Assembly (NCBI RefSeq): GCF_039555335.1
Contig: NC_092641.1
Coordinates: forward strand, 32,672,848 to 32,736,847
Origin: Amphiura filiformis
Lineage: Eukaryota > Echinodermata > Ophiuroidea > Amphilepidida > Amphiuridae
Reading direction: 5' to 3'
Length of the DNA: 64,000 nt
Positions within the stretch are counted from its first letter, which is position 1; each line of letters begins with the position of its first letter. A program made the translations under genes and the position numbers. The notes beneath the pieces were generated by a model. That model was not told the origin of the DNA. It worked only from the letters and a program-made list of their open reading frames with translations, and ran no database searches. Shown here in pieces: positions 1 through 64,000 of the stretch.

Positions 1-205
1 ATATAAGGTGTCATGGATTCGATTGTAAGATCTTCTTTTCTAATTCATGGACAGTTGCTACCTGATGATCTTTGGCCCATAGGTACCCCTGACGTTTGTA
101 GGAAGTATTCGTTATTGAATTCAAAAGAATTCCTGTATAACACCAGGCGTAGGAGTTCTGCCATGTATTTCATATCTGGAATGATTGAATCAAAAAGGTC
201 CAGAT
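1..205 (-). mobile_element. Penelope-like reverse transcriptase, downstream part
   Basis: The minus strand reads LDLFDSIIPDMKYM and then LYRNSFEFNNEYFLQTSG and VPMGQ. The F-x-F-N-x-x-Y-x-Q-x-x-G-x-x-MG pattern is typical of Penelope-like element RT. It continues the fragment at 712-1620 after removing a MITE, and runs off the window start before the catalytic YxDD. Confidence 0.72.
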
Positions 206-711
206 CCCGGAGGGGGGGGCACTTCAATATGAAATGGATATAGGTGTAGGGCTGGCACTTTCGCACTAAGGGGCATTCGGTGCGAGCAAAATGTAAAAAA
301 AATATGGGGTCATTGGGTGAGAGCATGATTTTTGGCATTCGGTGAGAGCAAAATGTAAAAAATATGGGGTCATTGGGTGAGAACATGACCTTTTTTACTA
401 TCTTTGGGTGAGAGTCGAAACAGCGCCACAGAAACCTCGAAAATCGAATTTCTAGTTCTAAATATGGCTTCAAATTTCTTTGTTTTTTCAAAATAAGTAA
501 CAAAATCAGTGATAAATGAAAGTTGCTGTTCAAATTGAACTTGTAAGGGTCTTTGGGTGACAGATCAAATGGAAAAATAAGGGAGTCTTCGGGTGACAGA
601 GCATGTGTTTGTATAAAAATATGGGGTCTTTGGGTGACAGCGATGCTGAAAAAAGGGGGTCTTAACCGCCCTACCTACGCGTCACCTCCAAAGTTGGAGT
701 GCCCCCCCGGG
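206..711. mobile_element. MITE inserted in the Penelope-like element
   Basis: Inverted ends CCCGGAGGGGGGGGCACTTC and its near reverse complement at 690-711, flanked by a 7-bp duplication TCCAGAT (199-205 and 712-718). Inside, an imperfect tandem repeat of about 64 bases (272-396) is built on GGGGTCATTGGGTGAGA. A related sequence occurs at about 22060-22235. Confidence 0.7.
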
Positions 712-1620
712 TCCAGATTTGCGAGTGCCTCCAATGTAACTCGAAAAGCTTGATCTTGTGGTACCAATGTGAACATCAAAACCACATCCAGGCTGGCTAA
801 TATGATGCCTTGAGGTAGAGTCAAGTTTCAATCTTCCTGATGGTGTCTCCTGTATCCTTCAGGTAGGCTAAGTGGGTTGGGATCTCACCACTGGTAGAAG
901 GTAGACGTCTATGAGTTCTGATCGATGAGGCCCTCTCCAGTGGAGAGGAGCAGTGGAAGTCAACTGGTCTTCCTACAAACGTACTCCTGGTGGAGGGGTT
1001 TTGTGGACTTTAGGTAATAAGTAGCATGAAGAAAACCGGGGTTCTCATTTGCCCATTAGACCGTGTAGCATGTCTGCTGTAGCCTTTGTAGGGTTATAAT
1101 CTATCTAGTTTTAGGTACTGGTCATTTATACATAGGCCCTACTTAGCTCTACTTGTCGGTATTCCTCTTCTAGGTAGTGTTGCTTAGATAGTACTGCTAT
1201 ACCTCTACCTTTATCACAGGGTTTGAGTATTATCTGAGTGTTTTTCTCCAAAGTGTCCCATGCCCTTTTCTTATTTGGGGTATAGATGGGTTTGACTTTC
1301 TTGGTTTTCATTTCGGACAGTTCCCCTTTAAGATTCTCGAAAAAATCTTTCAGGTCGCTGCACATGGTGGGACCTGATTGCCATTGCGATGGAAGCCTGA
1401 ACTTGTGTCTTTTAGGCCATTTACTGAGTGAGGCGTGATACTTTATTCTCATAATTCTTCTGAGGTCATTACAATCACACATGATTGTGTTTCTGCTCGG
1501 TTTGTCGGAATTAGGGATGAACCCAAGACCTTTGGATAGAGCTAGGATGTGGTCCTAAAGCTAGTCCGATAGGTTAGTGATGAAAGACGAGGCTTTCTCT
1601 ATTTCTTGTTGTTTTTCTTT
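712..1620 (-). mobile_element. Penelope-like reverse transcriptase, upstream part (degenerate)
   Basis: In order on the minus strand: an open stretch of 118 codons (1126-1482) with the N-terminal motif ILKPCDKGRGIAVLSKQHY and LEEEYRQ, which matches the DKG motif of Penelope-like RTs. Then, with stops and frame changes, come AYLKDTGDTIRKIE and a degenerate SLDVVLMFTLVP block (the usual LDV-x-x-x-FT-x-IP). This is a dead copy. Confidence 0.7.
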
Positions 1621-2734
1621 AATTTCTGCGTGCTCTTGTGGTTTAGTCTTGAGCACCGAGATGTTTTCTTCCTATTTTGAATCTATCTGATATTTTGAAG
1701 GTGCAAGTTTATGTTGTGAAAAGGAAACAAATAATAATAAAATATGATTCTAAGAAACTTGCCATCAACTTTAATGTCTTTATTTTCTGTTTTTGTACTT
1801 TTAGTTTCTTTATATTCACCAAAATATACTTCAATGTAAGGTAATGTTCATGTACATTACTGTGCTCATGTAAAATAGGCCAATTATGATCAATGTTTAT
1901 GTCATATTCATTTCTGAAGTTGAATATAGTTACACAATACACTCAGCTTATCTGACATAATTGTATTTTCACAGCTAAAGACTGTCCAAATGGTCTTTAA
2001 ATGTTGTTTTATTGGCTTCTTCATGCAAGAAAACATATAATTAGACACCAAAATTGTCAAAATCGGACCTTGATAACAGATTTTATGAATTTGACCCTAT
2101 ACCAAAAGTGCGTTGACCTTTCCACGTTTTCGGTCATTGTGACGTAACGCAAGGTCAGAGATAGGTAAAACTATACATTTTTCAACTCTACTCATCGAGA
2201 CGAGTAATTTGATATGCATTTCAAGAAGATTGGACCACTTTTAAAATTTTGACCCTTTTTTGACCAAAAATGGGGGTTTTTGGCCCATAAACGGCCCAAA
2301 ATTGATTTTTATTTTTGGCATCGCCCCTGATGTGAAACTTTACTATATAAGGACTTGATATAACATAGATGCCAGCTTGTAACAAACTATGCCTGAAAAA
2401 AATTTTTCTGAACATCTTTTTGGCCTATGGCTGGCTGTCTGCAAGTTACACCAAGTCGAATTCTTCATTTTTCAGCAATGTTGCAATACTTTTATTTAGG
2501 GTGTGTTCATAATTTTACTATGCGCCTCCCCGCTCATGAGGTTTTGGCTAAAACATTAATTTACATATCGCTGCTAATGAATGCACGTTGCATGCTATAG
2601 CTATATGGATTTAAGGAAAGTGATTTTTGACAAAAAGTATTAAACCAGAACATGAATCTATTCCAGCCTAACATCTTTTTTATTAAAAAAATAAATAAAA
2701 GAAACAGAAAAAATAGAGCAAATATCACACTTAC
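1621..2734. other. Region downstream of the paralog 1 stop, no gene seen
   Basis: AT-rich, without a supportable open frame. If paralog 1 has a 3'-untranslated exon after the 2735 donor it should lie here or further left. Several minus-strand AATAAA sites occur, for example about 1774-1779, none decisive. Confidence 0.4.
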
Positions 2735-2764
2735 TGATTTATCCGGTCATAGGCCCTCCTCTCT
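2735..2764 (-). CDS. Terminal exon of paralog 1 (30 nt, stop codon)
   Basis: Begins with the same AGAGAGGAGG core as A and B exons, after TTTTTTAG. In phase 1 it reads RGGPMTG then TAA. A good donor (ATCA|GTAAGTGTG) follows the stop, so an untranslated exon may lie downstream; I could not locate it. The paralog 2 equivalent (37393-37422) has TGA at the same codon. Confidence 0.65.
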
Positions 2765-5700
2765 CTAAAAAAATGAAGAAAAAAAGAAGCAACAAAAATA
2801 TTATTTCTTTATAATACAATATACTATGTGACCTAATGTCGTGGTTTTCTGAGACCAACCTCTAAATATTACAACAACATGAACAAGAAACAAACCAAGC
2901 AAACACATTTTCAGAGAAGAACGCCGTGTACTTTAATTCTGGCAATAAAGCTGAACTTTCGAGTTCATTAGTAACCAAAAATGATAAAATATAGTGAACG
3001 TTTGGAATCGAGTTTTTTTTGCAGAAGAAAGTGGAAAAATCGCTACGCCATGTACACGGTATGCACTTTATTTTTCTTCTTTATGAAAGTAACAAATGAT
3101 ATGTACTACATGCTACATTACATACGGCCCTGATCATTTATTCATATATCCGCCATTTTGGATTTTTGCCATTTTGTGCATTTTGAAACCAAAGATCAAT
3201 TTTTTCTTCATTTTTTAAAGTCCCCAATTAATCTGTATGCAATTACCTATCATGTGAGACACGTTAATGGCTTGGCTTCGATTTAGTTTTCTTCTTCTGA
3301 CAATTTTCACTTTACGGCCGCCATCTTGGATTTTGAGCTGAATTTTCATAAATTTTCAAGTTTTACCGGATTTTTATGCCGAAGGCGATTTTTTTCTTCA
3401 AATTTTGAAGTCGCCAAGTAATCCTTGTACAATTATCGTTCATATAGTACATGCAAATTGGTTGGCTTCGACTTAGTTATCTTTTTTTGAACTTTTTTGA
3501 ACAAGTGATCTAGCGGTCTATGTACTTTTTAATTGTATTTTTGGACTACTTTTTTGTGTTCGTAGTTTTCTTTTTTTTTCAAATTATTGTATAAAAAACA
3601 AGATAAAAAAATAATTAAAACATAGAAAAAGAGAAGCACTAATGAACTACTGCGAATTTGAAAGCTAAGCACGCGGTATTCTGAGACCAACATTTGTTTC
3701 ATTTATAATTTGTCATGTTCGGTCTTATATTTAGTGTATGTACAAGTTTTAAGAAAAGCAGACCCAGACAATTAAAATAATTATTAAATCTGCCTACCTT
3801 CGGTATCAGAAAGCATCTCTCCGGTAGGGCCTCCTCTCTCTGCAAAACATATCATAAATTATTATAAACTAAACTGTCAAGAAATCACAATACAACACCC
3901 GCTTTCTCTATTTGCTTCATATTGTAAAACAACAATAATGTAATACTATTTTAAAAAAAAACACGAAAGCATATACCAAAAATAATACTTACTGGCGCGT
4001 CCGGTAGGACCTCCTCTCTCTGAAAAAGATAAGAAATGGAAATCAAATCTATCAGCGAAATCACTATGGTACGAGAACTGTCAAGAAATCACAATGCAAC
4101 ATCCGCTCCCACTATTTTTGCTTTAGATTGAAAAACAACAATAATGTATCACTATTCAAAACAACACGAAAGCGTATAGCAAAAATGATACTTACTGGCG
4201 CGTCCGGTAGGACCTCCTCTCTCTGAAAAAGAAAAGAAATGAAAATTAAATCTATCCTCAAAATCACTATGGTACAATATAGTGGTATATTACAACAATA
4301 ACCAAGCAATCACATTTGCCAAAGTAGAACTCCGTGTACTTTTAGGCAATAAAGCCGAACGTTCGATTTGATTTATATATTTCTTCTTTTTGAAAGTAAC
4401 AAATGATATGTAGCCAAAATACGTTTTTAAAACGTTAAAAAATCGTTTCACTTTGGTTTAAGAAACGTTTCAATATTGCGTTTTAAAAACGTAAATGTGT
4501 GGAGTTTTGAATACGTTTCAATAACGTTTGCATGAAACGTTTTGATTACGTTTTTTTCACGTTAATATTACGTTTCACTTTTGTTTAAAAACCGTTTTTT
4601 ATTGCGTTTTTAAAACGTAGTTCTAAATACGTTTCAATAACGTTTGCATGACACGTTTTGAAAACGTTATCAGACCGTTTTTCAAATGCTAATAAACCGC
4701 ATCACTTTGGTAGTCCAAGTTATCATGGTTATGACGTTAACACTTCGATCTCTTGTGTAGTATATAAGACATGAAACCATGAAGAAATACATTAACCATG
4801 AAAGTAAAAGATGTACACCATGAGATAATGTATAACTCCATGTCCCCAATGTCTTCGACATCAAGACATGTTCAGCGTCCCAGTCCAGTCCTGTTGCATC
4901 GATTATTCTTGCCGGCAGCTGGCAGCATGATTCGGATAACCAAAATATGAAAGCCAACCTTAGCTAGGATATTAAATGTGACATTAAAATACATTAATGT
5001 AAATGTTTTCTGCGTTAAAATTATAAAAGTATCCTTACACTTGGAAAAAATCAATTCTACAACTCACTGAACTGAACTGAACATGTGAATTAAAACTAAA
5101 CCATATTTGGGTAAATTTATTTATTTAATAGATGCGCTATCTATTTTTCTTCCAAGTGTAAGGATACTTTTTTTCGCAGTATATAAACCAACAAGAGACT
5201 TGCAATGGGCAACTAGCGTGAATATTATATATGATTATAATCAGAAACAAATGGCACATTTATACCATGTCATGCTATTAAAATTTACAGAATTAAGAAA
5301 TAAAAGGGCCTTAATTAAAACTGAAAATGAAAACTTACCTAAATGAGTAGACCTAATGCTGTTATAGTACTTATACTTTACTCTTGGAGCCGGAACACTT
5401 ATCATTAAATACAACAAAAATACATGTAGAATTGTATCGCTTTCTCCACACCAGAATCAAATTTGAACAGCTAATATATACAACAAAAATACATGTAGAA
5501 TTGTATCGCTTTCTCCACACCAGAATCAAATTTGAACAGCTAATATATAGTTAGTAGTAGTTGAGCAGTAACCACGTATAGGCTAGTCAAGTATAAGGTC
5601 ACTGAGATCAAGGATACTAGTACTATAGTACTGTGTAGTAGTCACCATTGCTCGCCATCAGTGCAGACTAAAATCATATGTCAGTAATTCCATTAAAAAC

Positions 5701-8700
5701 GCAAATGTTTCGCCCAAAACATAGCTGCAACTTGTCTACAAAATCAAAGGCCTATACACGTTTATCTTTTGATCTATAAACATGATTAAAGGTTAGCTAG
5801 GCCTATTAAATTCCACCGTAAACAGTCAGCAATTGAGATTCACAGATATATCCGTTGATGCATGGTCAAAACGGTTACAATTTGTTACTAGTATTTCGAA
5901 ACAAACAAACCGCTCTAACCGGTTGTTAATCTTAGTCCCGGCCGGCTTGTGCTCCTTGAGTAGCGAGGAGCACAAGCCGTCTGGGACCGAGACTAACCGC
6001 CGGTTCATTATTTTACGAAATCGAGACCGTGCGTTACCATGGTTACACACCTTTTGAAAGTTGATATATAAAATAAAGCAATGTAAATTTACCGGTACTT
6101 TTTACTTTAATTTGCTTACGTTTTTTATTCATATCTGTCATCATTCATGCAAATAACGTACAGTAGGCCTAAATAAATTACAGAAAAATAAAATGCAAGT
6201 CTCTTGTTGATTCGATAGCCTACTTATTATAATAAATATTAAATAATTATTTAATATCCAGCTAATTGGTTATATAGTGGAGCCCCAGTCGAATGGAACG
6301 ATTTATGAACATTGTGATTTGAATTGCTTTTTTCGTGAGTATTTTGTCTACAATGGGTCTACGTTATTAGAACGTTTTTATAACGTTTTGGTCGAACTAT
6401 TCTGCCATCAGATAACTCGATGTTTATCAAAACGTTTTGGAAACGTGTATTTAACGTTTTAAAAAACCAAAACCAAATAAAAACCAATTCAAAACGTTTT
6501 GGAAACGTTTTGTGTTTGCTGGGATAGTACGGACTAAAACCCATAAATTTTTCACTGTATTTTGGACCATTTCGTTGTTCTTAGTTTGTTTCAGTTTTTT
6601 TTAAGCAAAATAAAAAATCATTAAAACATAGAAAAAAAAAGGAGCATTAATGCGAATAGGAAAAGCTATGCACGCGGTATTCTGACATTGACCTTTGTTT
6701 CAATTATTATATGCCATATGAAATATTATGATTAGTGTGTTAACATCTTAAGGGGTACTACACCCTGCCCAATTTTGTGCCTATTTTTTGCATTTTTCTC
6801 AAAATTATAGCGCATTGGTGACAAGTAAGATATGTATATTATAGGGGCAAGGACTACAACTACTGCACTGGAAATTTTATTTCAACACATACAACCGTTG
6901 TGGAGTTACAGTCAAAAATGAGGGAAAACCAATATTTGATCAATAAATCAATAACTACTTGCCATGAGTTGCTGATTTGTCAGTGCAGTAGTTGTAGTCC
7001 TTACCCTATAATATACATATCTTACTTGTCACCAATGCGCTATAATTTTGAGAAAAATGCAAAAATAGGCACAAAATTGGCCAGGGTGTAGTACCCCTTA
7101 ATCTACTTATATAGCAATAAACAATCGTATATACAAGCTTCACGAAAAGCAGATCCAGACAATTAAAACAATAAATAAATATGCCTACCTTCGGTATCAT
7201 AAAGCATCTCTCCGGTAGGGCCTCCTCTCTCTGCAAAACATATCATAAATCATTATAAGCTTAACTGTCAAGAAATCACAATGCAATACCCGCGTCCACT
7301 ATTTTTGCTTTGATCGTAAAACAACAAATAATGTATTACTCTTTTTAAAAAATACGAAAACATACAGCAAAATGATACTTACTGGCGCGTCCGGTAGGAC
7401 CTCCTCTCTCTGAAAAAGAAAAGAAATGGAAATTAAATTTGTAAAATTACTATGGTTACGATCTAATGTCATATTACAACGAAAAACCAAGCAATCACAT
7501 TTGCTAGAACTCAAAGCAAGATAAACAAAAATCATTAAAACATAGAAAAAAAAGGAGCCCTAATGCATTAATGCGAATATGAAAAGCTATGCACGCGGTG
7601 TTCTGACACCGACATTTGTTTCATTTATTATTTGCCATATGAAATCTTATGTTTAGTTTGTTAAGAGAGATTTTCTGAGAAATACTGATGCCATGGGGAA
7701 AAGGTGGAAGATGGGGGTCAGCAAATTTCAACCATATTTTGGCAATTTAATAAGTTTGGATAAGTGTTCATAATAATCAGTATAAAAAAATCTGCTATGC
7801 CCCTCCTGAGAAATATGGGCCCCTAAAATATGCCCCCTAACACGTATTTCCCTGACTTGTAAAATGCCGTTTTATGCCATTTTGGAATAGATGTTTGGCA
7901 CCTAAGACAAGCATCTATGAAAGTAAATTTTTCTACACATCTTCTTTCATCCTTTGTATTTATCAAAAAATATAAAACAACAAATGTTTATATTGGGATG
8001 TTCCATTTATGAACAGGGTGGGGCCCATATTTCACATTTTACAACTTTTGAAAAAAAGTGAAATATCCCTCTACTTTGTGACGTCATTGTAGGAGTTCCT
8101 CAATCTTTCTCAAATTGTTCATTACAGGAGAATACCTCTGTACATAGGTCATTTATATAATGCAATAAAAATCATGGAGACTTTTTTACTTTTCATAGAA
8201 CACAAACATGGATTTTCCCAATATGTGACATTGGTATAATGATGCTGTATATAACGCCAACATCAAATATAAGATCTTTTCACTGTAGCAGTCCCTTTTC
8301 TTGAGCCAATAGTCAGTTATTCCATTGAGGAGTAAAGAACCACATTTAAGAATGCAAATCAAGTACAGGGGTAGGGGTTTCTCTTTTACAGCATATTGGT
8401 AAAATCGCCAGTAGATAATGCTCCTTGAATATGAGCCCCTCTCATGTCACAAGCTCGTATTCATACATGTTAGTGGTATTATGATTATTATGAAAATCAC
8501 AAGCTCCTATTCTGATTCTTAATCATTTCACATGCAGCAGTACTTAAGCTATAGGAACTAGACCTAGTAGGACCCCATACCCCAAAGTACTAAATCCTAA
8601 TAACCTGGGGTGGAACTTAATGCTAGGAGTGGGCTATAAATGGGACTTGTTTTGTTTTGCTTCGGGATAAGGTTGTTTGTATGTTCTATTTAACCTAGGC

Positions 8701-11700
8701 CTATCTCAACATGAAATTACAAAATGTTAAGCCTGGGTTTCAAAAAAGAATGTGCACAGCAAAAATCATCCCCTGAAAATCACATTTTTTAGCCATAACT
8801 TTGTCATTTTTGGGTCTTTTTACCAGGTTCTGGTGTCTAGTCTATGTTTTTTTTGGTCAATCAATCTATTTATGCAGTTAGAAGAAGTCTCACATCTTCA
8901 TGTGTTGAGTTACGACCATTTCTGACCCAATGCACCTTTTTTACCCAAATTTTGAACCAGGCCCATAGACCTCATACTTAAATTACAGAAAAAGCTAGAC
9001 AACAGGTTAAAACTTACATAACACTATAAATTGGAAAAACGAAATAGACACACAACATACGTTACATCAAGTAAAAAATGTAGATTTTGCACTGCAGACT
9101 TTTATACAATTTTGATAGTTTAATGGATTTTATTGTATTTACATTTTTAGCAATTTCTTGCATTACAAAAGTTTGTATTACACTTTATATTACTGATTAT
9201 ATGAGGCTTCTTTAATTGTGAGCTAGGATAATTCAAAGAGAAGGCAGTTTCCACTAATTTTAAAGCAAATTTCCCCAGTAACATTTGACAAATTCCCTCA
9301 TCATGTGAACATGACCTAAACATTTTACCCGGAATAGCCAGTATCCGGGATAATAAATTCTCTTTTCCTGATCTCTTTTTTACACTGTCAGTATGGGAGA
9401 GCTCCAACTAAGCCATGTGTATTGACCCTTGACCTTCTACGGTGACAGTGGTATGTTAAAATAAGATGAGGGAAAGAAAATTTGTTATCCCCAATACTGG
9501 CTATTTGGGAGTAAAATTGTAAGGACATCTCCACAATATGAGGTAAAATTTACCAAAAAAACCCATAATATTAATGGCTACTTGTTATGTTGCTATGAAA
9601 ACTGATAAGTGTCACAGGCACAATCTCAAACTGCTGCATGACAGTGTCCTAGATATCATCATCAGTGCCATGTGGTCGCTGCTAACTTTCATCTCCGGTA
9701 TCAGTACCAACGCGCATCAGGTTTTGTCCCCCGCGTTTCATCCCCATTATCATCAAGGTAAAACCCAATATACCAACTTTTGTTGGCTCCCTCATCCCAG
9801 ATGACAGCAACAACATTTTTCTGTGACCTATGACCTTTGAATTTTGGGCAGTTTGACCCCAAATTTTGAGCAATTTGTTGCATTAAAAAAGTTTGTATTA
9901 CACTTAATGAGTATATTATTGATATATGGATTCTTTAATTGTAAGTTACATGTATTAGGAGATTTCAAAGGAAGGCAATTGCCATGGCAATGGCCATTTA
10001 TACTAATATTTAAGCGAATTTCCCCAGTAATCTATGATCTTTGAATTTTGGGCAGTTTGACCCCAAATTGACCCATTTTCTTCATTTTGAGCAATTTGTT
10101 GCATTTAAAAAGTTTGTATTACACTTTATAAGTATACTATTGATATACATGGATTCTTTAATTTTAAGCTACATGTATTGGAGATTTCAAAGAGAAGGCA
10201 GTTGTCATGGCAATGGCCATTTATACTAATATTTAAGCGAATTTCCCCAGTAACATTAAGGAAATTCGATTTCAAAAGAAAAGTATAGGCCCTCTCCGAA
10301 TAACTGCTAACAGAGCCCGTTTTAGTACTAATTTCGATGTTGAAATAGCAGCATCACTTTCTAACATTTGTTAATAAAAACTGAACCTTACCTGTAAAGA
10401 TAGACAAAATTGGAGCTTAAGTGAAAATTTAGGCTTTATTTAATACAGCTAAAAATAAAGAAAACTATTGTCATGCGTGGTGGTAGAATTGCCGCTTAAA
10501 AATGTTGATTTTTACATGCTTTTCACTATGATGGAGAGGTTATTTGGTGGTCTGCACCCCCTTAATAGACAGAGGTCACTCAGATGAAAGAGAGCAGTTT
10601 ACTAGTATATTGACCATCAAAGGATCCTCAATACAAACCCCAAAATCCATATAATGTGTCAGCATTTTTGGTATTTCAAAAATCGAGAATCATAGATACA
10701 TAAGCGTTTTTATGTTTAACACAATAACACCCCTACTTGATCAATGTAGTGTTCCAATATATTATTGTCTTTGTTGTTAACTACATAGTGATAGAAAATA
10801 ATTATTGTAGGGCCCTACCTGCGTTCCTTGGAAGAAAAAGGTAATATTCATTTGAGGGTGCATAAAGCAAGATTATTTTTAAATCAGCACAAACAGAATT
10901 TTAGTATTGACCCGGGGTACTGAACCCCTTTATAGAATAGTCCTGTTCTATAAGCATTTATCCAACACAATTTAGGCCCCAATTTATTATGTAATAGTTT
11001 TGTTGATGTTGTTTACTTCTGAAAAAAACCCTTTTCATCAAATTTCATTTTTAAACTTAGAAAAATCACCGTACCTGAGTTTAGCATGAAAATATCGCAA
11101 TTTTGCACTTTTCTGAAAAAGAGCATAAAGTAAGATGTGCTCATTTTAAAACGGAAAAAGTCTCCACGATTTTTATTTGCTCAATTGTTCAACCTATATC
11201 TACTTTATCCAACAAGTAAATAACTTTGACAAAAATATTGAGGAACTCTCACAATCATCTTGCAAACTTTGCTTCAAAATTAGTATTTTGCACTTTTCTG
11301 AAAAAGAGCATAAAGTAAGATGTGCTCATTTTAAAACGGAAAAAGTCTCCACGATTTTTATTTGCTCAATTGATCAACCTATATCTACTTTATCCAACAA
11401 GTAAATAACTTTGACAAAAATATTGAGGAACTCTCACAATCATCTTGCAAACTTTGCTTCAAAATTAGGATTTTTCACATTTACACAATTGCTGAAAAGG
11501 CCATTACACCCCTCTCTGAAAATGGAACAACCCAAATGTTGTACAAAGAATTTTTAATTGTTATGTCGAGACAAAATGTGTATTATTACTGTGAAGTATA
11601 AATAAAATGTCTGCAGATGCGCGTTATTACGTGGCCCTAATCAAAAGTTAGTGCACATTTCAAAGTTTTTGTGTCTGAGAAGACAATCATGGGGGTCAAT

Positions 11701-14700
11701 TTGAGGGGGTCCAGTATCTCCCAGTGGGGGTCCTCAAAATTTTTAATACCTCCACTGTAAATACTCATGGACACATGTTTGATTGACAAAATATGAACAA
11801 AATTTGCTGACCCCCATCTTCCACCTACCATCTGAGTCTATCGGATAAACCCTCTTAACACCTTAATCTACTCGTATAGCAATACACAATCGTATATACA
11901 AGCTTCGCGAAAAGCAGATGCAGACAATTAAAACAATTAATAAATCTGCCTACCTTCGGTATCAGAAAGCATCTCTCCAGTTGGGCCTCCTCTCTCTGCA
12001 AAACATATTATAAATTATTATGAACTTAACTGTCAAGAAATCACAATACAATACCCGTTTCCACTATTTTTGCTTCATATCGTAAAACAACAAATAATGT
12101 AATACTATTCAGAAAACACGAAAGCATATAGCGAAAATTATACTTACTGGCGCGTCCGGTAGGACCTCCTCTCTCTGAAAAAGAAAGGAAATGAAAATTA
12201 AATCTATCATCAAATCAATAACTAAGCAATCACATTTGCCAGAGTAGAACTCCGTGTACTTTTAGGCAATAAAGCTGAACTTTGGATTTGATTTTGTCAC
12301 CAAGAATAATATTTCTTCTTTTTGAAAGTACTAAATGATATGTAATACGGACTAAAACCCTAAATGTTTTATTGTATTTTGGATTATTTTGTTCTTCTTA
12401 TTTTTTTTTTTCTAATTATTGTAAAAGGAAAATGCAAGATAGATAAAATCATTAAATCACAGAAAAAAACTGCATTAATGCGAATTTTGAAAGTGGTATT
12501 CTGACACCAACATTTGTTTCATTTAGTATTTGCCATATGTAATGTTATGTTTAGTGTGTTAACATCTTAATCTACTCGTATAGCAATAAACAACCGTATA
12601 TACAAGCTTCACGAAAAGCAGACCCAGACAATTACAACAATTAATAAATATGCCTACCTTCGGTATCATAAAGCATCTCTCCGGTAGGGCCTCCTCTCTC
12701 TGCAAAACATATCATAAATTATTATAAACTTAACTGTCAAGAAATCACAATGCAATACCCGCGTCCACTATTTTTGCTTTGATCGTAAAACAACAAATAA
12801 TGTATTACTCTTTTTAAAAAATACGAAAACATACAGCAAAATGATACTTACTGGCGCGTCCGGTAGGACCTCCTCTCTCTGAAAAAGAAAAGAAATGAAA
12901 ATTAGATTTGTAAAATTACTATGGTTACGATCTAATGTCATATTACAACGAAAAATCAAGCAATCACATTTGCTAGAACTCAAAGCAAGATAAACAAAAA
13001 TCATTAAAACATAGAAAAAAAGGAGCCCTAATGCATTAATGCGAATATGAAAAGCTATGCACGCGGTATTCTGACACCGACATTTGTTTCATTTATTATT
13101 TGCCATATGAAATCTTATGTTTAGTTTGTTAACACCTTAATCTACTCGTATAGCAATACACAATCGTATATACAAGCTTCGCGAAAAGCAGATGCAGACA
13201 ATTAAAACAATTAATAAATCTGCCTACCTTCGGTATCAGAAAGCATCTCTCCGGTTGGGAGAGAAATCAAGAAATCACAATACAATACCCGTTTCCACTA
13301 TTTTCGCTTCATATCGTAAAACAACAAATAATCTATTACTCTTTAAAAAAATACGGAAACGTGTAGCAAAAAAGATACTTACTGGCGCGTCCGGTAGGAC
13401 CTCCTCTCTCTGAAAAAAAGAAAAGAAATGGAAATGAAATCTATTAACAAAATCACTATGGTTACGATCTAATGTCATACAACAACAAAAAACAAGCAAT
13501 CACATTTGCTAGAGTAGAACTCAAAGCAAAATAAAAAGAAAATTTAAAACCTAGAAAAAAGGAGCCCTAATACATTAATGCGAATTTGGAAAGTGGTATT
13601 CTGACACCAACATTTGTATCATTTATTATTTGCCATACGTCATCTTATGTTTAGTGTTTTAACATATTTATCTACTCGTATAGCAATAAACAATCGTATA
13701 TATACAAGCTTTACAAAAAGCAGATCCAGACAATTAAAATAATTAATAAATCTGCATACCTTCGGTATCAGAAAGCATCTCTCCGGTTGGGCCTCCTCTC
13801 TCTGCAAAATAGATCATAAATTATTATAAACTTAACTGTCAAGAAATCACAATTTTTGCTTCTTATCGTAAAACAACAAATAATATATTACTCTTAAAAA
13901 ATACGGAAACATATAGCAAAAATGATACTTACTGGCGCGTCCGGTAGGACCACCTCTCTCTGAAAAAAGAAAAGAAATGTAAATTAAATATGCAAAAGTA
14001 CTATGGTTACGATCGAAAAACTAAGCAATCACATTTGCCAGAGTAGAACTCAAAGCCAGATACAACAAATCATTACAACATAGACAAAGGGAGCCCTAAT
14101 TCATCAATGCGAATTTGAAAAGCTATGCACGCGATATTCTGACACCAACATTTGTTTCATTTATTATTTGCCATGTGCAATCTTATGTTTAGTGTGTTAA
14201 CATCTTAATCTACTCGTATAGCAATAAACAATCGTATACTAGTATATACAAGCTTTACAAAAAGCAGATCCAGACAATAAATATAATTAATAAATTTGCA
14301 TACCTTCGGTATCAGAAAGCATCTCTCCGGTAGGGCCGCCTCTCTCTGCAAAATAGATCATAAATTATTATAAACTTAACTGTAAAGAAATCACAATACA
14401 ATACACGCTTCCACTATTTTTGCTTCATATCGTAAAACAACAAATAATGTATTTCTCTTAAAAAAATACGGAAACATAATAGCAAAAATTATACTTACTG
14501 GCGCGTCCGGTAGGACCTCCTCTCTCTGAAAAAAAGAAAAGAAATGGAAATTATATACACTATGGTTACGATCGAAAAAAATAAGCAATCACATTTGCCA
14601 GAGTAGAACTCAAAGCCAGATACAAAAAATCATTACAACATAGAAAAAAGGCGCCCTAATGCATCAATGCGAATTTGAAAAGCTATGCACACGATATTCT

Positions 14701-17700
14701 GACACCAACATTTGTTTCATTTATTATTTGCCATATGCAATCTTATGTTTAGTGTGTTAATATCTTAAACTACTCGAACAGCACGGTAGGCATCTTTAGC
14801 ATTCATAATGCCTTGGTGGCAGTGGTTCGAACCCTGGTGAAAATTTTAGTATTTTTCATTTTTTTACTAATGCGCTGTGCCGTTTTTCAAACACGCCCCT
14901 GAATGAAATTGATGGGCAAGTACCCTTAACTGTCAAGAAATCACAGTGTAATACCCAATTCCTCTATTTTTGCTTCATATCGTAAAACAACAAATAATGT
15001 ATTACTCTTTTAAAACATATAGCAAAAATGATACTTACTGGCGCGTCCGGTAGGACCTCCTCTCTCTGAAAAAAAGAAAAGAAATATAAGTTAAATCTGC
15101 AAAATTATTATGGTTACGATTTAATGTCATATTATAACGAAAAACCAAGCAATCACATTTGCCAGAGTATTATAGAACTCAAAGCAAGCTTACGGCTCTC
15201 TAAAATAATGATTGAAAAAAAGAAGCAACAAAATTATTATATCTTAAAGGTGAACCTCATTGAAAATAAAGTTATATATTTATGGAAAGCTTATGATGTC
15301 AGGATACTAAAAATATTTTTTTCCTTTTTTTTTTTTTTTGATGGCCAATAAAGCTGAAAAATTTAAAAAAAGAATGAATTTTTGGTCTTTTTTAATTCGC
15401 CCCAATAGCACCCAAATCAATCGTCTATGACCTTGGGAATGCTCGTGACGTAAGCTCAGGGTTCGCAGTCACGTGATCCTACTCGGAAACATGTAAACAA
15501 GACTTGCTTCCTGTACTTTGCAAGCTGCCCGGCAAGTCTGATTTTCACAATAAAGCTTGAAATTAGAGGATTCTTTAAGTTGCTGATTCCTTCTATATAT
15601 ATTAAAAATAATAGAATTATTGTCAACGCGTAAATTTTCCGTAAATTTTTGACAAAATCAGTCATAACTGGCTGGGTATATTGAGTTTGAATTTCGCGCT
15701 GGGATCAATTCCATGCGCAAATGCTTGCTGCTACCGTTCAAGTCATGGACTGATAAACATGATCGAATAACAAATTAAATAACTTGTTTGTGACATTCCC
15801 TATTCTTGATTCATTTTAAAATATCTGATTTTTAAAAATATCGTCTTGTAGTAATCAAAACATTAATAAAAAAAACGCCGATTCATCAAATCCAGCCCAT
15901 ATATAAAGGTTTTCATATTTAGCGCATTGCGGTAATACATTCTTTCCACACAATCACGATTGAAAGAAACATATACTTTATTATAAAATAAATACAATGT
16001 AGGCTTAGTAGACCGTTATTTGATAGAATTCTGAAATCTGAATAAAATTAAAATATTGTCACTTGTGTCACGATTCTTTAATGATAGTACAATCAGTGTA
16101 CTGAAAAAGTGAAACATTCATGTTTTATGGATTACCGAACACGATGCGTAAATTGCTGCTAAAGAAATTGCAGGGAGCCGATCAAGGTGGATATGCACAA
16201 ACACAGTGACTCGCTTCGTCCTCCGGTAGCACTTGCGCAGTGTGTGTTTCAGCAGATTTGATCAATCGTTCCCTTATATTTGGAACATTTACAGGAATAA
16301 ATTTTGCTGATGAAGTAGCAATAAGTGTGAATCAGAATGTGAATATGAAATCGGTCATTTTGTCCTGAGACTAGTATACCTGTTCAGGTATGCTTGTCTC
16401 AGATTTTGTCTGCAAGTACAGTACAGTCGCGGATACCGAACACTCGGCGACTGAGACTCAGTCAGTCACTGAGTTCATCCCGTACGTATCTACGAGCTCG
16501 CCTATCATACATGACCGGTTGTAAAGTTAAGAAATAATTTAAAAATCCTGTACATGTACCTTATTCTATTCCTTCATTTTCTCATTGCGATAAGTTCATC
16601 TCAACTTGGTGTGACGATCTGAACTGGTAGCACTGGGAGTTATTTTTTGCAATCTGTTCTCATTCCGGTTCTTCGGCGAATCTTCGCTTTTCGTGCTTTA
16701 CTGTAATATTCCCTATGCATATCGTGGATGGCTTGGCCTATCCCAAATCACCCCGGCCAGCACTTTTCCCATTTTTGAATCCACACACTATATTCAGGAA
16801 CTTCATTCTTGATTTGATCATGATGTTTCCTTCATGTTATTCTTATTTTATTGAAGATATTTTTCATGTAAATTAAGTCGACCATGACAGAGTTCGTGCA
16901 TTGGCCCGGTGCATGTCACAGTAATGCATGGACATTGTGTTTACAATCAAACCCGGAAGTAACTGTGCCCCTGCGCTGACGTCATTAACGAAAGCGCCCA
17001 ATTTGAACGATTTCGTTTTATAATTTAAGGGGTGCCAATATCCAATCTTTGTATGGAGATTATGTCTAGCCTGGTACGCTAGGCAAATAAAAAATATTCT
17101 TTTCTGCTTCATGATATCATAAGCTTTCCATTGATATATAACTTTATTTTCAATGAGGTTCACCTTTAATACAATATACTCTGTGACCTAATGTCGTGGT
17201 TTTATTACAACAACGTGAACAAGAAACAAACCAAGCAAACACATTTGTCAGGGAAGAACGCCGTGTACTTTCTGGCAATAAAGCTGAACTTTTGATTTCA
17301 TTAGTGACCAAAAATGATAAAATATTGTGAAGGCTTTGAATTGGGTTTTTCGCAGAAGAAAGTGGAAAATCGCTACGCCATGTAAACATTATACGCTTTA
17401 TTTTTCTTCTTTATGAAAGTAACAAACGATATGTAGCCTACTGCATGCTATATAACCCCTAATTTTTTAATTGTATTTTTGACTACTTTTTTGTGTTCGT
17501 AATTGTCTGTATAATTTAAAACATAGAAAAGAGAAGCCCTAATGAACTACTGCGAATTTGACAAGCTAAGCACGCGCTATTCTGAGACCGACATGTTCGG
17601 TCTTATATTTAGTGTATGTACAAGCATCAAGAAAAGCAGACCCAAATAATTAAAGCAATAATTATAAATCTGCCTACCTTCGGTATCAGAAAGCATCTCT

Positions 17701-20700
17701 CCGGTAGGGCCTCCTCTCTCTGCAAAATATATTGTAAATTATTATAAGTTTAACTGTCAAGAAATCACAATACAATACCCGCTTCCACTATTTTCGCTTC
17801 ATATCGTAAAACAACAAATAATCTATTACTCTTTAAAAAAATACGGAAACGTGTAGCAAAAAAGATACTTACTGGCGCGTCCGGTAGGACCTCCTCTCTC
17901 TGAAAAAAAGAAAAGAAATGGAAATGAAATCTATTTACAAAATCACTATGATTACGATCTAATGTCATACAACAACAAAAAACAAGCAATCACATTTGCT
18001 AGAGTAGAACTCAAAGCAAAATAAAAAGAAAATTTAAAACCTAGAAAAAAGGAGCCCTAATACATTAATGCGAATTTGGAAAGTGGTATTCTGACACCAA
18101 CATTTGAAGAGCTTATTTCCAAACCGTGTTAAGTCCACCCACCTTCAAAATTGAGATTTTGATGAAAATGGGTAGTGAGTAACTAGGGCTATCCAGCAAT
18201 GTGTGTGTGTTTTTCCAAAATTAGTCAAGTCCCGAAATATTGACACACAAAGTATCTATTTTTTTCCAAAACATGTTAAGTCCAATCCAGTTTGGTAGCA
18301 AACTGTGTTAAGTCCACGAACAATGCCCTTGTGGGCAGCTTGTAGGTAGCACGGCATAGGGCTTCCAATAGTTAATCGCCCAAGTCCTGCCTTGCTTTGC
18401 GTCTTCGTTCTTGTTTGGTCCCGAGACTAGTATACCTGAATTTGGTCTGCATAAAAAGTTGTTGTTGTTGTTTTTAATAATTAGTAGGCCTAGTTTGTAT
18501 GGGATTTCTTAAATATTTGATAGATACCTCCAGAAAGACATGAAAAGGGTGGGAAGGGGTAGAGGGAGAGGTTGTGAGGGTAGAATTAATGTTAGAGGAT
18601 GGTGGTAGAGTTAGTTTTTGAATATTATTTTGTATGATTATCAAAATGTGCTACTAAATTCAAGGTATTATTTTAAAGTTAAAGGTATAAAAAAAACTTA
18701 GGACTTAAAGACTTAAAACTTACGGCTGTCAATATGAGATTAGGGTGGCAGCATGGGGAAGGGGGAATTGTGATAACTGATAATGTGATAAAACAAGTGG
18801 GTATTTCGGGTCATCACTTATTGTCAGTGAAATGATGTTTATTCAATTCTGAGAAATGCAATACAAATCAGTTTTGAATTTTGAACTATTTTAAACATTG
18901 AATTTTGGTAAAAAATGGTTGGGAGGAGGGGGTTCGAGATGCAAGGTGTTTTGTGGCAAAATTGTGTTTTATAGTAGAGGGAATCACATTTTGTATGTTT
19001 TAAGACTATAGTTTGAGAAAAATATGGTTAGTTCTGTGTTACAGATGCTATGTTTTGTGTCAAAATGTGTTAAGTCCATGCTATTTTTAAAACAAATTAA
19101 TTCATTAAAAAAAATCAAAAGTCTCGAGATTTTAACGTTTCATGTTTTTATGGTCCTATATATGTCACCTTCACTTCACTGTGATTTTATAGAAATCGAA
19201 CTTTATTTCATTGCCATAAAGAAAATTCCTGATTTTCTTCAAAGTGAATCTTGTGGACTTAACACGGTTTGGAAATAAGCTCTTCATTTGTATCATTTAT
19301 TATTTGCCATACGTCATCTTATGTTTAGTGTTTTAACATCTTTATCTACTCGTATAGCAATAAACAATCGTATATGTGACCGTACAGCACGAATGAGCCG
19401 TAAATGTCCTCAATTGTATTCTGAGTTACAGTGTAAAATGGGCATGAAGGTCGTATTCATAGGTACCTCAATTTGGTGCTACGTGTACCTCATTTAATGA
19501 GATACACGTAGCACCAAATTGAAATACCTATGAATATGACCTTCATGCCCATTTTACACTAACTCAGAATACAAATGAGGACATTTACGGCTCATTCGTG
19601 CTGTACGGTCACATATATACAAGCTTTACAAAAAGCAGATCCAGACAATTAAAATAATTAATAAATCTGCATACCTTCGGTATCAGAAAGCATCTCTCCG
19701 GTTGGGCCTCCTCTCTCTGCAAAATAGATCATAAATTATTATAAACTTAACTGTCAAGAAATCACAATGCAATACACGCTTCCACTATTTTTGCTTCATA
19801 TCGTAAAACAACAAATAATATATTACTCTTTAAAAATACGGAAACATATAGCAAAAATGATACTTACTGGCGCGTCCGGTAGGACCACTCTCTCTGAAAA
19901 AAAGAAAAGAAATGTAAATTAAATATGCAAAAGTACTATGGTTACGATCGAAAAACTAAGCAATCACATTTGCCAGAGTAGAACTCGAAGCCAGATACAA
20001 AAAAATCATTACAACATAGACAAAGGGAGCCCTAATGCATCAATGCGAATGCTTCATATCGTAAAACAACAAATAATGTATTTCTCTTAAAAAAATACGG
20101 AAACATAATAGCAAAAATTATACTTACTGGCGCGTCCGGTAGGACCTCCTCTCTCTGAAAAAAGAAAAGAAATGGAGATCGAAAAAAATAAGCAATCACA
20201 TTTGCCAGAGTAGAACTCAAAGCCAGATACAAAAAAATCATTACAACATAGAAAAAAGGAGCCCTAATGCATCAATGCGAATTTGAAAAGCTATGCACAC
20301 GATATTCTGACACCAACATTTGTTTCATTTATTATTTGCCATATGCAATCTTATGTTTAGTGTGTTAATATCTTAAACTACTCGAACAGCAATAAACAAT
20401 CGTATATAAGCTTCGCGAAAAGCAGATGCAGACAATTAAAACAATTTATAAATCTGCCTACCTTCGGTATCAGAAAGCATCTCTCCGGTAGGGCCTCCTC
20501 TCTCTGCAAAACATATCATAAATTATTATAAACTTAACTGTCAAGAAATCACAATGCAATACCCACTTCCACTATTTTTTTTCATATTGTAAAACTCTGC
20601 AAAACATATCATGAATTATTATAAACTTAAATGTCAAGAAATCACAAATCAATGCTTCCATATTTTTGCTTCATATCGTAAAACAACAAATAATGTATTA

Positions 20701-23483
20701 CCTTTAAAAGAAATACGGAAACATATAGCAAATATGATACTTACTGGCGCGTCCGGTAGGACCTCCTCTCTCTGAAAACGAAAAGAAATGGAAGTTAAAT
20801 CTGCAAAATTACTATGGATACGATCTAATGTCATATTATAATGAAAAAGCAAGCAATTACATTTGCCAGCGCAGAACTCCGCATACTTTCAAGCAATAAA
20901 ACTGAGCTTTCGATTTAATATAGTCACCAAATAATCAAACGGTAAAGAAATCACAATGTAACACCCCAACAAACACAAAACGTTTCCAACATCATTCACA
21001 AAAGGTTAGAAAATATTGTCAGAAAACGTTTTAATGTCGGGTTATATAAAGCATTTGTTGATAACCTACTGCAAGTATTCTAACATAATGTTATTAAGTA
21101 TTGACAAAATATTTGGCAAAAATGTTTGCAAAAATATTTTACTATAACATTTTAAAAACATTGTTTTATATATTGTTGTTGTGTGTTTTCATACAACATT
21201 TTAAAACCTTCCATGACCTTTATATAACCCAATATTTGATGTTATTAAGGGGTTGTTTGGAATGACAGGTGAGTCAGGGGTCAAAAACAAAATTTTTACC
21301 TTTTTGACCTCAGCACATGTGTATGTATGATCTGCCATACAAAAATTAAAAAAACAATACCTCAAAGTATCATTTTTAATGTTTTTTGTCATAATCACGC
21401 TTTTCTACAAATTTCATCTGTTTGTACCGGGGCGTGTCTGTTGCCAGGTAGGCCTACATGACAGCATAGACACACGTTACAACCTTGAATAATAATACAG
21501 AATGACGTTATATTCTTCTTAACCTATCTTAGAACTGCCTATTATTTCAATTGTTATACTGTTCTGGTTGGTTTATTGCATATACTGTATAGAAATTATG
21601 CAATATGACGTCGAGCATGACAGAGTCATCTTCATTCAAATAAAATTCAGGTACCCGTAAGGTACCACGGAGCAATTCGCACGATAATACAATAAAACAG
21701 ATGAAAGGTATGAATGGTTGTGGAATCGAATTGCAGACCTGTCCCTCTGTCACCTTAGAACTGCATCTCGTAGGCAATGGTAGGTAATAAACCAACCGGA
21801 ACGATATAACAATTGAAATAACAGCATGTCTTGGTCTCAATTTAAGATGTGCAATTTGGACACACCTACTCGTTGGCTGATTTATACTTCAACAGTTCCT
21901 CAAAGTGATATCAGAAAAGCCACTATCTCATTGTTCATTGGCCCGCAGTATGCGCTCGCCCTGGGGCACTCAACTTTAGAATTGATGGGTATATGTGCCT
22001 ACATTTTGTACAAGCGTCGCGAAGTAGGCGCATATCAGTACAAAACGTTGGGGTTTTTTTTTTATTAAAAAAGGGTCAATTATGTACAATCAAAATGAAA
22101 AAGGGGTCATTGGGTATAATATTTTGAAAACTGAAGGTGCCTGGTCGTCGGGTATAGTCGGCTTCAAAAGAGGGGCATATATTGACAGGCACATACCGTC
22201 ACCTCTAAAGTTGATGCCCCCCGGGTGCTCGCATTATATTTTGTTCATGGCTCGGCTTTTAAAACTCCCACACATCACAATACGGCTATTGAAAAGTGTA
22301 TAGAATAGCTAATGATAGACTGATCCCTGCGATTAGTCGCGGACCCGAGCGACAATATAGTAAACACATCGAGTTTATAACACAAGTGACAGTAGTCGTG
22401 AATTATGGAGGGTTTCATTGAACTTCTACCAGCAAAATATGGAATAATACTAACACAAGACACCAATCGAGATGATGATACCAGCCATAATGGAAGGCTT
22501 GTATTTGACCTTCTTATGAATCCAATTTCGTGGCGAGAAGTTAAAAAGGTAATGTATATTTCAAGAAATTTGGGTTCAAAAATTCCGTATCAGCTCGTAT
22601 CATCAATTCCGTAAATATGGCGTATAGAGGCACAACTTGACAATAAACTGAACTATTTAAACGTAAAGGATGCACTGGATACACATAAATTTGTGTTTCC
22701 TTGCTGGCGGAATAGTTGTAAAACTCTTTTTTGTCAAAAAAGTTGGACAATTTATGAATTATGATTGGCAAAATAGCGAAAGGAAATAGACTTTTCCAAC
22801 CATGTAAAACTACACTGGGTTGTTGACATGGTCGACATACATTAAGACATACGCATGTTCCTAAAGTAGGAGGTAAGTACTATAATTAATTGTTTAAAGT
22901 GCTCAACATACCAGCAAAAAGTCATAGGGTCATCAGAGTACAGGGACTTTGTGAAATACTGGGTACAAAAATAAAGTGCGTGAGCCGATATGCAACATCA
23001 AATATAAAAGCCGATTTACATAATTTCCCATGACCTTACAGAAGTGATCGTGCTCAAATATAAAACTATAGAGTTTGGTCCTTGATATGCACCATCAATT
23101 GTGTACTTGTGATCAATATTGCTAGGCAAACAATCACAGCAAACATGCCAAAATCCTCCCATTTCTCCTCCATTTACACACATACAAACCCATCCCTTAA
23201 AACGTTTTGATCTAAACCAAACCCCAAAATATAACATATTTAAAACATTTTAAAAACATTATTGTGTTTGCTGGGTACCTCTTTCCCATTCGCTGGAGGT
23301 GTTATAAAAATTACTCAATCGAGGGGTTCGAGGGGTTCGTTATATTTCTTCATATTCAGGTGAAAACAATAACCAATTTATTCATCGTGAAAGGAGCTTA
23401 GAAGCAAAGAGTACAAACTTACCATCGTGACCTGCTGCGTAGGCCAGAACACTAACCAGCAGAAGAACAAACAAAGTCTTCAT
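2735..23483 (-). CDS. Mini-exon repeat-peptide precursor, paralog 1 (gene model)
   Basis: I see a signal-peptide exon, then 21 intact tiny exons and a terminal exon, all flanked by good splice signals. Two exon types alternate: A (27 nt, RGGPTGRA) and B (42 nt, RGGPTGEMLSDTE). Every intact exon is a multiple of three and phase 1, matching the signal exon, which ends GAT G|GTAAGT. Skipping the two damaged exons gives about 262 residues. Each A exon ends in A and the next begins AG-AGA, so the splice makes Lys-Arg inside R-A-K-R, a furin-type site; B exons end in G and give Glu instead. The inferred product is a secreted polyprotein releasing many short peptides, as in neuropeptide or antimicrobial precursors; a repetitive structural protein is the alternative. 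Silent changes between copies (GGA to GGT or GGC, CCT to CCA, ACC to ACT) support this frame. I do not recognise the family. Confidence 0.72.
3140..3490. repeat. Two diverged tandem copies of a 190-base unit
   Basis: Each copy runs from CGCCATTTTGGATTTT or CGCCATCTTGGATTTT to a GGTTGGCTTCGACTTAGTT-like end. Copies at about 3140-3310 and 3315-3490. Confidence 0.55.
3798..3839 (-). CDS. B exon 9 (42 nt), last before the terminal exon
   Basis: Canonical B exon with donor GAAG|GTAGGCAG. It is followed by an intron of about 1 kb holding two diverged copies of a 190-base repeat (3140-3490). Confidence 0.7.
3993..4019 (-). CDS. A exon 12 (27 nt)
   Basis: Canonical, acceptor TTTTTCAG, donor A|GTAAGTATT. 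Tandem duplicate of the exon and intron unit at 4196-4222. Confidence 0.7.
4196..4222 (-). CDS. A exon 11 (27 nt)
   Basis: Canonical A exon only about 180 bases upstream of another A exon, with no B exon or trace of one between them. Confidence 0.7.
5007..5184. mobile_element. Palindromic MITE, AAGTATCCTTACACTTGG family
   Basis: Inverted ends contain AAGTATCCTTACACTTGGAA and its complement, next to TTCTGCG or CGCAGTATA. The same family occurs full-length at 49234-49861. Confidence 0.55.
5411..5548. repeat. Exact two-copy tandem repeat, 69-base unit
   Basis: Copies 5411-5479 and 5480-5548 appear identical base for base, so the duplication is recent. Confidence 0.8.
5908..6008. repeat. Hairpin with about 45-base imperfect arms
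   Basis: GGCTTGTGCTCC at 5944-5955 pairs with GGAGCACAAGCC at 5969-5980 around a 13-base loop. Pairing continues outward with mismatches through TTAGTCCCGG and CTGGGACCGAGACTAA. Confidence 0.6.
6752..7097. mobile_element. TTAA MITE with long inverted repeats (piggyBac-like)
   Basis: Ends GGGGTACTACACCCTG and complement, with about 110-base arms, flanked by TTAA duplications (6748-6751 and 7098-7101). The empty site survives in other array introns as ACATCTTAATCTACTC (about 12560). Confidence 0.75.
7189..7230 (-). CDS. B exon 8 (42 nt, Ser-to-Tyr variant)
   Basis: EMLYDTE variant shared with 12658-12699. The downstream intron holds a TTAA MITE (6752-7097) and the element at about 4411-6527. 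Confidence 0.7.
7383..7409 (-). CDS. A exon 10 (27 nt)
   Basis: Canonical. Its upstream intron holds the 4.2-kb TTAA element 7665-11854. Confidence 0.7.
9840..10250. repeat. Two tandem copies of a 200-base unit
   Basis: Each copy runs from TTTGACCCCAAATT through AGTTTGTATTACACTT to TAAGCGAATTTCCCCAGTAA (9840-10035 and 10040-10250). A more diverged third copy lies at about 9110-9290. Confidence 0.6.
11097..11466. repeat. Two-copy tandem repeat, 185-base unit
   Basis: Copies at about 11097-11281 and 11282-11466 differ at very few positions (for example TTGTTCAACC and TTGATCAACC). Confidence 0.75.
11954..11995 (-). CDS. B exon 7 (42 nt, two silent changes)
   Basis: CCT ACC is changed to CCA ACT, both silent in phase 1 (Pro-Thr), while the next frame would change Leu-Pro to Gln-Leu. 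This is the best single exon for deciding the reading frame. Confidence 0.7.
12148..12174 (-). CDS. A exon 9 (27 nt)
   Basis: Canonical A exon with acceptor TTTTTCAG and donor A|GTAAGTATA. Confidence 0.7.
12658..12699 (-). CDS. B exon 6 (42 nt, Ser-to-Tyr variant)
   Basis: TCT is changed to TAT, so the peptide reads EMLYDTE. The same variant occurs at 7189-7230, its duplicate. This is the only amino-acid change among the intact B exons of paralog 1. Confidence 0.7.
12852..12878 (-). CDS. A exon 8 (27 nt)
   Basis: Canonical, in a segment (about 12570-13130) near-identical to 7100-7660 apart from a few bases. Confidence 0.7.
13228..13259 (-). pseudogene. B exon truncated at its acceptor
   Basis: The donor half is intact (CCAACCGGAGAG through GAAG|GTAGGC), but the first ten bases and the acceptor have been removed by a deletion of about 60 bases. 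That deletion joins CCCAAC directly to intron sequence (TCTCTC, AATCAAGAAATCAC). It cannot be spliced in the usual way and is probably skipped, leaving two A exons adjacent in the mRNA. Confidence 0.65.
13383..13409 (-). CDS. A exon 7 (27 nt)
   Basis: Canonical; partner of 17873-17899. The 200 bases around it differ from that copy at only a few sites, so this duplication is young. Confidence 0.7.
13760..13801 (-). CDS. B exon 5 (42 nt)
   Basis: Silent CCT-to-CCA change and donor GTATGCAG. Partner of 19675-19716 in the duplicated block. Confidence 0.7.
13933..13959 (-). CDS. A exon 6 (27 nt, silent GGT)
   Basis: Carries GGA to GGT, silent in phase 1. This is the intact counterpart of the frameshifted exon at 19868-19893. 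Confidence 0.7.
14304..14345 (-). CDS. B exon 4 (42 nt, silent GGC)
   Basis: Second codon GGA is changed to GGC, silent in the phase-1 frame but Glu to Ala in the next frame. Donor GTATGCAA. The matching exon is deleted from the other block copy near 20040-20055. Confidence 0.68.
14499..14525 (-). CDS. A exon 5 (27 nt)
   Basis: Canonical A exon, parent or sister of 20128-20154. With no B exon before it, the model releases a short GGPTGRA-type peptide here. Confidence 0.7.
14783..14925 (+). mobile_element. tRNA-like SINE fragment replacing a B exon
   Basis: Contains a pol III B-box-like GGTTCGAACCC at about 14824-14834. Compared with 20340-20560, the segment replaces the end of one intron plus the expected B exon, so insertion and deletion happened together. 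Confidence 0.45.
15039..15065 (-). CDS. A exon 4 (27 nt)
   Basis: Canonical A exon directly followed by another A exon. The B exon expected between them has been replaced by a tRNA-like repeat insertion and deletion at about 14783-14925. Confidence 0.7.
15194..15199 (-). pseudogene. Fossil terminal exon inside the array
   Basis: The flank 15200-15245 matches the bases just upstream of the real terminal exon (2765-2805), including the AGAAGCAACAAAA stretch. The exon itself has been deleted to AGAGCC followed by GTAAGC. This marks an old array end whose stop codon is gone, so the arrays on either side are now continuous. Whether a 6-nt exon is ever used is unknown. Confidence 0.5.
15247..17166. 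mobile_element. 1.9-kb TA-flanked TIR element in the array
   Basis: About 55-base inverted ends starting AAGGTGAACCTCATTGAAAA, flanked by TA (15245-15246 and 17167-17168). The uninterrupted intron is seen at 2795-2825 (TTTATAATACAATATACT). No transposase frame; Tc1/mariner-like by target site only. Confidence 0.65.
17678..17719 (-). CDS. B exon 3 (42 nt)
   Basis: Canonical B exon with donor GTAGGCAG. Its downstream intron (17720 down to 17167) matches the intron between the last B exon (3798-3839) and the terminal exon, as if an array end once lay here. Confidence 0.7.
17873..17899 (-). CDS. A exon 3 (27 nt)
   Basis: Canonical. It lies in a segment (about 17750-18106) almost identical to 13260-13615, so it is the recent copy of the A exon at 13383-13409. 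Confidence 0.7.
18107..19284. mobile_element. 1.18-kb TIR element with 6-bp CATTTG duplication
   Basis: Inverted ends AAGAGCTTATTTCCAAACCG and complement; flanks CATTTG at 18101-18106 and 19285-19290. The duplicated segment at about 13610 has the empty site (CAACATTTGTATC). TTAAGTCC motifs recur inside. Superfamily not recognised. Confidence 0.75.
19376..19612. mobile_element. Near-perfect palindromic MITE (237 bp)
   Basis: Two arms of about 117 bases starting GTGACCGTACAGCACGAATG meet around TTTAATGA, with a handful of mismatches. The empty site ATCGTATATATACAAGC exists at about 13695. It lies in the paralog 1 intron between B exon 2 and A exon 3. Confidence 0.8.
19675..19716 (-). CDS. B exon 2 (42 nt)
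   Basis: B exon with a silent CCT-to-CCA change and donor GTATGCAG in place of GTAGGCAG. It shares both with the B exon at 13760-13801, its block-duplicate partner. Confidence 0.7.
19868..19893 (-). pseudogene. A exon with one base lost (26 nt, frameshift)
   Basis: Copy of the A exon at 13933-13959: both carry the GGA-to-GGT change, but here one further base is missing, leaving AGAGAGTGGTCC. Splice sites look intact, so inclusion would shift the frame of everything downstream by one base. The shifted frame stays open through all downstream A and B exons until the terminal exon. It is either skipped, an allele defect, an assembly error, or a frame switch. Confidence 0.65.
20128..20154 (-). 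CDS. A exon 2 (27 nt)
   Basis: Canonical A exon, the duplicate of the A exon at 14499-14525. The flanking intron shares the distinctive CATAATAGCAAAAATTATAC stretch with that copy. Confidence 0.7.
20462..20503 (-). CDS. B exon 1 (42 nt)
   Basis: Canonical B exon, RGGPTGEMLSDTE plus G, with acceptor TTTTGCAG and donor GAAG|GTAGGCAG. Between it and A exon 1, at 20590-20640, a partly duplicated piece of intron repeats the AAAACATATCAT and TGTCAAGAAATCAC motifs. Confidence 0.72.
20745..20771 (-). CDS. A exon 1 (27 nt)
   Basis: First mini-exon after the signal exon. Canonical sequence with acceptor TTTTCAG and donor A|GTAAGTATC. Joined to the signal exon it reads E-RGGPTGRA. Its long upstream intron is mostly a TIR element (about 20965-23275); without it the signal exon would lie only about 340 bases upstream. 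Confidence 0.72.
21542..21822. mobile_element. Nested 280-bp TIR element
   Basis: TTATTTCAATTGTTATACTG at the left pairs with the right end, and GGTTGGTTTAT pairs with ATAAACCAACC. Confidence 0.6.
22405..22552 (+). other. Possible captured first exon inside a transposon
   Basis: From ATG the frame reads MEGFIELLPAKYGIILTQ, an Asp-rich stretch, then GRLVFDLLMNPISWREVKK and stops at a good donor (AAG|GTAATG at 22553). The composition is protein-like, unlike surrounding frames. It may be an exon of a host gene picked up by the element, or the first exon of the element's own gene. I do not recognise it and see no second exon. Confidence 0.3.
23423..23483 (-). CDS. Signal-peptide exon of paralog 1
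   Basis: The 61-nt coding part encodes 20 residues plus one base: a basic start (MKT), a run of Leu and Val (LFVLLLVSVLAY), then small residues AAG and HD. This is a standard secretory signal, probably cut after the AYA or YAA region. It ends GAT G|GTAAGT, a strong phase-1 donor. The ATG follows GTGACAGTGAAA, which is shared with paralog 2. The start is chosen because it opens the hydrophobic segment and is conserved between the paralogs. Confidence 0.82.
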
Positions 23484-24150
23484 TTTCACTGTCACAACGC
23501 AAAGTTGATATCAAAACTTCGACACTAGAACTACTTACTGGACGAAATCTAAAAGTGCTAATGACTAAAAACCAGCTCTATGCATGTATTTATCTATAAA
23601 CCGTTATGCAACTGACCACGCCCATGATATTACATGCAGGTGCTATATTTTGAATTTTATATATCATATGTAATTTTTGATATTTGAAAAGCAAAGCGCA
23701 TCAACAAAATTGCCAATTAGTCTGTCGCTAATTTATTTTGACATGACACCATCAACCAAATCGTCCATTTATACTTAACATGTTCGAGTGAATGCAAATT
23801 CTAAACTTGTTTTGATTTTTACAAATATATTTCAGCAACACGAACTTTGAGATACCTCAGGTCATTTTATTTTCGGGCTTTTGTGAAAATTAAAAAATAA
23901 ACAAGTAGATAATCCTAAATAAACTTATTATGCCCTGATTACGTAATATTTATGAAAATTGTACACTTATAATATTTCAAAGCTACATTAACTAAAGTTT
24001 CGCCAACAAACTGTTTCGGCTCTTTATAAGCTTTAAAGATACTACACATTGCACTTGCTCTAGTGGCAGCTGGCCCCAGTCTGCTCCACATTGCAGTCAG
24101 TGACATAAAATGGCTAAAAGTTAGGTTAACCCCAGTCTTTTCGTGTCCTG
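23484..24150 (-). promoter_or_regulatory. Promoter and upstream region of paralog 1, conserved in paralog 2
   Basis: This stretch aligns by eye with 46269-46935 over several hundred bases, which is unusual in a window where unrelated intergenic DNA does not align. A TATA-like element (TATAGATAAATACA) lies on the minus strand at about 23585-23598, about 100 bases before the ATG, followed by a shared GCATAGAG block. A second shared block at about 24053-24120 includes CTCTAGTGGCAGCTG and CATTGCAGTCAGTGAC. The TATA and start-site assignments are inference. Confidence 0.55.
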
Positions 24151-24706
24151 GTTTTTTCCGGAACGGATTTTTCCTGTCATCGTAAACATGGTAAAACGCT
24201 CAAACAAACCACCAAAAGGCTCCATGCAATTGTTCAGTCAGTAGTATTTATTTGGCTGGTTGGAACCTATTCCGACATGGAACCTCAAAGACAAGAACTA
24301 ACCTCAACGTCTGCTAGTACTAACTGATATTGTAAATGTCATTCTGCAATTATGTAACCCTAGAACTACTGCGCCATATTTTGTAACACGGAATACGAAG
24401 GGGGTTGCAACCCCCTAATTTCCAATTATAAACGTCATATACGGTTGTATTTGGTACCAATGTATAGCTATGGGTCTATTCTATCCAGTGGTACTATTAA
24501 GTACAAACATTCACGACATAATGTCGCTATTTGGAAAATTCTGGCTATGTACAAAAGTACAGGCAAAATTGATTTTCGGTTAAAAATTCTACAAAAATGC
24601 GATTTTCACTGAATTTTCTTCTCAATATAATAAGAAAATCTGCACATAACTAATATGTAAAAAGTCAGCAGCTCTTGGAATAATATCGCTAGAATGACGC
24701 AAAAAA
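24151..24706. other. Intergenic stretch, nothing recognised
   Basis: AT-rich sequence between the conserved upstream block and the ATT microsatellite; no gene or clear repeat end seen. Confidence 0.4.
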
Positions 24707-24711
24707 TAATA

Positions 24712-24807
<96 letters not shown>

Positions 24808-24808
24808 T
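24707..24808. repeat. (ATT)n microsatellite
   Basis: About 33 uninterrupted ATT units. The poly-Asn minus-strand frame across it is an artefact. Confidence 0.95.
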
Positions 24809-25170
24809 ACATTTTTATACTCTTCAGTTACATCATGCACGTGCGACGTTCTTTCAAGCCATAAAAAATTAGTAGGCGTTTTCCAGGTTTGTGAATTTGC
24901 ACTGTGCAAATTATTGATAGTTATGCTTAACTTTCGTAAAATCTAGACACTCGGTCAATGCCCGTAATACAGAAAATAATTGCTTCGTTGACCAAATAGC
25001 TTTCGACCAACTTCAAGCCATAAAAAAATAGTAAGTATTTTTGCATTGGAAAAAAGTATGGGGAGTTCTCAGAAAAATTACAGGTGAAAATTTAGGTGTA
25101 ATTTCACAAGAAATGGTGAAAAATTACCCAGACAAGAATGACACTAAGGCCAGGGGACGACGTGTGTGTA

Positions 25171-25238
25171 TAATTAATTAATTAATTAATTAATTAAAAA
25201 ATAAATTAATTAATTAATTAATTAATTAATTAATTAAT

Positions 25239-25337
<99 letters not shown>

Positions 25338-25339
25338 TC
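25171..25339. repeat. (TTAA)n followed by (ATTT)n microsatellites
   Basis: TTAA-type repeats to about 25241 with one interruption, then about 24 ATTT units directly abutting the LINE remnant. Confidence 0.95.
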
Positions 25340-25735
25340 AGAGATAGAAAACTGTTGGGGCAAAATTGAAGATTTAGAGAACCGTGCTCGTCGAAATAAC
25401 ATCGTTTACTATCCTAGACGGTTCTGCATTGACTTGGTAATTAAGTATTCCAGACGGATCTGTAGATATTCAGTGAGCGCATCGTATGCCGACTGGACCA
25501 CCTAGACATGGTCAGATAAAGCTCAGACCCATTCATGTATCTCATCCAATTTTCTCAGAAAGAATTGGTTCGTAAGGCAGCAATTCCAGCTTCAAAGCGA
25601 CTAAGTCCAGAATACGAGAAAGGAAATGTTACCAACCTTCAAGAAGCTTCGTGAGGAAGGCAAAGACCTTTCTTTTCTTGCCCGGTCATCCTGCAATATT
25701 GGGGAAATGGCCCTGTCAAAGTCTTCAAGATCACA
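25340..25735 (+). mobile_element. L1-like LINE, ORF1 remnant
   Basis: Reads EIENCWGKIEDLENRARRNN and IVYY, the coiled-coil end and RRNN motif typical of L1-type ORF1 proteins. After frame changes come ERIVCRLDHLDMV and RPIHVSHPIFSE-like pieces in the expected order. Stops and frameshifts throughout. Confidence 0.62.
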
Positions 25736-26199
25736 CTTTAAAAAAATAATATTGATTAAAATATTTCCATGTAGACCATTTTCTTTTTCTTAAACTTGGA
25801 CCATTTTGTGAAAAAGGAAAAAATGGACATTTATGAAGTTATTTCCTGTTACTCATGTTTGCTCTCAAAAGACTCTATCTTATCCCTATCCGAGGGAATT
25901 ATGGAGGCATGATATTGTTACGAGCTGTAATGATCCAAGGCCAAAATCACCTTTTCCTACTTCTCCATGAATGTACAACAATAACACACTGTTTGATTAA
26001 GTTAACAATATCTGAATCTTTAAAAAAATCTTTAAAAAATTTCGCTGCCATGGTGAATCGTCACAATCAGATCGCATTAACAGTTGAAGCCGAACCCGAC
26101 GAGAAACCTTTCCGTACTTAGATTGTAACATCCACCTATTATCTGTGCAGCTCCCCAAATTCCATTGGGTGAAGTTTTTGATAACCAAACAACTAATCA

Positions 26200-26356
26200 C
26201 CGATTTTGAAAGTAGGAGGAAACCGGAGATTCCGGAGAAAACCTGCGAGAGCGAACATGCGAGATCGGAATAAACCAAGTGCATATACAGTGTTTTGGTA
26301 CGGCCGGGGCTTGAACCCGGGACCTCATTGGTGCAAGGCGAGAGCTACAAGATATG
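26200..26356 (-). mobile_element. tRNA-derived SINE
   Basis: On the minus strand a tRNA-like head (GTAGCTCTCGCCTTGCACC, then the B box GGGTTCAAGCCCC at about 26305-26317) is followed by a body with CAGGTTTTCTCCGGAATCTC and TTTCCTCCTAC. That body resembles a core I associate with SINEs of marine invertebrates. It sits inside the LINE remnant in opposite orientation. Confidence 0.6.
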
Positions 26357-26844
26357 TTAAATATATGAAAATTTTCAGTTATTTTCATAAACGTAATGAT
26401 TATATTATTTTCTACAGGAAGCCCACTCTTCCGTGAATGATGAAAAATGATGGCGGTCACCCATGGCTGTGTTTTCTGTTTCTGTGGCTAAATGCAGTTA
26501 TTATTTGTTAAATGTTTTTCATTTAATTCTAATAAATGTTTACCGAGGATTTAAACATTGGGGCACTACACCAATTGTATTTTTGTCTGATTTACCACTT
26601 TTGGCTTCTACCTTTAAAAGCAGGTGAGCTACATTGATACCGATGCCACCAATAGAACGAGAAGATTGTGCATACCACTTTGTCCAATTTTTTCTCATTA
26701 CTTCACAAAATGCAAAATGAAAATAAAAACACAAAAAAAAACGCAAATAAAAGCTATGAGTGAATATAGTACCTCCTTAAGTCCCCTGGATTATCATGGT
26801 TCTCTCACAAATCAATTCCAAAAACGTTGTTGAAGTCTTCATCA

Positions 26845-27217
26845 TATTAATGGATGTATTTAATCTGGTTGATATATGGAGGTCTGAACAGCTTTTCAGA
26901 CTTGATTGTATTCTTGGCTCCAGACCTCCAGTAACCTGGCCAACGATGTGAAATCATCTAATATCATTTCTGGTATTAGCTCTAATCACTCCATTGTTAC
27001 AGCTAAAATTTCAGCTGATGCCCATGCAATTGGAAATGGCTATTGGAAATGTAACTGCTATTATTTGAGACATGACTCGGATTTGATTGACTATATTAAA
27101 TCAAAAATAAATATCCATAGTCAATCTCCTGCAAACCCTAATATCGTATAGGACAGTTTAAAATGCGTCACTGCTGGCCATTGTATTGAATATACCAGCA
27201 GGAAGAGAAAGTAAAGA
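26845..27217 (+). mobile_element. L1-like LINE, endonuclease C-terminus and linker
   Basis: In order, with frame breaks: LMDVFNLVDIWRS, LTSSNLANDV-like and SSNHSIV (usual SDHS), GNGYWKCN (usual G-x-G-x-WK-x-N), then DSLKCVTAGHCIEYTSRKRK. This is the end of the endonuclease and the linker before RT in L1-type elements. No RT core follows, so the copy is truncated. Confidence 0.7.
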
Positions 27218-28591
27218 AATCAAGTTTGTAGCATTTGCTGTTTAAGACGCCATTAATAGTCTTTAAAATTCTGTTTTTACCCAATTGTTATGCACTTTAT
27301 TCAATTAACATACCCTGCAAAAATCAAGGCTTTGGGTGCTGTAGTTTTGTCAAAATCTGAGATTTTGAATAGAGCGCAGGAACCGTCGTTTTATTATTAC
27401 GATGGGAATATTAGTCGAACGCGAACGTGATGATCATAACACAGTACATGTACGTACAGGGTGAGTCACAAAAGTGCAATAGAGAAAAGAATCCATTTTT
27501 ATTTAAGAACCGAGTTGAACCTTTTAGGTTTTAAAACATCTAATGCATAACATATCCATTAGAGATCATGTGTGAAAAAATCATGGAATTAGCATTTACC
27601 GTTTTGTTTTTATGACACATTTTATAGCGATACCCAATTTTAATGTTTGTCCAAGAGACATCTCAAATTTGAATGTCAGCCCACTCTGTGTTAGGTAGAT
27701 TTGGAACAACTGCCATTTTTTTAACCTCATTGGCATTGAAATAAAATGGAGCACCAAAGTGTTATTGTCCTTGGTCTTGTTTAAGGAGAAGAAACATTAT
27801 TTGTTGTTAATTTCATTTACCCTTTACTTTAAAGATGTTTATTCTCGATCAACAACATATAAATTTGTAGGCGGGTTTTTCAAATGTCGAAATGAAATGC
27901 GCGCAAATTGAAGTGGAGAGAATTACAAAATATCCAGTAAGTTGGACATACATATTGGGGTTTAAAAAAACTGGAGTTGGAGCGAGTGAGGTATGAATGA
28001 CTTAAAGTAATGTTAGAAAGTGTGTTTGAACAGAAAAAAAATTAAAGTAACGCAAAAATCAACCTTATTTCAGAGCTGGTGCTTTTATCGTGCATTGTGT
28101 GCTGTCATTCAAAATACATGGTACCTCGTGGACAAGACAAATAATGAAATTGGGCATCGCAGCAAAAGAACTCGTAAAAATTAAACGGTAGTAGCGAGTC
28201 ATCTCATTTTTTCACAGAAGGTAATTATAGAGTGTGACAGTTCTCAAAACTTTCAATAATGGGAAAGTTCAACTTGGTTCTTACATAAATATCGATTCTT
28301 TGCTCTATTGCACTTTTTTTTACTCACCCAGTACATGGCGTGCTGGACGATTATACACACTAGGGTGTGGCGAAAAGCACTTTTTTGGAACTCTTGGCGA
28401 ATTTTACTGGGATAAACCGTATATATTACTATTGTGGTCAAATGTCAGTAAGATCGGATTATTGTTTCGCCCACTCAGGCAGTACATTTTCAAAAATCCC
28501 TACTTATTTGCTATTTCTATAACTCTATAGAGAAAACAGGAGGAACAAGCTGGGAAAAAATAGGCATTCAGATGACATCATAGCCAATTCT
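27218..28591. other. Intergenic stretch, nothing recognised
   Basis: No open frame with homology I can recognise and no clear repeat ends. Only short random frames occur (for example 28234-28530). Confidence 0.4.
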
Positions 28592-29689
28592 TTATATACA
28601 TTTCATCTTGTCAAAACCAAAAGTTATTTACTGACCTGACAGTTTCGAGTGATGTTTTTCTCTCCAACTTCTGTTTACCAACAGAGGGCGCACCAGCGCC
28701 CAGAAGTGGGTTGTAAACGTGACTAAGATAATGGGCCCCTCGTCTCTATTAATTGTGTTAACTGCCGTGGATATACCGTGTTTTCTGAAAATGCGAGTGG
28801 CTGTCTCTGTCATTTTCTCAACATAAAGTATGATCACAAGTCTTTTGCTTCTTTCCGTGGAATTTTTGTTCTTACATTTTTAGCCTGTTTACCTTCCATC
28901 TTGCGCTTGCAATCCGGTCCGACTGCCTGATTAGGAAATACTGCCGAGTTAGGCAGCATGTTGCCGAGTCAGGCAGCATGGTATCCCACAATGCAATGCT
29001 CTATTTCAAATAGAGCATCTTTTAATATACCGTTATTTCTTGGTTTAGAGTAAAGAAGTAGGTAAAATATATAAAGTTATCAATGGATGTACAGTTAGTA
29101 GTATTTTTTCATAAATTTTAGTTAAAATAAAGTTAATTTGCATATTTAAATCAAATTTTAAAAAACCGTTAGAAATTGTTTTGTTATTTAAATTATTTTC
29201 CTCCCGGTGGAATTTTTTTTCGCCCGGTGAAAAATTGTCAACTTACATGTAGCTCATGTGTGTCAAAGTAAAATGTCCACCGATCTTTTATAAAATCACC
29301 ATGAACAATTTAGTCCTTAGTCTGTCAAATTCGGAAGGGTCACCAAATCCTGTGTTGCCTGACTCGGCAACATGCTGCCTGACTCGGCAGTATTTACTGA
29401 TCAGGCAGTCGGACCGGATGATTAAAAGTCCACTCGGGATAGCCACATTGTTTAAATGCGTGCTTGGTTTTGCCTTCTTCTTGGTCTTTGTCCTCCTTTT
29501 CTGAAACAACACTGTTCATCCTGTCCAAAAGTGTGCGGACCACGCCCAGTTTATGATGAACGGGGTGATGAGAAGCAAAATTTAAATACTGATCTGTATG
29601 TGTGGCTTTCCTGCAGCCATCTCCCAAGATGGTCGAAATTGTCAGGTCAGTAAATAACTTTTGGTTTTGACAAGATGAAATGTATATAA
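28592..29689. mobile_element. 1.1-kb TIR element
   Basis: Inverted ends of about 50 bases: TTATATACATTTCATCTTGT, AAAACCAAAAGTTATTTACTG and complements. A second inverted pair inside (about 28910-28980 and 29353-29425) contains repeated CTGCCGAGTCAGGCAGCATG. No coding capacity. Confidence 0.7.
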
Positions 29690-31541
29690 TAGAGAGATTG
29701 CGATGTTCCAAACGCAACACGTGGAACGTACGTTTTCGCGTACGTTTTTACGTACGTTAATACGGTGTTAAATATTGCTAGTCTCGGTTCCAAACTGGAT
29801 TGTGCTCATTCGTCACGAAGGAGAACGCGTCAGCTGGAATAAAGACTATAATATTTGATCTAATCTAATCTAGGTCGATAGATAGCATAGTGATTAAAAA
29901 ATAACAGTAAGCTGAGTCTCTGCCTAATTCAAACAGGCCGCTTTTGATTTTGACTAAACTTTTGACCTATATGCTGATTAAACTTAATTGGGTTTTTTTT
30001 GTGCTCCCCAAATATTATTGTTGCCCAAAAACATATATTTTGGTAGATTAAAGATCACTACATCCATACATCATGACTTTACTTTCAAAATGAGACTTTT
30101 TCGTCCTGAAAATTGGGCGCGTTGCATGGACTTAGACATGAGGTAAAATCAGCATATTTCAACGTAGCATCTGCGTTTTATTCCACGTTGGAATCCAAAA
30201 TGAGTATCACACACATTTCAATAGGCAATCTCTGCGTATGAATATTGCGTTTAAATTTTTAACACATCGCTGTACCTTTATTATAATGATTTGTTACAAA
30301 CAAAAAGGGTCATAATAATAATTAGATTTTCCTTCGTATGTTCATTATCTTTGACTGTCTTTAACATATTGTGAAATGGACAAATTTTGTGCATTTTCAA
30401 CCATGTATCTACGTCGATTTCGCACGTGGAATATCTTCAAAAATAGCTAAATACGTGACCTCGCTTCGATTCAGGAGAGTGGTTTTGAATAGATCAACGT
30501 ACGTCCGATGTCTACGTTTGGAAATCGCAATGTCTCTAATGAGTTTCTACAAACCTAATGAACCTCTTCAAGAAATCATAGCCAATATTGTAAATCGATC
30601 TTAACTTAACACCAAAACTATCTTGTTTTTATCTAGTTACGTTGAACGAAAAAGAAGTGGACCAAGAAACCCGTTTTTGGGGTATTTTGCCATATGTATA
30701 CTTTTAGATACTTATAACCAACAATTTGGCAGTTATGAGGCCCAAAGGTTTCCATAATTCCAGGGTTAAGACCAACCTTAAGGGGAGTAATTTGGTAAAC
30801 TGGTAACTTACTCAGATCTCGCAGATCGACGCAACACTTTAATTTCTTTGCCCAAGTATACACCGATTATGTAGAGATATAAACGACTCACACACTATAT
30901 GACATGCGTTATGTGTTTTATTTCCTTAATTACCAATCAACGTATTACTTTAAAGTAATCTTTAACCTAATTTTTGCACAGAAATTTATTGTAAGAGCAC
31001 ACATTTTATATGTCATTTTTGAACGTGAATTGATCGCACACCATCTTACGCCATGGTTTAATTCGCCTAGCCTGATTTCCCTAGAATGATATTTCCAAAC
31101 AGGTTCACCGGATCCACTCGACATATGTCCCTTACTTTTATATTACGGACCCAAAGTTAATTATATGAATTAAAATATTAGATTACCATAATCTTTCCAT
31201 AGTGCAGTCATGTCCATGTCACCGTGACCTTTCCAGCCATAAACCCGCTTAGTGAAGATTAAACCGATATATGCAGTACTAAACCATTATAGTAATCTAT
31301 TGTCCAGTGCAAATTTATTACCACGTGATAATATTAATCCAATGAGCGATCGAATTGTCCGCTGCGGTCGACTAATCCAATCGATAATGACGCTATTGAC
31401 ATGTACGAGCGGAGCTCCACTGACCGAGTTTTGGGATATTTTTCAATGGTTTGCTGTAATTTACTCATCAAGGCGGTCCCCCGTTATTATAAGGACTATG
31501 CTAATTATTTAAAGATTGACATGTAGAGAATAAACCATATA
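29690..31541. other. Intergenic stretch, nothing recognised
   Basis: Only a TACGT-rich patch (29725-29765) stands out. Short frames are unremarkable. Confidence 0.35.
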
Positions 31542-34500
31542 GTAGACTTGCTAAGGGATGAAAATAGGGTGAACGCTGCATTTTTTAGTACAAAGGTCCC
31601 ACTTGGTATGGATGTTCCTTGAGGCAAGAGGAAAAGATTCATCCAAAGACACTCTGTCTCTATGCATAAAACCCCCTAATTTGCATAAATTATGCTAATT
31701 AGTATCCAAAATACGGTATTCTCTAGCTTTTGGACCATTTCGCCTACAAACTTGTGTAAACGTTTGAAATTGGTTTAATTTAGGCTAAGAAATTCATTTT
31801 TGGGATTATTTTGGGAATCCGAGGCCATTTTGACCCTCAAATCCAAGTTGGCCGCTGGCCGCCATCTTTAAAATTGGCGTTTTTACAACTTGTGAACCGT
31901 TTGAGCTACAAACGTAAGTGACATATCAATTTAAGACTAATTTTGGCTGGGAAACTCATTTCTGGCCTTGTTTATGTGATAGGAGGTAATTTGAAAAGGG
32001 TACAAGGGTTTTTTAAATAATGTGAATTCCATGGTACCTGTCATTGGCTATATTGTAGTAGGATGAACATCAAACTTATGTGTTAATATACCTTAATTTT
32101 TAGCACCATTGGGGACACACTTTATAATGCATGTTTGGTTTTTTGAATTACTATTTTCAGTCCACTCTTTTGATAGCAGCAAGCGTTATTTGATTTAAAA
32201 TGACCACACATGACTGAAATTTGGTTTAATTTTCAGTCGAATTACGAACCCAGTATATTCAGCTGTAAAATTATGGTTGCAGACTAAAAAAATAGAAGCT
32301 TGTTACACAGAACTGGTGAAAAATATCTCGGATATCTGCGAGTATGACGATTTGCCCAGCTTTAGTGGTAGATGATATTCCTGGTTGTGGCGGTGGTGCA
32401 AGCAGTGCAGTAGTAGATAGAGTATGACATAAACAAACTGCAGAAGTGCTGTCAACCAACAGAAGGTGAATCGGGCAAGCTAGGAGAAAGGCCGAAAGAA
32501 CTACATACCAAAACAGACCAGTGAAAATAAGGTGAATGAGCTCCCTTTATTATATAATGCCCTAATCCGATCAACAGAAAGGACATCAAAGGTCGAGAGC
32601 AGGATATTGACCTCAATCAGTTCATCATTGGATCCCTCCTGATGAAGATGTGTGTTGTACACATTGAAATATTGAGGTAAATATCTCAATATATTTGTTT
32701 ATTTATTTACCAACCAAACGTTGCCAAATGAGCATAGAGAGTGATATCAAGCGAATGAGCTCTGGCATGGTTTGTGAATCCCTAGGGACAGCAACTGCAA
32801 ACAGAGTCTCTTCTGAAACAAAGTGCTTCTTTGTTGGAAGTCTGGAGAATCTTAGAAAATCTTTTGGCACAAGTTCTGTGAAGGGATATTCTGGATTAAA
32901 AAAACCCAAATGTTTTCAGACTCCTTCTCAAATTCCTCAGAAGCAGACTTTGTTATTCCAACATTAAAATCCTAACATGAGGATTTTGGCCCAAGCAGCC
33001 AAGATTATGTGAAGGGATATGCTGGATAAAAAGCAGATGTTTTCAGACTCTTTAACTCAAAAACCTCAGAAGCAGACCCTTTTGTTCCAACATTGAGATC
33101 TTTTCTATTATGCTGTTAGATGGAACTTGCATCGATGTCGCTATACGTCCTGCTTCTTCACAGAAGATTGTGTTAATGCTGGCACAAACCTATATGTACA
33201 CCTCTGTATGCAAACAAACAGCGAATCCCAGAGTGTGCCACCGACAGGCTCGATTATCTCTTATAGTGGCTATGAAGGTGCATATGAAATCAGGCAGGAG
33301 CATCTTGTTGACATGCTGGCAGAACGAAGACTTAAACCAGAAGTCTGCTTCAGGATGGGAAAGGCTTGACCAAGGCCAATAGCAGTAGTTTGTCTCAACT
33401 CAACATATTGGGGATATGTTTTCTTCATCCGAATGAACAGCTGTGCCTGATACTTGGTGCACATATCTAGTCCTGCAGATGTGAGATGCACTAATGAAGA
33501 ACTGTGCTCTCCTTTTGTTTATTCATAGTTGTGGTCCACCCACAGCACTCCAACCTGTCACCTAAAACTGACCACAACATCTTTTAAGAGTGGTGTAAGA
33601 CAAGGTACTTAACTTCAGTAATGTCTGTATCTAATAACTTCTACTGCAAACGCTTTGCAAGTGTGTACAGTAGCTGATCAGCTACCACGACGGGTGTCTG
33701 TCCTGGATTGAGGTACTCAATGGCGTTTGATGGTCATCAATCATCATACAGTGAAGCATATTGTAGTAAGTGGGAGCATATAGGGCTTTCAAAAGAATGA
33801 GGGAGGACCTGGATGAACACTGTGCGTGGAAGGCAGCCCAAGTAATCCAGTCGTCACTTGTCAGCAGCGTTTCCAAGTGATCATCTACATAATTCAACCA
33901 CTGATAGCCATCTTAGAGGACCTGCTGCAGTGATCTGGATACAGGTATTGGATGGCTGTTAATGTCATGCAGTGATGGAATCCAGTCGTGAAGACTCCTT
34001 CACGACTGGCTTCAAGAACTACAACATCTTCCCATTCCCAATGAGTAATGAGTTGGCAATATCAATGCTCAGCCTCATTCTGCCGGCATGCCAACAAGAA
34101 CCTTTATTCCCGTCATCATAATGTACCTTTATTGCCATCATAAGAGATAATGTGGCCTCTATTTCATGCAGATAATGTGGCACACTCTGGGGATTTGCTG
34201 ATACAGTTCAACATGGTGGTTTGAGCCAGTGATAACACAAGCTTATCTGAGAAGCAGGATGTATATTAACATCGATGCAAGCCATCTAACAGCATAATAG
34301 AAAAGATCTCAATGTTGGAACAAAAGGGTCTGCTTCTGAGGTTTTTGAGTTAAAGAGTCTGAAAACATCTGCTTTTTATCCAGCATATCCCTTCACATAA
34401 TCTTGGCTGCTTGGGCCAAAATCCTCATGTAAGGTGAGAGGTGAGATGATATCCTTCATCTCCTGACCACTTGACTGAGATCTTCATTAAACACTAGATC

Positions 34501-35482
34501 CCAAATGACTTTGTGTTTTCTGGATGTCAGGGATCAAATTGACCTTATCCTGTGGAAGAGGAAAACCAAGAGATACAAGACGCTGATAATTTAGCCGTGG
34601 GATTCATAAACCGTCACAGCTCATTCACCTTGATTTCACCGGGCTGTTTTGGTGTGTACTTCTATTAGCCTTGCCTGATTCACCTTCTGTTGGTTGACAG
34701 CGCTTCTGCAATAGCTCTACTACTGCACTGCTCGCACTTCCGCCACAACCAGAGATATCATATACTACTGACCAACTGACAAATAAAACACAAATTTCAG
34801 TCATAATCATGTTTCCATCCATACTGGTCATTCTAAACCAAATAACACTGGTTGCTGTCAATAGAATGACCTGAAAATAATGGTAAAACTGTGTAAAAAC
34901 ATGCATTATAACATGTATCCTCAATGATGCTTAAAATTAAGGTATACATATTCATAAGTAAGTTTGATGTTCATCCTTCTACCATATAGCCAATGACAGG
35001 GACCTCGGAATTCACATTTTAAAACCCTGGTACCCTTTTCAAATGACCTTGTATCACATAAACAGTGCCAGAAATGAGTTTTCCAACCCCAAATTAGTAC
35101 AAATTGATATGTCACACAAGTTTGTAGCTCAAATGGTTCAAAAGTTGTAAAATGCCTATTTAAAAGATGGCGGCCAGCGGCCATCTTGAATTTAAGGGTC
35201 AAAATGGGGGCGGATTCCAAAAACAACCCCAAAAATGAATTCCTTACCCTAAAGTAAGCCAAATTCAATTATTTATAGTTCTTTTTAGGTAAAATGGTCC
35301 AAAAGTTGGAAAATACCATATTTTGGGTACTAATTAGCATAATTTATGCTAATTAGGGTGTTTTATGCATAGAGACAGAGTGTCTCTTTGGATGAATCTT
35401 TTTCTCTTGCCCCAAGGAACATCCATGCCAAGTGAGACCTTTGTACTAAAAAATGCAGCGTTCAACCTCTTAGCAAGTCTAC
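31542..35482. mobile_element. 3.9-kb foldback element with arms of about 900 bases
   Basis: Ends GTAGACTTGCTAAG and complement. The arms 31542-32500 and 34650-35482 pair throughout, including TTTGCATAAATTATGCTAAT and CAACCAACAGAAGGTGAATC. A second inverted pair lies inside (about 32930-33135 and 34265-34435), leaving a central loop of about 1.1 kb. No transposase recognised. Loop frames (33127-33369, 33110-33382) are open over about 80 codons but unfamiliar. Confidence 0.75.
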
Positions 35483-36344
35483 AATTTGTACCTATTACGG
35501 CTTCGTGACACCAATCTTCCAAATACGACCAAGCCAGGGCTGCCCGGCGAAGCAAAATGTGCATTGGAATAACACGGGAGTTTGGATAGATGGTAGGATT
35601 TCTTTATCATAAAAATGTATGGTCCCCCGTTATTAAAACTTGTACCGGGTTGAAAATTCAGATATTTTGAAAAGAATAAGTAATTGAAACATAGAGCAAG
35701 TACTAAAATCATAGATTTTATACTTTTTGATATATGACGCTAACTAGTTCTTCTCCTATATCTACAACACAGCGCTACCAGTAGGGTTCAATTGCCTATT
35801 GTGAGTGCCCCTGTGTTGTGTGCATACATGTAGTTAACAATAACTGCATGATGCGTGGGCCCTCTAGAGTTTTACATATATTTAACCATCTCCTCAGTCT
35901 TCATTTTCGCTAAATTTAACAAGGTAGACATGAATAGTAGTACACTACGCTATATTCATATCCCTATATATCGGCTATTTCTAAACGGTATTCTGGCTTC
36001 CGCGGCATTAGCATTATAAACCCTTTTAGAAACCTTTCAACATGGCATAGTGCGGTGTAGATTGATCGGTGCATGCTGATGGGTTGTTGCCGTCCTTTGA
36101 TCTTGAAAACCTAAACTCCCTATAATTATGAACAACCAACATGACTAATACCACTTAAAATTTGGTTGGCAGGAACGGACGTTGGATTTGATCGGCTGAA
36201 TGACAGCTCATTATTAAGAAAAAGTTTATGCTACATTCGACAGCAATATAGCTAATTTTAAATCACTTATGATACCATGAATCAATAGAGGAATTCCAGT
36301 CTTTAATTAATATGAAAAAAATACCAAATACCCTTTAAAACTAA
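35483..36344. other. Intergenic stretch, nothing recognised
   Basis: No supportable gene, RNA or repeat end. Confidence 0.35.
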
Positions 36345-37006
36345 AGGACTATGTAATATAATTATCTGCCAGGGAAAAGAGGGGAAAGTCACTTTTGGCA
36401 GGTGAAGGGGCAAGAGATTTTGGGCAAGGTAAACAGGGGAAAGCGATTCAAAATTCTTTGGAAAACAGCACGAAAACTTTCAAATAGAGTACTGAAGTGT
36501 GACGTCACCAAATTTTCTTTTTTGCATTTCAGCATTTTCATGACCATATTTCAGTAGAACATGATGAAAAACATCCACAGTCCAAATTTGGTGGGAATCG
36601 GATCATGTGGGCCTGAGATATTGCCGCATGAATACCTAATTAGCCCCATTGAAATCAGTGTAAATTGGCCTGGTTCATAACTGTTTGGAACCAGGCCAAT
36701 TTACACTGATTTCAATGCGGCTAATTAGGTATTCATGCGGCAATATCTCGGGCCCTCATGATCCGATTCCTACCAAATTTAGACTGTGGATGTTTTTCAT
36801 CATGCTCCACCGATACATGGTATTCAAAACGCTGAAATGCAAAAACAGTTTTCTGTGACGTCATCACTTCGGTACTCTATATGCCCAATTTTCTTGCTTT
36901 AGACCAATATGTTTGCCAATTAGGATCCCAAAAATGTGACATGTGCAAATGTGAGCAAGGAATACTTGGCAGGTGGAGAGTGGGGCAGATAATTATTACA
37001 TAGCTC
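36345..37006. mobile_element. Outer TIR element of a nested pair
   Basis: CTATGTAATATAATTATCTGCC at the left and GGCAGATAATTATTACATAG at the right, with TTGGCAGGTG repeated just inside both ends. Confidence 0.6.
36484..36880. mobile_element. Inner foldback MITE (about 397 bp)
   Basis: Arms of about 190 bases from ATAGAGTACTGAAGTG inward, meeting near 36680, with the centre CCAGGCCAATTTACACTGAT perfectly paired. Both arms contain TGACGTCA-like sites. Confidence 0.75.
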
Positions 37007-37392
37007 CTAAAATATAACAAATAGACCATATTATTTCAAATCGTATTGAAAAGTTTCGTCATCACTGTATTTTACTGTACTTAATATGAAATGATTTTCC
37101 GGGAGCCGCTCCTCCTGAAGAACTGTATGATAACAACGTTTGTATTCTGAAATTAGAATAATTAAGATGATAAATTATATGAATCAAAGCGTTCCTTGCG
37201 CAAAGATCTAGTATCTAAAGACCTCGCTGTGTGTCTTATGCAACCATTAATCGTATTCACGCATTAACATGTGGGTTACTACTGTACACGTCACTCGCTT
37301 AATTTCGTTCCATATTAACAACACACCAGTACACGTATTTCAAAAAATAAATCAAAGAAACAAAACAAAAATAGAATAAATATCACACTTAC
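37007..37392. other. Region after the paralog 2 stop, no gene seen
   Basis: Would hold the 3'-untranslated exon of paralog 2 if there is one. The last 60 bases resemble the region just after the paralog 1 terminal exon. Confidence 0.35.
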
Positions 37393-37422
37393 TGATTCAG
37401 CCGGTCACGTGACCTCCTCTCT
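37393..37422 (-). CDS. Terminal exon of paralog 2 (30 nt, stop codon)
   Basis: Phase 1 reads RGGHVTG then TGA, aligned codon for codon with RGGPMTG-TAA in 2735-2764. Same length, same post-stop ATCA|GTAAGTGTG donor. The stop position is kept while the stop codon differs. Confidence 0.62.
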
Positions 37423-38422
37423 CTAATAAGATAGAACAAGAAACCAAATTAATATATCTATATACAATACTCTGTTACCTAATGTCGTATTACGATTAGA
37501 AACGAGCTGTCCAATCGTAGTGTGGTATTCATCGGAATATAAGGGTCGATTCATACTCTATGTATTCGACGTTATTCAATATGTTCGAATTAATTCTTTA
37601 ATTCGAACGAGTGATTGTTGATGGCAGCTCAATTGTATTTAAATTCAAATATTTTTTTTCAATTTTACGTCAACAAACATTAAGAACCAGAAAGCTTTAA
37701 CTCACTCTTTTGCTATTTTGAGATTTTGGTACAAACATTATCACCGACACCCACTTCCAATCATAAAGATTTTAATAACACTATCAACAACTTCATAATT
37801 GCAGATATAGCACAATTCTATTTGGGCACATCTCAATAGAGCAAATTGCAGTTTTGCAAAAAGTCTCAACTCTGAGCAAACATGTTAAGGCTTTCTGAGA
37901 AGAGAAAATCCGGAGGGCAAAGGAAAAGAAAATGGGCAAGGAGCCACATTTCCACCAAAATGCACCCTGATCATGGGCCAAAATAGTGTAAAATACAATT
38001 TTTTTACGCGCGCACATCATCTCTTTTAAAAACAAAACCGGTATATGTATTGTATGATGCAACTGCAATTTTGTTCGTCTGTACCCCGAAATCGAAATTT
38101 TACTTTGCCCCCCCCCGACCAAGAAAGCTGGCTACACCCCTGAAGGTCAAAATTTTCAACTGATCATTGGCTTTTTCTAATCATTTGCCATAAAATGTGT
38201 ATTATATCGGGAATTTAAAAAAAATTGTTTTGATATCAGAAGGACGTTTCTCGTATTTAGAATGCAATTTGGTGTCTGATGTGCTCCCGTGTACCATAAA
38301 AATAATGCGCAAACGTTGCTATCCGATTCATTAAAGACACTTAAGTACCCATCCAATGATTACTTTATTTGGTAGTTTAGGTTGAGTGTCTTTATGAAAT
38401 ATATAGCAAAAATTAGAATTAC

Positions 38423-38449
38423 TGTCGCGTCCGGTAGGACCTCCTCTCT
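38423..38449 (-). CDS. A-like exon, 27 nt
   Basis: Reads RGGPTGRD plus A; the Ala codon of the standard A exon is changed to Asp (GCC to GAC). The donor is weakened to GTAATT. Splicing to the terminal exon would give R-D-K-R, still a furin-type site. Confidence 0.55.
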
Positions 38450-38612
38450 CTGCAAAAAAAATGGAAATTAAATCTATCAAATAAATCCCTATAGTACGAT
38501 CCAATAATTATTATTGTTACAACCAAAAACCAAGCAATCGCATTTACCAGAATAGAATTCCGTGTCCTTTTAGGAAATGAAGCTGAACTTTCAATTTACG
38601 TTACCTCTCTCT

Positions 38613-38618
38613 GAAAAC
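38613..38618 (-). pseudogene. Remnant B exon
   Basis: Only the acceptor and AGAGAG survive, followed by GTAACG; the upstream intron still matches B-type introns (AAAACATATCATAAATTATT). The rest of the exon has been deleted. Confidence 0.45.
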
Positions 38619-38745
38619 ATATCATAAATTATTATAAACTATACTGTTAAGAGATCAAATGCAACTTCCGATCCCCTTTTTTGCTTTATATTGTAAAACA
38701 TAATCTTTAAAAAAAACGGAAACATAAAGCAAAAAGTGTACTTAC

Positions 38746-38757
38746 TGATGCGTCTCT
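38746..38757 (-). CDS. 12-nt A-derived exon
   Basis: AGAGACGCATCA between TTTTTCAG and GTAAGTACA, reading R-R-I. It lies outside the 1.38-kb duplication, so the 12-nt form predates that event. Confidence 0.42.
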
Positions 38758-39068
38758 CTGAAAAAGGAAAGAAATGGAAATTAAATCTATCAGCAACAAG
38801 AAACTAAGCAATCACATCAGTATACTTTCAGGCAATGAAGCTGACTTTAATTTGCTTTAGCTCCAGATAGTAAAACATTGTGTCACCTTCATGGCAGTAA
38901 AAAAATAGGATTGTCGCAGAAGAAAATTAACAAATAGGCGGGCAAATAGGTTAATTATTATTTGCCATGTGTGGCCTTACATTCAGTGTATACAGTGTAA
39001 ACAATCGTGTATACAAGCTTCAGGAAAAGCAGACCCAGGTAATTAAAACAATTAACAAATCTGCCTAC

Positions 39069-39110
39069 CTGCGTTATCAGAGAGCATCTATCCGGAAAAA
39101 CCTCTTCTCT
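39069..39110 (-). pseudogene. B-like exon with in-frame TAG
   Basis: 42 nt with intact splice sites, but phase 1 reads R-R-G-F-S-G then TAG. Sister of the open exon 40448-40489, so the stop arose after the 1.38-kb duplication or was lost by conversion in the sister. Confidence 0.6.
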
Positions 39111-39252
39111 CTGCAAAATAGATTATAAACTTAACTGTCAAGAGATTACAATGCAACTTCCGATGCCCTATTTTCAATTTATATTGTAAAACAACAAACA
39201 ATGTTTTAATCTTTACAAAGAAACGGAAACATATAGCAAAAAGTATACTTAC

Positions 39253-39264
39253 TGGTGCGTCTTC
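39253..39264 (-). CDS. 12-nt A-derived exon
   Basis: GAAGACGCACCA between TTTTTCAG and GTAAGTATA. Same internal 15-base deletion as 40642-40653, with one different base at the start. Confidence 0.42.
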
Positions 39265-39353
39265 CTGAAAAAGGAAAAAAATGGAAATTAAATTTATCAG
39301 CAAAATCACTTTGATACGATCTAATGTAATTATTACAACAAGAAACCAAGCAT

Positions 39354-39600
39354 CAGTGGCGGCACTAGCGGGTAAGAGGAATTTTCCCTCCTCCCACCCC
39401 CACCCCAACCCCACCCCGAATAGTTTTCATTGCACCCCCATGTTTGCCCCAACTTTTAGCCTTAAACCCCCAAATTAGGAACATTTCATTTTTTCCGGCA
39501 ATTGTCCGCAAAATGTGTTGCATTTGACCCCTTCCCTGAAATTCACTTTTCCCCCATGCCCCCCTCCCCCGAAAAAAAAAACATCCTGGTGCCGCCACTA
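39354..39600. mobile_element. hAT-like MITE, CAGTGGCGGCAC ends (copy 1)
   Basis: CAGTGGCGGCAC and GTGCCGCCACT ends with a C- and G-rich interior; flanks CCAAGCAT and CCAAGAAA look like a worn 8-bp duplication. It interrupts the intron motif AACCAAGCAATCACAT. Confidence 0.65.
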
Positions 39601-39850
39601 CCAAGAAATCACATTTTTTATGCTCCGTGTCCTTTCAGGCAATGAAGCTGAACTTTCAATTTGGCTCCAAAAATTATAACATTGTGTAAGCTTCATGGCA
39701 GTCAAAAGAAAGCAGGATTGCCGCAGAAGAAACTTAACAGCTTGTGTGTCCTTATATTCAGTGTGTTCATCTATAGCAATAAACAATCGTATATACAAGC
39801 TTCAGGAATAGCAGACTCGGACAATTAAAACAATTAATACATCTACCTAC

Positions 39851-39895
39851 CTCTTTCGGTATCAATAAGCATCTCTCTCTTAGGACCTTTTCTCT
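39851..39895 (-). CDS. B-like exon, 45 nt
   Basis: Phase 1 reads RKGPKREMLIDTER with no stop. It is one codon longer than a standard B exon because the donor lies three bases later (GAG|GTAGGTAG). Confidence 0.5.
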
Positions 39896-40447
39896 CTGCA
39901 AAATAGATCAAAAAATATTATAAACTCAACTGTCAAGAAATCACAATGCAACACCCCTTTCCATATTTTTGCTTCATTATTAATATTGTTAAACAAATGA
40001 TGTATTAAGGGCTCTGGTAGCAACGTTTGGGCAGTATTTTTGGGACATGAGAGCACATCATACATATCTAATTGCATTCTGAATACGAAGAATGTCCTTT
40101 TGATATCAAATAATTTTGTGGGTTTTTTTAAATTCGCGATATAATACACATTTTATGGCAAATGATTGAAATTGATATGTTAGATATTTAACAGTCCTCA
40201 AAGTAAACTTTATAAATCTAATGACGTGTGCTTTAAGTGTATGAAGTTTTAACCTAGCTTTCGTATTGAATATATGGATTGTTTTCCCAAAACACAAAAA
40301 CAAATTAGGTCTTTGGGAAATGAACACCTTCAATATGAAAGGTCAAAACTTTCAATTGATCGTCGGCTTTTGATCCCAGCTGCATACACTTTAAGGACAT
40401 ATATCATTAGATTTATAAAGATTAAAACAATTAATAAATCTGCCTAC

Positions 40448-40489
40448 CTGCGTTATCAGAAAGCATCTCTCCGGTAGGACCTCCTCTCT
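40448..40489 (-). CDS. B-like exon, 42 nt, intact
   Basis: Reads RGGPTGEMLSDNA in phase 1 with no stop. The end differs from paralog 1 (AACGCAG for ACCGAAG). Donor GTAGGCAG. The duplicate at 39069-39110 carries a stop. Confidence 0.6.
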
Positions 40490-40641
40490 CTGCAAAATAG
40501 ATCATAAATTATTATAAACTTAACTGTCAAGAAATTACAATGCAACTTCCGATGCCCTATTTTCAATTTATATTGTAAAACAACAAACAATGTTTTAATC
40601 TTTACAAAGAAACGGAAACATATAGCAAAAAGTATACTTAC

Positions 40642-40653
40642 TGGTGCGTCTCC
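40642..40653 (-). CDS. 12-nt A-derived exon
   Basis: Acceptor TTTTTCAG, then GGAGACGCACCA, then GTAAGTATA. It is an A exon with 15 internal bases deleted, still in frame, encoding R-R-T. Duplicate of 39253-39264. Exons this short splice poorly, so use is uncertain. Confidence 0.45.
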
Positions 40654-40742
40654 CTGAAAAAGGAAAAAAATGGAAATTAAATTTATCAGCAAAATCACTT
40701 TGATACGATCTAATGTAATTATTACAACAAGAAACCAAGCAT

Positions 40743-40988
40743 CAGTGGCGGCACTAGCGGGTAAGAGGAATTTTCCCTCCCCTCCCACCCCCACCCCAAC
40801 CCCACCCCGAATAGTTTTCATTGCACCCCCATGTTTGCCCCAACTTTTAGCCTTAAACCCCCAAATTAGGAACATTTCATTTTTTCCGGCAATTGTCCGC
40901 AAAATGTGTTGCATTTGACCCCTTCCCTGAAATTCACTTTTCCCCATGCCCCCCTCCCCGAAAAAAAAACATCCTGGTGCCGCCACTA
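40743..40988. mobile_element. hAT-like MITE, CAGTGGCGGCAC ends (copy 2)
   Basis: Carried along by the 1.38-kb duplication; nearly identical to 39354-39600. A frame of 178 codons that runs across it and three paralog 2 exons is not a gene. Confidence 0.65.
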
Positions 40989-41235
40989 CCAAGAAATCAC
41001 ATTTTTATGCTCCGTGTCCTTTCAGGCAATGAAGCTGAACTTTCAATTTGGCTCCAAAAATTATAACATTGTGTAAGCTTCATGGCAGTCAAAAGAAAGC
41101 AGGATTGCCGCAGAAGAAACTTAACAGCTTGTGTGTCCATATTCAGTGTGTTCATCTATAGCAATAAACAATCGTATATACAAGCTTCAGGAATAGCAGA
41201 CTCGGACAATTAAAACAATTAATACATCTACCTAC

Positions 41236-41278
41236 CTCCTTCGGTATCAATAAGCATCTCTCTCTTAGGACCTTCTCT
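41236..41278 (-). pseudogene. B-like exon, 43 nt, frameshifted
   Basis: Two bases shorter at its 5' end than its duplicate at 39851-39895. In phase 1 it meets TAA after three codons. Splice sites (TTTGCAG and GAG|GTAGGTAG) are intact. Confidence 0.55.
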
Positions 41279-41387
41279 CTCTGCAAAATAGATCAAAAAA
41301 TATTATAAACTCAACTGTCAAGAAATCACAATGCAACACCCCTTTCCATATTTTTGCTTCATTATTAATATTGTTAAACAAATGATG

Positions 41388-41951
41388 TATTAAGGGCTCT
41401 GGTAGCAACGTTTGGGCAGTATTTTTGGGACCTGAGAGCACATCATACATATCTAATTGCATTCTGAATACGAAGAATGTCCTTCTGATATCAAATAATT
41501 GTGTGGGGTTTTTTTAAATTCGTGATATAATACACATTTTATGGCAAATGATTGAAATTGATATATTTGATATTTAACAGTCCTCAAAGTAAACTTTATA
41601 AATCTAATGACGTGTGCTTTAAGTGTATGAAGTTTTAACCTAGCTTTCGTATTGAATATATGAATTGTTTTCCCAAAACACCAAAAAAAATAGGTCTTTG
41701 GGAAATGAACACCTTCAATATGAAAGGTCAAAACTTTCAATTGATCGTCGGTTTTGATCCCAGCTGCATACACTTTAAAGACATATATCATTAGATTGAT
41801 AAAGTTTACTTCGAGGACTGTTAAAATAAGTAACAATTTGTTTTATATCACAAATTTTAAACAAAAATGATTTGATATCAGAAGGACTTTCCTCGTATTC
41901 ATAATTCAATTCGATATGTCCTGTGCAAACGTTAATATCTGATTCCTTAAT
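41388..41951. mobile_element. Foldback element with a nested inner palindrome
   Basis: The outer arms share GATATCAGAAGGAC and TTTGCACA/AACGTTTG blocks; the inner palindrome 41578-41823 starts CAGTCCTCAAAGTAAACTTT. Partial copies lie at 40011-40424 and 38140-38330. Confidence 0.55.
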
Positions 41952-42689
41952 CTTAAAAAAAAAACCACGGAAACATATAGCAAACATTATGCTAACTGAA
42001 AAAGGAAAGAAACGGAAATTAAATCAGAATTAAACAAGAACACTACGCAACATAAATTTTTATTCACTAGTTCAACCCGTAGCTGTGAGAGTAACTGATG
42101 GCAATGCTGTTTGATCCCTGATGACCCTTTTGACTTTTAACATGTTCCCGTCATATTGAGTATTCTTTTTACCACTTTTAAGCCCGATTGGGCATACTCT
42201 TAACGTTTTACCCTATATGACCTGTGATCTCGGTTTGATTTTGTTCATGCTCCCGTATAATTATGGAGAATTACTTTCACCAAGTTTAGGCCCTTCACAA
42301 TTAATTCTTAGTTTCCTGTTTCATGGTTGAAAACAAGGGATGAGGCGACTTTTAATTATTAATTATTAATTATCTTTTATTTTCTTTATTTTAAAACAAG
42401 TGGTCGCAACCTACATCAACCCGTTTCGACAAGGGACAAGCATTTAATTATTCTACAACTATGTTTGATTTTATACATAAGTAATGGTACAGTTATGTTC
42501 TTTGTTTATTCATCATTATAGTTGATATGATCAAAGTCAGAAAGTAGCAAATGGGAGTCATTTAAAGTTATTTTAAAAGAGAAAATCCAAAATATAAATA
42601 AAATAATTAAATATTTTGCAATTCTCTACTTTGGACGCGGGCGGGAAACAGGAAACTAAGAATCAATTGTAAAGGGCCTTAAGCCAAAT

Positions 42690-43095
42690 CGAGCAAAGTT
42701 TAAAATTTAGCCTCTGAATGACCTTTGACCTCGGATGACCTCGATTATATTTTATGTGTTACCCTCATACCAAGGATTCCACCCACCAAGTTTAATCCTG
42801 ATCGGACAAAGTTTGAAATTTGAACCCTTCGTAATGACCTTTGACCTCGGTTGACCTCGATTTTGTTTCGCGCAATATATTCCCTTTGTGTCAAGGATTC
42901 CACCCACCAAGTTTGAGCCCGATCGGACAAAGTTTTAAATTTTAACCTTTGACCTTGACCTCCGATGACCTTTAAAACCAACCGAAGGACATGCTTTTCC
43001 CGATACCTATCCATATCCGAAATATCGGATCGATGCGTCGAAACACATAGCAGGACAGACAGAGAGACACACACACTTCGCTCATTATTTTAGTA
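42690..43095. repeat. Degenerate tandem repeat, TGACCTTTGACCTCGG-type unit
   Basis: About three units of 110-130 bases, each with GATCGGACAAAGTTT and AAGGATTCCACCCACCAAGT, ending in an ACAGACAGAGAGACACACAC tail. It resembles the 3' end of a retroposon; family not known to me. Confidence 0.5.
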
Positions 43096-43108
43096 TACGG
43101 TGAAGTAT

Positions 43109-43939
43109 ACCGTCGTTTTATCTTTTCTGTTTCTGTTTCGGTTTCAGTTGTCGGTTTCGGATCTCATTGTTATTTTGAAGTGTTAGCATGGTACGTGTGA
43201 ACAATCCTTTTATTCTAGTCTTTTGTTGTCTACAGAAAAGTTGAACGAAGATAACTGTTTCGGTTTCGGGAGTTATGTTAATTTCTGACATGAAAAACGT
43301 GAGATAAGAGGGTTGATGCTAATCTAGACAAAAGAAATGTCTAAATTTTACGCTCGTAAATTCGCGATAAATTGTACGGCTTCAATTGACTTGCGTTGAG
43401 TGTATAGGTACTTCAGCCTAGGCGGGAGTGGCTCGTGAAAATAGCCCAGCGTAGAAATATACATTAATCACTAGTAGGGGGCCTATAATCAGTGTTGCCA
43501 AGAATTACGTATACTTGTTCGTGCAATCGTGCAAAAATCGGTCATATTATGATTATGTAGAGATGAAACGGGGAATTATTTTCGTCCCAAATACACCTTA
43601 AAACTTGGTCATATGCAACACCAAAGAAGTGCGTTGAAGTGAAACTAATTGGATTTCTTTCATTGGAATTGGTAATCTGATAATTGCTTCAGGCAAAATT
43701 GCCAGACTCAAATCTATTTTAAATGTATTATTATTTGTCATTCATTGACCAGCGAAAGGGGCGCCATAATCTTGACTTATCCATCCTTTATTAACAACAC
43801 GCACCCACTTCTATTGAAATAAGCTGATTGGTACTTCAAACTTAACAATGAATTCAAGGAACAGATCAACTCACTTAATTCCTTGCGTTTTCGTTTCTGA
43901 ACAATAGTGCTCCCGAAACAGAAAAGATAAAACGACAGT
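43109..43939. mobile_element. TIR element, ACCGTCGTTTTATCTTTT family (copy 1)
   Basis: Ends ACCGTCGTTTTATCTTTTCT and complement. It lies directly beside a second copy, both within intron 1 of paralog 2. Confidence 0.7.
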
Positions 43940-43940
43940 A

Positions 43941-45142
43941 ACCGTCGTTTTATCTTTTCAGTTTCTGTTTCCGTATCCGTAATAGTTTTTGTAAGTCATT
44001 GTTATTCTGAAGTGGTAGTCTCCTAGGTGTGACCAATCTTTTATTCTAGCCTTTTGTTAGTTGAATTTCAGTTTTCGTTTTGGTAAGTTACATTGATTTT
44101 TTACATAAAACCTTGAGATGTGCGGTTGGGTGCTAATCTAGACAAAAGAAGAGTCTAAATTTTACGGTCCTAAATTCGCGGTAAACTGTACGGCTTCAAT
44201 TGACTTGTGTTTGGTGTATATGCACTTACGCCTAGACGTAAGTGGCTCGTAAAAATTGTCTTGCATTGAAATATATACTAACCATGTTGCCAAGTTATAA
44301 GCAAAAGTCTTTCATATTGGCGATGAAACGAGCGTCTGAAATAGTCAAATATCTCCCAATGAGGCGCGTACAAGTGGTGATTTGGTAATCATGTTTTATA
44401 TTGAAATGCAATACAAAAGAATTGCATTGGAGCAAAGATAATGTATTCTATTCATTCGTACCAATGGCAAGCTAATCTGATAATTGGTTGGGCCTATATG
44501 CAAGACTCGGGTTTATTTTAAATGTTTATTTTTGCAGAGCTTATTTTCAGTCATGGATCATACTGATAAATTTCGCAAGGGAGGGGGAGGGAGGGAGAGA
44601 GGGAGATACTTGAGACTGAACAAGTGAGAGTGGGAGGGGCGAGGAAGAAAGAGAGGAGAGGGATAGACGGAAAGACTAGAAAGAGAAAGCTCCAGAGGAG
44701 AGAGTAGGGAGCCTGATCATGGGGGGGGCAGGAGGAAGCAAAATAGGGAGATAAACATTGATACGAGGGAAGTGCGACATTGTGGCCCTGCACAAGTGCA
44801 TTGGGGCGCGACAGGCTCATAAGCGGATCTTTTGTGATTTAAGGGCTTATTTTCAACGTTTTTACAGAAAAAAAGTGGACATTATCATTCGGATTGGAAT
44901 ACATTTTGTCATATTAATATAGATCAATTTAGCAATGCAAAGACGAGAGGGCGCTAGACCATTAAAAACATCGGTCTTGTCTCTCCCGCTTTTATTGACA
45001 TAGGCATCTGCTTCTATTGAAATAAGCTGATTGGTACTTCAAAGGTAACAATGAAGTCAGATTACAGTAAACTTACTGAATCCCTTGCGTTTTCGTATCT
45101 GAACAATAGACTTACGGAAACTGAAAAGATAAAAAGACCCTA
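43941..45142. mobile_element. TIR element, same family (copy 2)
   Basis: Shares interior blocks with copy 1 (TTTTATTCTAG, GAAATAAGCTGATTGGTACT, CCTTGCGTTTTCGT) but carries an extra purine-rich tract at 44577-44740. The right end has drifted (AAAAAGACCC). Confidence 0.65.
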
Positions 45143-46198
45143 AGTATAGATATTGTAAAGCTAGGCGCGTATACAGCACTTCAGCATCCCATACATGAAG
45201 TTGTAAGCTTCAATAATTACATTTAGAATGTACTCTTCATGAATATGAAAAAAAGCCTCGTCATTTGATTAATAGCATGAGCGAAGAAGTTGATCTGACT
45301 ACGCCCAATGTTGCCTTATACAATTTAGATGCAATTGAGGTAGGTTGAATGGCTATTTTCTCTAAACCACTGAAGATTTCACATCACCAAATAATGTCTC
45401 TTGTGGGATTCCGTCCTGATCTGCGGTGTTTTTACATTTCGGTCAAAAACCTATAAATCAATATTAAAACCCAAAAAAATTGTGCAGATTTTGGGAAAAA
45501 TTTGTGCCAGGTAATAAATGTAGGCTTGAATCTAAGCATCTGCCAAGATTGGAAAAGATTCTGGGCTTTTATTCAGATTTTTCATGTATTTCTCAAACCG
45601 GCTGCTTCTAGGTAAAATCACAAGTGCTTCTATTTTGAAAATTGGGTGAAAAAGTGTATTGCATTCGTGGTCCGGTAGCTCGAAAATTAAAATATATTTA
45701 ATTTAGTTTGTTTACTTGCTTGTTTGTTTGTCAGTCAGGAAAACATCACTTTGAAAAATTGAGTCGCTTCGTAAGGTAGGTAGAGCCATTTGAATAGAGG
45801 CCATTTTGTACACAAAGTATAGGGAAATTTATTACTATTGTGCACCCTCAACCACTGAAGTGGAAAACTGTGCAATATGTTTCATACCATAAGCATAGGC
45901 CTTGCCATAAGTTTCTCATGAATTTTCAGATTCGAGGGAACACTGATATTTTAAGGTATTTATGGTTCAGTAAGTTATATTACGTTTTTTGGTCATTTAG
46001 CATCTAAATCATCTCATTTTATCCGTTATGGTTGCATTTTTAACAGAGAGATCTCTGAATATGGGAAAATTTGCGATAAATAAGCAATTTTTGGGTAAAT
46101 TTATCAAATAACTCATAATAATTTATTTAATCATGATTATGTTGGACACAATTTTGTTCTTGATTTATTATACAATTTAGAGCAAACTTGTAACCTAC
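45143..46198. other. Intron 1 of paralog 2, proximal part
   Basis: No mini-exon core (AGAGAGGAGG) and no repeat end seen between the TIR element and the signal exon. Confidence 0.4.
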
Positions 46199-46268
46199 CT
46201 ATTACATCACCATGGGCAGCAGCGTACGCCAGAACGCCGATAAACAGAAGAACAGACAATGTCTTCAT
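46199..46268 (-). CDS. Signal-peptide exon of paralog 2
   Basis: Encodes MKTLSVLLFIGVLAYAAAHG and DVI plus one base, closely similar to the paralog 1 signal. I place the donor at ATA G|GTAGGT, which keeps phase 1. An alternative GT three codons earlier (GAT|GTAATA) would give phase 0 and is a weaker donor. Confidence 0.72.
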
Positions 46269-46935
46269 TTTCACTGTCACCACTCAAAGTTGATATCAGA
46301 ACTTCAGCACTAGAACTGCTTACTTGACGAAATCTAAAAGTGCTAATAACTAAACCCAACTCTATGCATTTATTTATTCCGAAAACGTTATGCAAATGTT
46401 ATACTAATAATATTGCATGCAGGTGCTTTTTAAAATTATAATTAAAATTAAAATTAAATTAAAATTGTTTGAAAATAAAATGCATCATCCAAATTAATCG
46501 TCCGCCTGTCTGTCAAATTTATTTTGTATTTTGACATGACGACATCTACCAATCAAAATCGTCCTTTTGTCGCCATAATTTATGTTAACATGTTTGAACT
46601 ACGGTGAATGCAAATTCTTAAATTATTTTGATTTTTACCAAAATATTTCAAGATACCTCAGGAACCTTGGGTAATTTTTTCGGGCTTTTTTTTATCCTAA
46701 ATAAACTTGATTACGTATTATTTATGAAAATTGTACACTCATATAAATAATCGAAGCTGGTAAAGTTTCGACAACAAATTGTTTCGGCTCCTCATAGGTC
46801 TAAAGATACATCTTCGTATTGGACTTGCTCTAGTGGCAGCTGACCCCCAGCCTGCGCCACATTGCAGTCAGTGACCTAAAATGGCCAAAAATTAGGTAAA
46901 AAGAAAGTCTTTTCTTGTCAAAGTCTTTTCCGGAA
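46269..46935 (-). promoter_or_regulatory. Promoter and upstream region of paralog 2
   Basis: Aligns with 23484-24150. Shared blocks include the 5'-UTR stretch just before the ATG, GCATAGAG after an AATAAATAAATG TATA-like stretch (about 46366-46380), and the distal block with CTCTAGTGGCAGCTG at about 46829. The conservation suggests both genes were driven by the same inputs; no binding site is identified. Confidence 0.5.
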
Positions 46936-47019
46936 CAAACCGCCAAAAGGCTCATGTAATTGTCTGACCATCATTTGCGTTCATTTTAGGGAATAAATAT
47001 ATACCACTGACTGAATTAA

Positions 47020-47430
47020 AGGAAGTCTCCGGCAATCACAACATTATGCCTTATATGTAAGAAAAATAATTATCAAGCACGAATCACATGGTTTTATTTA
47101 AAACTAACTCTTAGTGACTATAAAAACGATTAAAAACATCCGTCTCTCAACACGCGATATTCCAAATTCCCGGGCGCTGAAATTGTCGTGTGCAATGACG
47201 TCCTTGTAATACAATGAAGGCTGACGACAATTGAGCACAAATAACCATTACGTCATTGCACTTAGACAATTTCAGCGCGGGAATTTTGAATATCGCGTGT
47301 TGAACGCCGCCTGTTTTTATTAGTTTTTATGGTCAATATGAGTTTGTTTCAAATAAAATCACGTGATTCGTACTTGATAATTATTTTTCTAACATATAAG
47401 GCATAACGTTATGCTTGCCGGAGACCCCCT
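47020..47430. mobile_element. TTAA MITE, AGGAAGTCTCCGG ends
   Basis: TTAA at 47016-47019 and 47431-47434. Arms of about 190 bases pair through ATAATTATTTTTCTTACATA-like and CGCGATATTC blocks. The ends differ from the 6752-7097 family. Confidence 0.75.
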
Positions 47431-47434
47431 TTAA

Positions 47435-48229
47435 CTTCTTCGGTAAAGTAAAGCCGTGATGAAAGTGTCAAAGTTTGAAAGAGCAATCATTTGGTGGGAT
47501 TTAAAGTTACGTTTAAGTCAGGGATAATTAGTTGGAATTAGAAACACCATGTCGATCAAATCCATCTATCAATCACAGGGTAACTAGAAACATATCCCAA
47601 CCGCGCTTCCTTATTGTTTTTCTTATTTAGGTTTTTTTGTTTGTTTTTCGCCGCCTATGTAAATAAGCAAAATTTTTGGGATCCCAATTTGTAAATTTTA
47701 AATGGTCTACATACATGTAGCGAGCGCAGCGAGCATGCAAATGTGCATATTTAAGCGTTTTCGTACGGTTTTCCTAAGCCTTTTATTTTAAGCGATTTAT
47801 TTAAAAGGCGCCCAAAGAATGTGTGCCAAAATCACTTGCCCCCCCCTCTCGGCTCGCCAAAAAATTCTTGCCCCCCCATATTACCCTCCCCAAGGCTCAT
47901 AATTATTGCACAGCCCCCAATATGTCATATTGGATGGCCTCAGAGAAAGATATCCTATTTGCAAGACTATCCATGCCTTCATAATGAAATACACATTCTC
48001 ATCTTACTGTCTGCCCTGCTGCACTGTCTGCTGATTTCCTGGGAAACGGATATTTTTCAATTTGGGCAAAAAACTACTGGAGAAGTTCTTGTTCTCCAGG
48101 AGTACAAAGTGTTCTTGCTCCTCAATTTTGCGGTATGCATATCATCATATAATCATCTATAAAATAAGTTTGTTATTGCCGCTTTTCTGTCATCAATATA
48201 AAATTTCATCGCTGATAATCTTTCAGCTT
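47435..48229. other. Intergenic stretch with C-rich repeat scraps
   Basis: Contains GCGAGCGCAGCGAGC (about 47719) and C-rich runs CTTGCCCCCCC, likely worn interspersed repeats. The 113-codon frame at 47821-48162 crosses them and is not supported. Confidence 0.35.
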
Positions 48230-48465
48230 AAATAGTTGTACTAAATTATAATTCTATTCAACTGGACTTACTATTTTTGATGGCTACGGTATTGCGTCAT
48301 ATCAGGCCGACTGATCTTGAATAATATTGGCTCTGTATTCTTGACCTGTGACGTCACAGGTCAAGAACAAGATCAGTCGGCCTGATGATGCGTCATGGAT
48401 ATGACGTGATACCGTAGCCATCAAAAATAGTAAGTCCAGTTGAATAGCCTTAGTACAACTATTTG
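48230..48465. mobile_element. Foldback MITE (236 bp)
   Basis: Ends AAATAGTTGTACTAA and complement; the centre is CTTGACCTGTGACGTCACAG and pairs perfectly. Confidence 0.75.
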
Positions 48466-48476
48466 ATCTACCTGGA

Positions 48477-48654
48477 CAGGGGCGGATTTAGAGGGGGCGC
48501 ACCCGGCGCGCGCCCCCTCTAATTTTTGCAGAGCGGCGCCTGACTGTATTTTTGCAGAGCGGTGTCTGAATTTGTGTGGACGCCGAGCCGCCGCGGTAGC
48601 GGCGGTGGCTCGGCGCCCCCCCCCCCGTATTGAAAATTCCTGGATCCGCCCCTG
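48477..48654. mobile_element. hAT-like MITE, CAGGGGCGGATTT ends
   Basis: CAGGGGCGGAT and ATCCGCCCCTG ends, GC-rich interior with GCGCGCGCC-type runs; flanked by CTGGA (48472-48476 and 48655-48659). Confidence 0.7.
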
Positions 48655-48675
48655 CTGGATGATTGATAATATTCA

Positions 48676-49115
48676 TGAATACTTCAGCTTAAATGCTATT
48701 TCATATTAAATCAACATATCAAAACCATGAATAAAGAGCTAATATCATAGAACGGAACGTGCGACGGTGTGTAAAATATCCATTTTATTACAGCCAATAA
48801 AAAGTAGCATGTATTTTCCTGGTGTGTGGATTTGTACCGTGCAAATTATTAAAATTTATATTGAAAGTTATGCCTAATTCATAAATACTTCAGCTTAAAT
48901 GCTATTTAATATTAAATCAACATATTAAAACCCTGAAAAAAGAGCTAATATCATAGAATGGAGAATCGTATACATTCACAACCCTCTTCAGTTTCTACAT
49001 GAACGTGCGACCCCGCGTGCGACGATGTGTATGTAAAATATCCATTTTATTACAGCCCGTAAAAAGTAGCATGTATTTTCCAGGTGTGTGGATTTGTACT
49101 GTGCAAATTATTAAT
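48676..49115. repeat. Two-copy direct repeat of about 185-210 bases
   Basis: Both copies carry ATACTTCAGCTTAAATGCTA, AGAGCTAATATCATAGAA and ATATCCATTTTATTACAGCC in the same order. The second has about 40 extra bases at 48965-49000. Confidence 0.65.
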
Positions 49116-49233
49116 ATTTTATATTTGCGTCTAGAATTTAAAGGTGGAATGATGCTTATCGAGAGGTCTAATCACTCTTCAGTATTTTGCGAGTGATAGC
49201 GTGTAGACCTACTGGGTATCTGAAGACTACTAG

Positions 49234-49861
49234 TATACTGCGCCAATAAAGTATCCTTACACTTGGAAAAATATTCACAATTTCCAAACTGAACAATATT
49301 GGGGTAAATTTGTTTTCTTAACAGATGCACTATTTAATCCTGCACATTATGACACCACATTGAATCCAATGTGACTTCAAGAAGCAAAGTTACAAGCATT
49401 TGATTAGAGGAAGGTCCAGTTTTAAAAGTGACAAACTGGCCTATTCAAAACTGCACAGACTGGTTTGAGAGTGGTGAATGGCTAATTTATGCGTTTGGCT
49501 TTAATTTAAAACAAAAGGAACAAAATAAAACTGAAACAAAAGAACTGACAAAAAAAATGAAAAGTACAGAGAAGTAAAAACTGAAATAAAAACTGCTTTA
49601 AATAACGCTTCATTGAAGAAATTGTGTTGTCTCTTTGTTGCGCTTGTTGGAATCTTTTTGCGCTTTGTATAGGCCAGTTTGTCACTTTTAAAACTGGACC
49701 TTCGCCTATTCAATTGCTTGTAACTTTACTTCTTGAGGTCACATTGGATTCAATGTGGTGTCATAATGTGCAGGATTAGATAGAAATTTCCCCAATATTG
49801 TTCAGTTTTGAAATTGTGATTATTTTTCCAAGTGTAAGGATACTTTATTGGCGCAGTATAT
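49234..49861. mobile_element. 628-bp TIR element, AAGTATCCTTACACTTGG family
   Basis: Ends TATACTGCGCCAATAAAGTA and complement with arms of about 200 bases. Same family as the short palindrome at 5007-5184. Confidence 0.75.
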
Positions 49862-50168
49862 AATCAACTGCCAGATTATACGGAAAGATTAAAACTCTGA
49901 CCACCTTGTATTCTTTTTCAATTAACAAGTTATGCATTTCTACGAGTACACCGTTGTTTATTAGTACCAGTCAGCCGGTCCCTGTGTGATTGGTCGAGCT
50001 TTCGTCCGCTCAGCCGACTTCATCAGGACTGATGAAGTCTAAGACATATCTGACGAAAGCTCTACCACTCGCACAGGGACCGGCTGCACCGGTAGGCCTA
50101 GTGTGATAATCGATGGCGTACTCGTAGAAATACTATAAATTATGAATACCCGTCCAAAAGCTTATCTA

Positions 50169-50357
50169 CTTAGGGACGCACCATTAGATTCTCAGGGTGG
50201 GGGTAGGAAGTTTTTGAAAAAAAAACTTCACCCACTACATGAGCAAAAAACAAAAAAAAACTTCCCCCACCTAACTGGGTATAAATGCGGCGAAAAAAAT
50301 GTCTTTCCCCGATCCCAACTTCCTACCCCCCTGAGAATCGAATGGTGCGTCCCTTAT
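50169..50357. mobile_element. MITE with AGGGACGCACCATT ends
   Basis: Left AGGGACGCACCATTAGATTC, right GAATCGAATGGTGCGTCCCT, each followed inward by a G-rich or C-rich run and GTAGGAAGTTT. Confidence 0.75.
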
Positions 50358-51192
50358 CTTTCTAACTTATAATTGTGCATGAAATATGTATTTTAATCTT
50401 TTCTTGGCATAAAATAAAATTGGAAGACACTGAAGAAAAACGAATTTAGTGATTGTCAAAAGTGAAATTACTGTATGGCGTTTTAATGCAAAAGGGGTTT
50501 TTCTGCCGAAAGCAGTATGTATTGGAATTGGAACCTGAAACACGACGGAATTTGGCGGAATAATAGCCGGATTGCCATGACAAATCATTCTGTCAGGTAC
50601 TGTAATATTAATAGCGCTCATGTTTGGGCTACCTTTTCCATGTTGCCACGAAGTTCTTACGGTACAAAATGCTCCATGTGTCTGCATGTCAGGCTAATGA
50701 ATTATGCATTAGAAAAGCCGTATGGCAGGGACGGTCATAAATTCTTTATACGGGGTTGTAGTAAAATGTTTGCCTTGAAGAGTGATTATAAAAATGTTTT
50801 ACTTTAGAGATCAAATCAAAACTCGACCGCCGGTTGCCCGCCGGTTCCGGGCGGTTCCGTCCGGTTGTAAAATATACACAGTAATGAGGTCAGTCGTCAC
50901 ACCCTGGTTCATATGGCCGGTTGGTATCATCAAGTGAGTGAGTGAAGTGATTTCAAGTGGTTTCTTTTCAAATTTAGTACAATAGGAATAATCGATTTCC
51001 CTTCTCGGAGTTCTTCTCAATCAATGAAGCTACTTTTAGCATTTTATTTTGATAAAATATAAGCAGAGACTTGGTCTATTTATTTCTAATTATTTTACAT
51101 CGTGACAGGTTAGACAAGACCTATTTTAAAGTTTCATTTACGAGGGGAAAACGCAAGGGTAATCCATTTTTCATAAACTATGTTTATAATCG

Positions 51193-51433
51193 AAGGAAAG
51201 AAATCAAAAAGAATCAAAGAAATCAAAAAAGAATCAAAGAAAGAAAGAAAGAAAGAAAGAAAGAAAAAAGAAAGAAAGAAGAAAGAAAAAAAGAAAAAAG
51301 AAAGACAGAAGAAAGAAAAAAGGGGAAGAGAGAAAAAGAAGGGAGAAAGAAGGGGAAGGGAGAGGGGGAGAGGAAGCGGGAGGATAGGGGAGAGGTGGAA
51401 AAGTGGTGAGAGTATGAGATGTGTCTCTCACAT

Positions 51434-51487
<54 letters not shown>
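51193..51487. repeat. Purine tract: (GAAA)n then (GA)n
   Basis: GAAA- and AAAG-type repeats grade into GGGA-rich sequence and a (GA) run of about 22 units at 51437-51480. Overlapping frames on both strands are artefacts. Confidence 0.9.
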
Positions 51488-52356
51488 ATAAAAAAAAGTT
51501 CGTAACATGGGCCATATTATTATTAGGCCGGTATATTGGGCCTATAATGATGTTGGCCAGGTTCGTTGAGGTGATGTGCAAGAAGACTAATGATGCATAA
51601 AATATATGCGAATCCCATCACCCTCGGCACCGCGCCCTTCATCAGCACCAATGAAGATTAGCCATGGGAGCAGGGTGGCAAGTCAGTCCCCTAACCTGCT
51701 CAGTCGACAGAAATGTTGTGACAAAATCTTCCTTTTGGCCCATTTTGGGCTATCATTTTCTTCGGAAGGGGGGGTCATATATTTTTGGAAAGAAAAATGG
51801 GTGGGGGTCATAAAATTTTTGATGAACAAAATGTAGGGAGTCATAAGATAACCACAGATAGTGTGTTTATTTTATTCAAAAAGACTGATTTCAATACAAT
51901 TTTACATAAAATTGTTGTTGCCGAAATAGGGGGAATCGCATTTTTTGTTGACGCCGACTTTTTGTCAATTTGGGACCCCTATTCCGAAGAAATTGATAGC
52001 CCCCATAGTATTAAAATGCCAAATTGCCACGCGCTTCTATCTCGGTAATGCCATTCTGTGAGTAGATTTGCGAGAAGTCCCCTTAAAAATTCCTTTTTTT
52101 TAAATCTCGAACTTTAACTTTAATCTCAAAAATGAGAGTATAATCATAAAATCATATGAGTGCTTCAGTTTCAGTTTCAGTTTCAGCTCCTTTGATATAA
52201 TACTCTTTAGCTGGATCAAAATAGGCCCACCGGGACTAAATTAACCAAAAGTTGTAAAAGGCCTATCATTGCCTATATGCATCTTCCTTTGGCACGATTT
52301 TAGGACATGATTGTCCTCAATTTTGTTCATTTTAGCATTGAAGTTGCAATTTTTGG

Positions 52357-52446
52357 CATAAATCACAAAAGAAATCCCCAGTTGAAGTAGAAAGCAAATG
52401 AGTCCATCAATATCCCTTCAACTGGGGATTTTTTGAGATTTATGCA
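52357..52446. repeat. Hairpin
   Basis: GCATAAATC, AAATCCCCAGTTGAAG and complements with a loop of about 35 bases. Confidence 0.6.
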
Positions 52447-52926
52447 CGCATCATGTCTTCTGGAGGTAGATTTGAACTAATACAGGCCTATGTGATTCAC
52501 AAAATTATAAATTCACAACTTCTAAATTACTTAACCTATAGAAATCATTGAAACAGTGTTCTGAACTGAAATTAACTGATCTAAACAATGGTGATATATT
52601 CAAACAATTTTAACCATAAACACGAAATCATTTCCAAAATTAATTTGCTTTGATGATAAGTCAATAGACACACGACTAAGAAAAATCGATCACTGTGTAG
52701 TACTTTCAAGTATGCGCTATTGTGACCGTGAAATTTCAAGTATGCGCTATTGTGATCGCGAAATAAACATATCGAAATTTTGTTAATCTCTCCGGTTATG
52801 TGCTTAAACCAACCGGCGGTTGCTACTCATGCATTCTTGAATATTCATATACCAATGACCTCTGCCAACCGGACGGAACCGCCCGGAACCGGCGGGCAAC
52901 CGGCGGTCGAGTTTTGATTTGATCCC

Positions 52927-53144
52927 TAATAATACTTGATTCTGGACTTTGAAAAGAATATAAAGCTTTGAATATGTAAAGTTTTTATTGTTTTAAAGAA
53001 GTTAATCTGAAATAAGGTATCTGTGAAGGATTTTAGGGATATTTAGAGGGCCTGCACCCCCGCCTTACACAAATGTCGATTTTTTTTTTGGTGAACGGCA
53101 CCTAAATAGTTAAGCTTACCGATTTTCTATAATCTATTACTAGT
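52927..53144. other. Short spacer, nothing recognised
   Basis: Unremarkable AT-rich DNA between two TIR elements. Confidence 0.3.
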
Positions 53145-53410
53145 ATACCGTAAAATTCCGTCTACAAGCATATATATGCCTCTAAACGAGGTTTTTTTGA
53201 CACAAGAGACAAGAGGCAGACACTCTCAACAAAAACGTTAGATTTGGAGTTTGAACAACTATATTACTGATAAAGGCGGCTGTACAAACATGTATATTTG
53301 TAAGACCAATCTATTGCAATGTTTTTGAGAAGGGTATTGGCCTTTCATATCTTTCGTTAAAAAAACCCCTCGTTTAGAGGCATATGCTTCTAGACGGAAT
53401 TCTACGGTAT
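53145..53410. mobile_element. MITE with ATACCGTAAAATTCCGTCTA ends
   Basis: Arms of about 45 bases including AGCATATATATGCCTCTAAA at the left pair with TTTAGAGGCATATGCTTCTA at the right. Confidence 0.7.
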
Positions 53411-55988
53411 TGTGAAAAACCAAGTAGCTGTGGTGTTTCATTTAATATACTAGGAAAATAGTATAACAGATGACCCCACGTTCACTTTGGCTAAATCAGC
53501 TGTATTTTTGCTGAAAAGGGTACGTAAAATAGCACTCGACATCCGCCATCTTGGAGCAATTTGGTGTCAATCAAATACGGGATTGTCAATTAAATACGGG
53601 AATAAGTCTGTTTCACTATTGAAGTAGTACGCACAACGTTCGTCGTGCACACGTACGTACACTTTAGGCTAAGTGTTACTATGTGTATTGAAAATGCCTA
53701 GCAACTGTCACTCAAACTTACGATGTGTCAATTAAACTGCCAAAAGTGATTTTTATACAGGTATTGAATACGAGTGTCACGGCCCTGGTTTAGTGTGCAT
53801 TCAAATTCAGCCTATTGAATTCCTACTGAAGACCTACTCGTATACCATGTACATGTCAGATGTATGTGCTTGGCATGTGTAAAATACATCTGACTGGGCG
53901 TAACGCATAAAGGCATTGACATCATCGAATGGCTGCCTATAGTGCTGTTAGTGTTAGGCCTATGTGGGGAGGGGGGGCTGTGTTTAGTTTCTATAATACA
54001 TTTATTTGTCATTCCTTTCTTTTTCTTTCTCTGTACTTATTCTTTCCTTGCTAAAGTATCACTCCCTCTTCTTATCTCCCTTCCCTTCTCCATCCCCTGT
54101 TACTTTTTGTCCCCTCTCATTCCTATCATTTTCCTTACCTTTCTATTTATTTACTTATATTTATTTATTTCTCTTCATTTCTTCCTCTTTCTCTCTTCCT
54201 CCAGTCCCCCTCTCATTTTTCATATCCCCTCTTCCACCTCTTCCTCCCTCATCCCCTCCCAACACCTCTCACAGAAGAGCTGTTCCCCTTTGTTGGTGCC
54301 AATTTAGGCTTTTAAGCATTTGTATGTGTGGTGCGCCCTTAAATTAAGCGATCTAAGCTCATCTCTGGACTTGCGCAGAAGTCGTGTAAACAATTCAGAC
54401 AGACAAAATGGCGGAAAGTTACCCGTGGTAATTACAGTATTGTGAATAATCAACGAGCAATAAAGAAGTATTTGTTAAGTCAATAGCGTGTTTGGTGCGT
54501 ATGTTCTATGAATCCCAGGTACATTCTGCAAGGGAAAGATCTGTCTCAACTTAAATAGGCCAAGAGTTCGTTCGTCAGGGCGAAGTTTTGGTAAAACCCC
54601 TACACCCTTCGGTACGCCACTGTTTATGACATTCTCCTTCTTAAAATAAAATAAAATGTCAATTTGTGAAACAACTTTTATATACTTATTATATGTTACA
54701 TGTATACAGTACTATAGACATGCAGACATGGCAGCCTTGATGTGTAATCATTCAGCAAGCGCATTCAATTTATTTAAATGAAGCACCTAAAGTCAGTGGG
54801 GTGACAGCGAACTGTACATCAGCGGCTAATGTGTGCCTTTTGTGCTAACGGCTACTCAATCACGCGACTTTCGTTTGATCACTTATTGACAGTAGCTTGC
54901 TAGGTAAAGCTTTAATACATTGTCGGGTCAGCTTACCGATTTAATGGCGGAAGCCCTTTGTCCCAAACAAAAGGTACCTTTCGATGAATAGCTTGTCAGA
55001 TTTCAAATCGGCACAAGTGAACCATGCGTTACATATAGTCTATTGCTTCTCCATCTTTAACAGCTCCATTGTGGTGATCTGGCGGGCGTTTTAAAAGGAC
55101 CGTCTCTGAGCACAACATGATGCGTGCATGGGCATATATTACGATCAGTACGAAAAGTCCAATGCGATTTTTAATGTATTTTCTAAAATTAAAAGAACCC
55201 CTTTTTAGTGGGAATTGTTGTAAGTTACACAGCTGAAGTTGTGAAAGGGTTTATTCTATTGACTCTAGTATATGGACAATATAAGTGTGCTTTTTCATTT
55301 AATGACATAAAATTTGAAAAATATTGTAAGGAACACTTGAGGTTTTGACTTTTAAAATCTACATTTTGGTCAAAAAATGTGCTTGGATAGGTAGTTTTCA
55401 ACATATTTTCCACATTCACCTTGCTATAACATTGAATTGTGTTATCTGTTGACCTAGTGACTAAAAGTGTTTTTAGGGGGAAGTGTTAGCTTTCGTTTGA
55501 TATAAAGAAAATTCCGATTGGATGAAGGGAACACTTGAGGTTTAGACAAAAACCAATCAAAGAGGCCCATTTCTTATCTAGAAGCTTCACAGCTCCTACA
55601 TTGCTATGCACTCAACCGTGTAGTGTAATTAAATACTGTGGTGGAGACATTCGCTGCTTGTTGTTCTTTGCTTGGAAGTTCTTGGGAAGAAAATGTGTGC
55701 TCAGGTGTATCGAGGTGGAAACTGTGCGCATGATGGTTTATTATAGGAGAATCGTTTTTGTATAGAAATCTTTCCATATGGGGAGGGTTAGGGTAGGGAA
55801 ATTAAAAGTAGAGTTGCACCCTACTCTGTAATCGCTCCAATATAACCAACACAACTAGCACTAGTACCACCGGCAGCAACACGAGACCAACACCAGAACC
55901 AATACCACCACCAGCACCTGCACCAACGTAACACTACCACCAACAACAGCACTAACCCGCAGTACTCGCACATTATAAGGCATACGGG
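53411..55988. other. Intergenic stretch with pyrimidine-rich tract
   Basis: A CT-rich tract at about 54005-54290 gives long Leu- and Ser-rich frames that are compositional. A degenerate ACC-type minisatellite lies at about 55851-55975. No gene seen. Confidence 0.4.
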
Positions 55989-56161
55989 CAGTGGCGGCGC
56001 TACGGGGAGGGGGGAATCAAGGGGGAATTTGCCACCACCCAACCCCCCAAAACACACACATTTTCACTTTTTGTTGCAATTTTGTGCAAAATTAGTTGAT
56101 TCCCCTGAAATTCACTTTTCCCCCATGCCCTCCCCGAAAATAATTCCTGGAGCAGCCACTG
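55989..56161. mobile_element. hAT-like MITE, CAGTGGCGGCGC ends
   Basis: CAGTGGCGGC and GCCACTG ends with an 8-bp duplication (CATACGGG and TATACGGG, one change). Same family as 39354-39600. Confidence 0.7.
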
Positions 56162-57100
56162 TATACGGGGATGTGCCGCTCCAACAGGTGAGTAGGTAGG
56201 TTTTGAAATCCTATACTGGGTTTATATCTTGAAGAAAAAATCCTTAGATGCGGGTCTCCTTCTTAGAAGTTTCCACGCTACGCGCGAAAAATGCATTACA
56301 AGCTCAAATCCTTAAATATGGGTTCCTATTTTCAAAAACCATTAGGTATGGGTACTTATTATCGGAAACGCATAATGGTTCTTAGAAATGGGTAAGCATG
56401 GTAAGGGTTCGGAAGATAGAGTCGTACGTACCCGTCGAAAAATAATCCAAGTAACCGCCTCCCCGGATACCAACAGCATGCAATAGCAAAACGTACCACG
56501 AAGACTACAATAAGGACGGTTACAAAACTACAATTACAACTATGATATAGCTAGCTCCATCTTACCTTCAAATATACGTAAAGTTAAAGGTTCTTGCTCG
56601 GCAGCGAAGACGTATTTTACTAAAACATAATCTTACTTGTCTGGTACATGACTCAATGAAACTTTTATACAATATATTGCTTTACGTACACAGTATTTCT
56701 GTTTACGAATCAAACGTGATGAGTGGAATCTATCGAGATGCATTATAACATTCACTGAAATACAAAACACAATCTATAATGTAGAAAATAACTCGCTTAT
56801 AGGGGACTACCATAAGGCCTATCTACGTGACAAACAACACAAGAGCAGCACATTTGCGTAAAGAGGCAATCTAAAGTACCACGCTTTTAGTTAGTACAAA
56901 ACCTACTCAATAATGTCAAAACTAACTCGCTTACACCATTATCAACGTAACAAACAGAAAAAGAGCGGCACATGATCGTAAACAGACAATTTAAATTACC
57001 ACACTTTTCGATTATACTATATATTTATAACTGATGAAGTATTGAACACTTTTCAATTGTTAACTAAAGCTTTCTTATAAATATCTATCAAAAAGTAGTT
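56162..57100. other. Intergenic stretch, nothing recognised
   Basis: Some motifs recur about 120 bases apart (ACAAACA and GAGC-GCACAT near 56830 and 56950), suggesting a worn tandem duplication. No gene. Confidence 0.35.
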
Positions 57101-57344
57101 ATCGTATACCAAATTTGGGATGTATTGATGTCGAAGCATACATTTAAATGAAAGTAACCTTGGATTTTAAAGTTGCAGCAAAATCCTATAATAGGATTTT
57201 GCTGCAAGTTTTAAATCTATGGTTACTTTCATTTAAATCATGTATGCTACGACATCAATATTGGAACCATTGCAACAAATGAGGTGTCATAATGAGCAGA
57301 AACAAATTCTGCTTCGACTGCATATCCCAAATTTGGCATACGAT
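57101..57344. mobile_element. Foldback MITE (244 bp)
   Basis: ATCGTATACCAAATTTGGGA and complement at the ends; the centre GCAGCAAAATCCTATAATAG is self-complementary. The right arm has about 60 extra bases. Confidence 0.7.
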
Positions 57345-58487
57345 CAACAGCTTATGGAGACGGATTATGTTTAAAATAACATTATTTTCCCTAATTGTAG
57401 TGATTTTTGCTTCCTTGTAGACTGGTTCTATTTTGCGAATATGTGCTTATTTAAGCATCAAGCGGCAAATTCACATAAAAGCTGGCAACCGAATTATTTC
57501 GGTTAATTCGGGTATATGCCGAAATCACACAATTTTCTCTGCCACGCTATATCAACACCGTGACCCTAAAAAAGACCCACCAAATCTCTTCATGATCATA
57601 CGATGGCAACAATTAAACAATTTATTAAAAACATGTCGAATTAATTGTCTGGGCCTTTTATGACAAAATGTAAGATATTTGCGCGAAGGACATAATAGTT
57701 ACCAAGTTATGAGCCTCAACAGGTCCAAAGTCAATTTACATGTTGTACAGGGGTGAAAAAAGTCGCTCCGATTTTCGTAAAAATGATGCAAACTTGTTCT
57801 TAAGTACAACGGAATTCAGGAAAAGAATAGTTTTTATTATATCCTTCAATAATATATTCTCGTTCGTTAATTGGTTAAACGAGTATCATGTGACCAAAAA
57901 TAGTTTAGCTATTTTACAAAACAGTCAAAAAGCCGATAGATGAGGGAACGAGGTACTATTCAAAGTACTATCTCCCCGGGAAATAGTTTTACTATCTCCT
58001 CTGAGCGCGTATGACCTCATATCCGCGTCGCAGTTCCTAGTGGTCCGTGCAACTCGCCACATACACGGGATATCACAGCCGGCTCTGGGGTATTAATGTG
58101 TCGCAAGTCATGTTGTCTTATACGAAGCACACAAGCAGCACAGAAGTGCAACTAAAATACGGCGGTTTCATGCCATAATCTGAGTTACATCAGGATTAGT
58201 ATCTTAATATTGACGGCAAAATACTGACAGAGAACATGGTTACTCGTTTCACGGAGATATATATATGAGAGGTATAACAACATTTTCACGGTAAGCTTTA
58301 GCCACTCAACTGTGTGCGTGTTTTGTGCATGTAGGCCTACGTGCATTCAATCAAAACAAAGCGAGGCCAGCCTTGACTAGGCCTAGCCTAGATTTATACC
58401 GAGGCCTATGACTATGATAAAGGCCTTGCGTTTCTAATATTTTAACCAATTAATGAACAAAGAATATATTAATGAAGGATATAAAAC
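57345..58487. other. Intergenic stretch, nothing recognised
   Basis: No gene or RNA that I can support. Confidence 0.35.
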
Positions 58488-58654
58488 AAATATTTACTGC
58501 TGGTGGAATCTATTGGTCCCCTCGGTGAACTGGAGACCGTGAGCCTACTATTTTCCCTCGACCTGGCGGTCTCGGGAAAATAGTAGGCTCACGGTCTCCA
58601 GTTCACCTCGGGGACAATAGATTCCACCAGATCCCTCATGAGCAGTAAATATTT
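58488..58654. mobile_element. Foldback MITE (167 bp)
   Basis: AAATATTTACTGCT and complement at the ends, and GAACTGGAGACCGTGAGCCT paired with its complement nearer the centre. Nearly perfect arms. Confidence 0.75.
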
Positions 58655-60972
58655 GTATACTATCGGCGATGTGAAGTTCATTAAGACAGATGATAAATAC
58701 ATACAAATGCCATTGTATCCAATGGAATCTTACATATCTTTTAACTCTTTGCTGTGTAACATGCTAACTAGACATCGCAAGTATTGCAAACTATTCTTTT
58801 GTCTGAAACATCTAAGCTAGGAGAACAAATTGTTTCAACTTTTATGAAAATTGGAGCAGCTTTGACTTTTGACAATACACAACAAGCAAATCGACCTTAG
58901 ATCTTTTGTGCCCCATAACTTCTTAAATATAGGTCGCACACGTACAAACAATTCTGGGATCCGTGGGGCCAGACGCATAACTTGATATGTTTCAAAGTGT
59001 TATTGGAATAAAATAAATTTTTGCCCCTACACGATCCAATAAGGGTCATTTTGAGGTCTTGTTGAGGATTACGTTCTCAAAATATTGCTTGCCAGACAGC
59101 AGATTCGAGTTCAGCATACCCAAATTAACTATATAAAATAAGCTGGTTGCCAACCTTTACATAAACTTTGTTGGAACGCGATTTTTCCAAAATAGAACCA
59201 CTCTTTTGCAGTATACCGTAAAAAATATTTAGCATATGTACTTATTATCGAGCGCTTTTGAAAACATTTACCAACTGAGCTAATGGGGTTGAGATACACA
59301 TTTACAGGTTTACTTGTTCGATGTGTATCGATGATTTTCTCAAAACCCTTTACACTTTTGTGGATGGGGCTGTTTGCATAATTATTTTAAAAGCGCTCCA
59401 TAGTAAGCATATTAAAAGGGTGTCCCAAAATGATTTATACCGTGTTTGAACAAAGTATAAAAAATATATAGTCAACGATGTATCTAATTTTAATAAGTGC
59501 AATACAATGACACATATATGTATCCTACCTATTCTGTGACTTTCATGGGAATAGCTTGATTCGTTTTGGCGTGACATTGATATTACTGAAAATGGACGAA
59601 AACTGCATGTGTGTAATTTACAGCACAAAGGCTTCATAACACTTGGATCCTTTATCACCATCGTCCAGCCGCACTGTGCAATATATTGGAGAAATCCTAC
59701 ATTCTTTTACAGGAAATACACCAAATTTGGCACAAATTTAGAGCTTACAATGCTGAATAATTCTGGATACGGGATTAAGTGAAACATTTCAATATGACTT
59801 CAAATATTTAGGTTGAAAAACGTCTGTGATAAAACCTATTGTTGGACTTGCAGTTGAATATATGTGTTGAAAGAATCTGTTAATCTCTTGTCTGTGCCTT
59901 CCCAAGTCAAAAACCTAATACGGAATTTGGTTTTAATTATTTTTTTATTTTTTTACTTACATTTTTGTATCTGTGTCAAGAATAGACCACCTTTTCAAGG
60001 AAGTTGCACTGTTAGGTCAATCAAATCAAGGAAAATCAGGGCTTAACCCACCACTAATTGCAACAGAAACCATTTAATCACCATTCATTTCAGAAAAGTA
60101 TGAACTTATAAAGAAAGGTATAACCCAAAATTTAGCTAATTTGAACACTTTTTCCAGTGTCTAATTAATGACTGGGTGGGCCTTATAAAACAATAGCCAG
60201 TGGGTGACTAGTGTTCTGAGCGTTCTGCTTTGAGCCTAGTATGATAAGTTCTGTTTTGCTTAATGAGATTAATTGTGTTGTAATTTAATATTCAAACAAG
60301 GATATAATAGTTTAAGGTTACACGAAGAAACGTATAAAAAGCGTATAAAAGACGTATAAACTTGTTCTCTAAAACCGCGTTTTCTCAGCAATCAAATATC
60401 GCAGTGAGTCAAATGTTGGTGCATGGATGTATCTTTACATTATTTTTGTGTGTTTATACACATTTTTAGAATCCGTTTGAAAATCCTTCGTTTAAATCAT
60501 TTTTACGCACCATGTTCACAAGATCAAAAACGCGTTCCATGCAGTTTTTTCAAATGTTCGCTCCGTATAAAACCAAGCAGAGTGATTGTTTTCTCCTTTT
60601 TTGTATTGTATTACAAATCGACCAAAGAAATAATGTTGCCATGGGGAAGAACCAAATACAGTACCGATTAAATTTTATTAGCCCGTTTTTGGGAACAATT
60701 TTCGAGAATCTTGTACCACAAAACACTGTTATGTTACATTATCGATATCTGGATTGTGGAACGTTAATTTCGATTTCTAACTGCCTACATTATTTCTCAA
60801 AGGTCTGTCGCTTACTTTACCATTTGAATTTCACTCCAAGTTACTTTTGCAAAAAACGAGATTTTTCGCCATCGATACCTCCGACATTTACAGCGGTGAT
60901 GAGCTTGTTTATCATAAGAGCCTGTTATGCACTATTCCATAATAGTCAGTTTGAGATCAATCAATTTCATAT
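58655..60972. other. Intergenic stretch, no supportable gene
   Basis: The longest frame (60512-60997, 161 codons) has no recognisable motif and ends within a tRNA-like repeat, so I do not call it. Confidence 0.35.
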
Positions 60973-61084
60973 GTACCCCAGTGGCTCAATCGGTTAGCGC
61001 GCCGGACTCACATTTGACTATATAATACTATATTTTTGCATGAGCTGCAAAACTTTGGTACGTGTTCGAGTCCCTATGTGGTCC
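60973..61084 (+). pseudogene. tRNA-like sequence with enlarged middle
   Basis: A box TGGCTCAATCGGTTAGCGC and B box GTTCGAGTCCC are both good, but about 70 bases separate them where a plain tRNA has about 35, and the acceptor arms do not pair well. It is a tRNA pseudogene, a SINE head, or less likely an intron-bearing tRNA. Confidence 0.45.
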
Positions 61085-62066
61085 ATTCCATTTATTTTAT
61101 TTTATTTTTCTCTCACTTTTTTTCTTTTTTCTTGTTCGTTTCTTTCTTTCTGACTGCAGCGATTGATTGTTATTGCCCGGTTTTTTTCATTATATAATTC
61201 AGGAATTTTTAGGCTATACTATAGTCTAATAGGCGCGGCCTATGAATATATTTTTACAAATTAGATTAACAAAATATCGGTTGTTGGTTTTGTGATTGTT
61301 GTTGTAGTTAATATTGTAGGCCTATATATTGCATAATCAGGGTATAAATAGGCCTACTAGGCCTATTATAGCATATAGAAGCATTGATTTATTTCACGAC
61401 AGATATCATCCAGGATAATTTTAAAAATTGAAAATTTAGAAAATCCAAAGGAAAATTGCCGAAAACGGCTGCCCACAATCACCCCCCCCCCCCCCCATCA
61501 GCCCATATGGTCCTATCATGGTCGCCCCCTCCCTATCCCTGCAACATATAGGATGACTCAGTCACGAGCCGCGGTTTGTCCGTGGCACTAGTTCAGATTG
61601 ATACACTATTGTACGCGTGAGTTTAATCTTTTCTACATGGCTGTTTCCATTATTAACTTACGCCCCTCTGGAATCAAGCCTTCAAAATCAATATTTAACC
61701 TTAAATGTTTAAAATAGAAATTAATCAAAGTATCTAAAATATGTTAGCACATATTTGGTGTAAAGTTAATAATCACAAAAAAAAAAGATTATTTTCCTCA
61801 ATTTTGTGGGACACACTATAGAAAAAGGAAAACATAAAATTTGGATTATGTAAAATAGATGCTTCATTCTATGAAATGTGTTGTTCTTTTTTTGTGACAT
61901 TGGCCCTATTGGCTTTATTGAGCAAAAGGTCAAAAATATGACTTTTCTACCATGTTTGGCTAACAATGTCATATTCAGTTGAAAATTGGTATTTTTAAAT
62001 GGTTAAAATGTCACAGCACCTTCAAATAACGCATTTCTGAGAATGCACAGTCCCCTTAAGACTTAA
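61085..62066. other. Intergenic stretch 3' of the EGF gene
   Basis: Low-complexity T-rich and CCCCCCCC runs (about 61484-61496). No gene seen. Confidence 0.35.
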
Positions 62067-62072
62067 TTTATT
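62067..62072 (-). terminator. Candidate polyadenylation signal of the EGF gene
   Basis: AATAAA on the minus strand about 125 bases after the stop codon. A second AATAAA at 62171-62176 is closer to the stop. No transcript end can be seen. Confidence 0.35.
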
Positions 62073-62196
62073 GCGTGCAAAGTTCAAACTAACTAGTAGC
62101 ATTGCTTTCTATTACTATATAGGTAACTCGCTAACCGGTCATAAACCTTCTCTTTACAAACCTACGTGGGTTTATTTGAATGGAAATCAATTTTTT

Positions 62197-62422
62197 TTAA
62201 AGTGGCAATTGATTACTTTTTCTGCAGTCTTGAATTCTGTTGACTATTTTAGTTTTGATTCCATTAATTACGTTGAATATTTTAGTTTCGATTCCTGAAA
62301 TCTGATCGTAGATGCTTTTGTCGGCTTTACCACTGTTACTCTCAGAAGAATGCGGTATTCTGTCACGGTTATCATTGCCGTGGTTATCTTCGACCCTGGG
62401 TGGGGACTGATTGAGATAACTT
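62197..62422 (-). CDS. Cytoplasmic-tail exon and stop
   Basis: Acceptor AATATTTTACAG. The phase-2 join gives Arg, then SYLNQSPPRVEDN and an Asn-, Asp- and Ser-rich tail, ending in QLPL and TAA. It contains SIYDQI, which fits a tyrosine sorting or SH2-type motif (Y-x-x-hydrophobic). Two similar runs (GIETKIFNVIN and GIKTKIVNRIQ) look like a small internal repeat. The open frame upstream of the acceptor is intron read-through. Confidence 0.72.
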
Positions 62423-64000
62423 CTGTAAAATATTAAGATATAGATACTTTGTTTAGTATTATTTAGGTGAAAGAACTGATGATAAAGAAAACATGAGAAG
62501 GCGAAAGAGTAGCGGTTTATCAAAACAGGGTACAAAGCAGAGCAAGTAGCAGAGAGAGGAGGAATGAGAACAATTAAAAAAAAGTGAAAAGTGAGAAGGA
62601 ACATTTTAATAAGAAAAGGCGTATAAGAAATGAACAAGGGAGTACGAGGTGAGACCATCAAAACAGAATTTGAAACAAGGAAGAGAAAATCACCTTCACC
62701 TGATAAAGTAACGGTAGACACTTCTGACGAAAGTTCGACCACTCTCACCGGTACTGTGATAATCGACGGCCTACATGTACAGTCAACATTAAATAGGTAA
62801 ATGGGTAAATTTTCTCGGGAAAATTTTCTGGACACGTAACCAATGCGTATCAATGTGGGTGTAACCTCGAGCCTGATCCCTGACCCCCGGCGGTGACCTC
62901 GCTATTCAAGTCTTGGTCATTTTCAATTGGAATAGTATTCTTGGCCGTAGTTTCGATAGAAATTCTTGCATTGCAAATGTATTGAATATTCAGTTATCTT
63001 AATTTCTTCACATTATCATCAAAACGTAATTTTAAAAATATCTACCTGCGGAAAAATATTTATCTATGGAATGTCTTACCATAACATTATTAACTTGCGA
63101 CAAGTAACTTATTTTGCATCAAATGAGGAATTCTTCTTATTCAAATACATTCGTAGACCACCCGCTGTGCTCGGGGTCACATTCCATATGCTAATATATC
63201 TGCACCCATAGGTGTCACCTGTCCAGAAACTTTTCCCGTGAAAATGTACCCATTGATGCTGGCTGATGCACTCGTAGAAATACTACAGCTTATTATGAAC
63301 TCCCGTCGAGAAAGTCTATCTACTTTAAAAAGGAAATGAGTGTAACCAAAGATCATGTTGGTTTGACCCAAAGATGAACAAATGAACAAAATTCTTACCG
63401 TCTTTTCCAGTAGCGAAATAAAATTGCGCCTAGAATTGTAAATCCCAAAAATTCAAGGTAAAAGAGTGCTGATGATGAATGTGCAGCACTTACTGCTTGT
63501 CCTGTAAGGCAATAAATGATTCGTAGGTAATCTGATGGAAACTGCCGTAGGTTTTCGCTGAAGTTATTCAATTAAAGTTTTTAATATAAAAAAAAGACAA
63601 AACAAAAAACAACATCAACAAAAATAAAATAAAAAAACAACAAAACAAAAACAAAAACAAAAGCAAAACAAAAACAAACAAACAAACAAACAAAAAATTG
63701 AAAAACAAGACAAAATAAAAAAACACGGGCGTACTTAAAAACAATTATCATGTTTCTCGACATGATTAACATGTTTATCCATATACCGGAAAAGTACCAG
63801 TAGCAGTTAACAACAAATTGATCATCATATTAATTCAGTAGTAGCTCTGAAAAGGTATGTCATTTGTCGATGCGTCTGAATATTACTTGAATTTTATTAC
63901 AGTAACTTCATGCGAAACGTATATTCTGATGCACTTACCACCTTTTTCGCAAACATTTCCGGAGTATAGGCCGTTACAGGTGCATGAGTAATTTCCCACG
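62197..64000 (-). CDS. EGF-domain single-pass membrane protein, 3' end (three exons, partial)
   Basis: Exons 63939-64000 (continuing beyond the window), 63399-63501 and 62197-62422 join in matching phases (1, then 2). They encode the C-terminal part of an EGF-like domain, a short linker, a membrane helix with a basic stop-transfer, and a 74-residue hydrophilic tail ending TAA. This is the end of a type I receptor or adhesion-type protein with the EGF domain outside the cell. The rest lies beyond base 64000, so the family cannot be named. Two AATAAA signals lie downstream on the minus strand (about 62171-62176 and 62067-62072). Confidence 0.75.
63399..63501 (-). CDS. Transmembrane exon
   Basis: Acceptor TTGCCTTACAG, donor GACG|GTAAGA. 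Reads GQAVSAAHSSS, then a hydrophobic run ALFYLEFLGFTILGAILF, then RYWKR. The basic cluster directly after the helix predicts an outside-to-inside orientation. Phase 1 in, phase 2 out, matching both neighbours. Confidence 0.78.
63939..64000 (-). CDS. EGF-like domain exon (partial)
   Basis: Reads VGNYSCTCNGLYSGNVCEKG plus one base. It fits the EGF signature C-x-C-x(5)-G-x(2)-C exactly (CTC, NGLYS, G, NV, C). Ends GGT G|GTAAGT, phase 1, the usual phase for EGF exons. Its 5' boundary is outside the window. Confidence 0.8.

Follow-up and report, generated by a model that had tools for sequence, protein, structure and literature searches.

A tandem pair of genes made of very short phase-1 exons in Amphiura filiformis, and their possible role as secreted multi-copy peptide precursors

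Structure of the two genes

The window, a 64,000-nucleotide stretch of the Amphiura filiformis genome (NC_092641.1, positions 32,672,848 to 32,736,847), contains two tandem genes on the minus strand, referred to here as gene A (46268..37393) and gene B (23483..2735). Gene B opens with a 61-nt signal-peptide exon and closes with a 30-nt stop exon; between them lie 12 intact 27-nt and nine intact 42-nt exons. When chained, these exons form a single open frame of 262 aa that ends with TAA and contains no cysteine. The features of gene B are listed below in window positions and, where no other basis is given, were placed by the exon chain.

23423..23483, minus strand: signal-peptide exon, coding part 61 nt, ATG at 23483, MKTLFVLLLVSVLAYAAGHD + G; donor GTAAGT, 5' region conserved with gene A
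20745..20771, minus strand: 27-nt exon 1, RGGPTGRA(K)
20462..20503, minus strand: 42-nt exon 1, RGGPTGEMLSDTE(E)
20128..20154, minus strand: 27-nt exon 2
19868..19893, minus strand: decayed 27-type exon, 26 nt, intact splice sites, frame-shifting if used
19675..19716, minus strand: 42-nt exon 2
17873..17899, minus strand: 27-nt exon 3
17678..17719, minus strand: 42-nt exon 3
15039..15065, minus strand: 27-nt exon 4
14499..14525, minus strand: 27-nt exon 5
14304..14345, minus strand: 42-nt exon 4
13933..13959, minus strand: 27-nt exon 6, one silent change (exon chain and variable columns)
13760..13801, minus strand: 42-nt exon 5
13383..13409, minus strand: 27-nt exon 7
13228..13259, minus strand: remnant of a 42-type exon without 5' part and acceptor (profile match)
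12852..12878, minus strand: 27-nt exon 8
12658..12699, minus strand: 42-nt exon 6, S to Y
12148..12174, minus strand: 27-nt exon 9
11954..11995, minus strand: 42-nt exon 7
7383..7409, minus strand: 27-nt exon 10
7189..7230, minus strand: 42-nt exon 8, S to Y
4196..4222, minus strand: 27-nt exon 11
3993..4019, minus strand: 27-nt exon 12
3798..3839, minus strand: 42-nt exon 9
2735..2764, minus strand: stop exon, 30 nt, RGGPMTG-stop (TAA), donor retained

The 27-nt unit encodes RGGPTGRA plus one base and the 42-nt unit RGGPTGEML[S/Y]DTE plus one base. Each of the 21 intact exons has ..CAG directly before it and GTA.. directly after it, and all are in phase 1, with two bases preceding the first whole codon. 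The order of the exons (a for 27 nt, b for 42 nt) is abababaababaabababaab, which includes three a-a doublets. Introns leading from a 27-nt exon to the next 42-nt exon measure 131-153 nt in seven of the nine cases, the other two being 241 nt and 411 nt long, and the 411-nt intron spans the 26-nt copy. All other introns are between 176 and 4544 nt long. The stop exon is a modified 30-nt cassette in which the donor is still present.

The first-pass annotation had described 12 intact 27-nt and nine intact 42-nt exons, each with its own acceptor and donor, on one strand between a signal-peptide exon and a stop exon. This observation is confirmed, with every exon recovered at its place and strand and the chain in frame from the ATG at 23483 to the end of the stop exon at 2735. 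The exons had also been called alternating, which is true of their overall order and not of the three doublets. Preservation of length modulo 3, attributed to all of them, holds for the 21 counted exons and breaks down in the further 26-nt copy, both splice sites of which are intact. Near 13259 the 42-type exon has lost its acceptor. Profile searches recover the intact copies at E 1.4e-26 to 3.6e-38, although these E-values express likeness only, the profiles having been made from the same copies. Judged by eye, the signal exon encodes a hydrophobic N-terminus that ends in AYA. The product, read in its one coding frame, is probably a secreted precursor, as had been proposed.

The family extends past the coordinates first noted, to gene A, whose features are as follows (exon chain; for the signal-peptide exon also alignment to gene B).

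46199..46268, minus strand: signal-peptide exon, coding part 70 nt, MKTLSVLLFIGVLAYAAAHGDVI + G
41236..41280, minus strand: 45-nt exon, REGPKREMLIDTEG
40642..40653, minus strand: 12-nt exon, gives G-R-R-T-K|R
40448..40489, minus strand: 42-nt exon, RGGPTGEMLSDNA
39851..39895, minus strand: 45-nt exon, RKGPKREMLIDTER
39253..39264, minus strand: 12-nt exon, gives G-R-R-T-K|R
39069..39110, minus strand: 42-nt exon, in-frame TAG
38746..38757, minus strand: 12-nt exon, gives E-R-R-I-K|R
38423..38449, minus strand: 27-nt exon, RGGPTGRD(K), donor GTAATT
37393..37422, minus strand: stop exon, 30 nt, RGGHVTG-stop (TGA), stop position as in gene B

Downstream of its signal exon, gene A thus carries cassettes of 45, 12, 42, 45, 12, 42, 12 and 27 nt, and then a 30-nt stop exon. 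Three of the four 27-type exons have shrunk to 12 nt (15 nt shorter), with loss of the GGPTG core. The position of the stop is common to both genes, the codon being TGA in gene A and TAA in gene B. If the 42-nt cassette with the in-frame TAG were used, the product would end at 82 residues, and gene A is possibly either in decay or the source of a shorter product. The gene also contains an internal duplication, about 41840-40450 and 40410-39070 (minus strand, shift ~1.4 kb), in which the 45-12-42 set occurs twice; the TAG sits in the second 42-nt copy. Cassette remnants at 42010-41970 and 38640-38590 (minus strand) have kept the acceptor and lost most of the exon body, with only AGAGAG, followed by GTAACG, left at 38640-38590.

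Within gene B, block 13132-12566 is 97.7% identical to 7664-7097, and block 14783-12982 is 82.1% identical to 14223-12431; on these alignments, parts of gene B have been duplicated at differing ages. Since the intact cassettes all keep the frame, nothing in the reading frame limits the gain or loss of copies, and gain, loss or skipping of exons would alter the number of small peptides produced. Such in-frame gain and loss had been put forward in the first-pass annotation, and it is borne out by the first, near-identical pair of blocks and by the in-frame 12-nt versions in gene A. Tandem repeats also lie inside gene B introns, at 11100-11482 (185 nt, 2.1 copies, 97%) and 5409-5549 (69 nt, 2 copies, 100%). 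Three inverted repeats in the window (19371-19617, 6785-7065 and 36519-36845), the first two within gene B introns, are 90-100% complementary, and we take them to be MITE-like hairpins.

Conservation of exons and flanks

As the copies are near-identical in DNA, copy number alone proves only duplication, and the test required is a comparison of exons with their flanks. This was made on gene B only, and there on the 21 intact exons, with the 26-nt copy and the remnants set aside. With gap-aware alignment, pairwise divergence in the 27-nt set (12 copies) is 0.0062 for exons vs 0.117 for flanks, and in the 42-nt set (nine copies) 0.0317 vs 0.125. These values are preferred to cruder flank figures (up to 0.26; 0.22-0.23), which may be inflated by shifted windows. 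Invariant columns make up 26/27 of the exon and 61/165 of the flanks in the 27-nt set, and 38/42 and 87/182 in the 42-nt set. The Fisher P values for this comparison of exons with flanks (1.8e-9 and 1.2e-7) serve only as guides because the copies are not independent. Exon bases off consensus number 1 of 324 and 7 of 378; at the intron rate of the alignment used, 13-14%, there should be 43 and 53. Misalignment may inflate this expectation somewhat, and the gap-aware pairwise figures agree in direction.

At codon positions 1+2 divergence is 0.000 in the 27-nt exons and 0.014 in the 42-nt exons, and at four-fold sites it is 0.024 (7 sites) and 0.118 (8 sites), respectively. Five exon columns vary. 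Four of them fall on third positions in the phase-1 frame and are silent; the fifth is the Ser/Tyr difference, the single amino-acid variant among the 21 exons, found in two of the nine 42-nt exons. The codon-position values of the 42-nt exons show the pattern of selection on the protein, their silent sites being close to neutral. Across gene B the likeness of exons outlasts the divergence of introns, which indicates that selection, and not recent duplication alone, maintains the exons. An additional constraint on silent sites, connected with splicing, is hinted at in the 27-nt exon (four-fold 0.024, P 0.003) and finds no support in the 42-nt exon (0.118, P 0.14), both P values being relative to multiple-alignment flank columns (0.204, 0.209), which set a less strict standard than the pairwise flank values of 0.117 and 0.125.

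Several other readings of the array were considered and set aside. A simple non-coding satellite is ruled out by exons far more conserved than their flanks and by variation at silent positions, and a gene on the opposite strand is ruled out, by eye, from splice signals and a frame that lie on the minus strand. The phase 0 frame is open in both cassettes (REEVLPDAP, REEALPERCFLIPK), but in it the four silent columns become second codon positions and amino-acid-changing. The phase 2 frame meets a stop within the 42-nt cassette.

The signal-exon regions of the two genes (46936-46219 in gene A, 24164-23434 in gene B) are 71% identical over 776 columns, and the conserved parts of this alignment include a stretch with ATAAATA and another immediately 5' of the ATG. 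The two signal exons share 14 of 20 residues and differ in 11 of 20 codons (5 silent, 6 amino-acid-changing). Estimates of dN and dS are 0.15 and 1.04 by NG86 and 0.19 and 0.83 by LWL85, with no value from YN00. The resulting dN/dS of ~0.14 (NG86) to 0.23 (LWL85) is support and not proof, since only twenty codons are compared.

Seams, putative cleavage and rival explanations

A 27-nt gene B exon ends in A and the next exon starts AG AGA, giving the seam AAG AGA, or Lys-Arg; every such seam reads R-A-K|R. A 42-nt exon ends in G and its seam reads E-E-R (Glu-Arg). The gene B precursor contains 12 K-R pairs, and these are the 12 seams after the 27-nt exons. The furin consensus is R-x-K/R-R. At the level of sequence, the R-A-K|R seam fits this furin/prohormone-convertase consensus and the E-E-R seam does not. 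It counts against a role in cleavage that splice-site sequence in part dictates the Lys. In gene A, R-x-K-R is kept in all four 27-type exons, with x being T, T, I and D, and the two 45-nt exons have a K-R inside the exon, away from the seam. Fixed residues at the three positions read by convertases, with a free one between them, are the best evidence for the putative cleavage, a weight to be set against a sample of four exons from one paralogue, two of them derived from a recent internal duplication, and against the additional K-R pairs that lie off the seams in the 45-nt exons of gene A.

The exon-like units, the frame, the protein-level selection, the second gene and the positions of the K-R sites can all be read directly from the DNA. 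We consider it reasonably probable that the two tandem genes encode a secreted multi-copy peptide precursor cleaved at the K-R seams. Following transcription and splicing of the full chain, a signal peptide would precede the products of two related kinds of tiny exon, each duplicated in tandem, and the 26-nt copy, having good splice sites, would have to be skipped to avoid a frame shift. After secretion a convertase would cut after each 27-nt exon and the K-R would be trimmed off. Conceptual splitting of gene B at K-R gives eight 21-residue and three 7-residue peptides plus the two ends, and the peptides released would be GGPTGEML[S/Y]DTEERGGPTGRA (eight copies, of which six are GGPTGEMLSDTEERGGPTGRA and two have Tyr) and GGPTGRA (three copies), presumably acting as a secreted effector or signal. 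More tentatively, processing might be encoded in the seam, where a final A of an exon would complete a furin site with any following cassette and a final G would not. The splicing choice between two exon types with a common core would then set which peptides are cut out, and exon number would act as a rapidly evolving dose. Gene A would represent a further step, with cassettes of 12 nt that hold hardly anything beyond the cleavage site.

A structural or adhesive secreted protein of low complexity, left uncut and with basic residues serving for charge or cross-linking, is an unlikely alternative to such a peptide precursor. It would have a model in tropoelastin, a structural protein and not a cleaved peptide precursor, in which short exon types alternate, phase is uniform and exons are skipped without loss of frame; the likeness is one of description and not of sequence. 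Gly/Pro/Thr-rich repeats, two alternating modules and a cysteine-free frame of 262 aa would suit this explanation, under which protein length would follow exon number. It is opposed by the presence of R-x-K-R at 12 of 12 gene B and 4 of 4 gene A 27-type seams, with x varying in gene A, and by its absence from the nine seams of 42-nt gene B exons.

It is rather improbable that the genes encode a secreted immune or host-interface protein, diversified by shuffling of exons and by alternative splicing in the way proposed for the micro-exon genes of schistosomes. The symmetrical tiny exons, the probable signal peptide and the block duplications of unlike age are compatible with this idea. However, a single amino-acid variant among 21 cassettes is not, because with cassettes that hardly vary in protein, splicing would alter number and order more than sequence. 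That the array is duplicated intron-exon DNA of a non-functional gene, as one frame-shifted and one acceptor-less copy, partial remnants and the premature TAG in a gene A exon might suggest, is very improbable given the rarity of off-consensus exon bases in gene B.

If correct, the precursor interpretation would make this an orphan gene for secreted peptides, with one boundary serving exon duplication, splicing and proteolytic processing alike. The evolution of peptide dose through exon gain and loss could be tested directly on the array.

Comparison with known systems

Protein searches, in a database of uncertain eukaryote coverage, found no homologue: for the 262-aa form none of the 7999 best candidates reached E 0.1, and for a 74-aa short form none of 1545 candidates reached E 1. 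Pfam had no family for the short form and NCBIfam a single match, far below cut-off, and a search of the 45-aa repeat against solved structures gave one match (E 0.7), taken as chance. Exact DNA patterns were found 0 and 0 times in viral and prokaryote contigs. Searches of the window gave no Rfam family and no tRNA. Of its 21 ORFs with 110 aa or more, Pfam covered 20 (all except 53997-54347) and returned only a sub-threshold tyrosinase match. Elsewhere in the window, an ORF piece at 1126-1554 (minus strand) matches three proteins at 58-61% identity, which carry the label PF28514.1 in the database; a Pfam scan of P0001 gave no family. This piece and that at 45-674 (minus strand) resemble a Penelope-like retroelement.

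Among the literature matches listed, no seam-coded cleavage pattern was met and no title was relevant to GGPTG, and 'GGP' is absent from the available main text of an ophiuroid neuropeptide paper (PMC5627052). The locust SG-SASP precursor is, according to the accessible text of its description, a salivary orphan sequence with a signal peptide and many peptide copies split by Lys-Arg (PMC5533153). It resembles gene B in having a signal peptide and a repeated peptide separated by Lys-Arg. By eye its peptide is unlike that of gene B, and the same text describes no exon layout of the gene B kind (PMC5533153). Precursors with K-R repeats need not be neuropeptides, and such repeats alone are no proof of a regulatory peptide, as that portion of the source makes clear (PMC5533153). 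In gene B, too, no feature marks the product as neural.

The first-pass annotation knew of no family with this layout, a view that has to be corrected: by analogy the layout has precedents, on the text available for each, in the caerulein and magainin skin-peptide precursor genes of Xenopus laevis (PMC3731216, PMC3899252) and the schistosome micro-exon genes (PMC10526429). Tandem-repeated peptide exons, as in the Xenopus family, are also present here. Gene B differs in combining two exon types (27 and 42 nt), in holding 21 intact copies within a single gene, and in exon likeness that outlasts intron divergence. Its resemblance to the frog genes is one of layout.

As far as the consulted part of the source extends, the micro-exon genes of Schistosoma mansoni encode secreted proteins and have many very short exons with lengths mostly divisible by three and long introns; there are 10 to 20 short exons, the vast majority of 15 bp (PMC10526429). 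Genes of such short exons are, in the same text, difficult for automatic annotation (PMC10526429), and for that reason similar genes may be missed elsewhere. Many short exons divisible by three and a putatively secreted product are shared with gene B. Tandemly repeated 81-base exons have reportedly been found in S. mansoni, going by the title of one study. In contrast to the schistosome micro-exon genes, the exons of gene B are copies of each other, and those of 27 nt have convertase-like sites at their seams.
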